From NCBI RefSeq assembly GCF_009363795.1, contig NZ_CP045420.1, forward strand, positions 1,221,001-1,285,000: a DNA stretch of 64,000 bases, in the 5' to 3' direction. Below are positions 1 to 64,000 of the stretch, piece by piece. How positions within the stretch are numbered: position 1 is the first letter of the stretch; the number at the start of each line of letters is the position of its first letter. A program made the position numbers and the translations under genes. Source of the stretch: Palleronia sp. THAF1. GTDB taxonomy: Bacteria > Pseudomonadota > Alphaproteobacteria > Rhodobacterales > Rhodobacteraceae. A model generated the notes under the pieces. That model was given only the letters and a program-made list of their open reading frames with translations. It was not told where the DNA came from and ran no database searches.

Positions 1-1313
1 AACAGGTCCATGTCACCCGCGACAGCCGCCGCGATCACCGCCTCGACATGGTGGTTGCGCGGAATGACCGCCGGGTTCGAGCGGTTCATCAGGGCGATCT
101 GCGCCTTTTCACCCGCGCCATCGCGGCGCAAGCGCCCGATCCACATCTGGTGCCATTGGTCGAAGGCGGGACGGTCGGTCACGTGATCCTGCGCCGATCC
201 GTCCGACAGGCCCCGGAACACCAGCGTGAAGTCGTCGCGGTTGGTGGCAAGGATGTCCAGAAGACGCTGGATCAGGTCCGCGTCGTCCTCTTCCATCGTG
301 CTCAGGCCGATTTTCGCGCCGAACAGGGTCAGCCATTCGGATTGGTAATGCGTCGCGAAACCGTTGACCGTTTCCGTAAAGCTGGCTACCGCCGCTTCGC
401 GATCCTTCATCAGGGGCAGCAGGCCCGTCGCCAGCTGCGCAAGGTTCCAGACCGCGATCTGCGGTTGGTTGGCGTAGGCGTAGCGCCCGTGCCGGTCGAT
501 GGATGAAAATACCGTGTCGGGGTGATAGCCATCCAAGAAGGCGCAGGGGCCGTAGTCGATGGTTTCCGCCGCCAGTCCCATGTTATCGGTGTTCATCACC
601 CCGTGAATGAAGCCAAGCGACATCCACCGAGCGATCAGCTTGGCCTGCGCTTGCACGACGGCTTCGAGCAACTCCGCCGGGCCATCCGCGTCCGGATGGT
701 GGCGGGCGCGCACGTGGTCGACCAGGAGGCCAAGCGCTTCGGTGTCCTGACGCGCGTAGAAATACTGGAAGGTGCCGACGCGGATGTGGCTGCTGGCCAC
801 GCGGGTCAGGATCGCACCGGGCACTATCGTATCGCGAAACACCTCCTCTCCGGTCGCGACAGCGGCCAGCGCGCGGGTGGTGGGCACGCCCATCGCGGCC
901 ATGGCTTCGGACACCAGATACTCACGCAGCACCGGCCCGAGCCATGCGCGCCCGTCGCCGCCCCGGCTGAAAGGCGTGCGGCCCGCGCCTTTCAGCTGGA
1001 TGTCACGGCGACCTTCGCGGCCGATGACCTCTCCCAGCAGTACCGCTCGCCCGTCGCCCAGTTGCGGCACCCAGCCGCCGAATTGATGACCTGCATAGGC
1101 TTGCGAGATTGGCGTGGCCCCTTCGGGCACCGCGTTCCCGGCGAACATCGCAAGGCCTTCGCCGGTGCGAAGCGCATTTGGGTCCAGCCCCAAATCGCGC
1201 GCCAGACCGTCGTTCAGCGCCAGAAGGCGCGGCGCGGCCACCGGGGTCGGCGATTGCGCGGCAAAAAAGCGGGGCGGCAGGGCGGCATAGCTGTTGTCGA
1301 ACGGTATGTGCAT
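1..1313 (-). CDS. selO: Protein adenylyltransferase SelO (YdiU/UPF0061 family), 3' part missing
   Basis: Reverse-strand open frame of about 437 codons that runs off the left edge, so the C-terminus is not in the window. It begins with a typical SelO N-terminus ([16 protein letters not shown]), followed by a kinase-like core with [20 protein letters not shown], a [21 protein letters not shown] stretch and GVMNTDNM. SelO is a pseudokinase-fold enzyme that transfers AMP from ATP to Ser/Thr/Tyr residues of target proteins and is linked to redox stress. The ATG at 1313 gives the usual start; an in-frame ATG three codons upstream (1322) is possible. It is divergent from the CBS-domain gene. The family call is clear; targets in this organism cannot be read from sequence. 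Confidence 0.9.
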
Positions 1314-1417
1314 GCAGCCCATGTGGGGCGCGCCACCCGGTTTGGCCAGCCCTTTGCGCCGCCCCGTGGTGCGCTACGTCTTTTCCCTAACCATGACAGC
1401 TAACAGGAGGGACAGCC

Positions 1418-1957
1418 ATGCAAGCCGAACAACGCAGCGGGATGCGGATCAAGGATCGGGCCGAGTTCAAGTCGAAGCCGAAGCCCTTGACGATGAAGAA
1501 AGAGCAACTGGTCTCGGACGCCGTCGCCGCGATGTGCGAGAAGAACTACGGTTCCGTGATGATCGTGGATGACGCGGAAAAGGTGATCGGGGTCGTGACC
1601 GAGCGCGACATCATGCGCAAGATCGTGAACCAGAACCGCACCGCGCCAGAGACGAAGCTGGAAGAGATCATGACCGTAGAGCCGCGGCTGGCCCGCGAAG
1701 ACGACGACGTGGTCGACTGGCTGCGCATCATGTCGAACGAGCGGTTCCGCCGTCTGCCGGTCGTAGATGCCGAGGGCAAAATCAAGGCCGTGTTCACCCA
1801 AGGTGACTTTGTCAGCTACACGTGGCCCGACCTGATGAACCAGGCAAGACAGATGGGCCGCGCGGCCATCACGCGCAACTTCCCGACCGTGCTGATCGGC
1901 GGCGGGATCATGTTGTATACGCTGATCATGATCATCGTGATCGCGGTGGTGCTCTAG
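1418..1957 (+). CDS. CBS-domain pair protein with C-terminal membrane anchor
   Basis: 179 residues. Two CBS motifs span roughly residues 20-75 and 85-140 (GSVMIVDDAEKVIGVVTERD and RRLPVVDAEGKIKAVFTQGD). A short linker leads to one hydrophobic helix at the extreme C-terminus (about residues 157-179), so the CBS pair would face the cytoplasm as a tail-anchored protein. CBS pairs bind adenine nucleotides and act as energy or ligand sensors. A strong Shine-Dalgarno (AGGAGGG) precedes the ATG. No catalytic domain is fused, so the partner protein is unknown. The stop codon overlaps the stop of the convergent alpha-glucosidase gene in a shared CTAG. Confidence 0.85.
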   Translation: MQAEQRSGMRIKDRAEFKSKPKPLTMKKEQLVSDAVAAMCEKNYGSVMIVDDAEKVIGVVTERDIMRKIVNQNRTAPETKLEEIMTVEPRLAREDDDVVDWLRIMSNERFRRLPVVDAEGKIKAVFTQGDFVSYTWPDLMNQARQMGRAAITRNFPTVLIGGGIMLYTLIMIIVIAVVL

Positions 1958-3507
1958 CGTCGGATGATCACGCCCTCGGCTGGCTGAAGCGTGTCGAGGG
2001 CGGTCACATCGCGACCGGGGATCGTGGACAGAAGCGGCGTGCCGGTGATCGGCAGCGGCTGGTCCGTGTCGCTCATGTTCAACACGACGCCGATCCGCTC
2101 CCCATCGACACTGCGGGTGTAGGCCAGCACAGCCTCGTCTGCATGATCAAGGATCCAGTCGCCATGACGCAGGGCGGGGGTCTTGCGCCGCAGGTCGGTG
2201 AGAGCGCGCACCAGTGATAGCATGGACGCTGGGTCTTCTGACTGCTCGGCTGCCGATGGGACGGCGGACAACGGCAGGAACGGTGCGCCGGTGGTGAAAC
2301 CGCGACCTTCGCCGTCGTCCCACGGCATCGGAATACGCACCGGATCGCGCCCAAGGCCAGAGCCGGGATTGTTGATCGCCCAAGGGTCTTGCAGCATGTC
2401 GTCGGGCACGGCCTCGTTCACCATCCCCAGTTCATCCCCCTGCCACAGGGTCGGCGTGCCGCGCAGCGTCAGCAGTAGCATTTGCGCCAACCGTGCCATG
2501 GGCAGGCCCACGCGGCCCGCGATGCGGGGGCGGTCATGGTTGCCCATCACCCAGTTGGGCCAACCGCCCTTCGGGATCAGCCCCTCGTAGTAGCGGATGT
2601 AATCGGCAAGGCGGCGGGGGTGCAGGTCGGCCTTGAGCAGCTCAAAGTTGAACGGCAGTTGGAAGCCGTCCAGCTGATCGCCGTAATACAGCATGATCTC
2701 GTCCAGATGACCGTAGGCCTCACCCACCAGCACGCGCCCGCCGTACTCCTCTGCCAGCTTGCGCATGGCGCGGACGTGGGGAAAGACGTCGGGCTGGTGC
2801 GAGGTGAAGGTGCGGAACAGCGCGCGGGCAGGCTCTGTGCCGTCCCAATCTGGGTTTGCCGGGTTGTCGCGCAGCTGCGCGTCAGGGGTCAGGTGTTCGA
2901 CCGCATCGACGCGGAAGCCATCGACGCCACGCTTGTACCACACGCGCATGGCGTCGAGCATCGCGGCGGCCACGTCCGGGTTGCGCCAGTTCAGGGCAGG
3001 TTGCTGGCGGGCGTAGATGTGCAGGTAATACTGGCCGGTCGCTTCATCCATTGTCCACGCGGGGCCGCCGAATTCGCTAATCCAGTTGTTGGGTGGGCCA
3101 CCATCCGCCGCGGGATCGGCCCAGATATACCAGTCGCGCTTGGCGGCGGTCTTGGAGGCGCGGGAGTCGATGAACCACGGATGCTCTTCCGAGGTGTGGG
3201 ACGGCACGAAATCCAGCAGCACCTTCAGGCCGCGCGCGTGGGCGTCCTCTACCAGCGCGCCAAAATCCGAAAGCGTGCCGAAGATCGGTTCAATCCCAGT
3301 GTAGTCGCTGATGTCGTACCCGCCGTCCGCCATGGGTGAGGGGAAGATCGGGGAAATCCAGATCGCATCCACACCCAGCGCTTCCACGTAGTCCAGCCGC
3401 TGCCGGATGCCGTTCAGATCGCCGGTGCCGGACCCGGTCGAGTCCTGAAACGAGCGGGGGTAGATCTGGTAGATAATCCCGTCCTGCCACCAATCGCGCG
3501 TCGCCAT
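1954..3507 (-). CDS. Alpha-glucosidase, GH13 family (oligo-1,6-glucosidase/maltase type)
   Basis: 517 residues from the ATG at 3507 (MATRDWWQDGIIYQIYPRSF), which has an AAGGGG motif about eight bases upstream. The longer frame extending to 3807 has no matching family sequence and overlaps the divergent antiporter gene. The four GH13 regions are visible: DFVPSHTSEEHPWF, DGFRVDAVEHL (Asp nucleophile), VGEAYG (acid/base Glu) and MGNHDRPR (transition-state Asp). The enzyme hydrolyses terminal alpha-glucosidic bonds of small malto- or isomalto-oligosaccharides or sucrose-like sugars in the cytoplasm. No signal peptide is seen. The agl transporter genes often found beside such enzymes in Rhodobacteraceae are absent here, so the gene stands alone. 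Confidence 0.92.
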   Translation of the reverse strand: MATRDWWQDGIIYQIYPRSFQDSTGSGTGDLNGIRQRLDYVEALGVDAIWISPIFPSPMADGGYDISDYTGIEPIFGTLSDFGALVEDAHARGLKVLLDFVPSHTSEEHPWFIDSRASKTAAKRDWYIWADPAADGGPPNNWISEFGGPAWTMDEATGQYYLHIYARQQPALNWRNPDVAAAMLDAMRVWYKRGVDGFRVDAVEHLTPDAQLRDNPANPDWDGTEPARALFRTFTSHQPDVFPHVRAMRKLAEEYGGRVLVGEAYGHLDEIMLYYGDQLDGFQLPFNFELLKADLHPRRLADYIRYYEGLIPKGGWPNWVMGNHDRPRIAGRVGLPMARLAQMLLLTLRGTPTLWQGDELGMVNEAVPDDMLQDPWAINNPGSGLGRDPVRIPMPWDDGEGRGFTTGAPFLPLSAVPSAAEQSEDPASMLSLVRALTDLRRKTPALRHGDWILDHADEAVLAYTRSVDGERIGVVLNMSDTDQPLPITGTPLLSTIPGRDVTALDTLQPAEGVIIRR

Positions 3508-3625
3508 ACCGTACCCCTTGCTTGCCTCGGCCCTGATCCCGAGGACACCCCCGAACGTCAAGCCACTTTCCTTGTCCGTGCCGCGCGATAGATAGCGCGT
3601 CAGGGATATTTCATCGGAGACGAAC

Positions 3626-5455
3626 ATGGCAGTCGAGACCGCACCGGGGGCGCTTGATCCAATAGCGGCCGTGGCGCTTGTGGGCGCGCTGGGCGTCGGC
3701 GCGCAGTGGCTGGCGTGGCAGCTGCGGATGCCGGCCATCGTGTTGATGCTGGCCGTTGGGGTCTTGGCGGGGCCGGTCCTCGGCATCTTCGATCCGGCAC
3801 GCGACATCGGCGAGTTCTATCTGCCGATGATCTCTATCGCGGTCGCGATCATCCTGTTCGAAGGCGGCCTAACTCTGAACTTCCACACCCTGCGGGACGC
3901 CGCGGATGGGGTGAAACGGCTTGTCTTCATCGGCGCGCCGCTCGGCTGGCTGCTGTCCACGCTGGCGCTGCGCTACGGCGCTGGCACCACGTGGGAAAGC
4001 GCCGCGGTTTTCGGTGGCATCATGATCGTCACCGGCCCCACGGTGATCGCACCGCTTCTGCGATCTGCGCGCTTGGCACGCCGTCCGGCGGCCTTGCTGC
4101 AATGGGAAGCGATCTTGAACGATCCCGTCGGCGCGCTTGCCGCTGTTCTGGCGCTGGAGGTCGTTATCGTCCTGCGCACCGCCGAACAGGTCGGCAGCGC
4201 GGTGTGGACGCTGGTGATCGGCATCGCATTGGCCACGGTGCTGGGTATCGCGGCGGGATATGCGCTGGCCTGGGCTTTCCGCAGGGCCAAGGTGCCTGAA
4301 TTCATGAAAGTGCCGGTGTTGTTCGCCAGCGTCCTGGCCGTCTTCGCGGTATCGAACATGGTGCTGCACGAGTCCGGCCTGCTGGCCGTGACGGTCATGG
4401 GCATCGTCATCGCAAACGCGAACCTGCCGTCTTACGGAGAATTGCACCGCTTCAAAGAGCACGCGACGATCCTGCTGGTGTCCGGCGTGTTTATCCTGCT
4501 GGCCGCGTCGCTCGATTTCGCGGCGCTGTCGCAGCTCACGTGGCGGTCGGTGGTCTTCGTCATCATCGTGCTGAGTATCGTGCGCCCGGTGACGGTGATG
4601 CTGGCTTTGACCGCGACAAAACTGCCTTTGAAGGAGAAGCTTCTGGTCGCCACCACCGGTCCACGCGGTGTCGTGCTGGTCGCCGTCGCCGGTCTGTTTG
4701 GCAGCCGCCTTGCGGAACTAGGCGTCGAAGATGGCGCGCTGATCGGTCCGCTCGCCTTCATCTTGGTGGCCGCGTCGGTCGTTGTGCATGGCTTCACGCT
4801 GGCACCCGTGGCGAAGTGGCTGGGGCTGACGGCGGCAGAGACGCCGGGGGTGATCCTCGTCGGCGGTTCGCACTTCACCACGGGCTTGGCGCAGACGCTG
4901 AAGAAGGCCGAGATCCCGGTGCTCGTGACCGACCCGAACCGCGGGCACCTTCGTGGCGCGCGTGAGGCGGGGATCACCACGTTCTTCGGCGATATCCTGT
5001 CCGAAGGGGCCGAACTGCGCATCGAGCTGAACGGCTACAAGACCGTCGTCGCCGCGACAGACAACGACGCCTACAACACGCTGGTCGCCACCGACCTTGG
5101 CCCCGAGTTCGGGCGAGAGAATGTCTACCAAGTGGGCCGCGAGAAATCGACGAACGCGCGCCACGCGCTGCCATCGACGTTGGGTGGGCGCCACTTCGTC
5201 GGCGGAATGACCTACAACGCGTTGAACCGCCTGATGTGGCAGGACTGGGAGTTCCGCCTGACCCGCCTGACAGAAGAATACTCGAAGGCCGACTGGCGCG
5301 AAAAACGGCCAGAGGCGCATGTGCTGGCCTACATCGACACTGGCGGAGAGATCCACTTCGTCGAGGATGAAGAGGACGTGCCGGACGTGGCAGATACGCG
5401 TATCATTTCACTGCTGCCGGCCGAGCAGGACGATACTGCGAAGACCGTCGCCTGA
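3626..5455 (+). CDS. CPA1-type sodium/cation:proton antiporter with RCK (TrkA-N) domain
   Basis: 609 residues. Residues 1-400 are about a dozen hydrophobic segments typical of NhaP-type antiporters. The family signature lies around FEGGLTLNFHTLR, IMIVTGPTVIAPLL and a LNDPVGALAAV motif with the conserved Asn-Asp pair expected in the transport site. From about residue 405 the protein becomes a soluble Rossmann-like TrkA-N/RCK domain (GVILVGGSHFTTGLAQTL), which in this family senses nucleotides and gates transport. It likely exports Na+ or K+ in exchange for protons at the inner membrane. The ATG at 3626 follows CGGAGA. Ion specificity cannot be told from sequence. Confidence 0.88.
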   Translation: MAVETAPGALDPIAAVALVGALGVGAQWLAWQLRMPAIVLMLAVGVLAGPVLGIFDPARDIGEFYLPMISIAVAIILFEGGLTLNFHTLRDAADGVKRLVFIGAPLGWLLSTLALRYGAGTTWESAAVFGGIMIVTGPTVIAPLLRSARLARRPAALLQWEAILNDPVGALAAVLALEVVIVLRTAEQVGSAVWTLVIGIALATVLGIAAGYALAWAFRRAKVPEFMKVPVLFASVLAVFAVSNMVLHESGLLAVTVMGIVIANANLPSYGELHRFKEHATILLVSGVFILLAASLDFAALSQLTWRSVVFVIIVLSIVRPVTVMLALTATKLPLKEKLLVATTGPRGVVLVAVAGLFGSRLAELGVEDGALIGPLAFILVAASVVVHGFTLAPVAKWLGLTAAETPGVILVGGSHFTTGLAQTLKKAEIPVLVTDPNRGHLRGAREAGITTFFGDILSEGAELRIELNGYKTVVAATDNDAYNTLVATDLGPEFGRENVYQVGREKSTNARHALPSTLGGRHFVGGMTYNALNRLMWQDWEFRLTRLTEEYSKADWREKRPEAHVLAYIDTGGEIHFVEDEEDVPDVADTRIISLLPAEQDDTAKTVA

Positions 5456-5465
5456 GGGTGACGGT

Positions 5466-5951
5466 CTAGCGGCGCACGGCGCGGGCGTTGCGTGCACCCG
5501 TCACGGTGATGTCGCGGATACCGGCTAGTTCGCGCTCGGTTAGGCGGATCGCCACCGTCACTTCGCGAGAGCGTTGGGTGGACACGGGCGTCGGGCCTGG
5601 TGCCTCTTGCGCAACGAAAGCCAGCGTCAGACGTCCGGGCGTTTCGGTCGGGACGGGAACCAGATCGCCGTCCCAGTTGCCCTGACGCGCCGCCACACCG
5701 GTCGCACGGATGATCGCGCCGCCTGTTGTCTGGGCAACATCCAGTGTCAGGATCTGGTCGATCAACCCGCGGCTGTCGGCGAGTTCCGCGCCCTCGACTA
5801 TGGTGGGGGCGACCGTGACCTCTTCGCTGCTTCGGAACAGGTTAAGCGGGTTCAACCGGCTGTCGGCCAGCCGTCCGCATCCCGCAACGCCCAGCGCCAG
5901 CACCAGTGCGATCCCGATCTTCGTCTTCATCTGCGTCATGGCCTGCCCCAT
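5466..5951 (-). CDS. Probable outer-membrane lipoprotein of unknown function
   Basis: 161 residues. A signal sequence ends in a lipobox (LGVAGC), so a mature lipoprotein starting at Cys is expected. The rest is soluble and rich in Thr/Val with no recognised domain; stretches such as LTLDVAQTTGGAIIRATGVAARQGNWDGDLVPV look like beta structure. Three possible starts lie close together (5951, 5939, 5930), and all leave the signal peptide intact. The gene converges with the antiporter gene, ten bases from its stop, and is divergent from sufE. I do not recognise a function. It resembles small envelope lipoproteins conserved in Rhodobacteraceae, but that is an impression only. Confidence 0.8.
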   Translation of the reverse strand: MGQAMTQMKTKIGIALVLALGVAGCGRLADSRLNPLNLFRSSEEVTVAPTIVEGAELADSRGLIDQILTLDVAQTTGGAIIRATGVAARQGNWDGDLVPVPTETPGRLTLAFVAQEAPGPTPVSTQRSREVTVAIRLTERELAGIRDITVTGARNARAVRR

Positions 5952-6063
5952 CCGTCAAATCCCCGTGATTAGGGCCTAGCCGATACCGCCTGCGGTGAAA
6001 AGGCCGTGCGGGTTGCGAGCAGGGGCGCGCTTGCCTAATTCGGTTCTAATCAAGGAGACACCC

Positions 6064-6474
6064 ATGGCCAGCCCCGCCTTCGAAGAGATCGCCGAGACGT
6101 TCGAGTTCCTGGACGATTGGGAAGACCGCTATCGCCACGTGATCGAGATGGGGCGCGCGATGGAGCCCTTGGACGACGGGCTGAAAGTCCCCGCCACCAA
6201 GGTCGACGGCTGTGCCAGCCAGGTCTGGCTGGTGCCGACAGTCGAGCAGGGGCGCTTTGCGTTTCAGGGCGACTCGGACGCGATGATCGTGAAAGGGCTG
6301 ATCGCGATCCTGCACGCGCTTTACGCGGGCGAAGAGGTGAAGGACGTGCCGAAAATCGACGCCAGCGCCGAACTTGGGCGGCTTGGGCTGAACGATCACC
6401 TGTCGGCGCAACGCTCGAACGGCTTGCGCGCGATGATCGAGCGCATCCGCGCAACGGCGGCCGCGGCGCAGTAG
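6064..6474 (+). CDS. sufE: SufE family sulfur-acceptor protein
   Basis: 136 residues. The start is set by AAGGAGA seven bases before the ATG at 6064. The conserved SufE core is present: WEDRYRHVIEMGRAM, then KVDGCASQVWLV, where the Cys is the sulfur acceptor, and ending LNDHLSAQRSNGLRAMIERIR. SufE accepts persulfide sulfur from the cysteine desulfurase SufS and passes it to the SufBCD scaffold for Fe-S cluster assembly in the cytoplasm. The rest of the suf operon is not nearby, although a separate sufT-like gene lies at 26.2-26.5 kb. Downstream is the tandem repeat block, which probably serves as the transcription end. Confidence 0.93.
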   Translation: MASPAFEEIAETFEFLDDWEDRYRHVIEMGRAMEPLDDGLKVPATKVDGCASQVWLVPTVEQGRFAFQGDSDAMIVKGLIAILHALYAGEEVKDVPKIDASAELGRLGLNDHLSAQRSNGLRAMIERIRATAAAAQ

Positions 6475-6476
6475 GA

Positions 6477-6635
6477 GCGCGGCAGGATTGTCGAGGGGCT
6501 CTGCCCCTCGCGCCATAGGCGCTGTAGGACTGTAGAGGGGCTCTGCCCCTCGCGCCATAGGCGCGGCAGGATTGTAGAGGGGCGCTGCCCCTCGCGCCAT
6601 AGGCGCGGCAGGACTGTAGAGGGGCGCTGCCCCTC
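6477..6635. repeat. 42-bp tandem repeat, three full units plus a partial fourth, each with a stem-loop
   Basis: Units lie at 6477-6518, 6519-6560 and 6561-6602, and a truncated fourth runs from 6603 to about 6635. Each carries GAGGGGC and GCCCCTC arms around a two- to three-base loop, followed by the GCGCCATAG unit end. Units differ by only a few substitutions. The block lies between the convergent sufE and ABC permease genes. Because 42 is a multiple of three, a reverse frame reads as 14-residue repeats, but that frame has no support as a gene. It may act as a bidirectional terminator or a transcript-stabilising element. Confidence 0.9.
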
Positions 6636-6676
6636 GGCCTGCGGCCTTACCCCGAGGTATTTTCAGAACGATGAAG
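6616..6676 (+). repeat. Dispersed palindromic repeat, copy 1
   Basis: The element has a GAGGGGC-GCCCCTC hairpin. After a spacer comes CCCGAGGTATTTT, two variable bases and GAACGATGAAG (6651-6676). A second copy occurs at 54239-54302 with 24 of 26 matching bases in the tail. A CCTCGG (6633-6638) can also pair with CCGAGG (6652-6657) just before TATTTT, giving a terminator-like alternative fold. It overlaps the last unit of the tandem repeat. Confidence 0.75.
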
Positions 6677-6684
6677 AGGCGGCG

Positions 6685-7449
6685 TCAGCTTTGACGCTCG
6701 GCCCAACCCGCGAAAGTCTTTTCCAGGTAGACCACGGCGTAATAAAGCACGATCCCCAGCACCGCGAGCGCGATCAGAACCGCGAACATCAACGGGTAGT
6801 TGCTATTTGTCTGCCCCGACAGGAACAGCGCGCCGAGGCCGCGCCCGTGGGGAGAGACGATTTCCACCAGATTGGTGCCGATGAAGGCTAGCGTGACCGA
6901 TACCTTCAGCGCGCCGAAGAACTCCGGCAGGGTTTTGGGCAGCGCGATCTTGCGGAAGATGGTCATTTTTGATGCGCCCAAAGCGCCAAGAATGTCGCGA
7001 TACTCCGGCTCTAGCGTGGACAAGCCGATGCCGACCGACACCGCGATGGGAAAGAAAGAGATCAGGGCGGCCATTAGCACCGTGTTGAAGTCGTGCTGGC
7101 CGATGAACAACAGCGCCAGAACCGGCACAAGCGTTGCCTTGGGAATGGCGTTGAAGCCCACAAGCAGCGGGTAAAGGCCATCGCGGGCGGTGCGCGAAAA
7201 GCCCATGACCATGCCCAGCGCAAGACCCGCGACGACAGCGATCAGAAGGCCGACGACCGTGCGCCACAGCGTTTGCCATCCGCCGATCAGGAACAGCTCC
7301 CAAAAGCGGATGTAGGCGGCAGGTAGGTCAGAGGGCGACGCCATGACGAAGTTGGGCCAGTCGTTGATCCAGACCAGCGCCTCCCAGAAGGCGAGGAACA
7401 ACAGTAGGGCCGTGACGGGAACGGCGATGGCGCGCATACGGTCGCTCAT
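6685..7449 (-). CDS. ABC transporter permease, SsuC/TauC/ThiX type
   Basis: 254 residues with about six membrane helices. The binding-protein-dependent permease signature lies near residues 165-185 (GALGASKMTIFRKIALPKTL), the cytoplasmic loop that contacts the ATPase. It belongs to the NMT1/nitrate-sulfonate-taurine transporter class. Its start overlaps the ATPase gene by four bases (ATGA), so the two are translationally coupled. It is the last gene of a three-gene operon transcribed from about 9.3 kb leftward. The substrate is not readable; sulfonates, pyrimidine precursors and other small organic molecules are all possible in this class. Confidence 0.88.
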   Translation of the reverse strand: MSDRMRAIAVPVTALLLFLAFWEALVWINDWPNFVMASPSDLPAAYIRFWELFLIGGWQTLWRTVVGLLIAVVAGLALGMVMGFSRTARDGLYPLLVGFNAIPKATLVPVLALLFIGQHDFNTVLMAALISFFPIAVSVGIGLSTLEPEYRDILGALGASKMTIFRKIALPKTLPEFFGALKVSVTLAFIGTNLVEIVSPHGRGLGALFLSGQTNSNYPLMFAVLIALAVLGIVLYYAVVYLEKTFAGWAERQS

Positions 7450-8228
7450 GCCGCGTCCCTCCCTTGGGCGATCTTGATCTGGTCGCGCAGGATATGCAGC
7501 ATCTTGCCGGTCTTTTCGGTGTAAAGGACGTCGAGGTCGCGGTCAGCGGGCAGGTCCACGTCCAGCACGTATTGGGTGCGGGCAGGGCGGCCTGACAAAA
7601 CGATGACCTGATCCCCGAGGAAGACGCTTTCGCGCAGGTCGTGGGTGATGAGAACGGCGGTGAACGGCTCTGCCGCCTTCAGCGCGCGCATGGTCTGCCA
7701 CAGGTCTTCGCGGGTGAAATTATCCAGCGCGCCGAAGGGTTCGTCCATGATCAGCACGTCGGGTTTGTGCACGATGGACCGGCAGAGCGACGCGCGCTGA
7801 CGCATACCGCCCGACAACTCAGAGGGGCGCTTGGCTTCGAAACCCTCCAGCCCAACCATGCTCAGCAATTCTTCGGCGCGGGCGACCCGGTCCTTGCGGG
7901 ACATCTTCGGCGCGACGATCTCGAGGGGAAGGATCACGTTGTCGAGGATGCTGCGCCATTCCAGCAGGACGGGGTTCTGGAAGGCCATCCCGACCGTTTT
8001 GCGGGGCGAGGTGACGCGCGTGCCGTCCAGCCAGACTTCGCCCGCATCGGGTTTCATCAAGCCCGCAACAAGGCGCGTGAGCGTGGACTTTCCGCAGCCG
8101 GAAGGACCGACGACAGCGGCGAAGCTGCCCTTGGGCACTTCCACATCCAGCCCGTCCAGCACCGGCAAGGGGCCTGCCTTTGTGGCGTAGGCGTGACGGA
8201 CCTGTCTGATGGAGATGAAGTCTTTCAT
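7446..8228 (-). CDS. ABC transporter ATP-binding protein, SsuB/TauB type
   Basis: 260 residues from the ATG at 8228 (MKDFISIRQVRHAYATK). The upstream frame extension to 8267 lacks family sequence, and an AAAGGGG lies ahead of the chosen start. Walker A is GPSGCGKST, the Q-loop is AFQNPVLLEWRSILDN, the signature is LSGGMRQRASLCRS, and Walker B is VLIMDEPFGALD followed by an H-loop ITHDL. It powers import with the adjacent permease. It sits 78 bases downstream of the binding-protein gene, with stem-loops in that gap. Confidence 0.92.
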   Translation of the reverse strand: MKDFISIRQVRHAYATKAGPLPVLDGLDVEVPKGSFAAVVGPSGCGKSTLTRLVAGLMKPDAGEVWLDGTRVTSPRKTVGMAFQNPVLLEWRSILDNVILPLEIVAPKMSRKDRVARAEELLSMVGLEGFEAKRPSELSGGMRQRASLCRSIVHKPDVLIMDEPFGALDNFTREDLWQTMRALKAAEPFTAVLITHDLRESVFLGDQVIVLSGRPARTQYVLDVDLPADRDLDVLYTEKTGKMLHILRDQIKIAQGRDAA

Positions 8229-8260
8229 TCGGTGTGCGCCCCTTTGATGTGCGTCGCCCG

Positions 8261-8298
8261 GCAGCACGCCGTGCTGCCCCTCGTTGTCCGAGGGGCAG
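8261..8298 (-). promoter_or_regulatory. Pair of overlapping stem-loops between binding-protein and ATPase genes
   Basis: A perfect 10-bp inverted repeat (8274-8283 with 8289-8298, five-base loop) overlaps a second hairpin (GCAGCAC/GTGCTGC, 8261-8277), so the two folds exclude each other. They follow the binding-protein stop on the reverse strand. In ABC operons such hairpins often protect the upstream transcript or partly terminate, giving more binding protein than membrane parts. There is no long T-run, so a full terminator is unlikely. Confidence 0.6.
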
Positions 8299-8306
8299 AC
8301 TGCTTC

Positions 8307-9311
8307 CTAGTTCAGCATCCGCGCTTCGGCGTCCGGCAGGTAGCTGTTGTCGAACACGTCTTCGGGCGTCGGGACGGTCTGGAACTCGTAGACCGTCTGC
8401 GTCTGCTCGATGGCGCTGGCCATGCGGTCGGCGTCGACGCCACCCAGACCGTTCTCGGCCACGTAGTCGGTCAGCACATTCGCATCGATCGCCATCAGCA
8501 ACCGGCGTTTTTCCAGATCGGCGTCGGCGGCGGGGTTGCGCTTGAGCAGGGCTTCGATGGCGGCATCGGGATCGTCCATAGCCGCCTGCCAGCCCATCGC
8601 GATGGCGGTCAGAAAGCCGGTCACGGCCTCTGGGTTCGCCTCGGCGAAGTCTGTGTTCACGATGATCGCGTTGCCGTAGAGATCCACGCCGTTGTCTGCC
8701 ATCAGGATCACCGAGATATCCTCGGGATCGACGCCAAGACGTTCCAGATTAAGCGTGGACGAGAACGAGAAGCCTGTGACCGATGCAACCTCTCCTTGCG
8801 CCAGCATCGGCTCGCGCGTGGGGAAGCCGACGGGCTCTACCGTGATGGCATCCATGTCCAAGTCGTTGGCGGCGGCGAAGATCGGGAACTGTGCCCAAGC
8901 GCCATCGGGCGGCGGGGCGCCCAGCACCTTGCCCTCCAGGTCGGACGGCGCTTCGACGCCCAGCGACTTGCGGCCCACGATGGCGAAGGGGGGCTTGTCG
9001 TAGATCATCATGACGGCGGCGACGGGGGCGTCAGGGTTCTGATCCTTGAAGCGCATCAGCGAGTTGATGTCGGCGAAGCCCACCGGGAACGCGCCGGTGG
9101 CGACCTTCGGGATCGCATCCAGCGAGCCTGCGCCCTCGGTGATCGAGACATTCAGATCCTGATCCGAGAACAGCCCCTGATCGACGGCCAGCGTGTAGGG
9201 TGCGGCAGGGCCTTCGAACTTCCAGTCCAGCGCGAAGGGCATGTCTGTCTGTGCGGTGGCGGCGGTCGCGCCAAAGGCCATCAGCCCGGCCAGCGCATAT
9301 GTGATCTTCAT
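8307..9311 (-). CDS. ABC transporter substrate-binding protein, NMT1/THI5-like family
   Basis: 334 residues. A signal peptide (MKITYALAGLMAFGATAATAQ) predicts periplasmic export. The mature part starts FALDWKFEGPAAPY, characteristic of NMT1/SsuA-like binding proteins, and continues with VATGAFPVGFADINSLMRF and GFPTREPMLAQGEV. It is the first gene of the operon with the ATPase and permease that follow. No TPP-riboswitch motifs were seen in the 152 bases upstream, so a thiamine-precursor role has no support. The ligand is unknown. The start ATG at 9311 follows GGGAGAGACACCA, an acceptable ribosome site. Confidence 0.88.
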   Translation of the reverse strand: MKITYALAGLMAFGATAATAQTDMPFALDWKFEGPAAPYTLAVDQGLFSDQDLNVSITEGAGSLDAIPKVATGAFPVGFADINSLMRFKDQNPDAPVAAVMMIYDKPPFAIVGRKSLGVEAPSDLEGKVLGAPPPDGAWAQFPIFAAANDLDMDAITVEPVGFPTREPMLAQGEVASVTGFSFSSTLNLERLGVDPEDISVILMADNGVDLYGNAIIVNTDFAEANPEAVTGFLTAIAMGWQAAMDDPDAAIEALLKRNPAADADLEKRRLLMAIDANVLTDYVAENGLGGVDADRMASAIEQTQTVYEFQTVPTPEDVFDNSYLPDAEARMLN

Positions 9312-9463
9312 TGGTGTCTCTCCCGGTTCTGCGATGCGGGAAGATGGCGGGATGTTCCGCCGATCTTCAAATCGAAGGGGCGGTCTTGTGCCGCTTGCCG
9401 TCAGGAAGCCGGATCGACATGCAAGAGTCGAGAGATTCGATGAAAATTTTGGCAGAAGCCGAT

Positions 9464-9772
9464 TCAGCGGGCGGCTTTCTCGTCGATCCCGGACCGGCCT
9501 TCGCGCCGGGCGAGCTCAGCCTCGATGTCGTCAAGGCTCACATCCTGTGCCGCGCACATGACCAGCAGGTGATAAATTACATCGGCGGCTTCGGACGTCA
9601 GCCGCGTCCGGTCGCCCTTGACCGCTTCGATAATCGCCTCGACCGCTTCCTCGCCGAATTTCTCGGCGCATTTCTCGGGGCCTTTCGCCAGTAGCTTGGC
9701 CGTCCAGCTTGTGTCCGGGTCCGCGCCCTTGCGGGTTTCGATGGTGGCCGCAAGGCGGGATAGGGCGGTCAT
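9464..9772 (-). CDS. hisE: Phosphoribosyl-ATP pyrophosphatase HisE
   Basis: 102 residues from the ATG at 9772, which overlaps the hisF stop by four bases (ATGA). The HisE/MazG-like core is clear: [26 protein letters not shown] and [15 protein letters not shown], whose acidic residues bind Mg2+. It hydrolyses phosphoribosyl-ATP to phosphoribosyl-AMP in the second step of histidine synthesis. The longer frame to 10162 is only hisF read in another frame. Confidence 0.95.
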
Positions 9773-10530
9773 GCCAGCCTCATGGGGATACCGGCAGCCG
9801 CCATATGAGCCTTCGCCTCGCCGATGGTGAAGTCGCCGAAGTGGAAGATGGAGGCGGCCAGCACCGCCGATGCGCCCCCCTCGATCACACCATCGACCAA
9901 GTGATCCAATGTGCCGACCCCGCCAGAGGCGATCACGGGCACCGACACCGCATCGCTGATCGCGCGGGTCAGGGGCAGGTTGAAGCCCGCCCGCGTGCCG
10001 TCGCGGTCCATACTGGTCAGTAAGATTTCTCCAGCCCCTTTGGCCACGACCGTCCGCGCGAACTCTACAGCGTCGATGCCCGTTTCGCGACGCCCGCCGT
10101 GGGTGAAAATCTCCCACCGGCCCGGCGCGACGCCTTTCGCGTCGATGGCCACCACGATGCACTGGCTGCCGAAGCGTTCCGCCGCCTCGGACACCACATC
10201 GGGGCGGGCAACGGCGGCGGAGTTGAACGATACCTTGTCGGCGCCCGCCAGCAGCAGGTCGCGCACATCGTCAGCCGTGCGTACACCACCGCCGATTGTC
10301 AGCGGCATGAAGCAGTGTTCCGCCGTGCGGCGCACCAGATCGAACATCGTGCCACGGTTTTCGTGGGTGGCGTGGATGTCAAGGAAGCACAGCTCGTCCG
10401 CGCCGGCCGCATCGTAGGCGATGGCGGCTTCCACCGGATCGCCAGCGTCGCGCAGGTCAACGAAATTCACGCCTTTGACCACGCGCCCGTCGGCCACGTC
10501 AAGGCAGGGGATGATGCGTGTCTTCAGCAT
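9769..10530 (-). CDS. hisF: Imidazole glycerol phosphate synthase subunit HisF
   Basis: 253 residues from the ATG at 10530 ([20 protein letters not shown]), preceded by AAGGATT. It is a (beta/alpha)8 barrel with the catalytic Asp in CLDV, the second Asp in VVAIDAK, and phosphate-binding Gly motifs ([17 protein letters not shown]). With HisH it makes imidazole glycerol phosphate and AICAR. HisH is not in the window. hisA, normally a direct neighbour, lies 11 kb away at 21.8-22.5 kb on the same strand. The upstream frame to 10626 overlaps the divergent DUF302 gene leader and is not used. Confidence 0.96.
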
Positions 10531-10626
10531 GGGCAATCCTTTCGGGTGTCCAGATGCCCCACGCGGGCCAGCGGCGCAAGGGAACCCGCGCGCCCGCCAA
10601 AGGTTGGCCGGTAAATGGAGGATCAC

Positions 10627-11067
10627 ATGAACCGCACAATTCTAGCCACCGCCCTTGCCCTGACCGCCGCCCCGGCCCTGGCCGAAATCGAACGGATGGA
10701 GGCGCAAGGCTCTGTCGATGACGCGTTCTCGCGTCTCGAAAACGCCGTTGAAAGCGCAGGCGCCACTATTTTCGCCACCGTCGATCACGGCTCGGGCGCC
10801 GCCGATGCCGGGATGGAGCTGAACGCGTCCAAGCTTCTGATCTTCGGCAATCCGCAATTGGGCACGCCCGTGATGCAGGAAGACATGCTGGCTGGTCTGG
10901 TCCTGCCGTTGAAGATGCTGGTCTATTCCGACGGCGATCAGACCTACGTCGCCTATGAAGAGATCGAAGAAAGCCTCGACGATCTGGACGTGGATGACGA
11001 CCTGGAGGTTCTGGAGAAGATCGAAGGCGCCTTGCAGAACTTTGCAACCGCAGCCGTAGGCAACTAG
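10627..11067 (+). CDS. DUF302 family protein with signal peptide
   Basis: 146 residues. GGAGG five bases before the ATG at 10627 sets the start. A signal peptide ([18 protein letters not shown]) is followed by a DUF302-type domain: [41 protein letters not shown] and [22 protein letters not shown]302 proteins are small periplasmic or cytoplasmic proteins of unknown function. An acidic stretch lies near the C-terminus ([15 protein letters not shown]). The gene is divergent from hisF and converges with lacI, the stop codons sharing one CTAG. Confidence 0.85.
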
Positions 11068-12053
11068 GTCCGCGCAGGGCCGGTCGAGCCGCGTTCGACC
11101 ACCCGGCAGGCCAGCTCGACCCGTTTGGCGGGCTGGTCGGGTTTGGCAACCGTATCGCGCAGCAGGTCCAAGGCCACCGCGCCCAATTCGGCCATCGGGA
11201 TTTCGACAGCTGACAGCGGCGGCGATTGCAACGCGCATTGCGGCATCCCGTCGAAGCCCATCACGCTGACATCGCCGGGCACGTTTATTCCAATCCGCGA
11301 CAGCGCCATCAACGCGCCCACCGCCAGACTGTCGCCCGCCGCCAAAAGGGCGGTGGCGTCGCGTCCGCCCGTGAACCACTCCGTCACCGCCTGCGCCGCA
11401 AGGGCGGGCACCCAGTCCGACACCTCTATTATCGTATCCGGCACCAGGCCCGCGATCTCCATCCGCTCGCGCCACCCAGCCCGCCGCCGTGCGATGGTGC
11501 GCCGATCGCCACAGGTCAGGAACGCGATCCTGCGATGCCCCAGCGCGATCAGCCGATCCGTCGCCCGCGCCGCGGCGATGGAATTGTTCGGCGCGGCAGA
11601 AGAGAGTTGCATCTCGGGATCGTCCGCGTTGACGAGCACGCAGGGCAGGCCGGTCGCCCGCATCTCGGCGATCTGGTCATCACCGGGAGACAGCAGCAGG
11701 TAGCCCATCGCATCGTCGTCTGGTCGGATCGCATCAATGAGCCGCCCATCGGCTGCGCGCAATTCCAGCGTCAGATCGTGCAGCGCCGCGCGGGCGCGCA
11801 GGCCCTCCAGCACATGCAGGGTGAACTGGCTGCGGGCGGCGTCGGTCATTGCGGCTTGCCCGGCGATCAGGATCGCTTTGCGACCGGCCATCGCCAAAGG
11901 CAGGGGATAGCCCAGCGTCACGGCAGCGGCGTGGATCTTGTCGCGTAGATCGGGGCGCACGCCGGGCCGTTTCGCCAGCGCCCGGCTGACCGTCGCAGCC
12001 GACACGCCGCAATGGCGCGCAAGGTCGTCCAGCGTGATCCGGCGTTTTTCCAT
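11064..12053 (-). CDS. LacI family transcriptional regulator of the uronate cluster
   Basis: 329 residues. The N-terminal LacI helix-turn-helix is standard (TLDDLARHCGVSAATVSRAL), with the hinge helix near residue 45-55. It is followed by a periplasmic-binding-protein-like effector domain (MGYLLLSPGDDQIAEM, ALGHRRIAFLTCGDRR, DVSVMGFDGMPQCAL). It is divergent from the GH105-KduI-transporter operon, 75 bases away, and the intervening DNA holds a CTTGCGCAAG palindrome. The likely role is repression of that operon, relieved by an uronate breakdown product. The effector is inferred only from context. Confidence 0.9.
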   Translation of the reverse strand: MEKRRITLDDLARHCGVSAATVSRALAKRPGVRPDLRDKIHAAAVTLGYPLPLAMAGRKAILIAGQAAMTDAARSQFTLHVLEGLRARAALHDLTLELRAADGRLIDAIRPDDDAMGYLLLSPGDDQIAEMRATGLPCVLVNADDPEMQLSSAAPNNSIAAARATDRLIALGHRRIAFLTCGDRRTIARRRAGWRERMEIAGLVPDTIIEVSDWVPALAAQAVTEWFTGGRDATALLAAGDSLAVGALMALSRIGINVPGDVSVMGFDGMPQCALQSPPLSAVEIPMAELGAVALDLLRDTVAKPDQPAKRVELACRVVERGSTGPART

Positions 12054-12065
12054 GTAAACCGACCT

Positions 12066-12090
12066 GCAAGAATCTTACGTCTTGCGCAAG
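12066..12090. promoter_or_regulatory. Candidate LacI-family operator between the divergent lacI and GH105 genes
   Basis: A perfect 10-bp palindrome CTTGCGCAAG (12081-12090) overlaps a wider inverted repeat, GCAAGA (12066-12071) and TCTTGC (12080-12085). LacI regulators typically bind palindromes with a central CG. The location, 13 to 37 bases upstream of the lacI start and 38 bases before the GH105 start, would let one site control both promoters. Confidence 0.55.
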
Positions 12091-12128
12091 GCGAGGGCCG
12101 GGATCAGCGTGCAAGGGCGGAGGAACCG

Positions 12129-13202
12129 ATGAACGTCAAGACTACCCTGTCCCCCACGCTAAACCAGCTTGTCGCCGGTCTGACCGGGCTGCGCCATGAA
12201 GGTCAGTTCGACGAGCCGAACCTTGACGGGACAGCGGGCGATTACATCAGTTTCGATGGATGGGAATGGCCGCAGGGCGTTGGCCTGTTCGGTCTGGCGA
12301 AGCTGTGGCTTGCGACCGGTGATGACAGGTTGCGCGACGTGCTGGAAGGCTATTACGCAAAGTGGCTGGAACGCGGTCTTCCCGAGCGGAACGTCAACAC
12401 TACGGCCCCCATGCTTGCCCTATCGATCCTGTGGCGCGAGAATCAGGATGATCGCTGGCAGCCCGCTATGGACGATTGGGCCAATTGGCTGATGCGTGAC
12501 GCCCCCCGCACGCAGGAAGGCGGCTTCCAGCATGACGTATCCGACAAGATCAACGACGGAGAGTTGTGGGACGACACGCTCTACATGGTTGCCCTGTTTC
12601 TGGCGTCCTACGGCGACTCCTCTGGCCGCCGCGATCTGGTGGACGAGGCCGAGCGTCAGTTCCTGGTCCATACACGCCACCTGTCCGACCCCGAAACAGG
12701 TCTTTGGTTCCACGGCTGGACCTTCCATGGCCGTCACAACTTCGCCCGTGCCCTATGGGCGCGCGGCAATGCTTGGGTGACGGCGGGGCTGGTTGACCTG
12801 CCGGAACTGTGCCGGCTGTCGCCCTCGGTCTCTGCTTATCTGCAGGACGTGCTCACGACCCAGATCGCGGCGCTGTTGCCGATGCAAACCGAAGATGGCG
12901 CGTGGCGGACCCTGCTGGACGATCCGAGTTCCTACGAGGAAACGAGCGCCACGGCGGGCATCGCCTATGGGCTGATGAAGGCGGCACGGCTGGGACTTGC
13001 GGGCCGCGATGCCGCGCAGGCCGGACGGCGCGGCGCGGCCTACGTCGAGCGCCAGATCGACGCGGCGGGCGTTGTCGGCGGCGTGTCCTACGGCACGCGC
13101 ATGGGCCACGATCTGCAATTCTACCGCGACATTCCCATCCAGCCCACCGGCTACGGCCAGGCGCTGGCGATACTCTGTCTGACCGAGGCGATGCACCCAT
13201 GA
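12129..13202 (+). CDS. GH105 unsaturated uronyl hydrolase (YteR/RhiN-like)
   Basis: 357 residues from the ATG at 12129, preceded by GGAGG. The fold is the (alpha/alpha)6 toroid of GH88/GH105: YISFDGWEWPQGVGLFGLAKLW near the N-terminus, the catalytic-region motif DGELWDDTLYMV with Asp148/Asp149, and FHGWTFHGRHNFARALWARGNAW. Family members hydrate the double bond of an unsaturated uronic acid at the non-reducing end of lyase-generated oligosaccharides, releasing a 5-keto-uronate. There is no signal peptide, so it acts after import. It is the first gene of the operon and overlaps kduI by four bases. Confidence 0.9.
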   Translation: MNVKTTLSPTLNQLVAGLTGLRHEGQFDEPNLDGTAGDYISFDGWEWPQGVGLFGLAKLWLATGDDRLRDVLEGYYAKWLERGLPERNVNTTAPMLALSILWRENQDDRWQPAMDDWANWLMRDAPRTQEGGFQHDVSDKINDGELWDDTLYMVALFLASYGDSSGRRDLVDEAERQFLVHTRHLSDPETGLWFHGWTFHGRHNFARALWARGNAWVTAGLVDLPELCRLSPSVSAYLQDVLTTQIAALLPMQTEDGAWRTLLDDPSSYEETSATAGIAYGLMKAARLGLAGRDAAQAGRRGAAYVERQIDAAGVVGGVSYGTRMGHDLQFYRDIPIQPTGYGQALAILCLTEAMHP

Positions 13203-14032
13203 CCACAACCTGGACCACCCGCTACGGCGCGTCGCCTGCGCAGATCGACGGCATGTCGACCGACGCGCTGCGCTCCGAATTCCTGATGCCCGCGCTGTGG
13301 GCCAACGGCGAAGCGCGCCTCGTCTACACCCACGTTGACCGGATGGTCGTGGCGGGCATCTGCCCCGATGACGCCCCGATCCAGATCGGCGACGGCACAG
13401 AGGTCGGCACCGATCATCTGTTCCAGGCGCGTGAGGGTGGCATCGCCAACCTTGGCGACAAGCCGGGCACCGTGACCGTGGATGGCGAAGCGTTCAATCT
13501 TGCGCCCCGCGATATCATTTACGTCGGGCGTGGCGCGCAGGACGTCGCACTGTCGGGGCAGGGCGCGCGCTTTTATTTGAACTCGGTGCCCGCCGGTGCC
13601 GATCACCCGAACCGCCTGATCACCAAGGCCGAGTCCAAGCCCGTCACGATGGGCGACGAAGCAAAGTCCAACAAGCGCACCCTGCGCATGTATATCCACC
13701 CCGAAGTCTCGCCCTCGTGCCTGCTGCTGATGGGGATCACCGACCCCGCGCCCGGCAGCATCTGGAATACCATGCCACCCCACACGCACGAACGCCGGAT
13801 GGAGGCGTATTTCTACTTCGACATGTCCGACGAAGACCGCGTCATGCACTTCATGGGCAAGCCCGACTGCACACGCCACATGGTCGTGGCGGCGGGTGTC
13901 GGCGTGCTGTCCCCCGCCTGGTCCATTCACATGGGCGCGGGCACTGGCCCCTACGCCTTCGTCTGGGGCATGACGGGAGAGAACCAAGTCTATCAGGAAA
14001 TGTCGCCCGTCGCCGTGAAGGACCTGAAGTGA
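13199..14032 (+). CDS. kduI: 5-dehydro-4-deoxy-D-glucuronate isomerase KduI
   Basis: 277 residues. It starts at an ATGA overlap with the GH105 stop. It is a KduI-type double cupin: RSEFLMPALWANGEARLVYTHVDR, the IIYVGRGAQDVALSG segment and the metal-binding PPHTHERRMEAYFYFD with two His and a Glu. It converts 5-keto-4-deoxyuronate to 2,5-diketo-3-deoxygluconate, the step directly after the GH105 product. KduD, a KDG kinase and an aldolase are not in this window, so the rest of the pathway must be elsewhere. Confidence 0.95.
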   Translation: MTTTWTTRYGASPAQIDGMSTDALRSEFLMPALWANGEARLVYTHVDRMVVAGICPDDAPIQIGDGTEVGTDHLFQAREGGIANLGDKPGTVTVDGEAFNLAPRDIIYVGRGAQDVALSGQGARFYLNSVPAGADHPNRLITKAESKPVTMGDEAKSNKRTLRMYIHPEVSPSCLLLMGITDPAPGSIWNTMPPHTHERRMEAYFYFDMSDEDRVMHFMGKPDCTRHMVVAAGVGVLSPAWSIHMGAGTGPYAFVWGMTGENQVYQEMSPVAVKDLK

Positions 14033-16500
14033 CCCATCTGACCCGTCCATTGGTCCATGGCGCACCCGTCACCCTGTGGCGGCACTCGGATGTGACCGAG
14101 CAACCATGGGACGTGGCCGAGCGCCCCAAGGAGGGCGAGATGGATCCGTTCTTCTTCATGACGAAAGAGCGCAACTTCATCCCGCACGAATACCCCTGCC
14201 GCACCGAGTTCGCCGAACGCTACCGGGGCGCCGCGGTCGAGGAGCGCGCGACGGGCTCGGCGGATCGCAACTGGCTGGGCTTCGGCTCGCCCCGGTTGGA
14301 TCTGTCTGGCTTTTGGTTCCGCGCGACCCGGATCGCGGCGCGTGCGGAAGTTCTGCTGATCGCGGATCGTGCCGGACGGGCGACGCTGCGGCTGGCCACC
14401 TGTGGCGGCGCTGTGCTGCGGGTGAATGGCGCGCCCGTGCTGTCGATGTCCGACTACCGACGCAACTTCGAGACGGAGGCGGAGGTCTTCGTCGACCTGG
14501 ACGAAGGCGAAAACCGCGTCGTTCTATTCTTCGATGATCTGGCCGAGCGCGATACGCGGTTCTATGCGCAACTGACCTACGTAGACGGCCCGGACGCCGC
14601 GCAAGCCATCGAAGCGCCACAGGCCGCTGCGCAGATCGAGGCGCTTCTGGGTGAGATGCACTTCGAGCGCGTCGCCCATGATGGCGGTCCGCTGACGATC
14701 CTGCTGCCGCGACCAACCTCCGTGCCGCTGACTGCCGACGTGCGTATTGCGGGTGACTTCATGTCCCACGATACCGCACCCCAGCGGCGCGCAACGCTGG
14801 CAGCGGGGGCGGACCGGATCGAATTGGGCGACGCGTCAGACCTGCCCGCAGACTTCCGTCACGTGGAGGTGACGCTAGAGACCGACGGCTTTGCCGCCAC
14901 GCGCGTTTTGGGCACCGAGATTTCGCACGCCACCGCCCAAGGCCCCGCCCCGACAGGCGAAGCGGCCCGCATCGCCGAGGCGCTGGCCCATGTGGCACAG
15001 CATGGCGAGGCAGACACCGTCGCAGCCCTTGCACGGCTTGCCACCGGCGATGGCGGCGCGAGCACCCGCGCGATGATCGAGGCCAGCTTGCCGCGGATCG
15101 ACGCCTGCTGGGATTGCGCCGATTTCGCTCTGGTCCCGCTGATCGTGGGCCGCACGCTGTACCCAGAACTGCTGGGCGATCTGGCCGACCGCATCGACCA
15201 GACGATCCAAGGCTACCGATACTGGATGGACGAACCGGGCAACGACGTGCAGTGGTATTTCTCTGAAAACCACGCGCTGCTGTTCCACACCGCCGCTCAC
15301 CTTGGGGGCGCGCTGCTGCCTGATGCAACCTTCCGCCGTTCCGGTCGCTCCGGCGCGGAGCAATCACGGATTGGAGCCGAACGCCTGCGCGCCTGGTTCG
15401 ATCATTTCGAGCAGTGGGAGATGGCGGAATTTAACTCCTCTCCCTACTTCCCCATCGACCTGAAGGGTCTGACTGCGATCCATGCGTGCTCGCCCGACGC
15501 CGCGCTGCGTAACCGCGCCGCCAAGGGCATCGCGCGGCTGATCGAGTTGGTCGCGAACAGCGCACACAATGGCATCCTGACGGCAGCGCAGGGGCGCAGC
15601 TACGAGCATTCCTTGCGCGCCACATGTACCGCCGAACTGTCCGCCATCGGGCGGATGCTTTGGGGCACCGGCAGCTACGGCGCGCGGTTCCATGCTTTGC
15701 CCGGCCTGGCCATCTGCATCCGCGACCGTGGGCTGGTGCTGCCTGATCTGACCGACCGCGCCACGTGGGACCGCGACGACGCGCAGGAGTGGACGTTCGC
15801 GCAAGGCGAAGGCCGGATCGCGAAGCTGTATCATCACAAGACACGCGATCACGCGATGGGGTCTACGGCGGCCTACCGCTGGGGCGATTGGGGATACCAG
15901 GAAACGCTGATCCATCTGCGCATGGGCACCGATCCCAATGCACAGGTCTGGATCAACCACCCCGGAGAGGTCATCCATTCGGGCTACGGTCGCCCATCTT
16001 ACTGGGGCGGATCGGCCAGTGTGCCGCGCGTCCAGCAGTATCGCGATCTGGCTCTCGTCCGGTTCAATGGGCACCCCAGCCAACCGGATTTCACCCATGC
16101 ATGGTTTCCCCGCGCGGCCTTCGACGCCAGCCGCGTGCAGGGCGATATGGCTCTCGCGCAGGCCGGGGGGGCGCAACTGATGCTGAAAGCCTCCGGCGCG
16201 CTGGAAGAGATGATCCAAGGCCCCACCGCCGGAACCGAACTGCGGCTTGCCGGTCGGGACGGGTGGTGGCTTGTGCGGTTGGGTTCTACGCGCCAGCATG
16301 GCGACAGATTCGCCAAGCGCTTCGAAGGGCTTGCACCGATCGAACAGGCAGACGGCACCATAGCTCTGGACGATCCTGACTATGGAGCTGTCCGCTTTCA
16401 TCCCTCTGGCCGGATCGACGCCGAGGGAAGACAGATCGACCCCGCATCGTTTACCGTTGTGGGAGAGCGTCGGACCCTGCCGCTGAACGGGCAGGATTGA
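14029..16500 (+). CDS. Large protein of unknown family in the uronate operon; possible toroid-fold polysaccharide lyase or hydrolase
   Basis: 823 residues. Translation probably starts at GTG 14029, overlapping the kduI stop. No signal peptide is seen, so it is predicted cytoplasmic. I do not recognise a named family. Residues 60-270 look like beta-rich accessory modules (LRLATCGGAVLRVNGAPVL, NRVVLFFDDLAE). Residues 320-590 are helical and contain SENHALLFHTAAHLGG (Asn414, His415), FNSSPYFPIDLKGL (Tyr473, Asp477) and RSYEHSL (His527). Residues 600-823 look like a beta sandwich with DHAMGSTAAYRWGDWGYQE (His608) and VWINHPGEVIHSG. This helical-barrel plus beta-sheet layout with Asn-His and Tyr residues recalls heparinase II/III-type enzymes, but that is inference. 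Context suggests action on uronic-acid oligosaccharides. Confidence 0.75.
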   Translation: MTHLTRPLVHGAPVTLWRHSDVTEQPWDVAERPKEGEMDPFFFMTKERNFIPHEYPCRTEFAERYRGAAVEERATGSADRNWLGFGSPRLDLSGFWFRATRIAARAEVLLIADRAGRATLRLATCGGAVLRVNGAPVLSMSDYRRNFETEAEVFVDLDEGENRVVLFFDDLAERDTRFYAQLTYVDGPDAAQAIEAPQAAAQIEALLGEMHFERVAHDGGPLTILLPRPTSVPLTADVRIAGDFMSHDTAPQRRATLAAGADRIELGDASDLPADFRHVEVTLETDGFAATRVLGTEISHATAQGPAPTGEAARIAEALAHVAQHGEADTVAALARLATGDGGASTRAMIEASLPRIDACWDCADFALVPLIVGRTLYPELLGDLADRIDQTIQGYRYWMDEPGNDVQWYFSENHALLFHTAAHLGGALLPDATFRRSGRSGAEQSRIGAERLRAWFDHFEQWEMAEFNSSPYFPIDLKGLTAIHACSPDAALRNRAAKGIARLIELVANSAHNGILTAAQGRSYEHSLRATCTAELSAIGRMLWGTGSYGARFHALPGLAICIRDRGLVLPDLTDRATWDRDDAQEWTFAQGEGRIAKLYHHKTRDHAMGSTAAYRWGDWGYQETLIHLRMGTDPNAQVWINHPGEVIHSGYGRPSYWGGSASVPRVQQYRDLALVRFNGHPSQPDFTHAWFPRAAFDASRVQGDMALAQAGGAQLMLKASGALEEMIQGPTAGTELRLAGRDGWWLVRLGSTRQHGDRFAKRFEGLAPIEQADGTIALDDPDYGAVRFHPSGRIDAEGRQIDPASFTVVGERRTLPLNGQD

Positions 16501-16512
16501 CGTCAACCGAAA

Positions 16513-16529
16513 GGCCCCGAAAAGGGGCC
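16513..16529 (+). promoter_or_regulatory. Hairpin ahead of the sugar-binding protein gene
   Basis: GGCCCC and GGGGCC arms (six base pairs, five-base loop) lie 13 bases after the preceding stop and 18 bases before the next start. There is no T-run after the arm. It may define or protect the 5' end of the binding-protein message after processing. Confidence 0.5.
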
Positions 16530-16547
16530 GACCAAGGGAGGAAGACC

Positions 16548-17822
16548 ATGAAACTGAATACACTGATGGCCACCGTGGCACTTGCCGCGCTCGGCACCGC
16601 CGCCACTGCGCAGGACACCACCGAACTGCGCATGATGTGGTATTCGGACGGGATCGAGGGCGAGGTCATGCAAGACCTGCTCGACCGCTTCGAGGAAGAG
16701 AACCCCGACATCGACGTGGTGCTCGACAATGTAGCCTATCAGGTCATTCAGGAGCAGCTGCCGATCCAGTTGGCTTCCGGTCAAGGCCCCGACATCGCAC
16801 GCGTCACGAACCTGAAAGAGCAGGCGCAGCACTGGTTGGACCTGTCCGATTACGTGGAAGACGCCGCTTATTGGGAAGAGAACTTCGGCAATCGCTTTGA
16901 CTGGATGCGCGAAGACGGATCCGACGCGATCCCCGGTTTCCTGACGCAGCTGACCATGGTTGGAGGCTACGCCAACAAGACCCTGTTCGAACAGGCGGGC
17001 GTCGAAATGCCCGGCGACGATGCAACGTGGGATGACTGGGTGAACGCCGCCGATGAAGTGCGCCAAAGCCAAGGCACCGCCGCGGCCTTCGCCGTGGACC
17101 GCTCTGGCCACCGTATCTCTGGCCCGAACGCGTCTTTCGGGGCCAACTACATCGCAGAAGACGGCACGCCCGCGCCGGTCGATGACGGCACGATGGCTTT
17201 CGTCGAAAAGCTGGTGAACTGGACGAAAGAGGGCAAGCAGCTGCCCGAAGTCTGGGTGTCGGCCGCTGGCACGACCTATCGCTCTGGCGCGGATGACTTC
17301 ATCAACGCGCAGATCCCGTTCCTCTACTCCGGCTCCTGGCAGGTGGCGAACCTGTCCACCAAGATCGGCGATGCCTTCGACTGGGTCGCCATCGGATCGC
17401 CCTGCGGCACGGCGGGCTGTTCGGGCCTTGCGGGCGGCGCGGCGCTGGTCGGCATCAAGTACACCGAGCACCCCGAAGAGGTGGCACGCGTGATGGACTT
17501 CCTCGCCTCTGAAGAAATCGTGCGCGAATTCTCCGAGCGTACACTGTTCCTTCCGGCCCACGCGGGCATCGTCGAAGCCGGCGGTCTGAATTTCCAGTCC
17601 GACGATCCGAACGTGCCCCCGGCGCTGGACCGTTTCGTGCAAGCCTCCGGTGAGACGCTGCCGCTGGCCGACCAGCTTCCCGCCTGGAAGTGGGCCAACG
17701 CCTACTACGGCGCGCTCGTGACCCGTGCCTCGCAAGCCATGGCCGACGAGATCACGCTGGAAGAAGCGCGGATGCTGATGGATCAGGACATCGCCGACGC
17801 GGTCGAGAACGCGTCGCAGTAA
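16548..17822 (+). CDS. Sugar ABC transporter substrate-binding protein (family 1)
   Basis: 424 residues from the ATG at 16548, preceded by GGGAGGA. Signal peptide MKLNTLMATVALAALGTAATAQ. The mature part is a MalE/UgpB-like binding protein: LRMMWYSDGIEGEVMQDLLDRF, QLPIQLASGQGPDIARV and QIPFLYSGSWQVANL. The ligand is inferred to be an unsaturated uronic-acid oligosaccharide, because the operon begins with GH105 and KduI. It feeds the two permeases and ATPase encoded directly downstream. Confidence 0.92.
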   Translation: MKLNTLMATVALAALGTAATAQDTTELRMMWYSDGIEGEVMQDLLDRFEEENPDIDVVLDNVAYQVIQEQLPIQLASGQGPDIARVTNLKEQAQHWLDLSDYVEDAAYWEENFGNRFDWMREDGSDAIPGFLTQLTMVGGYANKTLFEQAGVEMPGDDATWDDWVNAADEVRQSQGTAAAFAVDRSGHRISGPNASFGANYIAEDGTPAPVDDGTMAFVEKLVNWTKEGKQLPEVWVSAAGTTYRSGADDFINAQIPFLYSGSWQVANLSTKIGDAFDWVAIGSPCGTAGCSGLAGGAALVGIKYTEHPEEVARVMDFLASEEIVREFSERTLFLPAHAGIVEAGGLNFQSDDPNVPPALDRFVQASGETLPLADQLPAWKWANAYYGALVTRASQAMADEITLEEARMLMDQDIADAVENASQ

Positions 17823-17828
17823 GCGCAT

Positions 17829-18845
17829 ATGTCCGCCATTGGAAAAACCTTGGGCAGCGTGGTCACGCTGCCCTTGATCTGGCTCGCGCGCGCCGTCGAT
17901 TACCCCTTGCGGTGGTGGCAGCGCAAAACCGGGCAGGGCGGGATGGCGGCTGCCTTCCTTGCCCCCAACCTTGCGATCTTCGGCGTCTTCGTGCTGTTCC
18001 CGCTGGCGCTGAACTTCGTCTACTCGACCACGGCGGGCACCAACGTGCTGCTGTCGGACCGCACCTTCGTCGGCGCTGATCAATACGCACGGCTGCTGGC
18101 CTGCGAGGATTACACCCGCGCCATCACCTGCCGCGAAGACCTGTTCTGGCGTGCCGCTGGCAACACGTTCTTCTTCGTCATTCTACAGGTCACGATGATG
18201 GTCGTCGTCTCGACGATCACAGCGCTGATCCTGAACCGCAACATCGCCGGTCGCGGCTTTTTCCGCGCGGTCTTCTTCTTTCCAGTCCTACTGTCTCCGG
18301 TCGTCGTCGGCCTGATATGGCGGTGGATCCTGCAACGGCAGGGCCTGCTGAACCTGATCATGGTGAACCTTGGGCTGGACCCAGAGGTCTGGCTGAATGA
18401 CCGCACCTACGCCTTCGCGGCCACCATAGGCGTGTCGGTCTGGGCGCATATGGGCTTTTACACGTTGATCCTGCTGGCCGGTCTGCAGGCGATCCCGCGC
18501 GATCTGTACGAGGCGGCTGAGATGGACGGCACGCCGCCGGGCCGCGTCTTTTGGCGCATCACGCTGCCGCTTCTGGGGCCGAACCTTGCGGTGGTGCTGG
18601 TGCTGTCGCTGATCAAGGGCGTGCAGATCTTTGATGAGGTCTACGTTCTGACTGGCGGCGGGCCGGGCACCTCGACCCTGTATCTCACGCAATATATCTA
18701 CGAAGTCGGCTTCGCCTCGATCCTGCGCAATCCGGGGCTGGCGGCGGCGGCGTCGATCCTGATGGGGCTGGTGCTGGTGGTTCTGACACTGGTGCAGCTG
18801 TGGCTGTCGCGCCGATCCGAAGGCAAGGGGAGGCGTGACGCATGA
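17829..18845 (+). CDS. Sugar ABC transporter permease (MalF-like)
   Basis: 338 residues. About six membrane helices follow a cytoplasmic N-terminal segment of about 40 residues; the first helix is AAFLAPNLAIFGVFVLFPLALNF. The EAA motif is EAAEMDGTPPGRVFWRITLPLLGP. It has a short loop rich in charged residues and Cys (LLACEDYTRAITCREDLFW) in the first periplasmic part. The gene starts six bases after the binding-protein stop and overlaps the next permease by four bases. It forms a heterodimeric channel with that permease. Confidence 0.92.
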   Translation: MSAIGKTLGSVVTLPLIWLARAVDYPLRWWQRKTGQGGMAAAFLAPNLAIFGVFVLFPLALNFVYSTTAGTNVLLSDRTFVGADQYARLLACEDYTRAITCREDLFWRAAGNTFFFVILQVTMMVVVSTITALILNRNIAGRGFFRAVFFFPVLLSPVVVGLIWRWILQRQGLLNLIMVNLGLDPEVWLNDRTYAFAATIGVSVWAHMGFYTLILLAGLQAIPRDLYEAAEMDGTPPGRVFWRITLPLLGPNLAVVLVLSLIKGVQIFDEVYVLTGGGPGTSTLYLTQYIYEVGFASILRNPGLAAAASILMGLVLVVLTLVQLWLSRRSEGKGRRDA

Positions 18846-19897
18846 GCCACGTGTCGCAATTCCTTTTCCGCCGCCGGGGCCACAGCAATCGCTGGCATTG
18901 GACCGATGTGGTCACGTGGCTGTGGCTGATCGGCGGCACGATCCTGATGTTCGGGCCGGCGCTGTGGCTGGTGTCGTCGTCCTTCAAAGGGCCCGCCGAA
19001 CTGGCCGAGTTCCCACCCACGCTGCTGCCCTACCAACAGATCACGATTGCCGTGGACGGCTACGACGACCCGCTGCCCCTCTACACGGTTCAGACCGAGG
19101 ACGGCGGCACCCGGCGGCTGGCCGAGATCCGTCGGATCGGCACCAATGCTCAGATGGTCGACCCTGATGCGCCGGACGAGCGCATCGACGTCAACATCGC
19201 CGACCGCACCCCGGTCCGCGAGATTGGGCTGGCGACCGAAAACTACATCGAACCCTTGCTCGCAAACGACTTCCTGCGCTTTTTATGGAACTCGGTCTTC
19301 GTCACCACGATGGCGACGATCATCACGCTGCTGACCAATTCCATGGCCGCCTTCGCCCTGTCTAAATACCAGTTCCGGGGCCGGGATGCCGTGATGCTGA
19401 TCATCGTCGCCACACTGATGGTGCCGTTGTCGGTCATCCTTGTGCCGCTGTATTCGGTCGTGAACGCGACCGGGCTGCTGAACTCACTTTGGGGCGTCAT
19501 CCTGCCCACGGTCGCCACGCCCACGGGCGTCTTCTTGCTGCGCCAGTACATGTTGACGATCCCCGACGAATTGCTGGAAGCCGCACGGATGGACCACGCG
19601 AGCGAGTGGCAGATCTACTGGCGTATCGTTCTGCCATTGGCCGCGCCCGCGCTGGCCGTGCTGGCGATCTTCTCGGTCGTCTGGCGCTGGAACGACTTCC
19701 TGTGGCCGCTGATCGTGCTGTCGCAGCGCGAGACCTATACGTTGCAGGTGGGCCTGAACACCTACGCGGGCGAATTGAACGTGCAGTGGCACTACATCCT
19801 TGCGATGACCGTGGTGACGATGATCCCGGTCGTCCTTGTCTTCGTCTTCCTGCAACGCTTCATCACCACCGGCATCGCCGGCGCTGGCATCAAGTAA
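18842..19897 (+). CDS. Sugar ABC transporter permease (MalG-like) with enlarged periplasmic loop
   Basis: 351 residues, longer than the usual 270-300. The extra length is an insert of about 85 residues between the first two helices (roughly residues 60-145, from TIAVDGYDDPLPLYTVQTED to GLATENYIEPLL). It is hydrophilic and probably periplasmic, where it could contact the binding protein. The C-terminal half is standard, with EAARMDHASEWQIYWRIVLPLAAP as the ATPase-contact loop. It is co-translated with the upstream permease (ATGA) and followed by the ATPase gene after ten bases. Confidence 0.9.
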   Translation: MSHVSQFLFRRRGHSNRWHWTDVVTWLWLIGGTILMFGPALWLVSSSFKGPAELAEFPPTLLPYQQITIAVDGYDDPLPLYTVQTEDGGTRRLAEIRRIGTNAQMVDPDAPDERIDVNIADRTPVREIGLATENYIEPLLANDFLRFLWNSVFVTTMATIITLLTNSMAAFALSKYQFRGRDAVMLIIVATLMVPLSVILVPLYSVVNATGLLNSLWGVILPTVATPTGVFLLRQYMLTIPDELLEAARMDHASEWQIYWRIVLPLAAPALAVLAIFSVVWRWNDFLWPLIVLSQRETYTLQVGLNTYAGELNVQWHYILAMTVVTMIPVVLVFVFLQRFITTGIAGAGIK

Positions 19898-19907
19898 GGG
19901 GCTGCGC

Positions 19908-20938
<1,031 letters not shown>

Positions 20939-20954
<16 letters not shown>

Positions 20955-21787
20955 CCGGTCAGGAACTGAAGCACGGCGGCGCGCATAGCGGGCGTTTCCT
21001 CGTGCCCGTGGTTCGGCTCCACGGTCACGGACAGGGCGGTGGGCGCATCGGCATAGCCTTCTGCCACATCCCCGAGCGCGATGCCCCTTGAGTCGTCGGG
21101 TGTCAGCGGGTCGAGCGCGCCCAACCCGATGAGCTGCGGACGCGGCGCGATCATCCCGGCGATCTGGCCGTTGCGGGCCAAGGTGGGCAGGCCGGGAATC
21201 GTCAGGTAAGGCCCATGCAGATCATGCGCGCCACTGGCCATTAACGCGTCCAAGTCGGCGAGGCAGCACAGCTGGACTACGGCGGAGACACGCGTGTCTA
21301 CGCCCGCCAGCCAATAGCCCAACGTCGCCCCCATCGATATTCCGTAGATGGCGACCGACCCGAAGCGCGCATCGCTTTCCAGCCAGTCCAGTTGTGACGA
21401 CAGCTCGCCCAGCATCCGCCCGGCCAGCGAGCCGCCACGCCACAGCGCGGCCTTCGCGGCGGCGTTTTCCTTTTCATGCTGGCGGGTGCCGAAACACGGC
21501 AGGTCGATACAGACAGAAGCGATGCCAAGCTGCGAGAGAGCAGGGCCAAGCGGCGCGGGGCTGGCGGGGCGGCCTTGGGTCAGTTCCCGCGCGCCGAGGT
21601 CGTAGCGGTTCCCATGGGCGTGGATCATCAGGACGGTGGGCCAGGGCGGCGGGGTGTCGGGTGTCACCAGCACGCCGCCGACCACGTCGCCATTCGCAGC
21701 GGCGAAGCTCAGCCGCCCGGCATCCTCGGACACAAAACGCAGTGGATGGCGGCCGATTTCGAACCGATCCGCCAGTCGCTGTCGCAT
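20939..21787 (-). CDS. Alpha/beta-hydrolase, dienelactone-hydrolase/acetylxylan-esterase-like
   Basis: 282 residues. The alpha/beta-hydrolase core has an oxyanion-region HAHGNRYDLG, a nucleophile elbow YGISMGATLGYWLAG (Ser), a late Asp in GALDPLTPDDSRG and the catalytic His in EPNHGHEETPAMR. There is no signal peptide. The start overlaps the hisA stop by one base (TGATG), and the 3' end overlaps the sugar ATPase gene. It may deacetylate imported oligosaccharides, as its position beside the uronate operon suggests, but the head-to-tail coupling with hisA means it could simply belong to that transcript. Substrate unknown. Confidence 0.82.
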
Positions 21788-22506
21788 CAGCCCTGCAGAG
21801 CCTTCAGCGCCGCGCGAAGGTCGATCGCGCCGTCATAGAGCGCCCGGCCAGAGATCGCGCCCGCGATGACGCCAGTGTCGCGCAGGGCCAGCAGGTCATC
21901 CATCGACGACACGCCGCCCGATGCGATCACCGGAATGTCCACCGCGCGGGCCAGGGCCCCGGTCGCCGGGATGTTCGGGCCCGCCATCGCGCCATCGCGG
22001 TCGATGTCGGTATAGATGATCGCCGCGACGCCTGCGTCTTCGAACTGGCGAGCGAGGTCCGTCACCATCACGTCGGTCTCTTCGGCCCAGCCGCGGGTTG
22101 CAACACGGCCGTTGCGCGCATCCAGACCCACCGCCACTTTGCCGGGAAACGCCCTTGCGGCCTGCCGCACAAGATCGGGGTCTTCCACGGCGACGGTGCC
22201 AAGGATGACCCGCGCCAGCCCTTTGTCCAACCACGACTCGATGGTAGCCATATCGCGGATACCGCCGCCCAATTGGCAGGGCACGTCCACGCGGGACAGG
22301 ATCGCCTCGACCGCCTCGGCGTTCACGGGACGCCCGGCGAAGGCGCCGTTCAGGTCCACCAGATGCACCCAGGCGCAGCCAGCGTCGACGAAGGTGGCCG
22401 CCTGTGCGGCGGGGTCGTCCCCGAACACTGTCGCGGCCTCCATGTCGCCTTTCAACAGGCGCACGCATTGGCCGTCCTTCAGGTCGATGGCGGGATACAG
22501 GATCAT
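21787..22506 (-). CDS. hisA: Phosphoribosylformimino-5-aminoimidazole carboxamide ribotide isomerase HisA
   Basis: 239 residues from the ATG at 22506 ([20 protein letters not shown]). It is a (beta/alpha)8 barrel related to HisF, with catalytic Asp8 and a second Asp in [10 protein letters not shown], and phosphate loops GGGIRD and [10 protein letters not shown]. It catalyses the Amadori rearrangement that produces the HisF/HisH substrate. It is followed on the same strand by the esterase rather than hisF; hisF-hisE lie 11 kb away, past the inserted catabolic cluster. Confidence 0.95.
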
Positions 22507-22639
22507 TGGCGGGACTCCGGTTCTGAACGCTGCCGCTTGTGGCACCGTGCCGCGTTACTTGGCAAGCCGACCTCACGTCACTCTGGACAACGCACGCGGC
22601 CCCGGCACGATGAAGATACATCTTTGGGAGGAGACCCAC

Positions 22640-23029
22640 ATGAAACGTATCGTTCTTTCCGCCATCGCGGTTCTTGGAATGGCCGGAATGGCCAGCGCCG
22701 ACCCGATCGAGGGCACATGGCAGACCCAGCCGGATGACGGCCGCGTCGGTCACATCCAGATCGCCCCCTGCGGTGGCGGATATTGCGGCACGCTCGTCCG
22801 CTCGTTCGACACGTCGGGCGCGGTCGTGCAGACCGGTAACGAAGGCAGTCAGATCGTGCGCCAGATGTCGCCGACGGGCGGTGGCAACTACACCGGCAAG
22901 GTGTTCCGCCCCTCGAACGGCAAGGTCTACAACGGCAAGGCGGCGGTGTCGGGCAACTCGATGAAGCTCTCGGGCTGTGTCGCGGGCGGTTTGTTGTGCT
23001 CGTCGCAGACCTGGCAGCGCGTTAATTAA
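22640..23029 (+). CDS. DUF2147 family exported protein
   Basis: 129 residues. GGGAGGAG precedes the ATG at 22640, and a signal peptide (MKRIVLSAIAVLGMAGMASA) is present. The mature protein has the DUF2147 pattern: IEGTWQTQPDDGRVGHIQI, YCGTLVRSF, GKVFRPSNGKVYNGKAAVSG and a final SSQTWQR. DUF2147 proteins are small lipocalin-like beta barrels, probably periplasmic, of unknown function. Four Cys could form two disulfides. It is divergent from hisA. Confidence 0.88.
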   Translation: MKRIVLSAIAVLGMAGMASADPIEGTWQTQPDDGRVGHIQIAPCGGGYCGTLVRSFDTSGAVVQTGNEGSQIVRQMSPTGGGNYTGKVFRPSNGKVYNGKAAVSGNSMKLSGCVAGGLLCSSQTWQRVN

Positions 23030-23087
23030 GGGAACGCTGCTCGACAATCTTCGTTGGTCCTTCGAAATTCAATCGGAGGACCGACAC

Positions 23088-23909
23088 ATGCCGATCGTGC
23101 AAACGACCGACAAGACTGAACTTTTCGTCAAGGACTGGGGCGAGGGCCGCCCCGTCGTATTGATTCACGGCTGGCCGCTGAACGCCGACAGTTGGGAGCA
23201 TCAGGCCCTGGCGTTGGTCGATGCAGGCTTTCGCGCCGTGTCCTACGACCGCCGCGGCTTCGGTCGGTCCGGCCAACCCTTTGGCGGCTACACCTACGAC
23301 TGCATGGCCGACGATCTGGCCAGTGTGATGGATGCGCTCGACCTGCGCGACGCGACGATTGCCGGTTTCTCCATGGGAGGCGGAGAGGTCGCGCGCTATG
23401 TAAGCCGTCACGGGACCGCCAAGCTGCGCTCGGCGGCGCTGATTTCGTCCATCGCGCCCTTCATGAAGAAAACGAAGGACAATCCAGACGGCGTGGACGA
23501 GAGCGTCTTCACGGATATGAAGGATGGCGTACGCAAGGATCGCCCGCAGTTTCTGGCTGACTTCTTCCCCGGCTTTTACGGAAATGACACCGATGCCGGT
23601 GGCGTCAGCCAAGCTGTGCTGCAGTGGACGTGGAACATGGCGATGATGGCCAGCCCGAAGGCGACGCTCGACTGCATCGACGCCTTCGGCCACACCGATC
23701 TGCGCCCGGATATGGAGAAGTTCGATATCCCCACGCTGGTCGTTCACGGCACCGGCGATCAGGTGGTGCCCATCGACACCTCTGGACGGGCCGCCGCCAA
23801 GGCGATCAAGAAATCCACGCTGAAGGAATACGATGGCGCGCCGCACGGGTTGACCGCGACCCATGCCGAACAGTTGAACCGCGACTTGGTCGACTTCCTG
23901 AAAGGCTGA
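23088..23909 (+). CDS. Alpha/beta-hydrolase of the non-haem chloroperoxidase/arylesterase type
   Basis: 273 residues from the ATG at 23088, preceded by GGAGG. The fold and motifs match bacterial non-haem haloperoxidase-like esterases: VLIHGWPLNADSWEHQ, YDRRGFGRSGQPFGGYTYD, nucleophile elbow IAGFSMGGGEVARY (Ser), Asp in HGTGDQVVPID and His in APHGLTATHAE. Such enzymes hydrolyse small esters or show perhydrolase activity; the natural substrate is usually unknown. There is no signal peptide. A perfect 12-bp hairpin lies just after the stop. Confidence 0.9.
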   Translation: MPIVQTTDKTELFVKDWGEGRPVVLIHGWPLNADSWEHQALALVDAGFRAVSYDRRGFGRSGQPFGGYTYDCMADDLASVMDALDLRDATIAGFSMGGGEVARYVSRHGTAKLRSAALISSIAPFMKKTKDNPDGVDESVFTDMKDGVRKDRPQFLADFFPGFYGNDTDAGGVSQAVLQWTWNMAMMASPKATLDCIDAFGHTDLRPDMEKFDIPTLVVHGTGDQVVPIDTSGRAAAKAIKKSTLKEYDGAPHGLTATHAEQLNRDLVDFLKG

Positions 23910-23920
23910 CCTTTCACTGC

Positions 23921-23953
23921 GCCTCCCGCCCGCTTAAGTGACGGGCGGGAGGC
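23921..23953 (+). promoter_or_regulatory. Perfect 12-bp stem-loop that masks the ribosome site of the next gene
   Basis: The left arm 23921-23932 (GCCTCCCGCCCG) is the exact complement of the right arm 23942-23953, with a nine-base loop. The right arm includes GGGAGG, the Shine-Dalgarno for the ATG at 23960. There is no T-run, so it is not a classic terminator. It could limit translation of the glutathionylspermidine-synthase-like gene unless the structure opens. Confidence 0.65.
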
Positions 23954-23959
23954 AGTCAC

Positions 23960-25132
23960 ATGCAACGGATCGATCTGGGCGCGCGGCCCGACTGGAAAGA
24001 AAAGGCAGAGGCCGCGGGCTTCACCTTTCACCACATGGACGGCGCCCAGTACTGGGACGAATCCAGCGCCTACGCCTTCACGCTGGAACAGATCGAGCGG
24101 GATCTTGAAGCTCCGGCGGAAGAGTTGCACGCCATGTGCCGCGAGGCGGTCGCGAAGATCGTTTTGTGCGAAGACCTGCTGACCCGTCTGTGCATCCCAC
24201 GCGCGCATTGGGATCTGGTGGAGCGGTCTTGGGCGAACGCCGACCCCGAATTGTACGGCCGGATGGACTTCGCCTACGGTGGCCCCAACCACGGCGACGG
24301 CAAAGCCAAGCTGCTGGAATACAACGCCGATACCCCGACCACCCTGTATGAGACCAGCGGCTTTCAGTGGCATTGGCTGGAGGACATGATCGCCGCCGGT
24401 CGCCTGCCCGAGGGCACAGACCAGTTCAACGGACTGCACGAGGCTCTGGCGGCGCGCTTCGCCGAGCTGTTCCCCCAAGGCACCGATATCCACTTCGCGG
24501 CCTTCGAGGATGCCGTGGAAGATTACGCCACCGCCGAGACCATCGGCTGGGCCGCGCGAGAAGGCGGAATGGGCGCGCATTTCACCGACATCCGCAAGAT
24601 CGGCGTGACCGAAGCGGGGCAGTTCGCCGACAGCGACGACCGGGTGATCGGCACACTCTTCAAGCTGTATCCGTGGGAAGACATGCTGCGCGACGATTTC
24701 GCGGATGCGATCCAAGAGGCGCAGTGCCAGTTCCTGGAGCCGGCGTGGAAGGCCGTCGTATCGAACAAAGGTATCCTGCCCGTACTGTGGGAGATGTTTC
24801 CCGACCACCCCAACCTGCTGCCCGCCGTCTTCGCCGATCAGAACGCCGACGCGCTGGGGCCGAACGTGGTCGAAAAACCGATTTTCAGCAGAGAGGGTGC
24901 TGGCGTTCGTATTCGGGCGGAGGGCGCGAACGAGGCCTCTAGCGACACGTCCTACGATGCACACCCCCGCATCCTGCAACAATACGCCCCGTTGCCGACC
25001 TTCGGCGACGACAATACGGTAACGGGAGTCTGGATGGTCGGGTCAGAGGCGCATGGCCTGGGCTTGCGCGAAGACCGCTCGCTTATCACGCAAGATACCA
25101 GCCGTTTTCGTCCGCACTACATCGAAGCCTAA
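23960..25132 (+). CDS. Glutathionylspermidine synthase-like ATP-grasp protein (YgiC/YjfC family)
   Basis: 390 residues covering the whole GSP_synth domain: GFTFHHMDGAQYWDESSAYAF, FAYGGPNHGDGKAKLLEYNADTPTTLYETS, KLYPWEDML, a NKGILPVLWEMFPDHPNLLPA block, and VEKPIFSREGAGVRI, where the Lys and Glu/Arg belong to the ATP site. The fold ligates an amine to glutathione in the bifunctional GspS, but the amidase domain is absent here. E. coli YgiC and YjfC share this domain, and their substrates are uncertain. It is followed 12 bases later by a DUF1190 gene, the partner of ygiC in ygiB-ygiC operons. Confidence 0.88.
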   Translation: MQRIDLGARPDWKEKAEAAGFTFHHMDGAQYWDESSAYAFTLEQIERDLEAPAEELHAMCREAVAKIVLCEDLLTRLCIPRAHWDLVERSWANADPELYGRMDFAYGGPNHGDGKAKLLEYNADTPTTLYETSGFQWHWLEDMIAAGRLPEGTDQFNGLHEALAARFAELFPQGTDIHFAAFEDAVEDYATAETIGWAAREGGMGAHFTDIRKIGVTEAGQFADSDDRVIGTLFKLYPWEDMLRDDFADAIQEAQCQFLEPAWKAVVSNKGILPVLWEMFPDHPNLLPAVFADQNADALGPNVVEKPIFSREGAGVRIRAEGANEASSDTSYDAHPRILQQYAPLPTFGDDNTVTGVWMVGSEAHGLGLREDRSLITQDTSRFRPHYIEA

Positions 25133-25144
25133 GAGGATCAGCCA

Positions 25145-25732
25145 ATGACCACCCGTAAACGCTCCCGCACCGCCCGCGTGGTTCTTCTGGGCTCTGCCGC
25201 CTTCGGTCTGGCCGCCTGTCAGCCCGAGGAACGGGTCGAGGCCGAAGTCTTCCCGACGGTCGAGGAATGCCAGGCCGTCGCCGGTCTGGGCGACAACGAC
25301 TTCACCGCAGAAGACTGCGCGCAGGGCTTTGCCGAAGCGGAAGCGGTCCACCGTGAAAGTGCACCGCGCTACGCGGATCAGGACGTCTGCGAAGAGCAGC
25401 ACGGCGGCGAATGCATCGTCGAGCAACGCACTGACGGCACATCCATCTTCCTGCCGCTGCTGGCGGGCTACATGATCGGCAACATGCTGGGCGGGCGCGG
25501 CATGGCTGCGCAGCCCTTGTATCGCACTGGAGCGGGCAACTACTCGACACCGGGCGGACGCACCACGCTGTCGGGCCTGCGCGGATCGACCCAAGTGCGC
25601 CCCGCATCCTTCGCCGCCAACCCCTCTACCCGCACGGCAGCCCCGTTATCGCGCCAAGCGGTGCAATCGCGTGGCGGCTTCGGCGCGTCTCGAACGGGGG
25701 GCGGTTTTGGGTCGCGCTCGTTCGGGGGCTGA
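25145..25732 (+). CDS. DUF1190 (YgiB-like) lipoprotein
   Basis: 195 residues. GAGGATCAGCCA precedes the ATG. After a basic N-terminus and hydrophobic stretch comes a lipobox-like FGLAACQ. DUF1190 features include paired Cys in TVEECQ, AEDCAQGF and DVCEEQHGGECI, then the Gly-rich FLPLLAGYMIGNMLGGRG helix. The tail from about residue 125 is low-complexity Ser/Thr/Gly/Arg-rich, ending in repeated GGFG motifs. In enterobacteria this family pairs with YgiC, as here, although the gene order is reversed. Likely envelope-located; function unknown. Confidence 0.85.
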   Translation: MTTRKRSRTARVVLLGSAAFGLAACQPEERVEAEVFPTVEECQAVAGLGDNDFTAEDCAQGFAEAEAVHRESAPRYADQDVCEEQHGGECIVEQRTDGTSIFLPLLAGYMIGNMLGGRGMAAQPLYRTGAGNYSTPGGRTTLSGLRGSTQVRPASFAANPSTRTAAPLSRQAVQSRGGFGASRTGGGFGSRSFGG

Positions 25733-25828
25733 ACACGTCAGGATTGCACGACAAAGTCATGTATCAACCTTTGAAACGGCGCGGACCGGGAAGAAACCCT
25801 GCTTCGTGACATCAAGTTAGAAGTTGAG

Positions 25829-26059
25829 ATGAAAAGACTTTTGTTGGCTGCGGGCCTTCTATCGGGCTGCGTGGCGACGCCTGAAGAAACTGGATCAATC
25901 GAGGTGCGGATGCTGCGCATAGCTTGCGTCGCTGGCGATATGTCGGCTTGTGCGGCGAACGAGCGTTTCGCGTTGCAGCGCGAACAGGCTGCGATGCTTC
26001 AGCCAAGCCCGGATTTCGCGGCACCGGTTCCGCAATACACGTTCCGCCAAGTGAACTAA
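25829..26059 (+). CDS. Small putative lipoprotein
   Basis: 76 residues. Start MKRLLLAAGLLSGCVATPEE gives a short signal with a lipobox ending LLSGC. The remainder includes RMLRIACVAGDMSACAANERF, with two Cys eight residues apart, and no known domain. The ribosome site is weak (GAAGTTGAG). Codon use and the clean lipobox argue for a real gene, but nothing indicates a role. The convergent sufT terminator lies just downstream. Confidence 0.6.
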   Translation: MKRLLLAAGLLSGCVATPEETGSIEVRMLRIACVAGDMSACAANERFALQREQAAMLQPSPDFAAPVPQYTFRQVN

Positions 26060-26083
26060 GGTCGGCGCCTGAACCTGAAAAGC

Positions 26084-26119
26084 AAAAGCGCGGCGGGGTT
26101 CAATGACCGCGCCGCGCTT
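26084..26119 (-). terminator. Rho-independent terminator for sufT
   Basis: A 10-bp perfect stem (26086-26095 with 26110-26119, arms AAGCGCGGCG/CGCCGCGCTT) and 14-base loop. Read on the reverse strand it is followed by CTTTTGCTTTTC. It lies between the small lipoprotein gene and sufT and may also serve the former. Confidence 0.7.
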
Positions 26120-26168
26120 AAACTCCGTAGCGTCGTATGCTCTGCAGTAGAGCCCGCAGGCGATGCCC

Positions 26169-26528
26169 CTACATGAACCCCAGTTCAAGCCGCGCTTCGT
26201 CGGACATCATGTCCATGCCCCATGGCGGCTCCCACACCAGATCGACGTCCACTTGCTTGACGCCGGGCACAGAAGACACGGCGTCTGCGACCCAACCGGG
26301 CATCTCTCCGGCGACGGGGCAGCCGGGGGCGGTCAGGGTCATGATGACCTTCACGGCGTTCTCGTCGTCGATCAGGATCGTGTAGACGAGGCCGAGATCG
26401 AAGATATTCACCGGGATTTCCGGGTCGTAGACGGAACGGCAGGCTTCGACCACGTCCACATGCAGGGCGTGGTCGGTCGAGGAGGGCTGGATCAGCGGTG
26501 TGCCTTCCAGTTGTTCGGTCTGGGACAT
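26169..26528 (-). CDS. sufT: SufT/MIP18 (DUF59) family iron-sulfur assembly protein
   Basis: 119 residues. The DUF59 core is visible: EACRSVYDPEIPVNIFDLGLVYTI, then LTAPGCPVAGEMPGWV with the conserved Cys, and DVDLVWEPPWGMDMMSDEAR. This C-terminal WEPPW-MSDEAR pattern marks the SufT/PaaD-like branch involved in maturing Fe-S proteins. It acts in the cytoplasm. It is separated from sufE by 20 kb and no other suf genes are nearby. Transcription ends at the hairpin at 26.1 kb. Confidence 0.9.
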   Translation of the reverse strand: MSQTEQLEGTPLIQPSSTDHALHVDVVEACRSVYDPEIPVNIFDLGLVYTILIDDENAVKVIMTLTAPGCPVAGEMPGWVADAVSSVPGVKQVDVDLVWEPPWGMDMMSDEARLELGFM

Positions 26529-26594
26529 GGGGTTTCCTGTCGGTAAGTCTGACGGAATAGATAGGGATTCCGGCGCGCAGGGTCCAGTGGGCGA

Positions 26595-28256
26595 TCAGGC
26601 GCGGGTCAGATCGTCCATGCCGACGCGGGCGAGCATCTTGATGCCGTCTTCGCGTTCCTTGGCCTGAACCTCTTTCACGACGGCTTCCAGCATGTCGTAT
26701 TGTGCCTGATAGGTCTTGTTCGGATCGTCCACGCGGAACCGGAATTCCATCGTGATCCCGAACGCGTCTTGGGAATAGGCAACGGCGGCGTTGTCAACGC
26801 TTTCGACGACATCTTCGTTCTCGCCACACAGGCGGTCGAAGATTTCCTGCACCGCGTCGATATCCACGTCCTGTTCGAAGGTGATCGGCACGCGGCACAC
26901 CATAGAGCCGGTGACCATCGACCAATTCTCGAACTCGTCGCCCACGAACTTGCTGACCGGCACGATCATGCGGTTGTCTGTCCATGTCTTCAGCTGAATG
27001 TAGGTGAAGTGGATGCGCTCGACGGTGCAGTAGCGCCCGTCATAGATCACACGGTCCCCGATCCGGGCCGAACGGTTCAGCGCGATCTGCAAGGACGCCA
27101 AGATATTGCCCAGCACATGCCGCGCGGCAAAGCCAAGGATCAGGGTCAGCGCACCGGCAGAGGCAAGAAGCGAAAAGCCCAGACTGCGGAACACGTTGGC
27201 CGAGGCCAGCACGATGCCCAGACCCACGATCACGCCGATCACCATCACAAACCGTCGACCGGCGGTCATCAGGGTCGCGTAGTTGCGAATGGTCGAATTC
27301 TCTGGATCGGCAAGCTTGTCGCTGTCCAGCGTCACCACACGGTCAAGAGCGGTGTCCAGCAGCGATAGCGAGAACATCAGGAACGCCACGACGTAGCCGA
27401 TCAGCGTCAGCGGCGTCAGTACGGCGGCTAATCCGCCAGAAACATTGAAGATCTTCAGCGCCACCAATAGCACGACCGTCGTGGTGAACACGATGATCAG
27501 CGGCCAGCGCAAGGCTTTCAGCGCGATCGTGGACCAATAGCCCTTGGCCCGACGCGACAGACGTTGGAACACGTCATAGGTCAGTCGGGCGGTGATCCAT
27601 GCCAGCAACAGCGTCAGCGGCAGACCGAACAACTCGAACGCGCGCAGCCCCACCAGGGTCTCCATCTTCGTCCATTCGGGCAGGGCGCGTTCCATGCGGG
27701 TCGGGCCGTAGCGCTGATACAGTTCAGGCACGCGCTGCACCGTGCGGTTCGAAAACACCCAGACCGGATCGCCGCCGTTCGGCCGCACCCTGTTCAGACG
27801 GATTGCCGCTTCCCGTCCGTTGATGCTCAGCACGCCAAGGATCAGGGAGCGGCGCGGCTGACCTGCCATCGCGGCCGAATCGGGTGCGCGGCTGTCCACG
27901 CCATCGGGCCGTTCCAGCAGCATGGACCACGACAGGATCGCCCGGCGTTCCAGAACCGAGTGAAGTTGCATGGCCAGCACCGGCCCGCGCAGGGCCTGAT
28001 CTTCAGGTGGCACCGACGTCAGGTCCAGCAGATGCGCCGCGGCATCCAGATCGCCATCGTCCACAAGGTCCAGAAAGCTTTCGACAGCACCTTGCGGCGT
28101 GTCGCGCAACACGTAGTCGGGCACCGGTGCGAGACCCGCATTCAGAGTCTCTACCGGGAACCACGTGCCCGGCGGCTCGATTCCGTCACCTTCTTGCGCG
28201 ATGACGGGCAGGGCTGGCAGGCACAGGATCGCCAGAAGAAGCAGGAAACGTCTCAT
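26595..28256 (-). CDS. MscS-family mechanosensitive channel with N-terminal periplasmic domain
   Basis: 553 residues. A signal peptide (MRRFLLLLAILCLPALPVIAQ) precedes an extracytoplasmic domain of about 160 residues (TPQGAVESFLDLVDDGDLDAAAHLL, SINGREAAIRLNRVRPNG). Several membrane helices follow (about residues 205-375). The pore-lining helix is in SLLASAGALTLILGFAARHVLGN, and the MscS beta domain has IGDRVIYDGRYCTVERIHF and RMIVPVSKFVGDEFENWS. These channels release solutes on hypo-osmotic shock. The large periplasmic part distinguishes it from minimal MscS and resembles MscM-like homologues. Confidence 0.9.
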   Translation of the reverse strand: MRRFLLLLAILCLPALPVIAQEGDGIEPPGTWFPVETLNAGLAPVPDYVLRDTPQGAVESFLDLVDDGDLDAAAHLLDLTSVPPEDQALRGPVLAMQLHSVLERRAILSWSMLLERPDGVDSRAPDSAAMAGQPRRSLILGVLSINGREAAIRLNRVRPNGGDPVWVFSNRTVQRVPELYQRYGPTRMERALPEWTKMETLVGLRAFELFGLPLTLLLAWITARLTYDVFQRLSRRAKGYWSTIALKALRWPLIIVFTTTVVLLVALKIFNVSGGLAAVLTPLTLIGYVVAFLMFSLSLLDTALDRVVTLDSDKLADPENSTIRNYATLMTAGRRFVMVIGVIVGLGIVLASANVFRSLGFSLLASAGALTLILGFAARHVLGNILASLQIALNRSARIGDRVIYDGRYCTVERIHFTYIQLKTWTDNRMIVPVSKFVGDEFENWSMVTGSMVCRVPITFEQDVDIDAVQEIFDRLCGENEDVVESVDNAAVAYSQDAFGITMEFRFRVDDPNKTYQAQYDMLEAVVKEVQAKEREDGIKMLARVGMDDLTRA

Positions 28257-28297
28257 GGCGAGCTATATGGCGCGACGCGGTCCGAAGTCGCGTGGAA

Positions 28298-29701
28298 TCA
28301 GACGCTGGACTTCTTTAAGCGGGTCGAGCGGCGGGCCGGAGCAGGGCGCACGCGCTTTTCGATCATCTCGTAAAGCGCGCCGGTGATGTTCTTGCCGCTG
28401 GCCGTCTCCGCCCCCTCCAGACCGGGAGAGGAGTTGACCTCTAGCACCTTCGGCCCATCGTCCGAGCGCAGCAGGTCGACGCCCGCCAGCCCCAGCCCAA
28501 AAGCTTTTGCGGCGCGGATCGCGGTGTCGCGCTCTGTCTTGGTGATCTTCACCGCAGAAGCCGATCCCCCCATGTGCAGATTCGAGCGGAACTCTCCCGC
28601 CGCCGCCGTGCGCTTGATCGCGGCCTCGACCCGGCCGCCCATGACGATGCAGCGAATGTCTTCGCCGTTCGCTTCCTTGACGAACTGCTGAACAAGGAAG
28701 TTGGCCTTGAGGCCCCGGAAAGCGGAAATGACGGATTCGGCGGCCTTCTTCGTCTCCGCCAGCACGACGCCCTTGCCCTGGCTGGATTCCAGCAGTTTCA
28801 CGATCAGCGGTGTTGTGCCCACGATGTTCATCAGGTTGGCGGTATCCTTCGGAGATGAGGCGAAGGCCGTGACCGGCATCCCGATCTTCTGGCGCGCCAA
28901 GACCTGATGCGCGTGCAGCTTGTCGCGGCTGGACGTGATCCCGGCGCTGGAGTTCAGAACGTAGGTGCCGATGGTCTCGAACTGGCGGACGATGGCGGTG
29001 CCGTAGGGCGTGATCGACGCGCCGATGCGCGGGATAACCGCGTCATACCGGGGCAGGCGCTTGCCGTCGTAGTGAATGTCGGGCGCCATGGCGTTCAGCG
29101 TCATGTAGCAGCGCGTCGTGTCGATCACCTCGACGGTGTGTCCGCGCTTCTCGCCTTCGGCCACGAGGCGGCGGGTGGAGTAGGTGTCGGGCTCTCGGCT
29201 GAGAACAGCGATACGCAGGGCGCGGTCGGGCGCGATCTCTTTTACCTTGGCAGAGGTGTAGACGTCGTAATCCAACTTGGGCTGGCAGAAGCTTTCCTGC
29301 GGCGTGACGACGGCATCCTCCGGGATTGCCTGACGTCCGATCAGCATCCTATAGGCCATCGCGCCACGGTCCGTCAGCGTCAGCTCGATCGGCCACGTGC
29401 GGTCGGAAATCTGGAGCGTCGTCTGGATGACATACCGCAGCTCTGCCTCGCCGTTGGACGATGTGACTTCACGGCGATCCACGACCGGGGCCGAGCAGGC
29501 GATAGCCATCTCCGGCCGGGCGGGATCCGGGTACATCAGGAAACGCACGCGTGGGGCAGAGGCCGGGCCGAAGGGCTCGATCTCGAACGCGTGCAGGGCA
29601 GAGGTGCGCGCACCGGTATCGACCTTTGCCTTCAGGGCGGGCAATCCCAGATCGGGCAAGGACAGCCATTCTTCCCAACCAAGACGCAGCGGTTCCGACA
29701 T
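28298..29701 (-). CDS. Fusion of RimB-type aspartic protease domain and RimK-like ATP-grasp ligase
   Basis: 467 residues from the ATG at 29701; the extra frame to 29914 lies across the divergent tgt start and is not used. Residues 1-140 are a retropepsin-like domain ([20 protein letters not shown] then [11 protein letters not shown], the active-site DTG). Residues 170-450 are Rim[17 protein letters not shown]-like start, [23 protein letters not shown]-grasp [32 protein letters not shown], and the metal site [12 protein letters not shown]. RimK adds glutamates to ribosomal protein S6 in E. coli, and RimB is an associated protease in pseudomonads. Here both activities appear in one chain. A short basic C-terminal tail ends the protein. 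Confidence 0.88.
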
Positions 29702-29861
29702 GGTGACGTTCCTTCCAGTGACGTGCCGCTTATGTGGCCTGACCCGTCCGGTCGGCAAGCGACGATTGCCCGTTGGGTCCGCTGCGCGTAAGGCACGCGG
29801 AACACGCGCATCGACGCGGTCGACATGAGTATTTGGGAAAACAAAGAAGGCGGAGCGGTAA

Positions 29862-30992
29862 GTGACGGAACGGTTTTCCTTCGAACTCGGGGCGACGGAC
29901 GGGGCGGCGCGCACGGGTGTGATTCACACCCCGCGCGGCGACATCCGCACGCCCGCCTTCATGCCGGTGGGAACGGCGGCGACCGTCAAGGCGATGCTGC
30001 CCGAAAGCGTGGCGGCGACGGGCGCCGATATCTTGCTGGGCAACACCTACCACCTGATGCTGCGACCGGGGGCCGAGCGCGTGGCGCGTCTGGGCGGTCT
30101 GCACCGGTTCATGAATTGGTCGGGGCCGATCCTGACGGATTCGGGCGGCTTCCAGGTGATGAGCCTGGCCGATCTGCGCAAGTTGACCGAAGACGGGGTG
30201 ACGTTCCGGTCCCACGTGGATGGCTCGAAGCATTTCCTGTCGCCAGAAACCTCGATGGCGATCCAGCGCGATCTGGGGTCTGATATCGTGATGGCCTTCG
30301 ACGAATGCCCCGCACTGCCCGCCAACCGCGACCGGATCGAGGAGTCCATGCGCCTGTCGATGCGGTGGGCGCGGCGGTCGCGCGATGCCTTCGGGGACCG
30401 GCCCGGCCACGCGCTGTTCGGCATCATGCAGGGCGGGCTGGAGCGTGACCTGCGCGAGGAGTCGGCCGCCGCGCTGCGGAGCATCGGGTTCGAAGGCTAC
30501 GCCATCGGGGGGCTGGCCGTGGGTGAGGGGCAGGCGGCCATGTTCGACTGTCTGGACTACGCGCCGGGTCTGCTGCCGGATGACGCGCCGCGCTACCTGA
30601 TGGGCGTGGGCAAGCCCGACGACATCGTGGGCGCGGTGAAGCGCGGGGTGGACATGATGGACTGCGTGCTGCCGTCACGCTCTGGCCGCACGGGGCAGGC
30701 CTGGACGCGGCGTGGGCAGGTCAATCTGAAGAACGCCCGCCACGCCGACGACCCGCGCCCGCTGGACGAAGACTGCACCTGCCCGGCCTGTCGGGGCTAT
30801 TCGCGCGCCTACCTGCACCACGTGTACCGCGCGGGGGAGATGATCGCGGGGATGCTGCTGACCTGGCACAACCTGCACTATTACCAGCAGATCATGGCCG
30901 GGATGCGGGGCGCCATCGCAGACGGCACATTTGCCGCGTGGGAGTCCGACTTCCATAGCCTGCGCGAGGTGGGCGATATAGACCGGCTGTAG
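29862..30992 (+). CDS. tgt: Queuine tRNA-ribosyltransferase
   Basis: 376 residues beginning at GTG 29862 (preceded by GGCGGAG). Tgt motifs: [43 protein letters not shown] with the nucleophilic or general-base Asp, [13 protein letters not shown], and the zinc site [16 protein letters not shown] with three Cys and a His. It exchanges guanine for queuine precursor at position 34 of GUN-anticodon tRNAs. It is divergent from the RimB-RimK fusion gene and followed by a small exported protein. Confidence 0.96.
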
Positions 30993-31010
30993 CCGCTTGA
31001 AGGAGAGACC

Positions 31011-31547
31011 ATGCGCATTCTGATCCTGGCCTGCCTGTGTGCATCGCCCGCTGTCACCGATAGCCTGTGCGGCGAGACGGACGCCGCGCGTCTCAACGCA
31101 GTGTTGGCGGGAGAGTGGGATCGAGAGGCGCATATTCAGCTGGAAAGCGAGACGCTGTCGATTCTGCGCCAGACCGCGCCAGAGATCGTCACGCTGGGCG
31201 CCGACGGCACCCTGCAGACCGCTTTTATCGACGACCAGATCGGCAGTTCGCTGCCCTTAATGCTGGCGCATGACACGCCGTACGACGTAGACGCGGTGGA
31301 CGACATGCTCGACACCACTGAAACGCCGGAGTTCGCCGATATTCTGTCCGACACGCCCTGCGGGCCTGAAGATCTGCCGCAACTGCAAGGCATGCTGCCC
31401 GAAACCGAAGGCATGTCCGTCGCCGGAACCATTACACTCATCCCCTATTTCGATGACCGTATCCTTGAGATCACCGAGCTTGAGTTGAAATCAGAGGGCG
31501 CGCTGATCTTCATGACGGCCACGGCGCTGTTGACCCCGGCGCGCTGA
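31011..31547 (+). CDS. Exported protein of unknown function
   Basis: 178 residues. A strong GAAGGAGAG lies ahead of the ATG at 31011. A short hydrophobic N-terminus (MRILILACLCASPAVTDSLC) suggests export. The body is acidic (ESETLSILRQTAPEIVTLGADG, YDVDAVDDMLDTTETPEF) and ends in alternating beta-like segments (IPYFDDRILEITELELKSEG). No domain is recognised. It may be cotranscribed with tgt, starting 18 bases after its stop. Confidence 0.75.
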   Translation: MRILILACLCASPAVTDSLCGETDAARLNAVLAGEWDREAHIQLESETLSILRQTAPEIVTLGADGTLQTAFIDDQIGSSLPLMLAHDTPYDVDAVDDMLDTTETPEFADILSDTPCGPEDLPQLQGMLPETEGMSVAGTITLIPYFDDRILEITELELKSEGALIFMTATALLTPAR

Positions 31548-31601
31548 CGGACCTTGTGCCGCGCCGCAGCGTTGCCGATGCACCCCTTGCAAACGGAGCG
31601 C

Positions 31602-32174
31602 ATGATGAGACTTCCCCTGATCGACCCGACCACCCTGAGCGGATCGCAACGCGATCTGTATGAGGACATGAAAGAGGGCATCGAAAGCGGCTTTAACTCG
31701 TTTCGCGCGATCAATGACGATGGTGCGCTGATCGGCCCGTGGAACCCGATGCTGCGCTATCCGCGTCTGGGTGGGCCGACATGGGAGTTGATCAAGGCGA
31801 TCAGCAACGACTCGCAACTGCCGGCAAACGTCCGCGAGATCGCTATCCTCGTGACCGGCACTCACTACGATGCGGCGTACGAGCTCTACGCCCACGTCGC
31901 CGCTGCCGAAAGCAAGGGCATGGATCCCGATTGCGTGGCCTCTATCGTTGCGGGCACGCGGCCCGACAGCCTGAGCAAGGAAGAGCGCGTCGCCTACGAT
32001 ACGGCGCATGCCCTGAACGAAAGTCGCCTGTTGCCGCGCCCCGTCTATGATCGCGCGGTCGAGGCATTCGGCGATGAAGGTGCGGCAGAGCTGATCTATC
32101 TGATCGGTCTCTATTGCATGGTTTCTGTCATGCTGAATGGATTCAACGTGCAGGTGCCAGACTACGCGACCTGA
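31602..32174 (+). CDS. Carboxymuconolactone decarboxylase-family protein
   Basis: 190 residues, starting at paired ATG codons (31602/31605) with ACGGAGCG upstream. It is an AhpD/CMD-like helical protein: FNSFRAINDDGALIGPWNPML, REIAILVTGTHYDAAYELYAH and a LPRPVYDRAVEAFGDEGAAELIYLIGLYC segment. The peroxidase-type CxxC of AhpD is not present (the corresponding stretch is GTHYDAAYE), so alkylhydroperoxidase activity is unlikely. Related proteins are decarboxylases or of unknown role. Confidence 0.85.
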   Translation: MMRLPLIDPTTLSGSQRDLYEDMKEGIESGFNSFRAINDDGALIGPWNPMLRYPRLGGPTWELIKAISNDSQLPANVREIAILVTGTHYDAAYELYAHVAAAESKGMDPDCVASIVAGTRPDSLSKEERVAYDTAHALNESRLLPRPVYDRAVEAFGDEGAAELIYLIGLYCMVSVMLNGFNVQVPDYAT

Positions 32175-32249
32175 CACCCATCGCGCCGCACCAAACCCGG
32201 ATCGGTGCGGCGCGCCCCGCACAAAGGGGTATGAGGAGAGTGGCAGGCG

Positions 32250-32278
32250 CTTGCGTCCGCGCGCCCTAGCCCCCACAT
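32250..32278 (+). promoter_or_regulatory. Candidate heat-shock (RpoH) promoter of lon
   Basis: CTTGCG (32250-32255) and CCCCACAT (32271-32278) are separated by 15 bases. This resembles the sigma-32 pattern CTTG...CCCCAT. A start near 32285 would leave a leader of about 70 bases to the lon ATG. lon is a classical heat-shock gene. Confidence 0.5.
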
Positions 32279-32353
32279 CTGGTGCCATGACCGGAGGGCC
32301 CTTCGCGTTGCCGCAAAGCGGGACGTGGCCGCCCTTGCCAAGAAGGACAAAAG

Positions 32354-34759
32354 ATGACCGAGCATACCTATCCCGTCCTGCCGCTGCGCGACATTGTCGT
32401 GTTTCCGCACATGATCGTGCCGCTCTTCGTCGGCCGCGAGAAATCCGTCCGCGCCCTCGAAGACGTGATGGCTGATGACAAGCAGATCCTGCTGGCCGCG
32501 CAGGTCGATCCCGGCGTGGACGATCCCGATGCCGACGGCATTTACCGCACCGGCGTTCTGGCCAACGTGCTGCAACTGCTCAAGCTGCCCGACGGCACCG
32601 TGAAGGTGCTGGTCGAGGGTCGCGTGCGCGTGAAGATCGCCGAGTACCTGGAAAACGACCGCTTCTTCGAGGCGCGCGCCGAAGAACTGTCCGAAACGCA
32701 GGGCGACGAAGACACCGTGGCCGCGTTGCTGCGCTCTGTCTCTGAAGAGTTCGAGCGTTACGCCAAGGTCAAGAAGAACATCCCCGAGGAGGCGCTGGTC
32801 GCCGTGGGTGAGACGACCGATCCCGCCAAGCTGGCCGACCTTGTGGCCGGGCACTTGGGCAATGACGTGGCGCAAAAGCAGGAACTGCTGGAAACGCTGA
32901 CCGTCGCCGAGCGGTTGGAGAAGGTCTACGGCCTGATGCAGGGCGAAGTGTCGGTCCTGCAGGTCGAGAAGAAGATCAAGACCCGCGTGAAGTCCCAGAT
33001 GGAGCGGACGCAGCGCGAGTATTATCTGAACGAGCAGATGAAGGCGATCCAAAAGGAGCTGGGCGACGGCGAAGAAGGTGCCGGCGAACTGGCCGAGCTG
33101 GAGGAGCGCATCGCCGAGACCAAGCTGTCGAAAGAGGCCCGCGAGAAGGCGGAGGCCGAATTCAAGAAGCTGAAGTCCATGTCTCCGATGTCCGCCGAAT
33201 CCTCGGTCGTGCGAAACTATCTGGATTGGATGCTGTCGATCCCGTGGGGCACCAAGTCGCGCGTGAAGAAGGATCTTGGCCGCGCCCAGAAGGTGCTGGA
33301 TGACGATCACTACTCCTTGGAAAAGGTGAAAGAACGGATCGTCGAATATCTGGCCGTGCAGCAACGCTCGTCCAAGCTGAAGGGGCCGATCATGTGCCTC
33401 GTCGGTCCTCCGGGTGTGGGTAAGACATCGTTGGGCAAGTCGGTCGCGAAAGCCACGGGGCGTGAGTTCATCCGCATCTCGCTGGGTGGCGTGCGCGACG
33501 AATCCGAGATTCGCGGCCACCGCCGGACCTACATCGGCTCCATGCCCGGCAAGATCATCCAGGCGCTGAAGAAGGCCAAGACGACGAATCCGCTGATCCT
33601 GCTCGATGAGATCGACAAGATGGGCCAGGATTTCCGGGGCGATCCCGCGTCGGCCATGCTGGAGGTCTTGGACCCCGAGCAGAACGGCAGCTTCGTCGAT
33701 CACTACCTCGAGGTCGAATACGACCTGTCAAACGTGATGTTCCTGACCACCGCGAACTCCTACAACATGCCGGGCCCGCTTCTGGACCGGATGGAGATTA
33801 TTCCGCTGGCTGGCTACACCGAGGATGAGAAGGCAGAGATCGCAAAGCGTCACCTGATCGCCAAGCAGGTCAAGAACCACGGCCTGAAGAAGGGCGAGTT
33901 CGAGATCACAGACGAGGCGCTGATGCAGGTCATCCGCACCTACACCCGTGAGGCGGGCGTGCGGAACCTGGAACGTGAGCTGGCGAAATTGGCCCGCAAG
34001 GCGACGACGCAGATCGTTAAGAAAGAGGTTGAGAAGGTCGTCGTAACGCCTGAAAATCTTTCGGATTTCCTTGGCGTCCAAAAGCACCGCTACGGTCTGG
34101 CCGAGGAAGAGGATCAGATCGGTGTCGTGACCGGCTTGGCTTATACCTCCGTCGGGGGAGAGCTTCTGCAGATCGAAGCGCTGCGCCTGCCGGGCAAGGG
34201 CCGGATGAAGACGACCGGCAAGCTGGGCGATGTGATGAAGGAATCGATCGACGCGGCCTCCAGCTTCGTACGCTCGATCTCTCCGCGTATCGGTGTGAAG
34301 CCGCCGAAGTTCGACGCGCTGGATATCCACGTCCACGTGCCGGATGGTGCGACGCCCAAGGACGGGCCAAGTGCCGGTTTGGCCATGGTCACGGCCATCG
34401 TGTCGGTGCTGACGCAGATCCCCGTGCGCAAGGACATCGCCATGACGGGTGAGGTTACGCTGCGGGGCAACGCGTCGGCCATCGGCGGTCTGAAAGAGAA
34501 ACTGCTCGCGGCCCTGCGTGGTGGCATCAAAACGGTGCTGATCCCGAAGGAAAACGAGAAGGATCTGGCCGACATCCCGGACAACGTGAAAGAGGGGCTG
34601 ACGATCATTCCCGTCACTCACGTGAACGAGGTGCTGGAACACGCGCTGGTCCGCACGCCAGAGGCCGTCGAATGGGACGAGGCGGCACAGGAAGCCGCCG
34701 ACGCCGAACGCGCGGCGCGGGCTGCGGCGGCACAGGGCGCGGCGCAGGTCACACACTAA
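32354..34759 (+). CDS. lon: ATP-dependent protease La (Lon)
   Basis: 801 residues, full length for bacterial LonA. The N-terminal substrate domain ([19 protein letters not shown]) is followed by a coiled region. Walker A is GPPGVGKTS (Lys357), with Walker [12 protein letters not shown] and ATPase sensor motifs. The protease dyad is Ser673 in [10 protein letters not shown] and Lys716 in [10 protein letters not shown]. It degrades misfolded and regulatory proteins in the cytoplasm. GAAGGA precedes the ATG. A strong terminator follows, then the HU gene, the same order as lon-hup in many proteobacteria. The short C-terminal tail is Ala-rich. Confidence 0.98.
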
Positions 34760-34770
34760 GCAAATCAAAG

Positions 34771-34799
34771 AGGCGCGGGGGAAACCTCGCGCCTTTTTT
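34771..34799 (+). terminator. Rho-independent terminator after lon
   Basis: 10-bp stem (34771-34780 with 34785-34794, one G-T pair) closed by a GAAA tetraloop and followed by six T. It starts 11 bases after the lon stop. Confidence 0.92.
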
Positions 34800-34889
34800 C
34801 GGTGCGCACCGAATGCGGCATCGCTCGCCTGCCTTCATTTCGCCGCAAAGTCGGGGCAGGATGTGTCTAACCTTTCTGAAGGATTTGTT

Positions 34890-35291
34890 ATGACGACCAA
34901 AACCACGCCGAAACCGTCGGCCCAGAAGCCCGCTCCGAAAACAGCAGAGGCGCCGGCCGCGAAGGTTGTCGAGGAAATCGCACCGACGGTGACGAAAGAG
35001 TTGAAAAAGCCAGAACTGATCGACCGCGTCGTTGCACTGTCTGGTATCAAGAAGAAAGACGCCAAGCCGGTAGTCGAAGCGATGCTGTCGGTCATGGGCC
35101 AGGCGATAACGGATGGAGAGGCGCTGAACGTCCAGCCTTTCGGCCGTGTGCGGATCGTCAAGGCCAAGGACCTGCCGAACGGTCAGGCGATCACCCTCAA
35201 ACTTCGTCGCTCAGGCCCCGCACTGTCGGAATCCGAAGCCGGTGCCGAACTCGTGCAAGAGGCTCTTGCAGACGAGGAACAGGAAAGCTAG
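34890..35291 (+). CDS. HU-family DNA-binding protein with basic N-terminal extension
   Basis: 133 residues from the ATG at 34890, preceded by GAAGGA. Residues 1-42 are a Lys/Pro/Ala-rich arm (TTKTTPKPSAQKPAPKTAEA). The HU/IHF-type domain follows: KKPELIDRVVALSGIKKKDAKPVVEAML, then ALNVQPFGRVRIVKAKDLPNGQAITLKLRRS, and an acidic tail ELVQEALADEEQES. The usual HU beta-arm signature is only partly conserved (ITLKLRRS), so it is a divergent member. Nucleoid-associated DNA binding is expected. Located between lon and tRNA-Val. Confidence 0.85.
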   Translation: MTTKTTPKPSAQKPAPKTAEAPAAKVVEEIAPTVTKELKKPELIDRVVALSGIKKKDAKPVVEAMLSVMGQAITDGEALNVQPFGRVRIVKAKDLPNGQAITLKLRRSGPALSESEAGAELVQEALADEEQES

Positions 35292-35303
35292 GACGCGTCC
35301 ACC

Positions 35304-35378
35304 GGGCGATTAGCTCAGCGGTAGAGCACTTCGTTCACACCGAAGGGGTCACTGGTTCAATCCCAGTATCGCCCACCA
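35304..35378 (+). tRNA. tRNA-Val (anticodon CAC)
   Basis: 75 bases including an encoded CCA. Acceptor GGGCGAT pairs with ATCGCCC, D-arm GCTC/GAGC, anticodon stem CTTCG/CGAAG with loop TTCACAC giving anticodon CAC for the GTG codon, T-arm ACTGG/CCAGT with TTCAATC. All stems are perfect. Confidence 0.97.
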
Positions 35379-35385
35379 TCATTTG

Positions 35386-35416
35386 AAAAGGCGCGCCCCG
35401 GTCGGCGCGCCTTTTT
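35386..35416 (+). terminator. Rho-independent terminator after tRNA-Val
   Basis: 12-bp stem (35386-35397 with 35404-35415), six-base loop, GC core GGCGCGCC and five T at the 3' side, eight bases after the tRNA. Confidence 0.9.
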
Positions 35417-35460
35417 GCGTCTGTCGCTCGCGCTAGGTGGCGATGCAAAAGGAGATGACA

Positions 35461-35772
35461 ATGTATCTGACGATGAACCGCTTCCACGTGACTCGTGGCC
35501 AGGAACAGGCGTTTGAAGAGATGTGGGCCAGCCGCGACAGCCATCTGAAAGAGGTACCGGGCTTTGTGTCCTTCCACCTGATGAAGGGGGAGACGCGGGA
35601 AGATCATACGCTTTACGCCAGTCATACCGCCTGGAAGACCGAGGCTGCATTCCGAGACTGGACGAAGTCCGAGGCCTTCCGCAAGGCGCATTCCGGCGTG
35701 CGGCCCAACACCGAAATGTATCAGGGTGCTCCGGTGCTGGAGGTCTTCGAGGCAGTTCAGACTCTCACTTGA
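35461..35772 (+). CDS. IsdG/HmoA-like haem-degrading monooxygenase (ABM domain)
   Basis: 103 residues from the ATG at 35461, preceded by AAAAGGAGATG. It is a single antibiotic-biosynthesis-monooxygenase fold (ferredoxin-like dimer). Asn6, Trp67 and His77 are present at the spacing of the catalytic triad of Staphylococcus IsdG/IsdI (Asn7, Trp67, His77), within MNRFHVTRGQ, AAFRDWTKSEAF and KAHSGVR. This supports cytoplasmic haem breakdown to release iron. No haem-uptake genes are nearby. The start of the arsenic operon promoter overlaps its last codons. Confidence 0.85.
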   Translation: MYLTMNRFHVTRGQEQAFEEMWASRDSHLKEVPGFVSFHLMKGETREDHTLYASHTAWKTEAAFRDWTKSEAFRKAHSGVRPNTEMYQGAPVLEVFEAVQTLT

Positions 35773-35805
35773 CAGGTTCTGTCGTTTCTATATTTCACGA
35801 AATAT
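35769..35805 (+). promoter_or_regulatory. ars operon promoter and ArsR operator overlapping the start codon
   Basis: TTGACA (35769-35774) is followed after 16 bases by TATTTC (35791-35796). A perfect inverted repeat ATATTTC-AC-GAAATAT (35790-35805) covers the -10 element and runs into the ATG at 35804. A start of transcription about seven bases past the -10 box would be at or next to the ATG, implying a leaderless message. No Shine-Dalgarno is seen. Confidence 0.7.
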
Positions 35806-36637
35806 GGAAGCGATGGTCGAATCCCTGTCTGCGCTTGCTCACCCTCAGCGGTTGGAAATATTCCGGTTGCTGATGCGGCGCTATCCTGATGCGGTTTCCG
35901 CTGGCGAGATCGCTGCGATCCTCGATGTGCCTGGCAGCACGCTCTCCGTCTATTTGTCATCGCTGCGTCATGCAGGACTTCTATCGCAGACCCGTCAGGG
36001 TCGATCCCTTCTGTATCGTGCGGATGTGAACCGCGCCGCGAAAGTGATCGGCTACCTGCGCGACGATTGCTGTAGGGGGCGCCCCGAGATGTGCGCTTCC
36101 CCCGATACCTTGTCCGAAAAGGAGAGCGCCGTGGGCGATACGCCATTTTCCGTTCTGTTCATCTGTACCGGCAATTCCGCCCGATCCATCATCGCAGAAA
36201 CCATCCTTCGAGATCACGCGGGCGACCGCTTTACGGCATATTCGGCAGGCACCAAACCTCGGTCAGAGCTGAACCCCTTTGCCGTTGCGCTACTGGAGGG
36301 CAAGGGACACGACGTATCGGGCTCGCGGGCCAAGACGGTCGCAGAGTTCCAGGGGCCCGATGCACCGAAGCTGGATTTCGTCTTCACGGTCTGCGACCGC
36401 GCGGCAAACGAGGAGTGTCCCCCTTGGCCGGGTCAGCCCATCAGTGGCCACTGGGGCATGGTCGATCCCGTCACGGCGACGGGAACCGAGGCCGAGAAGA
36501 AGCTGGCGTTCCAGCAGACATATGCGGGCCTGCGGAACCGTATTGCTGTCTTCACGGCCTTGCCGCTCGACAGTCTGGATCGGAAGTCCCTGCAGCGGGC
36601 TGTTGATGACATTGGCGATACGGAGATTGCCCGATGA
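35804..36637 (+). CDS. ArsR repressor-ArsC arsenate reductase fusion
   Basis: 277 residues. Residues 1-90 are an ArsR/SmtB winged helix ([41 protein letters not shown]). Cys89, Cys90 and Cys97 cluster after the last helix, similar in place to the Cys95/96/102 arsenite site of Acidithiobacillus ArsR. Residues 114-277 are a thioredoxin-coupled, low-molecular-weight-phosphatase-type arsenate reductase with the CX5R loop CTGNSAR (Cys121) and later Cys in FVFTVCD. The single chain would both sense arsenite and make it from arsenate. It overlaps the GAPDH gene by four bases. An alternative start is ATG 35813. Confidence 0.9.
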
Positions 36638-37632
36638 CCACGTATGCGCTGAATGGCTTGGGTCGCATTGGCAAGCTGGCGCTTCGCCCTTTGCTTGAGA
36701 GCGGCGCAGAGATCGCATGGATCAACGACGCTGTTGGAGATCCGGCCACGCACGCACACCTGCTAGAGTTCGATAGCGTTCACGGAAGGTGGGACGCTGC
36801 GTTCTCCGCCGACGTCGACAGCCTGACCATCGACGGGGTGCACCTGCCGGTTCACGGGGCGCGCCGGATCGAAGATATTCCGCTAGACGGCGTCGATGTG
36901 GTCATCGACTGCACCGGTGTCTTCAAGACCGAGGCCAAGCTGCAACCCTATTTCGATGCGGGCGTGCGGAAGGTGGTTGTCTCCGCTCCGGTCAAGGACG
37001 GGCCGACCGCGAATATCGTTTACGGCGTGAACCATGATACATACAACGCGGACGCCCATCACATCGTCACGGCGGCCTCTTGCACGACGAACTGTTTGGC
37101 GCCGGTGGTCAAGGTCATCCACGAAGGGCTTGGTATTCGACATGGGTCGATCACCACGATCCACGACGTGACCAACACGCAGACTATCGTAGACCGGCCC
37201 GCCAAGGATCTGCGGCGGGCGCGGTCTGCCTTGAACTCGCTGATCCCCACGACGACCGGATCGGCGACGGCGATCACGCTGATCTATCCCGAACTGAAGG
37301 GCCGCTTGAACGGTCATGCTGTGCGTGTGCCGCTGCTGAACGCCTCTCTGACGGACGCGGTGTTCGAGGTCGAGCGCGCCACCACCGCCGAAGAGGTCAA
37401 CGAGATGTTCCGGGCCGCCGCCGATGGCCCGTTGAGTGGCATTCTGGGCTACGAGACTCGCCCATTAGTGTCGGCCGACTACGTGAACGACACGCGGTCG
37501 GGCATCGTCGATGCGCCCAGCACGATGGTGGTGAACGGCACGCAGGTGAAAGTATACGCTTGGTACGACAACGAGATGGGATACGCCCATCGGTTGATCG
37601 ACGTGGCGCGTATGGTGGGCAGTTCGTTGTGA
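36634..37632 (+). CDS. ArsJ-associated glyceraldehyde-3-phosphate dehydrogenase
   Basis: 332 residues. Type I GAPDH: NAD fold [13 protein letters not shown], catalytic Cys in [11 protein letters not shown], His in the following region, [21 protein letters not shown] and [14 protein letters not shown]. It sits between the ArsR-ArsC fusion (ATGA overlap) and arsJ (GTGA overlap). In this setting GAPDH forms 1-arseno-3-phosphoglycerate from arsenate and glyceraldehyde-3-phosphate, which ArsJ expels. It is therefore assigned to arsenate detoxification rather than central glycolysis. Confidence 0.93.
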
Positions 37633-38891
37633 GCAAGATGCGCGACGGAGTGGCGGCCTATATTGCCGTCACAGCGGCCTATTGGGCCTTCATGCTGACC
37701 GACGGCGCGCTGCGGATGCTCGTTCTGCTGCACTTCCACACGCTTGGCTTCAGCCCGGTTCAACTGGCCTACCTGTTCGTTCTGTATGAACTTGCGGGCA
37801 TGATCACAAACCTCTGCGCGGGCTGGATCGCCGCGCGGTTCGGGCTGACTTCGACGCTATATGCGGGGCTTGGGTTGCAGGTGGTGTGCCTGGCGGCTCT
37901 GACGCAGCTGGACCCGGCTTGGTCCGTGGCGACTTCCGTCGTGTTCGTCATGGTCGTGCAGGGCCTGTCGGGCGTGGCGAAAGACCTTTCGAAGATGTCG
38001 GCGAAGTCGGCGGTGAAGGTGCTGGCCCCGAAAGCGCAGGGTGGTTTGTTCCGCTGGGTCGCGGTCTTGACGGGATCGAAGAACGCGGTGAAGGGTTGCG
38101 GCTTCCTGCTGGGCGCGGCGCTGCTGGCAACGTTGGGTTTCGATGCGGCATTGCTGGTGATGGCCGTGGTGCTTGGCGCTATCTTCGCAATCGTTGTCGT
38201 GTCGATGCCGTCCGGTCTGCCGCAGGGTCGCAAGGGGCGCGCCTTCACAGAGGTCTTTTCCAAGAACCCGAACATCAACTGGTTGTCGGCCGCGCGCATG
38301 GCGCTGTTCGGCGCGCGGGATGTGTGGTTCGTCGTCGGTATCCCGATCTATTTCTACGCCGTCCTGTCCGACGGGACAGAGGCTGGCAACAGAGCCGCCT
38401 TCTTCACCATCGGCACCTTCCTTGCCGTCTGGATCATCCTCTACGGTGCGGTCCAAGCCACTGCGCCGCGATTGCTGCGCGCTGCCAGCCGTCCAGAGGC
38501 CGAGATCGTCGAGGAAGCACGTCGCTGGGCTGCGATCCTTCTACCGATCCCGATCATACTGACGGCGCTTGTCTGGGTTGCGGGCGACCCCGCACCATGG
38601 CTGACGGTGGCGTTGATCGTGGGGCTACTGGTGTTCGGCGCGGTGTTTGCGGTGAACTCTTCACTGCATTCCTACCTTGTGCTGGCCTTCACCGAAGAGG
38701 ATCGGGTCACGATGGACGTGGGTTTTTACTACATGGCCAATGCGGCCGGGCGGCTGCTGGGCACGGTGCTGTCGGGCCTGTCCTACCAGTTGGGCGGCTT
38801 GCCCTTGGTGTTGGGCACCGCCAGCGTGCTGGTCGCCCTGTCGTGGCTGGGCGCGACACGGCTGGACAAGGCGCAGCTTGCGCCGGCTTAG
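37629..38891 (+). CDS. arsJ: Organoarsenical efflux permease ArsJ (MFS)
   Basis: 420 residues from GTG 37629 (overlapping the GAPDH stop); the ATG at 37638 is an alternative. It is a twelve-helix major-facilitator protein with the ArsJ N-terminus [20 protein letters not shown] and [21 protein letters not shown], then [15 protein letters not shown]. It exports 1-arseno-3-phosphoglycerate across the inner membrane. It completes an arsRC-gapdh-arsJ operon. No ArsB or Acr3 arsenite pump is in the window. Confidence 0.95.
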
Positions 38892-38912
38892 GCGGCCCCG
38901 CAGACTGCGCGG

Positions 38913-39581
38913 ATGGACCCGCTGCAAGACAGATTGCCTGACGATGCGCTTGCTCATCCACTTCCAGGCACGCGGCCCTGCGCGCCGGGGGATTGGCTGC
39001 GGCGGGACGAGGCGTTCGCCGCCCAGATGGACTTGCGCGACCGATTGATCGCTCAGCAGCGCGATGCGGTGATCGCGATGCGACCCGAAGGGCAGGCGGC
39101 GGCGCAAGAACTGCTGGCGCTGGTCGCGGCAGAGGTTCCGGATCATCGCGTTCCGCCAGACCCCACCGACCCACTGGGCAGCCTTGGCCGGATCGCGCAG
39201 GAGGACTTCGCAATCATGCTGCCGGGGCAGGGCGAGCATTGGCTTGGCGCCGCCGTCATCTGCTTTCCGTCCCGCTGGCAGCTATCGCAGAAGATCGGGC
39301 GTCCCCTGACGCGCATACACGCCCCGGTGCCCGACTACGACGCCCCCATCGCCGCGCGCGTGCAACGCCTGTTCGATGGGGTGCGGGCCGATGCGCCGCT
39401 GGTGCGGTGGAACCGGCTGCCCTATTGGGAGCCGGTGCTGCACAACCCCAAACCCGAAGAGGAACCGCGCGCGCCCAACGGGCCTCGGCCCTACATGCGG
39501 GCCGAACGGCAGGTCATTCTGCGGCTGCCGCAGACGCGCGCTGTGGTGTTCTCGATTCACACTTACCTTGTGCGTGCCTGA
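38913..39581 (+). CDS. DUF3445 protein, haem-dependent oxidative N-demethylase-like
   Basis: 222 residues. DUF3445 pattern: PGDWLRRDEAFAAQMDLRDRLI, RIAQEDFAIMLP, AAVICFPSRWQLSQKIGRPLTRIHAPVPDY and RAERQVILRLPQTRAVVFSIHTYLV. Members include the alpha subunit of haem-dependent oxidative N-demethylase, which removes methyl groups from methylamines. The partner subunits are not present here. It begins 21 bases after arsJ, so it could be read on the ars transcript. Its stop abuts that of the convergent BCCT gene with no gap. Confidence 0.85.
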   Translation: MDPLQDRLPDDALAHPLPGTRPCAPGDWLRRDEAFAAQMDLRDRLIAQQRDAVIAMRPEGQAAAQELLALVAAEVPDHRVPPDPTDPLGSLGRIAQEDFAIMLPGQGEHWLGAAVICFPSRWQLSQKIGRPLTRIHAPVPDYDAPIAARVQRLFDGVRADAPLVRWNRLPYWEPVLHNPKPEEEPRAPNGPRPYMRAERQVILRLPQTRAVVFSIHTYLVRA

Positions 39582-41240
39582 TTATTCTGCCGGTTGGCTT
39601 TCTCCGGGCGGATCGTCTGCGTCCACGTCCGCGGCATCACCGGGCAGTTCGGACGGCATGTTGTGGTCGGCCTCTACGTCATTGCGATACCGCATGTTGT
39701 GCCGGTGGACGATCAACGGATCCCAGCGCAGCGCTTTCAGCAGACCGAAGGCGATCAGCGCGATGACAACGGCAAAGGGGAAGCCCGCAATGACGGCCGC
39801 TGCTTGCAACGCAGACAACCCGCCCGCGAGCAACAGCACAGAGGCCACCGCACCCTCGGAAATCGCCCAGAAGATGCGCTGCACCTTTGGCGGATTCGGA
39901 TCGCCGCCCGCCGTCAGCATGTCGATCACGTAGGACCCTGAGTCCGACGAAGTGACGAACCACAGCACGATCAGGACCACCGCGAAGACGCTGGTGACGG
40001 ACGACCACGGGAAATACTCCAGCAGCGCGAACATAGTGTTGCCGTAGCCTTCCTTTGTCGCTTCGACCAACGCCGGATCGCCGCCCAGCGAGATGTCGAT
40101 GGCGACGCCGCCGAAGGCGGAAAACCAGAAGAACATGATCGAGCAGGGCAGCAGCATGACGCCCGCGATGAACTCTCGTATGGTGCGGCCGCGGCTGATG
40201 CGCGCGATGAACACACCGACGAAGGGCGACCAGCTGATCCACCACGCCCAGTAGAAGATGGTCCAGGAATTTTGCCAGGTGTCGTTCGCGTCCGCTGGCG
40301 TCCAGGTCTGGGTCCAGGTCGAGATATCCAGGAAACTTTGCAGATACAGGCCGTAGTTTTCCACGAAGCCGTCGAAGATGAACAGCGTGGGGCCGACGAT
40401 CAGGATGAAGGCCAGCAGGCACATGGACAGGACGACGTTCAAGTTCGACAGCCGCTTGATCCCGCCATCAAGCCCCGCGACCACGGATACGGTCGCCAGC
40501 CCGGTGATCACCGCGATCACGGCAATCTGTACGAAGACGCTGGAGCCGATGCCGAACACGGTGCCCAAACCATCGTTGATTTGGATAGCGCCTAGGCCCA
40601 GCGAGGTGACGATGCCGAACATCGTGCCGAAGACGGCCAAAATATCCACCAGATCGCCCCAGCGTCCGTAAATGCGGTCTCCGATCAGGGGATAGAGCGC
40701 GGAACGGATTGTCAGCGGCAGGCCACGACGGTAGTGGAAGTAGGCAAGCGATAGGGCCACGACGGCATAGACGGCCCAGCCGTGAAAGCCCCAGTGTAGG
40801 AAGGTCAGGGCCATCGCCTCTCGGGCGGCTTCAAGCGTCTCAGGCTCGGCGCGCGGCGGCGAGAAGTAGTGATACATGGGCTCGGCCACGCCCCAGTAGA
40901 TAAGGCCAATGCCGATGCCCGCGCTGAACAGCATCGCGGTCCATGAGAACAGGTCGTATTCGGCTTCCTCGTCCATCGCGCCAAGTCGAATGTCGCCGAA
41001 GGGGCCGAGCGCCAGATAAAGCACGAAGAGGATCAGCAGATTCACTTCGATGATCAGCGCCCAACCGAGGTTGGATGCCAGAATATCCTGCAGGCCAGCG
41101 AAAATCGTATTCGCAGTTTCCGAAAACAGGGCGCCGAACAGGATGAATCCGACGATCAGGATCGCCGATGTCGCAAAAACGGTTCGATTTACTCTGGGGA
41201 ATATCCAAAGCGAGTCTTGGGAAATCTTATTGTCGTCCAC
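39582..41240 (-). CDS. BCCT-family transporter (glycine betaine/choline/carnitine type)
   Basis: 552 residues beginning at GTG 41240, with GGAAGG about nine bases upstream. Twelve membrane helices are expected, with the BCCT signature in FSAGIGIGLIYWGVAEPMYHYFS and the substrate aromatic box region SWTIFYWAWWISWSPFVGVFIARISRGRTIREF. The C-terminal tail (about residues 515-552) is acidic and Pro-rich (GDAADVDADDPPGE), where many BCCT proteins have osmosensing functions. It imports quaternary amines for osmoprotection or catabolism. Specific substrate undetermined. Confidence 0.94.
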   Translation of the reverse strand: MDDNKISQDSLWIFPRVNRTVFATSAILIVGFILFGALFSETANTIFAGLQDILASNLGWALIIEVNLLILFVLYLALGPFGDIRLGAMDEEAEYDLFSWTAMLFSAGIGIGLIYWGVAEPMYHYFSPPRAEPETLEAAREAMALTFLHWGFHGWAVYAVVALSLAYFHYRRGLPLTIRSALYPLIGDRIYGRWGDLVDILAVFGTMFGIVTSLGLGAIQINDGLGTVFGIGSSVFVQIAVIAVITGLATVSVVAGLDGGIKRLSNLNVVLSMCLLAFILIVGPTLFIFDGFVENYGLYLQSFLDISTWTQTWTPADANDTWQNSWTIFYWAWWISWSPFVGVFIARISRGRTIREFIAGVMLLPCSIMFFWFSAFGGVAIDISLGGDPALVEATKEGYGNTMFALLEYFPWSSVTSVFAVVLIVLWFVTSSDSGSYVIDMLTAGGDPNPPKVQRIFWAISEGAVASVLLLAGGLSALQAAAVIAGFPFAVVIALIAFGLLKALRWDPLIVHRHNMRYRNDVEADHNMPSELPGDAADVDADDPPGESQPAE

Positions 41241-41338
41241 GTGTTACGACCTTCCACTCATGCACAGGAATGGCGCGCGAGCGCCTTGAACTCCATTTAT
41301 CTTAGGTCGGTCTTGGTAGGTGTAAACGCCGCAAAGCA

Positions 41339-41360
41339 GTCTCGCCTCAAGAGGCGAGAC
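41339..41360 (-). terminator. Terminator-like hairpin overlapping the stop of the 138-aa gene
   Basis: Perfect 10-bp arms GTCTCGCCTC/GAGGCGAGAC (41339-41348 and 41351-41360) enclose two bases. The stop codon of the reverse-strand gene (41347-41349) lies inside the hairpin. Only a short T stretch follows on the reverse strand. Confidence 0.55.
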
Positions 41361-41763
41361 GCTTCGGGGCGGCTTCGAGATCGGCCCAGGTGAAGTCGGT
41401 GGGCACGATTCGCTGACGTGTGGGCTGCCAGTAGATCGAAGAGACCTTCGTGCGCGCGATCAGGCGACGGACGATCTGGAAGCAAAGCTGACGACCGACT
41501 TCCCGGTTACCGCGCACCAGCGCGGTGCAGGCGATGTCGATCTGGCGTGTGCCGTCTTCGGTGCCCCGGATTTCCAGCGTCAACCGGCCGTGGTCGGTCA
41601 TGTATTCGAGGGTCTCGCCGGTCACGCCAAGACCGAGGCTGTGCACCTGAACGTCGGACTGCATCAGCAGCCAGCCGACGATCCCGGGCAGGTCGTTCAG
41701 GGTCACGTCGGCCTTGGCATCCAGCACAACGGCAGCGGCGGTCTTGTGGGAAATTTCGATCAC
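41347..41763 (-). CDS. Small conserved-looking protein of unknown function
   Basis: 138 residues if it starts at GTG 41763, which has AAGGACAGG just upstream. A longer frame to 41895 has no ribosome site and its first 44 residues look unlike the rest. Text such as VIEISHKTAAAVVLDAKADVTL, GLGVTGETLEYMTDHGRLTLEI, RQIDIACTALVRGNREVGRQ and LCFQIVRRLIARTKVSSIYW suggests alternating beta strands and one helix. No family is recognised. It lies between the glnA terminator and the BCCT gene on the same strand, and may be a separate unit. Confidence 0.65.
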   Translation of the reverse strand: MIEISHKTAAAVVLDAKADVTLNDLPGIVGWLLMQSDVQVHSLGLGVTGETLEYMTDHGRLTLEIRGTEDGTRQIDIACTALVRGNREVGRQLCFQIVRRLIARTKVSSIYWQPTRQRIVPTDFTWADLEAAPKRLAS

Positions 41764-41955
41764 TATCCTGTCCTTCGAATTGAGTGTTATTGTTCCTATT
41801 CGAGAAACATCATCGGTGATTGGGGCAGGATCGTGTCCGGTCCACGCCAATCCTGCGGTTTTGTGCAGGGGTGATGAAAAAAATTTTCCGGGCACGAGAA
41901 GACGAAAATTGCTGAGGAATGATGAAGGGGACGGACTGCCGAAGGGGCCGCCACG

Positions 41956-41984
41956 AAAAAGGGGCGCCCCGAAGGACGCCCCTT
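41956..41984 (-). terminator. Rho-independent terminator after glnA
   Basis: On the reverse strand an 11-bp stem (one T-G pair) closes on a TTCG tetraloop and is followed by five T. Plus-strand positions of the arms are 41959-41969 and 41974-41984. It is 22 bases past the glnA stop. Confidence 0.93.
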
Positions 41985-42006
41985 GTCTAACAGTGCTGAC
42001 TGAAAA

Positions 42007-43413
42007 TCAGCAGCTGTAGTACATCTTGAACTCGACCGGGTGGGGCGTGTGCTCCATGGCGTAGATCTCTTCCCACTTGAGCGCGGCGTAGCCGTCGATC
42101 TGGTCCTTGGTGAACACGTCGCCTTTGAGCAGGAACTCGTGGTCCTTCTCCAGCTCTTCCAGCGCTTCGCGCAAGGAGTGGCAGACGGTCGGGATCTCGG
42201 CCAGCTCCTCGGGGGGCAGGTCGTAGAGATCCTTGTCCATGGCTTCGCCCGGATTGATCTTGTTCTGGATGCCGTCAAGTCCGGCCATCAGCAGGGCGGC
42301 GAAGCACAGGTAGGGGTTCGCTGCCGGATCGGGGAAGCGGGCCTCGACGCGCTTGGCCTTGGGGGATTCGGCCCACGGGATACGCACGCAGCCCGAGCGG
42401 TTGCGAGCAGAGTAGGCGCGCAGAACCGGAGCCTCGAAGCCCGGGATCAGACGCTTGTAGCTATTGGTGGACGGGTTGGTGAAGGCGTTCAGGGCCTTGG
42501 CGTGCTTCAGGATGCCGCCGATGAACCACAAAGCCTCGTCCGACAGGTCAGCGTATTTGTCGCCAGCGAACAGCGGCTTGCCGTCCTTCCAGATCGACAT
42601 GTTCACGTGCATCCCGGTGCCGTTGTCGCCAGCGATGGGCTTGGGCATGAACGTGGCCGATTTGCCGTAGGCGTGGGCGACGTTGTGAATGACGTACTTG
42701 TACTTCTGCAGCTCGTCGGCCTGCTTGGTCAGGCTGTCGAAGATCAGGCCCAGCTCATGCTGGCAGGACGCCACTTCGTGGTGGTGCTTGTCGACCTTCA
42801 TGCCGATGCGCTTCATCGTGGACAGCATCTCGGAGCGTAGGTCCTGGCCCTCGTCGATGGGGTTCACGGGGAAGTAGCCACCCTTGATGCCGGGACGGTG
42901 GCCCATGTTGCCGGTCTCGAACTCGGCATCCGAGTTCCAGGACGCATCCGTGGCGTCGACTTGGTAGGACACCTTGTTCATCTCGACCGAGAAGCGGACG
43001 TCGTCGAACAGGAAGAACTCGGCCTCGGGGCCCATGAACGCCGTGTCGCCGATGCCGGACGCCTTCAGGTAGTCTTCAGCGTTGCGCGCGGTCGCACGGG
43101 GGTCACGGTCATAACGCTCCATGGTGTCGGGCTCATACACGGTGCAGTGCACCGCGATGGTCTTTTCGGCGTAGAACGGATCGACGTAGGCGCTTTCGGG
43201 GTCGACCATCAGTTTCATGTCGGACTGTTCGATGGACTTCCATCCGGCGATGGACGAGCCATCGAACATGAAGCCTTCTTCCAGGAAATCCTCGTCGACC
43301 TGATCGGCCATGACGGTCACGTGCTGCAGTTTGCCGCGCGGGTCCGTAAAGCGGATGTCGACGTATTCCGCGTCTTCATCCTTGATCATCTTAAGCATAT
43401 CAGCGTTGCTCAT
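42007..43413 (-). CDS. glnA: Glutamine synthetase type I
   Basis: 468 residues. GSI landmarks: [64 protein letters not shown], and the adenylylation site [11 protein letters not shown] with Tyr397, the same position as in E. coli. It makes glutamine from glutamate, ammonia and ATP. The adenylylatable Tyr and the glnB neighbour indicate control by the GlnB/GlnD/GlnE cascade. It is 39 bases downstream of glnB in the same transcript and is followed by a strong terminator. Confidence 0.98.
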
Positions 43414-43452
43414 GTGTCCCTCTCGGTTTGAGTGTCTGGGTGTGTGAACGGG

Positions 43453-43848
<396 letters not shown>

Positions 43849-43953
43849 TCAATCAGCTAGCCTTCCGGCAGTGCTGCGCGGTCGAGGCTTTGGTAGGTGC
43901 TGCCGATTTTTTGTGCAATCGGATTGTCTGCTGGGCAGTTTGCGAAAGGCGAA

Positions 43954-45576
43954 ATGATGACGGAACTGCTGACTGCCGAACAGATGCGCGAAATCGAGCG
44001 CGCTGCCATCGAAAGCGGCAAAGTCACGGGGTTGGAGCTGATGGAGCGCGCAGGGCAGGGCGCGGTAGAGGCGATATTCGCAGAGTGGCCGGAACTGCGC
44101 GAAGGCTCTCACCGCGCCGTCGTCCTCTGCGGCCCCGGCAACAACGGCGGCGACGGCTTCGTCGTCGCGCGGCTGCTGAAGGAGCGGGAATGGGACATCG
44201 AGGTGTTTCTGTACGGGGATGCACCTGCAGATGGTTCGGACGCATCAACGATGCAGCATCAGTGGGAGCAGCACGGTTCAGTGCTGTCGATCGGAGACAG
44301 TTACGGTCCAGACGATAACCATGAACCGGTCGCCCTTCTGATAGACGCGGTCTTCGGCGTTGGTCTCAACCGCAAATTGGAAGGAGCGGATTTAACGGAT
44401 TTCCTCCCATGGCATCTACTGCATGGTCAGGGTCGTCGGCGATTGCACGACGACAAACGCGTTGTTGCGATCGACATTCCAACCGGGCTTTGTTCGGATA
44501 GTGGTAAGCTGTTAGCAAAAGATGGCATGGTTGCCGATCTGACGGTCACCTTCCACACGCAGAAACGCGGTCATGTGCTTGCCAATGGCCCCGAAACATG
44601 TGGCTCGGTGCGTGTTGTCGATATTGGCTTGCCGCATCTTCCGCGTATTCCTCCTACACTTCTTTACCAAGAGAATTCAAACTGGGGAGCGACAATATTC
44701 CTAGATACCGACGGGGATCGTTTCACCAAAGACAAGGCGATTGTAAGGCAAGTTGGCAATCCCGAATGGCTGATGAAGATAGGCCGCCACAAGTTCGACC
44801 ACGGCCACGCGCTCGTTCTGTCGGGCGGGGTCGGTCGTGGCGGGGCCGCCCGGCTGGCCGCTAGGGGGGGGCTTCGGATCGGGGCGGGGTTGGTAACGGT
44901 GGCGTGTCCTCCGGCGGCGCTGATCGAGAACGCGGTACAGTTGAACGCGATCATGTTGCGGTCCGTGACCGACGGCGATGCGCTGGCCGCGATGCTGGAG
45001 GATGCGCGGTTGAATGCGCTTTGCCTGGGACCGGGACTGGGGACCGGGCCGCGTGAGGCGGGGCTGGTGTGGGCGGCGCTCGGAGCGCGGCGGCGTATCG
45101 TGCTGGACGGGGACGCGTTGACGTTGCTGGCGAACAACGCCGATCTGATGGCCCTTTTGCACGTTGATTGCGTGCTGACGCCCCATGAAGGCGAATTCGC
45201 GCGGCTGTTCCCCGACCTCTCCGAAAGGCTGTCCGAGGACAATACCTATTCCAAGGTCGATGCCACGCGAAACGCCGCTGCGCGGGCGGGCTGCGTGATC
45301 GTCTTCAAGGGGCCGGACACGGTGATCGCCACGCCGGACGGCCGCGCCGCCATCCATGCTGCCGCCTACGATCGCGCGGCGCCGTGGTTGGCGACCGCCG
45401 GATCGGGGGACGTGTTGGCGGGATTCGTCACCGGGCTACTAGCGCGTGACTTCACGCCCTTCGATGCGGCCTGTACGGCAGCCTGGCTGCATACCGAATG
45501 CGCGCTGAAATTCGGTCCCGGTCTGATTGCCGAAGACCTGCCAGAGATCCTGCCGCAGGTTCTTCGCGCGCTCTGA
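43954..45576 (+). CDS. nnr: Bifunctional NAD(P)HX epimerase/dehydratase (YjeF/Nnr)
   Basis: 540 residues from ATG 43954 (or 43957), with AAAGGCGAA upstream. The N-terminal YjeF_N epimerase half (residues 1-215) has MREIERAAIESGKVTGLELMERAG, LCGPGNNGGDGFVVAR and AIDIPTGLCSDSG. The C-terminal ADP-dependent dehydratase half (about 265-535) has HALVLSGGVGRGGAARLAARG, LGPGLGT, LTPHEGEFARLFP and the signature ATAGSGDVLAGFVTG. It repairs hydrated NADH/NADPH. The central part (about 44.28-44.78 kb) is markedly AT-richer than both ends, with several rare-looking codons, suggesting a recombination mosaic. The reading frame is intact. Confidence 0.93.
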   Translation: MMTELLTAEQMREIERAAIESGKVTGLELMERAGQGAVEAIFAEWPELREGSHRAVVLCGPGNNGGDGFVVARLLKEREWDIEVFLYGDAPADGSDASTMQHQWEQHGSVLSIGDSYGPDDNHEPVALLIDAVFGVGLNRKLEGADLTDFLPWHLLHGQGRRRLHDDKRVVAIDIPTGLCSDSGKLLAKDGMVADLTVTFHTQKRGHVLANGPETCGSVRVVDIGLPHLPRIPPTLLYQENSNWGATIFLDTDGDRFTKDKAIVRQVGNPEWLMKIGRHKFDHGHALVLSGGVGRGGAARLAARGGLRIGAGLVTVACPPAALIENAVQLNAIMLRSVTDGDALAAMLEDARLNALCLGPGLGTGPREAGLVWAALGARRRIVLDGDALTLLANNADLMALLHVDCVLTPHEGEFARLFPDLSERLSEDNTYSKVDATRNAAARAGCVIVFKGPDTVIATPDGRAAIHAAAYDRAAPWLATAGSGDVLAGFVTGLLARDFTPFDAACTAAWLHTECALKFGPGLIAEDLPEILPQVLRAL

Positions 45577-45617
45577 CCGGTCTTTGCTTTTCGCAAATAT
45601 CCGCCCCGCAGGGCCGG

Positions 45618-47429
45618 TTACTCGACCGTGACGGACTTCGCCAAATTCCGCGGCTGGTCCACGTCGGTGCCCTTTGCCAACGCCGTGTGATAGGCCAAAA
45701 GCTGTGCGGGCACGGCGTACAGGATCGGGGCCCAGAGGTCCGGGCAGGCGGGCATCTCCAGCGTGGCCCAAGCGTCTGGCTCTGCCGCAAGGCCTTTCGC
45801 GTCCGAGACGAGAACCACCCGACCGCCCCGCGCCATCACTTCCTGCATGTTCGACACGGTCTTGCCGAATAGCGCATCCGACGGGGCGAAGGTGATGATC
45901 GGCACGGTGTCGTCGACCAGGGCGATGGGGCCGTGCTTCAACTCTCCGCTCGCATAACCTTCCGCGTGGATATAGCTGATTTCCTTCATCTTCAAAGCGC
46001 CTTCCAGCGCCAAAGGATACAGCGCACCGCGCCCAAGGAACAGGATGTCGCGCGCCTCAGACAGATCGCGCGCGATGTCTTCAATCTGTGTCTCGATATT
46101 CAGCGCTTGGCTGACAAGCGCGGGCACGCCGCCCAGTGCGTTTAGATGCGCGGCGAAGTCGTCCGCGCCCAGCGCCCCACGATCCAACCCGGCCTTCAGC
46201 GCCATCAGGCCAAGAACGGCCAGAGAGGTCGTGAAGGCTTTTGTCGAGGCGACCCCGATCTCGGCACCCGCATGGATCGGCAACGCCACGCGGCTGTCGC
46301 GCGCGATGGACGATCCGGGCACGTTGATGACGGACACGCAGAAGGCCGTATCCTTGGCGTAGCGCAACGCGGCCAGCGTATCGGCAGTCTCGCCCGACTG
46401 GCTGACGAAGATCGCCAGAACGCGCTCGTTCAGGGGCGGCTCGCGGTAGCGGAATTCGGATGCGATATCGATCTCCACCGGAATGCGGGCCAGCCGTTCG
46501 AACCAGTATTTCGCGACGTGGCAGGCGTAAGACCCGGTGCCGCAGGCCACCATGACGATCCGGTCGAAGGCGGTGAAGTCGATCGCACCTTCCAGGAAGG
46601 TGATAGTGCCGTCCTTGACGTAATACCTTAAGCAATCGTCGATCACGGCGGGCTGTTCGGCGATCTCCTTGGACATCCAATGCCGGTGGCCGCCCTTTTC
46701 CACGCGACCGGCGGTTTCCGCGATGCGGGTGACGGGGCGGTCGACCTCTTGGTCATTCTCGTCGAACACCGTGTAGCCGCTGCGCGACATGACGGCCCAA
46801 TCGCCTTCGTCCAGGTAGATCAGACGGTCGGACATGGGCGCCAGAGCGATGGCGTCCGATCCGACGAAGGCTTCCGTTCCGTTGTGGGCGATGGCCAGCG
46901 GCGATCCCCGGCGCGCGGCGATCATCAGGTCGGGGTGGTCGTCGAACAGGAACGCCAGTGCGAAGGCACCGTCCAGCCGCTTGAGCGTCTGGCGCACCGC
47001 CTCTACCGGTGACGCCCCGCCGTCGAGGAAGGACTGGCACAGCAAGGCAACGGTTTCGGTATCGGTGTCCGACTCCGCGCCGTAGTTCTTTGCGCGCAGC
47101 TCTTCGCGCAGGGCAGCGAAATTTTCGATGATCCCGTTATGAACCACCGCCACGGGGCCTGCGCGGTGGGGGTGTGCGTTCACCTCCGTCGGTTTTCCAT
47201 GTGTTGCCCAGCGCGTGTGTCCGATGCCGGATTTGCCGGGCAGGGGATGGTGCACAAGGTGGTCGGACAGGTTCACCAGCTTGCCCACCGCGCGGCGACG
47301 GTCCAGCGCGCCGTCGTGGATCGTGGCGATGCCAGCGCTGTCGTAGCCGCGATATTCCAAGCGGCGCAGGGCCTCCAGAATGATAGGAGAGACTTCGTGC
47401 TCCCCCAGAATGCCGACGATACCACACAT
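45618..47429 (-). CDS. glmS: Glutamine-fructose-6-phosphate aminotransferase (isomerizing)
   Basis: 603 residues. N-terminal Ntn glutaminase starts MCGIVGILGE with catalytic Cys2; RLEYRGYDSAGIA, GHTRWATHGKP and HNGIIENF are typical. Two SIS sugar-isomerase domains follow (about 285-420 and 455-590), with SQSGETADTLAALR and the C-terminal ARNLAKSVTVE-type ending (QPRNLAKSVTVE). It makes glucosamine-6-phosphate, the entry to peptidoglycan and LPS amino sugars. It starts one base after the glmU stop, so the two are translationally coupled. Confidence 0.98.
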   Translation of the reverse strand: MCGIVGILGEHEVSPIILEALRRLEYRGYDSAGIATIHDGALDRRRAVGKLVNLSDHLVHHPLPGKSGIGHTRWATHGKPTEVNAHPHRAGPVAVVHNGIIENFAALREELRAKNYGAESDTDTETVALLCQSFLDGGASPVEAVRQTLKRLDGAFALAFLFDDHPDLMIAARRGSPLAIAHNGTEAFVGSDAIALAPMSDRLIYLDEGDWAVMSRSGYTVFDENDQEVDRPVTRIAETAGRVEKGGHRHWMSKEIAEQPAVIDDCLRYYVKDGTITFLEGAIDFTAFDRIVMVACGTGSYACHVAKYWFERLARIPVEIDIASEFRYREPPLNERVLAIFVSQSGETADTLAALRYAKDTAFCVSVINVPGSSIARDSRVALPIHAGAEIGVASTKAFTTSLAVLGLMALKAGLDRGALGADDFAAHLNALGGVPALVSQALNIETQIEDIARDLSEARDILFLGRGALYPLALEGALKMKEISYIHAEGYASGELKHGPIALVDDTVPIITFAPSDALFGKTVSNMQEVMARGGRVVLVSDAKGLAAEPDAWATLEMPACPDLWAPILYAVPAQLLAYHTALAKGTDVDQPRNLAKSVTVE

Positions 47430-47430
47430 G

Positions 47431-48780
47431 TCAGTTGGTCCTTTTCGCCTTGGCCGCTTTCAGCGAGGCCATCAGTCGTTTCGCGAAGCCGTCTTTAGTG
47501 ACCTGCTTCGCGCGGCCCAGTCCCAGCGCGCCGTCGGGCACGTCATTGGTGATCACGCTGCCCGATCCGGTCATGGCGTCGTCGCCCACGCGCACGGGGG
47601 CGACCAGCATGGTGCTGGACCCAATGAACGCCCGCTCGCCGATTTCGGTGCGGTGCTTGAAGACCCCGTCGTAGTTGCAGGTCACGGTGCCTGCGCCAAT
47701 GTTGGCCTTCGCCCCCACAGTCGCGTCGCCCACGTAGGACAGGTGGTTCACCTTCGCGCCTTCGCCGATTTCGGCGGATTTGATTTCCACGAAGTTGCCG
47801 ATCTTGGCATCATTGCCCAATTCCGCACCGGGGCGCAGACGGGCGTAGGGGCCAACGACGGCGCGCGCGCCGACATGGCAGCCTTCCAGATGGCTGAACG
47901 CCCGGATCTGCGCATCCGACTCAACCGTGACGCCGGGTCCGAAGACGATGTGCGGCTCGATGACGGCATCGCGTCCAAGGTGGGTGTCGTATGCGAAGAA
48001 CACCGTTTCCGGCGCCGTCATCGTGACACCGTCGTCCACCGCTTCGGCGCGGCGGCGGTCTTGGAAAATGGCTTCCGCACGGGCGAGTTCGGCGCGGGTG
48101 TTGATGCCCATCGTCTCTGCCTCGGGACAGGTGACGGCAGCGCAATGCAGACCGCGCGCCCGCGCAATGCCGACGATGTCGGTCAGGTAGTATTCACCCG
48201 ATGCGTTGTCGTTGCCGACCGCGTCGATCAGATCGAACAGCGTGGCCGCGTCGGCGCAGATGACGCCGGAGTTGCATAGTGTGATCGCGCGCTCGGCCTC
48301 TGTCGCGTCCTTGAACTCGACGATCCGCTCCAATGTGCCGTCCTCGACGACCAGCCGCCCATAGCGGCCCGGATCGGCCGCCTCGAACCCCAGAACAACG
48401 ACCGCTGCGCCGCCCGCGCGCGCCGCTGCCATCCGCGACAGGGTTTCGGGTCGGATGAACGGCGTATCGCCATACAGGACGAAGGCATCACCCTCAGCGC
48501 CCTTCAGCGCATCACAGGCCTGCGCAACCGCATGGGCGGTGCCAAGCTGTTCGGTCTGGTGAGCGATGCGGATGTCGGGATCGTAGTTGGCGGCTTCGGC
48601 CTGCACGGCATCCCCGCCATGCCCCACGACCAGCACGCGGGTTTCAGGCTCCAGCGTTTCACCAGCGGTCAAGGCGTGGACAAACAAAGGCGCATGACCC
48701 ACGCGGTGCAGCACCTTGGGCAGTTCGGACTTCATGCGAGAGCCTTGGCCGGCGGCGAGGACGATCAGATGCGCGGGCAT
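47431..48780 (-). CDS. glmU: Bifunctional N-acetylglucosamine-1-phosphate uridyltransferase/glucosamine-1-phosphate acetyltransferase
   Basis: 449 residues from the ATG at 48780, with GGAAGGAAAGG upstream. The N-terminal nucleotidyltransferase begins LIVLAAGQGSRMKSELPKVLH and includes LYGDTPFI. The C-terminal half is a left-handed beta helix of hexapeptide repeats (about residues 245-430), with the acetyl-CoA region NYDGVFKHRTEIGERAFIGS. It produces UDP-GlcNAc from the GlmS/GlmM product. It forms a glmU-glmS operon and is divergent from gph. Confidence 0.97.
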   Translation of the reverse strand: MPAHLIVLAAGQGSRMKSELPKVLHRVGHAPLFVHALTAGETLEPETRVLVVGHGGDAVQAEAANYDPDIRIAHQTEQLGTAHAVAQACDALKGAEGDAFVLYGDTPFIRPETLSRMAAARAGGAAVVVLGFEAADPGRYGRLVVEDGTLERIVEFKDATEAERAITLCNSGVICADAATLFDLIDAVGNDNASGEYYLTDIVGIARARGLHCAAVTCPEAETMGINTRAELARAEAIFQDRRRAEAVDDGVTMTAPETVFFAYDTHLGRDAVIEPHIVFGPGVTVESDAQIRAFSHLEGCHVGARAVVGPYARLRPGAELGNDAKIGNFVEIKSAEIGEGAKVNHLSYVGDATVGAKANIGAGTVTCNYDGVFKHRTEIGERAFIGSSTMLVAPVRVGDDAMTGSGSVITNDVPDGALGLGRAKQVTKDGFAKRLMASLKAAKAKRTN

Positions 48781-48871
48781 GGGGGCCTTTCCTTCCGTTT
48801 CGCGTCCGTCTACCCGATCCTTGGCCGCGCGCAAGCGTCGCGCCTTCACTGCAGGTTACGCAAGGTTACAT

Positions 48872-49537
48872 ATGATGCGCACGGTGGTCTTCGATCTGGA
48901 CGGCACATTGGTGGACACGTCGGGCGACCTGATCGCCGCGGCCAACAGCTGTTTCCGTGCACGCGGATTGGGTGACGTGCTGGACCCGGTAGCGGATGCG
49001 GGCATCGCGTTCCGGGGTGGACGGGCGATGCTGCGAGAGGGCTTCGCGCGGACGGGTGCGGGTGGAGAGGCAGAGGTGGACGCCGATTATGACGCGCTGC
49101 TGGCCGCCTATGGCGACTCCATCGCCGTGCATTCGCGCGCCTATGAAGGCGCGTGGTCGGCGGTGGAGACCCTGAAGCAGCGCGGCTTCGTGGTGGCGAT
49201 CTGCACGAACAAGCCCGAAGGGCTGGCGCGGCAGTTGATGGATGAATTGGGCACCGCCCATGTGCTGCCGACGCTGATCGGCGCGGATACGCTTACAGTC
49301 CGCAAACCCGATCCGGCGCCTTTGTTGCGCGCCATCGAACTGGCGGGCGGTGAGGCGGGGCGTGCGCTGCTGATCGGCGACACCGATACCGACGCCAAGA
49401 CTGCGCGGGCGGCGGGTGTGGGGCTTGTGCTAGTCGGCTTCGGGCCGGAAGGGGACGCCATAGCGCGGCTGGAGCCGGACGCGATGATGCGCCACTTCGA
49501 TGACCTGCCCGATCTGGCGGAACGGATGTTGGGGTAG
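48872..49537 (+). CDS. gph: HAD-family phosphoglycolate phosphatase-like hydrolase
   Basis: 221 residues from ATG 48872 (48875 also possible), with AAGG ten bases upstream. HAD motifs: FDLDGTLVDTSGD (Asp nucleophile), ICTNKPEGLA, VRKPDPAPLL and LIGDTDTDAKTARAAG. The cap domain type and length match Gph, which clears 2-phosphoglycolate produced by DNA repair or photorespiration. Substrate assignment rests on similarity; related pyrophosphatases share these motifs. Confidence 0.9.
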   Translation: MMRTVVFDLDGTLVDTSGDLIAAANSCFRARGLGDVLDPVADAGIAFRGGRAMLREGFARTGAGGEAEVDADYDALLAAYGDSIAVHSRAYEGAWSAVETLKQRGFVVAICTNKPEGLARQLMDELGTAHVLPTLIGADTLTVRKPDPAPLLRAIELAGGEAGRALLIGDTDTDAKTARAAGVGLVLVGFGPEGDAIARLEPDAMMRHFDDLPDLAERMLG

Positions 49538-49582
49538 GCAGTCCCTTCCAAGGATTGCGATGAAACCTGTGCAAGACTTGTC

Positions 49583-50122
49583 CTACTGCATGCCGACGAT
49601 GACCCGGAACTGATCCACGGCCCCCGCCGCGACCTCCTGATCGTAGCGCAATCCGACACGAGCCGAGAACAGGCGGACCGGCACGTCGAACACGTGATCC
49701 ACCCGACCCGATGCCGCGTCCTGCGCTGCGTAGGCTGCATCTTGCAGCGCGGCGTAGTCAGGCGGCGCTGGTCCAAGTCGCGTCAGATCATAGGGATCGC
49801 CCGCATCCCCGCGATGTCCGATCCGCCAGACACGCCGACCGCCCCGCCAAAAGGCGCAGGAGCTGTGCATCGACGTCTCGTTCACGCGCAGGACAAGCGC
49901 GTCGGCGTCTCTAGACAGCTCGGGAAGTGTGAATTGCTCGGCCACGTCGGCGATCACCAAGTCTTCGAACCACGCGACGGACCAGCCCGTCGCGCCGACC
50001 CGTGCAGCCCAATCGTCACCATCCGGCTGCGTGTCCTCGGTACGGAGAACGTCGCAATCCAGCCCGGAGATCAGGCGCTCGACAGGCACGGTCGCGGCGA
50101 TCAGGCAGATACGAAATCCCAT
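49583..50122 (-). CDS. Protein of unknown function
   Basis: 179 residues from ATG 50122 ([20 protein letters not shown]). Segments such as [41 protein letters not shown] and [20 protein letters not shown] show a mixed alpha/beta pattern without a named domain. No signal peptide. It lies between gph (convergent) and the isovaleryl-CoA dehydrogenase operon (divergent). The upstream extension to 50197 is not used because it overlaps the divergent leader. Confidence 0.75.
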
Positions 50123-50211
50123 GGCGACACTTGGCCCCGTGTTCGCAGCCCGGTCAACCGATTGCCAATCCCGCCCGGCGCGATACCGTAGGTACAAAGG
50201 GGAGGACCACC

Positions 50212-51375
50212 ATGTTCACGGCATCCTTGACGTTCGATCTTGGCGAGGACATCAACGCGCTGCGCGAGATGGTGCACCGCTGGGCGCAGGAAAGCCTGAA
50301 GCCGCGCGCCGCCGAGATCGACAGGAGCAACGAGATGCCCGCCGACCTGTGGCCGGAGATGGGTGGATTGGGGCTTTTGGGGATCACCGCGCCGGAAGCG
50401 GACGGCGGCGCTGGGATGGGATATCTGGCGCATGTGGTTGCCGTGGAAGAAATCGCGCGGGCCAGTGCAAGCGTCTCTCTGTCTTACGGCGCGCATTCCA
50501 ACCTGTGCGTGAATCAGATCGCGCTGAACGGCAGTGCCGAACAGAAGGCGCGCTACCTGCCCAAGCTGATCTCTGGCGAAAACGTCGGCGCTTTGGCCAT
50601 GTCAGAGGCGGGATCGGGATCGGATGTCGTCTCGATGCGGCTGAAGGCGGATAAGCGGAATGATCACTACCGACTGTCGGGCACGAAATACTGGATCACC
50701 AACGGCCCGGATGCGGACACGCTGGTCGTCTACGCCAAGACGGACGCCGACGCCGGGACCAAGGGCATCACCGCCTTCCTGATCGAGAAGACGATGACCG
50801 GCTTCACCACCTCGGCCCACTTTGACAAGCTGGGCATGCGTGGCTCGAACACCGCAGAGCTGATCTTCGACGACGTGGAAGTCCCGTTTGAAAACGTGCT
50901 GGGCGAAGAGGGCGGTGGCGTGCGCGTCCTGATGTCTGGTCTCGACTACGAACGCGTGGTCCTGTCGGGCATCGGGCTGGGCATCATGGCCGCCGCGATG
51001 GATGAGATCATGCCGTATCTGGCCGAGCGCAAGCAGTTCGGGAAGCCCATCGGGTCTTTCCAGCTGATGCAGGGCAAGATCGCGGATATCTACACCAAGA
51101 TGAACAGCGCACGGGCCTATGTGTACGAGGTCGCGAAGGCGTGTGATGCGGGGCGTGTGACCCGTGCGGATGCGGCGGCCTGCGTGCTCTATGCGTCAGA
51201 AGAGGCGATGACCGTCGCGCACCAGGCTGTTCAGGCGATGGGCGGGGCAGGCTTCATGAACGACACGGTGGTCAGTCGGCTGTTCCGGGACGCCAAGCTG
51301 ATGGAGATCGGCGCGGGCACATCGGAAATCCGCCGGATGCTGATCGGGCGTGAACTGATGGGCGCTATGGGATGA
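50212..51375 (+). CDS. ivd: Isovaleryl-CoA dehydrogenase
   Basis: 387 residues from the ATG at 50212, preceded by AAGGGGAGGA. Acyl-CoA dehydrogenase fold: [34 protein letters not shown] and the C-terminal [25 protein letters not shown]. Glu247 in [14 protein letters not shown] sits where isovaleryl-CoA dehydrogenase places its catalytic base, in a different helix from short- and medium-chain enzymes. It oxidises isovaleryl-CoA to 3-methylcrotonyl-CoA in leucine breakdown. It overlaps the next gene by four bases and begins the leucine catabolism operon. Confidence 0.95.
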
Positions 51376-51911
51376 CCGGTATGCGGTGGGTTCGAGTACT
51401 TGCGAGAGTACAGAGCATGGGCTTGGGGCTACTGGTCTTGGCCGGGCCTGCGTTGGCGGATCGGCCTTATCCGGAACAGTATCTGCTAGTGTTTGAGGCT
51501 TGCGTGACCGACGCGACGGCCGACCAATTGATGCAGTGCGTGGGCGACGCCGCGAGCGCTTGCATGGAGGCCGAGCCTGACGGTCAGACCACCTTCGGCA
51601 TGACGGCCTGCATGATGATCGAGGCCGGTTTCTGGGATGACCGTCTGAACGCTATGTGGCCGGATGTTCAGGCCGCCGTGCGGGCCGATGATGCCGCTGA
51701 AGCCGGGATCGCGGAGGGCGCATTCGCCCAGCGCGCAGAGGCGCTTTTGACGGCGCAGCGTGCGTGGATCGCCTTCCGGGACGCGGAATGCGCTTTGGAC
51801 TACGCGCTGTGGGGTGCGGGCTCCATGCGCTCTATCGCTGCAGCATCCTGCAAGCTGGACATGACAGCGGCGCGTGTTCAGCGGTTGCAAACCCTACTGG
51901 AGCCTATGTGA
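51372..51911 (+). CDS. DUF1311 (LprI-like) exported protein 1
   Basis: 179 residues beginning at an ATGA overlap with ivd. A signal sequence ([23 protein letters not shown]) is followed by a Cys-rich protein: [32 protein letters not shown] and the DUF1311 core [26 protein letters not shown]1311 includes lysozyme-inhibitor LprI; this one is probably periplasmic with disulfides. It is followed by a paralogue at a TGATG junction. A role in leucine catabolism is unlikely despite the operon. Confidence 0.82.
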
Positions 51912-52387
51912 TGCGTTGGATCGCGATAGTTTTGGCGGTGTCCGTATGGGACGCGCCCGCGACCGCGCAGGAGCCGGTCATCGATCATTCGATTGTCGAA
52001 AGCTGTCAGGCCGATGGCTCTTCGCTTTCCTGTATCGGGACCTCGGCAGAGCACTGCATCGAAACGGGCGGGGGCTCGCAGGTGGCCTACGGCTACTGTT
52101 ATGGCGCGGAACTGGATTACTGGGATGACCAGTTGAACCGGGTCTATGCCGAGGCTGTAGATGCGGCGCGCGCCGTCGATGCCTCGGGATTTGTGCCGCC
52201 CATTGGCGTCGAAAGCCTGCGCGAGATGCAGCGGGCATGGATCACCTACCGGGACGCGCGGTGCGAACTGGTCGGACTGTCCTATGGGGGCGGCACGGGG
52301 GCTGGTCCCGGCGGGACCGAGTGCCGGATGCGCGCGACCGCCGAGCAGGTCTTTGTCCTGCGCGACCTGCGCGACCGGCTGAACTAG
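51911..52387 (+). CDS. DUF1311 (LprI-like) exported protein 2
   Basis: 158 residues from ATG 51911, overlapping the previous stop by one base. Signal peptide [20 protein letters not shown]. Its DUF1311 core SLREMQRAWITYRDARCELV and LDYWDDQLNRVYAEAVDAAR align with its upstream neighbour, as do Cys positions, indicating tandem duplication with strong divergence. It has a Gly-rich loop (SYGGGTGAGPGGTECRM). Likely periplasmic; function unknown. Confidence 0.84.
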   Translation: MRWIAIVLAVSVWDAPATAQEPVIDHSIVESCQADGSSLSCIGTSAEHCIETGGGSQVAYGYCYGAELDYWDDQLNRVYAEAVDAARAVDASGFVPPIGVESLREMQRAWITYRDARCELVGLSYGGGTGAGPGGTECRMRATAEQVFVLRDLRDRLN

Positions 52388-52390
52388 CGC

Positions 52391-52678
52391 ATGCGTCCGG
52401 TCCTGTGGCTTCCTGTGTTGCTCGTGTGTGTGCTCGCCGCTGTCTACGGCCTGCGGTTGCGCGCGCCCGATATGGGTGAGGCGATCGAGCGCGTCGCGCG
52501 GCTTCATGCGGATCGCGTGCCCGGCGCGAAGGCGTCAGATTGTGCCGCGACGCCGGGGGACGGGAATGCGTGGCTGGTCGTGGCCTGCGGTGATGCGGTG
52601 CGCACGGTCTACCGCCTCGACCGGAGTGGGCGTGTCATCGCGCGACAGGCGATGGACGGCCCCGGTGCGGGGCTGTAG
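52391..52678 (+). CDS. Small membrane-anchored or exported protein of unknown function
   Basis: 95 residues. A hydrophobic N-terminal segment (VLWLPVLLVCVLAAVYGLRL) is followed by a soluble part with RLHADRVPGAKASDCAATPGDG and WLVVACGDAVRTVYRLDRSG; the two Cys may pair. It lies three bases after the second DUF1311 gene and just ahead of the acyl-CoA synthetase gene, so it belongs to the same transcript. No family recognised. Confidence 0.7.
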   Translation: MRPVLWLPVLLVCVLAAVYGLRLRAPDMGEAIERVARLHADRVPGAKASDCAATPGDGNAWLVVACGDAVRTVYRLDRSGRVIARQAMDGPGAGL

Positions 52679-52687
52679 CGTTTGCCC

Positions 52688-54238
52688 ATGTTGACCCGCC
52701 GCCCTTACGACGTGCTCTACGATAGGTTCCGCTGGGACCTGCCCGCGGCGATGAACATGGCGCATCAGGCCTGCGATGGCTGGGCCGCGACCGAACCCGA
52801 TCGGATCGCCATCATCGATTTGTCGGGCGGTATCCGGCGCGAGGTGACGTATCGCCAACTGTGGCACCTCTCGCGTCGGGTCGAAGCCGCTTTGATGCAG
52901 AAGGGCATTCGTCCGACCGACCGGGTAGGCGTGCTGCTGTCCCAACGTCCCCTGTGTGCCGCCGCGCATCTGGCGTGCTGGCGGATGGGCGCGATCTCTG
53001 TGCCGCTGTTCAAGCTCTTCGGTCGCGATGGGTTGATGACCCGGCTGGAAGACGCAGGCGCGGGCGTCGTGGTCACCGATCAGGAAGGGCAGGCGGCGCT
53101 GCAAGGTTCTGGAATCGGCTGCATCACCCGCGCGACCTTGCCTGAAGCCCGCGCAGCATCCAGCGCCGCGCCCGAGTTCGATCCCGACCATCCGGCTGTG
53201 CTGATCTATACCTCTGGTACCACGGGGGCGCCGAAAGGCGCGCTGCATGGCCATCGCGTGCTGACCGGCCATCTGCCAGGTGTGGAAATGAGCCACGATT
53301 ACCTTGGCCAGCGCGGCGATGTGATCTGGACGCCCGCCGACTGGGCGTGGATCGGGGGCCTGTTCGATGTGCTGATGCCGGGCCTTGCGCTGGGTGTGCC
53401 GGTCGTCGCGGCGCGATCGCCGAAATTCACCGTCGATGATGCCGTGCGGATCTGTGCTGAAGGCGGCGTGCGCAACGTGTTCTTCCCGCCGACCGTGCTG
53501 CGTATGATGAAGGCAACCGACGTTTCGATCCCGAACCTGCGGTCGGTCGCGTCGGGCGGCGAACCTCTGGGGGCAGAGATGCTCGCATGGGGTCGTCGCG
53601 CGCTGGGCGTGACGATCAACGAGTTCTACGGCCAGACCGAGTGCAACATGATCGCGGCCTCCTCTGGCGAGATGTTCAAGGCCGTGCCCGGCACCATCGG
53701 CCGTGCGGTGCCGGGGCACAAGCTGGCGGTGCTGGATGACGACGGCGTGCCGACCGACGGTGAGGGAGATATCGCCGTGGCGCGTGGTTCGGCGTCTATG
53801 ATGCTGGAATACTGGCGCAAGCCGAAGGAGACGGAGGCCAAGTTCAAGGGGCGCTGGATGCTGACCGGCGACCGGGGCATCTGGGAGGGCGACCATCTGC
53901 GTTTTCTGGGGCGCGAGGACGATGTGATCGCCTCTGGCGGCTACCGGATCGGACCGTCTGAGATTGAGGATTGCTTGTTGACGCACGATGCCGTGGCGAC
54001 CGTGGGTGTGGTCGGCAAGCCCGATGCGGTGCGCGGCCAGATCGTGAAAGCCTATGTGGTGCTGAAGGACGGAGTGGAGGGCGGCGATGCGCTGGCAGCC
54101 GAACTGCAAACGATGGTGCGCGAACGGGTGTCGGCCCACGTCTACCCGCGCGAGGTGGCGTTCCTGGAGGCGCTCCCAATGACAGTGACGGGCAAGGTTA
54201 TCCGCAGCGCGCTGCGCGAGCGGGCGGCGCGGGAATGA
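52688..54238 (+). CDS. Acyl-CoA synthetase (AMP-forming)
   Basis: 516 residues from ATG 52688; a TTG two codons upstream is less likely. AMP-binding enzyme motifs: IYTSGTTGAPKGALHGH (P-loop), FYGQTECNMI, LTGDRGIWEGDHL and LGREDDVIASGGYRIG, and the catalytic C-terminal Lys in MTVTGKVIRSALRER. It activates a short- or medium-chain carboxylate to its CoA ester. Within the ivd-mcc operon it could activate isovalerate or acetoacetate, but this is inferred. A dispersed palindromic repeat follows its stop. Confidence 0.92.
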   Translation: MLTRRPYDVLYDRFRWDLPAAMNMAHQACDGWAATEPDRIAIIDLSGGIRREVTYRQLWHLSRRVEAALMQKGIRPTDRVGVLLSQRPLCAAAHLACWRMGAISVPLFKLFGRDGLMTRLEDAGAGVVVTDQEGQAALQGSGIGCITRATLPEARAASSAAPEFDPDHPAVLIYTSGTTGAPKGALHGHRVLTGHLPGVEMSHDYLGQRGDVIWTPADWAWIGGLFDVLMPGLALGVPVVAARSPKFTVDDAVRICAEGGVRNVFFPPTVLRMMKATDVSIPNLRSVASGGEPLGAEMLAWGRRALGVTINEFYGQTECNMIAASSGEMFKAVPGTIGRAVPGHKLAVLDDDGVPTDGEGDIAVARGSASMMLEYWRKPKETEAKFKGRWMLTGDRGIWEGDHLRFLGREDDVIASGGYRIGPSEIEDCLLTHDAVATVGVVGKPDAVRGQIVKAYVVLKDGVEGGDALAAELQTMVRERVSAHVYPREVAFLEALPMTVTGKVIRSALRERAARE

Positions 54239-54302
54239 GGGGGAGGGGGGGCTCTGCCCCCGCGCTGGCGCGCGTCCCCGAGGTATTTTTGGAACGATGA
54301 AG
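54239..54302 (+). repeat. Dispersed palindromic repeat, copy 2
   Basis: GGGGGC-TCT-GCCCCC hairpin followed by GCGC-rich spacer, CCCGAGGTATTTT, two variable bases and GAACGATGAAG (ending 54302). It shares 24 of 26 tail bases with the copy at 6651-6676. Here it lies inside an operon between the acyl-CoA synthetase and MCC beta genes, 16 bases before the next ATG. Confidence 0.8.
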
Positions 54303-54317
54303 CATGGGGTGGCTTGA

Positions 54318-55922
54318 ATGAAGCTGCAATCGCAGGTCCTGACGGGGTCCGAGACCTATCGCGCCAATCGCGCCGCGCATCTGGACGCGTTGGACGTGGT
54401 GCAACAGGCCGCCGCGCTGGCGATGGAGGGCGGCGGCGAGCGGTCTCGCGCGCGTCATCTGAAGCGCGGCAAGATGCTGCCACGTGACCGGGTGGCCGGT
54501 GTGCTCGATCCGGGATCGCCGTTTCTGGAAGTGGGTCTGACGGCAGCGCACGACATGTACGACGGAGCTGCTCCAGCGGCAGGGGCCATCGCGGGCGTAG
54601 GCTACGTTTCCGGACGGTTGTGCATGGTGCTGGCCAACGATGCCACGGTGAAGGGCGGCACCTACTATCCGGTCACGGTCAAGAAGCACCTGCGCGCGCA
54701 GGAGATCGCGGAAGAGAACCGGCTGCCGTGCATTTACCTGGTGGATTCGGGCGGCGCGAACCTGCCGCAGCAGGACGAGGTTTTCCCAGACCGCGACCAT
54801 TTCGGACGCATCTTCTACAATCAAGCGCGGATGAGTGCGGCCGGGATTGCGCAGATCGCGGTCGTCATGGGGTCTTGCACGGCGGGCGGGGCCTACGTGC
54901 CTGCCATGTCGGACGTGACGATCATCGTAAAGGAGCAGGGCACTATTTTCCTGGCCGGGCCGCCCCTGGTGAAGATGGCGCTGGGCGAGGAGATCGACGC
55001 CGAGTCGTTGGGCGGTGGCGATGTGCACACACGCCTGTCCGGCGTGGCGGATTACCTGGCCGAGGACGATGCGCATGCTTTGGCCATCGCACGCGAGGCG
55101 GTCGCGTCGCTGGGGCCCGTGCCTGATGGTGGTCTGCAGTGGCAGGCGGCGGAAGACCCGGCCTACGACCCCGAAGAGATCCTTGGCGCCGTACCTGCGT
55201 CGCTGACCACCCCCTACGATGTGCGTGAGGTCATCGCGCGGATTGTCGACGGCTCTCGGTTCGACGAGTTCAAGGCGCGCTTCGGTGAGACGCTCGTGAC
55301 GGGTTTCGCGCATGTCATGGGCTGCCCCGTGGGTATCATCGCGAACAACGGCGTGTTGTTTTCGGACAGTGCTCAGAAAGGCGCGCATTTCATCGAGCTG
55401 TGTTCCCAGCGACGTATTCCGTTGGTTTTCTTGCAGAACATCACCGGCTTCATGGTGGGCCGCGACGCAGAGGCGGGTGGGATCGCGCGGCATGGGGCAA
55501 AGATGGTGACGGCGGTGTCCACCACCTCGGTGCCGAAGATCACGATGCTGATCGGCGGCTCTTACGGCGCGGGCAACTACGGGATGGCCGGGCGGGCCTA
55601 TTCGCCGCGCTTCCTGTGGTCTTGGCCGAACAGCCGCATCGCGACCATGGGCGCGCCGCAGGCCGCCGGGGTGCTGGCCTCGGTCAAGCGCACGGCGCTG
55701 GAGGCGCGGGGCGAGACGTGGTCCGACGAAGATGAGGCCACCTTCAAGGATCCGATCCGCCAGCAGTTCGAAACGCAGTCGCACCCGCTTTATGCCAGCG
55801 CCCGGCTGTGGGACGACGGCTGCATCGACCCCCGAAAGGCGCGCGCGGTTCTGGCCCTGTCCCTGCGCGCCGCGACCAACGCCCCGATAGAGGAGACGCG
55901 CTTCGGCGTGTTCCGCATGTGA
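54318..55922 (+). CDS. Methylcrotonyl-CoA carboxylase, carboxyltransferase (beta) subunit
   Basis: 534 residues. Carboxyltransferase domains with [86 protein letters not shown] and [21 protein letters not shown], which match MCC beta rather than propionyl-CoA carboxylase. With the biotin subunit encoded 1.4 kb downstream it carboxylates 3-methylcrotonyl-CoA to 3-methylglutaconyl-CoA. The next gene overlaps by one base (TGATG). Confidence 0.95.
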
Positions 55923-56332
55923 TGGATGAATACCGCGATCTGAACGACGATTATCCCGGCGCGGGGACGTTCCGCTTCGGCGACAGCGCGAAGCTGTGCC
56001 GCAAACTGACGGATCTGGTGATCGCCGGGACCAAGACCGCTACATGCGGTGCGTTGCGAGAGTTCGAGGATGACCCCGATAGCCGGCCGGTCGTCGGGCG
56101 CCGCGACATTGCCTGCGCGTGGGATGGCACGCCGCGGGTCGTGATCGAGACCACCAAGGTCTTTGAGTGTCGCTTCGATGCGGTGCCGGATGCCTTCGCG
56201 CGGGCGGAAGGCGAGGGGACCGTTGCCGACTGGCGTGCCGGGCATATCGCGTTCTTCAAGCGCAACGGCGGCTGGTCCGAAGACATGATGCTGCTGTGCG
56301 AGCGATTCCGCGTGGTCGAGGTTCTGGAATGA
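55922..56332 (+). CDS. ASCH-domain protein
   Basis: 136 residues from ATG 55922 (GTG 55919 also in frame). ASCH signature: FRFGDSAKLCRKLTDLVIAGTKTATCG, then DIACAWDGTPRVVIETTKVFECRFDAV and SEDMMLLCERFRVVEVLE. ASCH domains bind RNA or nucleotides, and some hydrolyse N4-acetylcytidine. It sits between MCC beta and a nitronate monooxygenase gene, overlapping both (TGATG and ATGA), so it is translationally coupled to enzymes with no obvious link. Confidence 0.87.
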   Translation: MDEYRDLNDDYPGAGTFRFGDSAKLCRKLTDLVIAGTKTATCGALREFEDDPDSRPVVGRRDIACAWDGTPRVVIETTKVFECRFDAVPDAFARAEGEGTVADWRAGHIAFFKRNGGWSEDMMLLCERFRVVEVLE

Positions 56333-57288
56333 TCGCGACCCGCCTGACCGAACGTCTGGGCATCACGCATCCGGTCGTCTCTGCGCCCATGGCGAAGGCG
56401 GCTGGCGGACGATTGGCGGCGGCTGTGTCCGAGGCCGGCGGGCTTGGTCTGCTGGGCGGTGGCTACGGCGATGCGGAGTGGCTGGCGCAGGAACGGCGCG
56501 CGGCTGGCAACGCGCGGATCGGTGTGGGCTTCATCACCTGGGCCCTGAGCGATGCGGTGCTGGAGGACGCTCTGGCAAGCGATCCGGCGGTGGTGATGCT
56601 GTCTTTCGGGGACCCGGCGGCGTTTGCGTCTCGGATCAGCGACGCAGGTGTGCCGCTGATGTGCCAAGTGCAGACACTGGATCACGCGAAGGCGGCGATC
56701 GACGCGGGCGCGCAGTTCATCGTGGCGCAGGGGGCCGAGGCCGGGGGGCACGGTGCTAAGCGCGCGACGATGACGCTGGTGCCGGAGGTGGCCGACCTTC
56801 TGGCCGACCGCGCGTCCGATACCGTGCTGCTGGCGGCGGGCGGCATCGCAGACGGTCGGGGGCTGGCAGCGGCTTTGATGCTGGGGGCCGAAGGTGTGCT
56901 AGTGGGCTCACGGCTTTGGGCAAGCGCAGAGGCGCTGGTGCATCCCAACATGATCGCGGCCGCCGTAGGTGCGTCCGGCGACGACACGATCCGCAGCAGT
57001 GTGATGGACATCGCGCGCAGGCTCGCCTGGCCCGAAGGCTACACCGCACGCGTATTGCGCAACGCCTTCACCGACCGCTGGCACGATGACCTGTCCGGGC
57101 TGATTGCCGCGGCAACGGTTGAGGCTGCGCGCTATGCCGAAGCGTGGAAGGCGGGGGATACTGCGACAGCAAATACATTCGTGGGCGAGGCGACGGGCCT
57201 GATCCATGATGCACCCCCGGCGGCGCAGGTGATCGCAGAAATGGTGACGCAGGCCTCCGACCTTCTTGGCGGCGGCTGGCGGCGATGA
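56329..57288 (+). CDS. Nitronate monooxygenase-family flavoenzyme
   Basis: 319 residues. 2-nitropropane dioxygenase-like TIM barrel binding FMN: THPVVSAPMAKAAGGRLAAAVSEAGGLGLLGGG, FIVAQGAEAGGHG with the catalytic His region, LLAAGGIADGRGLAAALMLGAEGVLVGSR. It oxidises alkyl nitronates such as propionate-3-nitronate. It overlaps the ASCH gene by four bases and is followed 13 bases later by MCC alpha. Substrate inferred from family only. Confidence 0.9.
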   Translation: MIATRLTERLGITHPVVSAPMAKAAGGRLAAAVSEAGGLGLLGGGYGDAEWLAQERRAAGNARIGVGFITWALSDAVLEDALASDPAVVMLSFGDPAAFASRISDAGVPLMCQVQTLDHAKAAIDAGAQFIVAQGAEAGGHGAKRATMTLVPEVADLLADRASDTVLLAAGGIADGRGLAAALMLGAEGVLVGSRLWASAEALVHPNMIAAAVGASGDDTIRSSVMDIARRLAWPEGYTARVLRNAFTDRWHDDLSGLIAAATVEAARYAEAWKAGDTATANTFVGEATGLIHDAPPAAQVIAEMVTQASDLLGGGWRR

Positions 57289-57301
57289 AAGGAATTTTCT
57301 C

Positions 57302-59215
57302 ATGTTCAACCGCATCCTGATCGCGAACCGGGGCGAGATTGCGTGCCGGGTGATCGACACCTGCCGCCGCATGGGCGTGCAGACCGCCGCGGTGTATTCC
57401 GACGCCGATGCGCATGCCCGTCACGTCCAGATGGCCGACCGTGCGGTTCATATCGGCGGCAGCGCGCCCGCCGATAGCTACTTGCGGGGCGATGTGATCG
57501 TGCAGGCGGCGCTGGATACGGGCGCGCAGGCGATCCATCCGGGCTACGGCTTCCTGTCCGAAAACCCGGACTTCGTTCAGGCGGTCGAGGCGGCGGGATT
57601 GGTCTTCATCGGACCCAGCGCCGACGCGATGCGCAAGATGGGCCTGAAGGACGCCGCCAAGGCCGAGATGGAAGCCGCAGGCGTGCCCATCGTGCCGGGC
57701 TACCACGGGCGCGATCAGGCGGATGTGCGGCTGGCGCAGGAGGCCGCGACGATTGGCTGGCCCGTGATGATCAAGGCGGTCGCGGGTGGCGGCGGCAAGG
57801 GGATGCGGCTGGTCGAGTCCGAGGACGCGTTCCAAGACGCGTTGAACAGCGCGCGAGCCGAAGCCAAGGGCGCGTTCGGCAACGACTCTGTGCTGATCGA
57901 AAAAGCTGTGACCCGGCCCCGTCATATCGAAGTGCAGGTCTTCGGCGATGGCACACGGGCGGTGCATCTGTTCGAGCGCGATTGCTCTTTGCAACGCCGC
58001 CATCAAAAGGTGATCGAGGAAGCCCCCGCTCCGGGCCTGTCCGACGCGATGCGTTTGGAAATGGGGCAGGCAGCGGTGCGCGCGGCAGAAGCCATCGGCT
58101 ACGCGGGCGCGGGCACCATCGAGTTCATCGCGGAAGGCGACCTTTCCGCCTTCTACTTCATGGAGATGAACACACGACTGCAGGTCGAACACCCGGTGAC
58201 AGAGGCGGTCACGGGCGTGGACCTCGTGGAATGGCAGCTGCGGGTGGCGTCCGGCGAACCCATGCCCATGGCACAAGACGCACTGACCCTGACCGGCCAC
58301 GCGGTCGAGGCACGGCTTTACGCCGAAGACCCCGCAAACGATTTCCTGCCGGTCACGGGCACCCTTGCGGCGCTGGATTTCCCCGAAGGCCTGCGGATCG
58401 AGACGGGCGTGCGCGCAGGCGACGAGATCACGCCGCACTACGACCCCATGATCGCGAAGCTGATCGCGGAAGGTCCCACGCGCGACATCGCATTCCAGCG
58501 GCTGTCTGACGGCCTTCAACGCTTGCGCATCGCCGGAACGGTGACGAACGCGGGTTTCCTGAAAGCGCTGATCGATCACCCTCGGGTGCGGGCCGGGGAT
58601 GTGGAGACGGGGCTGATCGGGGCAGAGATCGATGGGCTGACGACAGTGGCCGATCCGGAACCCGCCGACGTTGCTGTGGCTGCGATTGCCGCGATGGGAT
58701 TGGATGAACCCGGCCCCGCCTTGCAGGGCTTTGCATTGTGGAAACCGCAGCCGCAGACCGTCGCTTTGACGGCGGGCGAGACCACACATGACGTGCGGAT
58801 CACCTGCGACGGTCCTGATGTCCGGGACATCCAGCTGGCCGACACGCATCTTCGCGCCCTCCGCGACGCAAATGGTTGGCGCATCGATGGGAACCGGATC
58901 GCCGCCGCCACGCGCCACGGCAATCGCGTGACGACCGGACCGCATACCTTTGGCATCCACGATCCCATGGTCGCGGCCAGTGCCATGCAGGACAGTGGCG
59001 ACACGGTGCTGGCCCCGATGCCCGGACGGGTCGTGCGCCTGTCCGTTGGGGCGGGTGATACGGTCACCGTCGGTCAGGTTTTGGCGGTGTTGGAGGCAAT
59101 GAAGATGGAGCACTCCTTGAAAGCCCCCCGCGACGGAACGGTGGCCGAGGCTCTGGTGTCAGAAGGCGATCAGGTCGCGCAGGGCGACGCGTTGGTTCGG
59201 TTGGAAGACATCTAG
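57302..59215 (+). CDS. Methylcrotonyl-CoA carboxylase, biotin-containing (alpha) subunit
   Basis: 637 residues from ATG 57302, with AAAGGAA upstream. Biotin carboxylase: FNRILIANRGEIACRVIDTCR, GYGFLSENPDF, KAVAGGGGKGMRLVES, EKAVTRPRHIEVQVFGDG, FYFMEMNTRLQVEHPVTE. A linker leads to the biotin carrier domain with biotinyl-Lys601 in EAMKMEHSLKAP. It pairs with the beta subunit upstream. Its C-terminal RLEDI is complete. HMG-CoA lyase and methylglutaconyl-CoA hydratase are not in the window. Confidence 0.95.
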   Translation: MFNRILIANRGEIACRVIDTCRRMGVQTAAVYSDADAHARHVQMADRAVHIGGSAPADSYLRGDVIVQAALDTGAQAIHPGYGFLSENPDFVQAVEAAGLVFIGPSADAMRKMGLKDAAKAEMEAAGVPIVPGYHGRDQADVRLAQEAATIGWPVMIKAVAGGGGKGMRLVESEDAFQDALNSARAEAKGAFGNDSVLIEKAVTRPRHIEVQVFGDGTRAVHLFERDCSLQRRHQKVIEEAPAPGLSDAMRLEMGQAAVRAAEAIGYAGAGTIEFIAEGDLSAFYFMEMNTRLQVEHPVTEAVTGVDLVEWQLRVASGEPMPMAQDALTLTGHAVEARLYAEDPANDFLPVTGTLAALDFPEGLRIETGVRAGDEITPHYDPMIAKLIAEGPTRDIAFQRLSDGLQRLRIAGTVTNAGFLKALIDHPRVRAGDVETGLIGAEIDGLTTVADPEPADVAVAAIAAMGLDEPGPALQGFALWKPQPQTVALTAGETTHDVRITCDGPDVRDIQLADTHLRALRDANGWRIDGNRIAAATRHGNRVTTGPHTFGIHDPMVAASAMQDSGDTVLAPMPGRVVRLSVGAGDTVTVGQVLAVLEAMKMEHSLKAPRDGTVAEALVSEGDQVAQGDALVRLEDI

Positions 59216-59382
59216 CGGATCAGCGTCATGGCGATGCCTCCCGTTCGCGGGCCTGCCCAGGCGCGATGCATAAACAAGCGGTCTGCGTAATCTCGCCGCG
59301 TCTGCTCCGGGCGAAGGGCGTTCTGGTTGCAGCGCGGGCAGGGGCGGGGGATAACCAGTCGAATGGCGAAGGAGCCGATTTG

Positions 59383-60048
59383 ATGATCACATTGCATCAC
59401 TGCCACGAAACGCGCTCTATGCGGGTTTTGTGGTGCCTGCACGAGTTGGACATGGATTTCAGTCTGCGCGTCCATGCGTTCGACAAATCCCTGCGGGCCG
59501 ACGAATACCTGACAATCAATCCCGTGGGCCGCGTGCCTGCGCTGGAGATTGATGGTGACGTGATCTGGGAATCGGGCGCAATCCTAGAGGTTCTTTGCGA
59601 GCGATTCCCTGAACGCGGGTTGGGGCGTCCGCCCGGCGACATCGACCGCCCCGAATACCTGATCTGGCTGCATTTCGCCGAAACCATCAGCCAGCACGCC
59701 GCCGCGCTGACCCAGCAGCATGTCGTCCTTTACGACGATGCGATGCGGTCGCCGATCATCATGAAGCTGGAAGCCGCACGTCTGAAAAAGTGCTACGCGG
59801 CGATCGAGGGGCGCCTGTCCTCTCCGGTGGAGAATCGTGATTATCTGCTGACCAGCGGCTTTTCCGCCGCCGATATCGCCGTGGGGCAGGCTGTCTATAT
59901 GGCGCGCCATTTCGCCACACTCGACGGTTTTCCAGAGACGCAACGCTGGTTTGAGCGCATCACCGAGCGCGATACATTCATTGATGCCTTGCCCCCTGCC
60001 GGTAGCGAGCGGCTATATACGCAAGATTTCTATCCCGCCTGGGAGTGA
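59383..60048 (+). CDS. Glutathione S-transferase family protein
   Basis: 221 residues from ATG 59383, with GAAGGAG upstream; the longer frame upstream lacks GST sequence. N-terminal thioredoxin-like domain (TLHHCHETRSMRVLWCLHEL, NPVGRVPALEIDGDVIWESGAIL) and the all-helical C-terminal domain (about residues 85-215, with SAADIAVGQAVYMARHF). A Ser or Cys at the N-terminus of helix 1 (HCHETRSMR) is the likely glutathione-contact residue. Conjugates or isomerises electrophiles; substrate unknown. Confidence 0.9.
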   Translation: MITLHHCHETRSMRVLWCLHELDMDFSLRVHAFDKSLRADEYLTINPVGRVPALEIDGDVIWESGAILEVLCERFPERGLGRPPGDIDRPEYLIWLHFAETISQHAAALTQQHVVLYDDAMRSPIIMKLEAARLKKCYAAIEGRLSSPVENRDYLLTSGFSAADIAVGQAVYMARHFATLDGFPETQRWFERITERDTFIDALPPAGSERLYTQDFYPAWE

Positions 60049-60138
60049 TCGGCCGCCCCTATACATCACGGCCCGGTCCCTGTAGGACGCGCTTCTTTCC
60101 GGGCGCGGTGTGTGCCCCATGACCGAACGGCCCTTTCC

Positions 60139-62250
60139 ATGATCCAGACCCTGCAAGATGCGCTGTCGGCGCGCGGCTACGACACGCTGACCCCCGTCCA
60201 AGAGGCGGTGACCGCCCCAGAACTCGACGGCGCGGACCTTCTGGTCTCTGCCCAGACGGGGTCGGGCAAGACGGTGGGCTTCGGTCTGGCAATCGGGCCG
60301 ACCTTGCTGGACGACGACGGAAAGATGCCTCCGGCGAATACGCCCGTGGCCTTGATCGTGGCCCCGACGCGCGAACTTGCGATGCAGGTGCAGCGCGAGT
60401 TGGCGTGGCTTTACGCAGACACCGGCGCCCGATTCGCCGCCTGTGTGGGTGGCATGGACATGCGCGACCAACGCCGCGCGCTGGAGCGTGGCGCGCATAT
60501 CGTCGTGGGTACGCCGGGGCGTCTGACGGACCACATCCGCCGCGGCTCGCTGAAGCTGGACGGGCTGAAAGCCGCCGTGCTGGACGAAGCGGACGAGATG
60601 CTGGACCTCGGCTTCCGCGAGGATTTGGAATTCATGCTGGCCGAAGCGCCCAGCACCAAGCGCACGCTGATGTTTTCGGCCACCGTGCCGGCGATGATCG
60701 CGACGCTGGCCAAGAAGTACCAGAACGACGCCGTGCGCGTGAACACGGTCGGCGGCGGGCGTCAGCACAGTGACATTCAGTATCAGGCGATGCGCGTTCA
60801 TCCATCGGATGCCGAGAATGCGATCATCAACGTGCTGCGCTTTCACGACGCCGAAAACGCCATCGTCTTCGCCAACACCCGCGCCACTGTCGCGCGGCTG
60901 ACCGCGCGTCTGGGCAATCGCGGGCTGGCGGTTGTGTCGCTGTCGGGCGAACTCAGCCAGACCGAGCGGACCCACGCATTGCAAGCCATGCGCGACGGGC
61001 GGGCAAAGGTCTGCGTGGCGACGGATGTGGCCGCGCGTGGTATCGACCTGCCGAACCTCGACTTGGTGATACACGCGGAATTGCCGACGAACACCGAAGG
61101 CCTGTTGCACCGTTCGGGTCGCACGGGCCGGGCAGGGCGCAAGGGCGTGTCCGCCCTAGTCGTGCCGCCGAAAGCCACAAGCAAGGCCGAACGCCTTCTG
61201 AAGTGGGCGAAGATCAACGCGGAATGGGTCGCAGCCCCCTCTGCCGACGATATTCTGAAGCGCGATGAAGAACGGCTGCTGTCCGACGAATCTTGGGCCG
61301 ACGAGATCACGCCAGAGGAAGCCGCCTTCGCCGAAAAGCTGATGGCGCAATACGATGCGGAAACCATCGCGGCAGGCTACCTGCGTCTCTATCGCGCGCA
61401 TCATTCCGCCCCCGAAGAGCTGTCTGACCCGACGACCGCGCCGAAGCGAGAAGAGCGCAAGCCGTTCGGACCCTCTGCCTGGGTTGCGCTGTCCAAGGGC
61501 CGCAACGACCGGGCAGAGCCGCGCTGGATCCTGCCGCTGATCTGCCGCATGGGCGGGCTGACCAAGGATCAGATCGGCGCGATCCGTATCCAGCCTGCAG
61601 AGACCTATGTGGAGCTGACGGCGGACAGCATCGACGGCTTCATGGCTGCGACGGGCGGCAAGCTGGAAGATGGGATGACCGTGCGCCGCGCCGATGGCCC
61701 GCCCGATTCGGGGCCGCGTCCGGCGAAGCGGTCGGATGGTCCCTCGGATGGGCCGCGTGCGCCGAAGCCGGGCGCACCGAAAGCAGAGGCGAAGTCCGAC
61801 TGGTCGCCTGAAAAGACCGAACCCGCGCCGTCTGCCGATATGGCGCCGCGCAAGCCACGTGCGCCGAAGGCGGATGCCGGTCCGAAGAAGCGCTGGGACA
61901 AGTCTGCCGACGGGGATGCACCGAAGAAGCGATGGGATAAGCCCGCCGATGGCGCTGCGCCCAAGCGGGACAAGCCGACAGGGGCGAAGCCTGCACACGC
62001 GCGTGCCGACCGGGACGCATCCGCGCCGAAAAAGCGGTGGGACAAGCCGAAGGGCGGCAAGCCCGGCGATGGTGCGAAGCCGCACCGGGGCAAGCCAGGT
62101 CCCGGCGCGACTTCGGATCGATCCTCGGCTGGCCCCTCCAAACCGGGATCGAAAGTGCGGCCCGGTGCGGCGAACACCGGGCAGCGGATGGAGCGTCCGG
62201 GCGGCAAGCCCAAGGGCAAGGGCGGCGACAAGGGACCCCGGCGCAAGTGA
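60139..62250 (+). CDS. DEAD-box RNA helicase with repetitive basic C-terminal tail
   Basis: 703 residues from ATG 60139; a GTG at 60112 is in frame but neither has a clear ribosome site. Helicase motifs: TPVQEAV, AQTGSGKT, PTRELAMQ, TPGR, DEADEML, SATV, VATDVAARGIDLPN and HRSGRTGRAG. Residues about 465-515 resemble the DbpA RNA-binding domain (LPLICRMGGLTKDQIGAIRI). The tail, about residues 525-703, is Lys/Pro/Ala/Gly-rich, with the motif KKRWDK three times. It likely acts in ribosome assembly or cold-adapted RNA turnover. Tail length and composition are unusual. Confidence 0.92.
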   Translation: MIQTLQDALSARGYDTLTPVQEAVTAPELDGADLLVSAQTGSGKTVGFGLAIGPTLLDDDGKMPPANTPVALIVAPTRELAMQVQRELAWLYADTGARFAACVGGMDMRDQRRALERGAHIVVGTPGRLTDHIRRGSLKLDGLKAAVLDEADEMLDLGFREDLEFMLAEAPSTKRTLMFSATVPAMIATLAKKYQNDAVRVNTVGGGRQHSDIQYQAMRVHPSDAENAIINVLRFHDAENAIVFANTRATVARLTARLGNRGLAVVSLSGELSQTERTHALQAMRDGRAKVCVATDVAARGIDLPNLDLVIHAELPTNTEGLLHRSGRTGRAGRKGVSALVVPPKATSKAERLLKWAKINAEWVAAPSADDILKRDEERLLSDESWADEITPEEAAFAEKLMAQYDAETIAAGYLRLYRAHHSAPEELSDPTTAPKREERKPFGPSAWVALSKGRNDRAEPRWILPLICRMGGLTKDQIGAIRIQPAETYVELTADSIDGFMAATGGKLEDGMTVRRADGPPDSGPRPAKRSDGPSDGPRAPKPGAPKAEAKSDWSPEKTEPAPSADMAPRKPRAPKADAGPKKRWDKSADGDAPKKRWDKPADGAAPKRDKPTGAKPAHARADRDASAPKKRWDKPKGGKPGDGAKPHRGKPGPGATSDRSSAGPSKPGSKVRPGAANTGQRMERPGGKPKGKGGDKGPRRK

Positions 62251-62330
62251 CATGAGCCGTTGATGACGGATCGGTTTGACCGCCACGCCGCCCTTGGCTA
62301 TTTCGAAACCGAACCCAAGAGGACCCCGCC

Positions 62331-62696
62331 ATGGATGACCTGCTTCGCGACTATCTTCCGATCCTGATCCTGCTGGGTCTGGCCATTGCGCTTGGCATCA
62401 TTCTGGTTCTTGCCGCCGCCATCGTCGCGGTGCGCCACCCGGATGCAGAGAAGGTTTCGGCCTACGAGTGCGGGTTCAACGCCTTCGACGACGCGCGGAT
62501 GAAGTTCGACGTGCGGTTCTACCTCGTGGCCATCCTGTTCATCATCTTCGATCTGGAGATCGCGTTTCTGTTCCCGTGGGCCGTATCGTTCAACGTGATG
62601 ACTGATGTGGCCTTCTGGTCGATGATGGTCTTCTTGGGCGTGCTGACCGTGGGTTTCGCCTACGAATGGAAGAAGGGCGCGCTCGACTGGGAGTGA
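62331..62696 (+). CDS. nuoA: NADH-quinone oxidoreductase subunit A
   Basis: 121 residues. Three membrane helices with [42 protein letters not shown], the conserved NuoA loop with Cys and Glu/Asp residues. Part of the proton-pumping membrane arm of respiratory complex I. It normally touches nuoB, but here a 396-base gap follows. Confidence 0.97.
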
Positions 62697-62712
62697 TCGC
62701 GCGACCTTAGGT

Positions 62713-62844
62713 TCACAGAGCGGGCAGGATCAGCGTCACGCCCAGCCCGACGATCGGGACGAACAGGACGCATTGAATTGAGAACAGACCTGCTTCGGTG
62801 TGCAGGAATTGCTTGAGGCGTTCGGGGAGGTGGGACTTCAACAT
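62713..62844 (-). CDS. Possible 43-residue membrane peptide antisense in the nuoA-nuoB gap
   Basis: Reverse-strand frame from ATG 62844 to TGA at 62713. It begins MLKSHLPERLKQFLHTEAGL and ends in a hydrophobic stretch (FVPIVGLGVTLILPAL). The pattern of a short basic start, F..TEAG and a hydrophobic helix with a Pro recalls the N-terminus of TadE-like pseudopilins, but it is much shorter than any full member. The ribosome site is weak (GAAGACGCGAGCCCC). It may be a small membrane protein or a remnant. Confidence 0.35.
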   Translation of the reverse strand: MLKSHLPERLKQFLHTEAGLFSIQCVLFVPIVGLGVTLILPAL

Positions 62845-62961
62845 GGGGCTCGCGTCTTCTTGATGACACCGGCAACGACCTGTCCGGCCTCTTCCTTTTG
62901 ACGGGCGTCAGGGGCCGATGTTCGGAAAGTTCGGGACTTAATCGGGATTTCCATAACATCT

Positions 62962-62980
62962 GATGAATTAACTATTCATC
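62962..62980. promoter_or_regulatory. 7-5-7 inverted repeat in the nuoA-nuoB gap
   Basis: GATGAAT (62962-62968) and ATTCATC (62974-62980) flank TTAAC T-rich bases in an AT-rich island upstream of nuoB. It could be an operator or part of a promoter. Confidence 0.4.
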
Positions 62981-63092
62981 GCGACCTCTGCTGCGGCACT
63001 GCCCCGCGTTGACGATTGGCGTGGCCGCTTATAGGTCAATCTCAACAAGGCCGTGGTGTGTTCCCGGCTTTTCCGATGGAAGGACCCGCCCC

Positions 63093-63641
63093 ATGTCTGT
63101 GATCCCAGGTGCGACCCCGCAGGGCGCTGTCAAAGCCGGCCCCGATGCCGATTACACAACCCAGAAGCTGAACAACGAGCTGACGGACAAGGGTTTCCTG
63201 CTGACCAGCGCCGATGACCTGATCAACTGGGCGCGCACCGGCAGCTTGCACTGGATGACTTTCGGTCTGGCCTGCTGCGCGGTCGAGATGATGCACACAT
63301 CCATGCCGCGCTACGATGCCGAGCGTTTTGGTGTCGCGCCGCGCGCGTCCCCGCGACAGTCCGACGTGATGATCGTGGCAGGCACGCTGACCAACAAGAT
63401 GGCGCCCGCGCTGCGCAAGGTCTACGACCAGATGCCCGAGCCGCGTTATGTGATCTCGATGGGGTCCTGCGCGAACGGCGGCGGATACTACCACTACAGC
63501 TATTCCGTGGTGCGCGGTTGCGACCGCATCGTGCCGGTGGACATCTACGTGCCCGGCTGCCCGCCGACGGCAGAGGCGCTGCTGTACGGCATCCTTCAGT
63601 TGCAGCGGAAGATCCGCCGCACCGGCACCATCACCCGCTAG
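63093..63641 (+). CDS. nuoB: NADH-quinone oxidoreductase subunit B
   Basis: 182 residues from ATG 63093, preceded by GGAAGGA; the frame upstream to 63009 lacks family sequence. NuoB motifs: [13 protein letters not shown] with paired Cys, a third Cys in [13 protein letters not shown] and the fourth in [17 protein letters not shown], ligating the N2 4Fe-4S cluster. It carries electrons to quinone at the base of the complex I peripheral arm. nuoC begins 13 bases after its stop. Confidence 0.98.
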
Positions 63642-63654
63642 GAGATTCCCCCCG

Positions 63655-64000
63655 ATGTCTGGCATGTCCGACGACGCCCTGATCGAACTGGGAGAGCACA
63701 TAAAGGCCGCGCGGCCCGACTGCGTGCTTGGCTACGATGTGGCCTTCGGTGAGTTGACCGTGAACGTGGCGCTTGCCTCGGTGAAGTCACTGGTCGAATT
63801 CATGCGGACCGACAAGACCTGCCGCTTCACCTCGCTGATCGACCTGACGGCCATCGACCACCCGGCGCGTGAGGTGCGGTTCGATCTGGTCTATCACTTT
63901 CTGTCGATGTGGCAGAACCACCGCGTGCGCATCAAGACGCAGGTGCGAGAAGATGAGATGGCAGCCTCGATCACCGACGTGCATCCTAGCGCGGGCTGGT
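63655..64000 (+). CDS. nuoC: NADH-quinone oxidoreductase subunit C, 5' part
   Basis: Opens at ATG 63655 behind GGAGATT and runs off the right edge after about 115 codons. Translated text includes [44 protein letters not shown] and [12 protein letters not shown], the N-terminal NuoC (30-kDa subunit) domain. It is the peripheral-arm subunit of complex I. Gene order nuoA, nuoB, nuoC fits the standard operon. Confidence 0.95.

Follow-up and report, generated by a model that had tools for sequence, protein, structure and literature searches.

A putative cytoplasmic oligouronide lyase with a predicted heparinase-type fold in a GH105-KduI operon of Palleronia sp. THAF1

Unsaturated uronate is cut off by enzymes of family GH105, and KduI and KduD together yield 2-keto-3-deoxygluconate. 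In the pectin route KduI and KduD are fed by the PL22 oligogalacturonate lyase (Ogl), a cytoplasmic enzyme with a beta-propeller fold. The rhamnogalacturonan exolyase of family PL26 (PcRGLX), for which Pfam has models, is built of beta and toroid domains, and its product needs GH105. Work on PglA/PglB is attributed to Mathews (2019), as cited in PMC6683767. A toroid combined with an antiparallel beta fold is described for two PL15 enzymes, the oligo-alginate lyase Atu3025 (PL15_1) and the exolytic heparinase BIexoHep (PL15_2). According to the accessible sections of the published reports, the residues His, Tyr and His follow each other with spacings of 54 and 166 in Atu3025, 53 and 165 in BIexoHep, where Asn336 precedes His337 and a small N-terminal beta domain is present, and 55 and 149 in heparinase II (PMC11921355, PMC7904915). 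The tyrosine chemistry is common across this superfold, and the base of PL17 is Tyr450, as given in the accessible part of a further report (PMC11848413).

The DNA analysed, hereafter the window, is a stretch of 64,000 nucleotides from Palleronia sp. THAF1 (NZ_CP045420.1, positions 1,221,001 to 1,285,000). It contains an operon in the order LacI-GH105-KduI-X-ABC importer, where X is a putative cytoplasmic oligouronide lyase of 823 residues (14029-16500, forward strand, GTG start), so labelled on the basis of its ORF, GTGA overlap, predicted fold and conserved residues. The GH105/GH88 unsaturated-uronyl hydrolase gene (12129-13202, forward), whose start was set at the ATG following a GGAGG, encodes a product matching PF07470 at 9.7e-85 and NCBIfam NF051900 with 521 bits. 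The gene kduI (13199-14032, forward), for the 5-dehydro-4-deoxy-D-glucuronate isomerase (NF002091, 341 bits, cut-off 250), overlaps with its ATG at 13199 the GH105 stop by ATGA, and its own stop is overlapped by the start of X in the GTGA at 14029-14032; GH105, KduI and X therefore overlap consecutively. The gene for the substrate-binding protein of the importer (16548-17822, forward; PF01547, 9.1e-25) starts 47 bases after X, so that the position between these two genes and the GTGA coupling, both pointed out in the initial annotation, are borne out by the coordinates. The N-terminal most hydrophobic 11-mer of X has a mean Kyte-Doolittle hydropathy of 0.85, versus 2.15 in the substrate-binding protein, in agreement with the earlier statement that X carries no signal peptide.

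Downstream lie two ABC permease genes (17829-18845 and 18842-19897, both forward), named by inspection of the sequence and from annotated counterparts, and an ABC ATPase gene (19908-20954, forward), called ugpC in an annotated counterpart. Counterparts of these ORFs were found in 77, 77 and 76, respectively, of the 80 loci described below. A LacI-type regulator is divergently encoded (11064-12053, reverse strand); it scored below the cut-offs of the NCBIfam LacI/GalR models and has a counterpart in 74/80 loci. The palindrome CTTGCGCAAG (12081-12090) is a probable LacI operator, judging from its sequence and its recurring core TTGCGCAA, which was found beside lacI in 49 of 74 loci, versus 0.046 expected per 550 bp. 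The window genome holds one GH88/105 gene and one X gene; its KduD candidate falls just below the cut-off (332.1 versus 338.85 bits).

Sequence searches with X did not lead to any named family, in line with the initial annotation, which could not assign it to one. X matched neither a model of Pfam or NCBIfam nor a sequence in the PDB; PDB searches with single sequences and profiles returned only unrelated weak rows, PHROGs a single chance-level row (E 9.5), and phage records no match. An alignment, A1, was assembled from X and 32 relatives, and a Pfam scan of all 33 rows yielded scattered weak matches, the best being PA14 (3 rows) and Pentapeptide_3 (2 rows). Neither X nor these relatives matched Hepar_II_III, Alginate_lyase or DUF4962, nor PF07470, which within the operon is matched by the neighbouring gene, so that no membership in GH88/GH105 was detected; no Pfam family matching X means, moreover, that PcRGLX is not matched either. 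A link with DUF2264 was considered because a DUF2264 gene adjoins KduI in one locus (L110), and was not supported: PF10022 and PF20938 were not matched in X or its A1 relatives, and hhalign comparisons of X with shallow PL15, PL17 and DUF2264 profiles remained at noise level; this is a weak test, as it recovered one PL15-PL17 control pair (88%) but failed to detect a second. Relatives of X are labelled 'hypothetical' or unlabelled among the plasmid matches listed. Among the papers listed by word searches of the literature, which mostly lack subscription journals, none deals with X, although a published description may exist elsewhere.

An AlphaFold2 model of the full-length protein (pLDDT 86.5, pTM 0.89) agrees with the beta, helical and beta layout that had been read from the sequence, and a model of residues 300-823 is of similar quality (pLDDT 87.0, pTM 0.89). 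Residues 1-300 (14029-14928) form N-terminal beta domains, with strands at about 80-195 and 221-298, which may be of jelly-roll and Ig-like type; a low-confidence loop at 39-58, ending in HEYPCR, is conserved. They are followed by a helical toroid (residues 311-578; 14959-15762) and an antiparallel beta-sandwich (residues 585-823; 15781-16497). Loops 406-411, 618-622 and 654-661 have pLDDT below 50. The predicted succession of a toroid and an antiparallel beta domain is that of the heparinase-type superfold (PL12, PL15, PL17, PL21, PL33, PL39).

Foldseek searches of the PDB gave different results with and without the N-terminal part. When residues 1-299 were removed, all six matches at E<=0.001 were heparinase-type lyases (4ok4, 4mmh, 4mmi, 3afl, 3a0o and 6jp4), namely the oligo-alginate lyase Alg17c of PL17 (E 1.5e-5) and the heparan lyase HepC of PL12 (E 2.3e-5), both with probability 1.00, the PL15 enzyme Atu3025 (3afl, 3a0o) and Dp0100. 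TM-scores to these six are modest, 0.31-0.42, with an rmsd of 12-14 A over whole alignments. The toroid and beta-sandwich suggested at the outset are thus supported by the model, and of the families then named for fold comparison PL12 is among the best and PL8 (1rw9) came seventh, while PL21, like PcRGLX, was not encountered among the 50 core matches listed. With the full-length model 161 matches at E<=0.001 were obtained, GH2 proteins first with a TM-score of about 0.1, and PL8 1hn0, at rank 27, was the sole lyase among the 50 matches listed. GH2 proteins lead only when the N-terminal part is included, and none is among the 50 matches listed without residues 1-299; in the model the beta domains are followed by helices and then strands, and the TIM barrel of a GH2 enzyme is not seen.

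Conservation was evaluated on A1, on a second alignment, A2, of 61 rows (the window and 60 of 80 loci, omitting L060, which has runs of N, and 19 near-duplicate loci), and on a set of 20 sequences including Alpha- and Gammaproteobacteria, Bacillota and one haloarchaeon devoid of the N-terminal domains; a locus with one TGA inside the match (L004) was kept out of every alignment. Asn414-His415 (15268-15273), candidate carboxylate binder and catalytic base, and Tyr473 (15445-15447), a candidate catalytic acid/base, are invariant in 33/33, 61/61 and 20/20 sequences. Arg523, Tyr525 and His644 are likewise invariant in the 20 sequences, the first two, which are invariant in A1 and A2 as well, lying within Arg523-Ser524-Tyr525 (15595-15603), a GRxY motif of candidate active-site residues. 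Of the residues singled out by the initial annotation, Asn414, His415 and Tyr473 are therefore confirmed as conserved, while His608 (5/33 in A1, 12/61 in A2) was rejected as an active-site residue for its poor conservation; the conserved histidine of the beta-rich end is His644 in WINHPGE (15958-15960), a candidate beta-domain His present in 32/33 rows of A1 and 58/61 of A2, with Gln in the exceptions.

X thus displays the ordered Asn-His, Tyr and beta-domain His of the heparinase-type superfold, with 58 residues from His415 to Tyr473 and 171 from Tyr473 to His644, which appears near the spacing of the lyases as far as this is given in the accessible published sections; the order is that of Atu3025 and BIexoHep, with the Asn before the first His as in BIexoHep, whose N-terminal beta domain is far smaller than that of X, about 300 residues (PMC11921355, PMC7904915). 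X differs from PL15 in having no sequence match to it and in the company of GH105 and KduI genes. Similarly Alg17c and HepC, although the best fold matches, show no sequence match and a different substrate context.

By tblastn, 255 of 260 pattern-matched genome-contig stretches were found to encode a relative of X, which argues that the ORF is not due to chance. Neighbourhoods were counted in the best 80 of the 255 loci, which lean to near relatives and in some cases reach contig ends; an alternative set of 95 loci holds duplicates and the window itself, and was for this reason not used. GH105 was found in 65/80 loci, KduI in 60/80 and both in 60/80, in every case encoded on the same strand as X; 15 loci are devoid of GH105 and 20 of KduI. 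A KduD-like gene scoring at least 250 bits was found in 11/80. Together with three annotated plasmid loci in which kduI directly adjoins X, this agrees with the expected placing of homologues beside kduI, and uronate-pathway neighbours are the usual ones. In Pseudosulfitobacter and Salipiger a TRAP importer replaces the ABC importer, with GH88, KduD, KduI and X retained; in Photobacterium X-GH105 is followed by MFS_2, so that pairing of X with KduI or GH105 outlasts a change of importer. An X-GH105 pair is also present on a Subdoligranulum plasmid. Among 11 distinct whole genomes (12 hand-picked entries, two being the same genome), two have no KduI. In Palleronia marisminoris (G012, the same as G771) X, importer and KduI are present but no GH88/105 was found in a 99%-complete draft; no GH105 was found within 20 kb in L005, of the second group (L107), and neither GH105 nor KduI is annotated near the haloarchaeal relative.

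Relatives of X occur in soil, plant-associated and marine bacteria, and the operon in rhizobia, mesorhizobia, paracocci and roseobacters. The gene was detected in 1 of 385 genomes drawn from the class (the window genome only), and, window genome included, in 6 of 299 drawn from the phylum and 7 of 194 near relatives; its distribution is therefore patchy.

The core fold matches, the invariant residues and the GH105/KduI context support the reading of X as a cytoplasmic lyase with a heparinase-type (alpha/alpha) toroid plus antiparallel beta fold, to which we assign a probability of roughly three in four. It would probably be exolytic, with imported uronic oligosaccharides as putative substrates; the earlier proposal of an intracellular lyase or hydrolase for such compounds is supported by predicted fold, residues and neighbours, which favour a lyase. 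The ABC transporter would import oligosaccharides bearing uronic acid, and X would bind a uronate at its +1 site. By analogy with published relatives and from the conserved residues, Asn414 and His644 may neutralise the carboxylate, His415 or Tyr473 abstract the C5 proton and Tyr473 protonate the leaving oxygen, the 4-O bond being broken by beta-elimination. The product would end in a 4,5-unsaturated uronate, whose release by GH105 would be followed by conversion to 2-keto-3-deoxygluconate through KduI and KduD. The N-terminal beta domains probably shut one side of the cleft, which would lead to exo action on short oligomers. X would then take the pathway place of the PL22 Ogl, with a predicted toroid versus a beta-propeller. 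Against a lyase stand the absence of any sequence-level link to lyase families, the modest TM-scores, the precedence of GH2 proteins at full length, the GH105/KduI gaps in some loci and genomes, and the name 'beta-galactosidase BglB' of the GH105 protein.

Alternatively, X may be a glycoside hydrolase on a toroid and sandwich, like GH127/GH146 or GH81, that removes neutral or uronic sugars, before GH105 acts, from unsaturated oligosaccharides which an extracellular lyase has produced and the cell has imported. GH105 requires merely some upstream lyase, several carboxylates (Asp362, Asp365, Glu413, Glu467) are invariant in the 20 sequences, and GH127 (E 5.3e-3, probability 0.30), GH81 (E 8.4e-3, probability 0.87 over 224 columns) and GH146 (E 0.069, probability 0.13) do appear in the core search. 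All three rank below the lyases, however, which make up 6/6 matches at E<=0.001; the invariant Asn-His, Tyr and His follow the lyase order at close to the spacing in the accessible published sections, and no GH catalytic family was matched by X in Pfam, NCBIfam or the A1 Pfam scan. We regard a hydrolase as unlikely. Far less probable is a uronate C5-epimerase whose product would go to GH105 or to a separate lyase: fold and catalytic Tyr of human DS-epi1 are common to PL33 and relatives, according to the accessible part of the source (PMC11848413), but the operon would then be devoid of an enzyme making the unsaturated bond that GH105 and KduI require, since beyond eight core gene clusters none occurs in more than 25/80 loci. 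An equally slight chance is given to a binding or regulatory protein retaining the lyase scaffold without catalysis, for although Foldseek points to a resemblance between the N-terminal beta domains and GH2 enzymes, few positions are conserved as strongly as the candidate catalytic residues, which persist even in the haloarchaeon lacking these domains.

On the lyase reading, we incline, by a narrow balance, to the view that X is the founding member of a new polysaccharide lyase family, new in the sense of lying outside Pfam, NCBIfam and PDB sequences. X would be a cytoplasmic exolyase whose heparinase-type core is preceded by GH2-like beta domains; the proteobacterial members would comprise KduI-linked and GH105/GH28-linked clades, and the haloarchaeal ones an N-terminally bare core. 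In rhizobia and roseobacters, where the gene still goes by the label hypothetical, the enzyme would cut a uronate linkage in glycans of plants or algae. In that case the name 'beta-galactosidase BglB', an NCBIfam label above cut-off in 6/6 scanned GH105 proteins adjoining X, would be in question for these proteins, since GH105 enzymes supplied by a lyase would act as unsaturated uronyl hydrolases. If this is true, X would be the missing bond-cutting step of the operon in rhizobia, mesorhizobia, paracocci and roseobacters, and would provide one testable gene for the bacterial use of plant and algal uronic oligosaccharides.

The open reading frame at 14029-16500 (+), starting with GTG, encodes a protein of 823 residues (X), and its start codon shares the motif GTGA with the kduI stop, as the initial annotation had read it. 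The GH105 stop is similarly overlapped by the kduI start as ATGA, when kduI is taken from the ATG at 13199. The gene order is lacI (−), the palindrome TTGCGCAA, GH105, kduI, X, a substrate-binding protein (SBP), two permeases and an ATPase, the names of GH105, kduI and SBP resting on Pfam/NCBIfam matches. The GH105 gene (12129-13202), like its counterparts next to X in a further five scanned loci, also matches the NCBIfam model 'beta-galactosidase BglB' above cut-off, a name which fits poorly with the adjoining KduI.

X has no match in Pfam, NCBIfam or PDB sequences, in line with the earlier failure to name its family. The 33 rows of an alignment of X and 32 relatives, scanned singly against Pfam, gave scattered weak matches, none to lyase or hydrolase catalytic families, and membership of PL12, PL15, PL17 or PL21 was not found by sequence via Pfam.

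A full-length AlphaFold2 model, built on 61 sequences (pLDDT 86.5, pTM 0.89; low-confidence loops at 406-411, 618-622 and 654-661), predicts that beta domains extend as far as residue 300 or so, followed by helices (311-578) and strands (585-817). Foldseek comparison of the whole model with the PDB gave 161 matches at E<=0.001, with GH2 proteins at the top (TM about 0.1) and PL8 chondroitinase ABC at rank 27 (TM 0.25, prob 0.99). For a second model, limited to residues 300-823 (pLDDT 87.0, pTM 0.89), six chains in the PDB reach E<=0.001, and all of them are lyases (Alg17c, HepC twice, Atu3025 twice, Dp0100; TM 0.31-0.42), PL8 chondroitinase AC ranking 7th and GH127 8th; we take HepC to be PL12, Dp0100 PL39 and the chondroitinases PL8. 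The predicted structure thus bears out the beta, helical and beta layout described earlier and the anticipated toroid plus sandwich. According to PMC11848413, PL12, 15, 17, 21, 33 and 39 have this fold in common, together with the greater part of their catalytic machinery.

Asn414, His415 and Tyr473, already singled out in the initial annotation, do not vary, nor do Arg523 and Tyr525, in the 33 rows or in a second alignment of the window and 60 loci (61 rows). Position 644 is His in 32/33 and 58/61 rows, respectively; His608, also proposed earlier, is not sustained, being His in just 5/33 and 12/61. In a third alignment of 20 rows, Bacillota and a haloarchaeon among them, the invariant set includes Glu413, Asn414, His415, His420, Glu467, Ser470, Tyr473, Arg523, Tyr525, Gln624 and His644. 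PMC11921355 and PMC7904915 give His311/Tyr365 and H531A for Atu3025, His226/Tyr280/His446 for VBAly15A, His337/Tyr390/His555 for BIexoHep and His202/Tyr257/His406 for heparinase II. The His–Tyr and Tyr–His spacings of the candidate residues of X, 58 and 171, are near those of PL15 (53-54 and 165-166).

A genome contig scan returned 260 stretches, 255 of them coding for a relative; the best 80 of the 255, 54-79% identical over the best segment, were kept as loci, and their record titles name mostly Rhodobacterales and Hyphomicrobiales. In whole-genome draws that count the window genome, the gene occurs in 7/194 near-relative genomes, 6/299 phylum genomes and, searched by profile, 1/385 class genomes. 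A second group of relatives, from the near-relative and phylum draws, is 30-32% identical to X. There are 199 matches in plasmid records, Subdoligranulum and Photobacterium among them, as well as Haladaptatus, where the match is confined to residues 350-549; among the matches listed, the gene is labelled hypothetical or unlabelled. The family profile aligns over toroid and sandwich (249 bits) with a haloarchaeal relative of 661 residues, which is without the N-terminal domains. On a haloarchaeal plasmid, L161:11782-13767 corresponds to the core without the N-terminal beta domains; its neighbours are Gfo/Idh/MocA oxidoreductases and sugar-phosphate isomerases, GH105 and KduI not being among the annotations nearby. 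A tree of 40 rows, in which the deepest branches are long and unsurely placed, contains a clade of 30 rows, 25 with KduI nearby, and a separate clade of 8, seven with GH105, three of which also have GH28.

Within the best 80 loci, importer genes are nearly constant (SBP 79, permeases 77 and 77, ATPase 76); LacI is present in 74, GH105 in 65, KduI in 60 and both of the latter together in 60, so that the kduI neighbourhood noted earlier recurs. KduD-like genes (at least 250 bits) occur in 11 of the 80, and the one checked, in L074, is above the NCBIfam cut-off. A locus from elsewhere in the phylum, L114, has the order KduI, KduD, GH105, X. On plasmids of Pseudosulfitobacter and Salipiger the genes are GH88, a TRAP importer, KduD, LacI, KduI and X; on one of Pannonibacter they are LacI, GH88, KduI and X with an ABC importer; in Photobacterium X accompanies GH105 and an MFS_2 carrier. 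The pairing of X with GH88/105 or KduI is therefore kept while the importer changes. GH105 is paired with X in 6/7 second-group loci (near-relative and phylum draws), and X is joined by GH28 in L110-L112, as it is on the R. johnstonii 3841 replicon pRL12. Against a constant pairing stand the counts from 11 distinct, hand-picked whole genomes: GH88/105 is found in 10, KduI in 9 and both in 8.

The Palleronia marisminoris genome, where no GH88/105 was found, counts against a fixed X–GH105 pairing. There the stretch before X (L009:7098-10040) lacks the GH105-kduI pair, kduI lying elsewhere in the genome, and includes a gene of a cluster whose L011 representative is similar, below cut-off, to mannitol/fructuronate dehydrogenases. 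Should X cut uronate-uronate oligomers down to unsaturated monomers, this species would have no need of GH105.

In 49/74 loci the 550 bp surrounding the start region of lacI contain TTGCGCAA, whereas the sequence content of the loci themselves predicts 0.046 occurrences in such a length; it is thus likely a LacI-type operator.

Other genes adjoin these operons. The ATPase gene of the window is followed, on the opposite strand, by an alpha/beta-hydrolase-like gene (20939-21787; Pfam matches below cut-off), recurring in 22 of the best 80 loci, whose product might remove acyl groups from imported sugars. The uronate operon is flanked by hisF/hisE (about 9464-10536, −) and hisA (21787-22509, −), the whole spanning 9464-22509; these genes, named by inspection, are neighbours in related bacteria. 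No match to hisA, hisF or hisE was detected in the 95 stretches L001-L095, L001 being the window's own with short flanks and the others extending at most 10 kb on each side; the operon may therefore have been inserted between genes of a his cluster. In L110 a DUF2264/DUF2264_C protein is encoded at 3185-5110, downstream of an ABC ATPase-like gene, immediately before kduI, with the second-group X following 3.6 kb further downstream. This protein may be a further enzyme without a name that acts in the pathway, and none of the papers searched mentions DUF2264.

The initial observations on X are upheld, and its proposed role as an intracellular lyase or hydrolase is supported by the predicted toroid/sandwich fold, the conserved Asn-His-Tyr and the kduI neighbourhood; we classify X as a putative enzyme working like a heparinase-type exolyase and assign it to no named PL family, Pfam having shown no membership of PL12, PL15, PL17 or PL21. 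For GH28-linked loci a pectic substrate is favoured, because L110 encodes a GH28 that scores 703.7 bits with the NCBIfam PglB model, above its cut-off of 600, and PMC6683767 cites Agrobacterium PglA/PglB as taking part in the breakdown of polygalacturonic acid. The KduI clade may act on pectic oligomers, on glucuronan or on the rhamnosyl-glucuronate ends of arabinogalactan.
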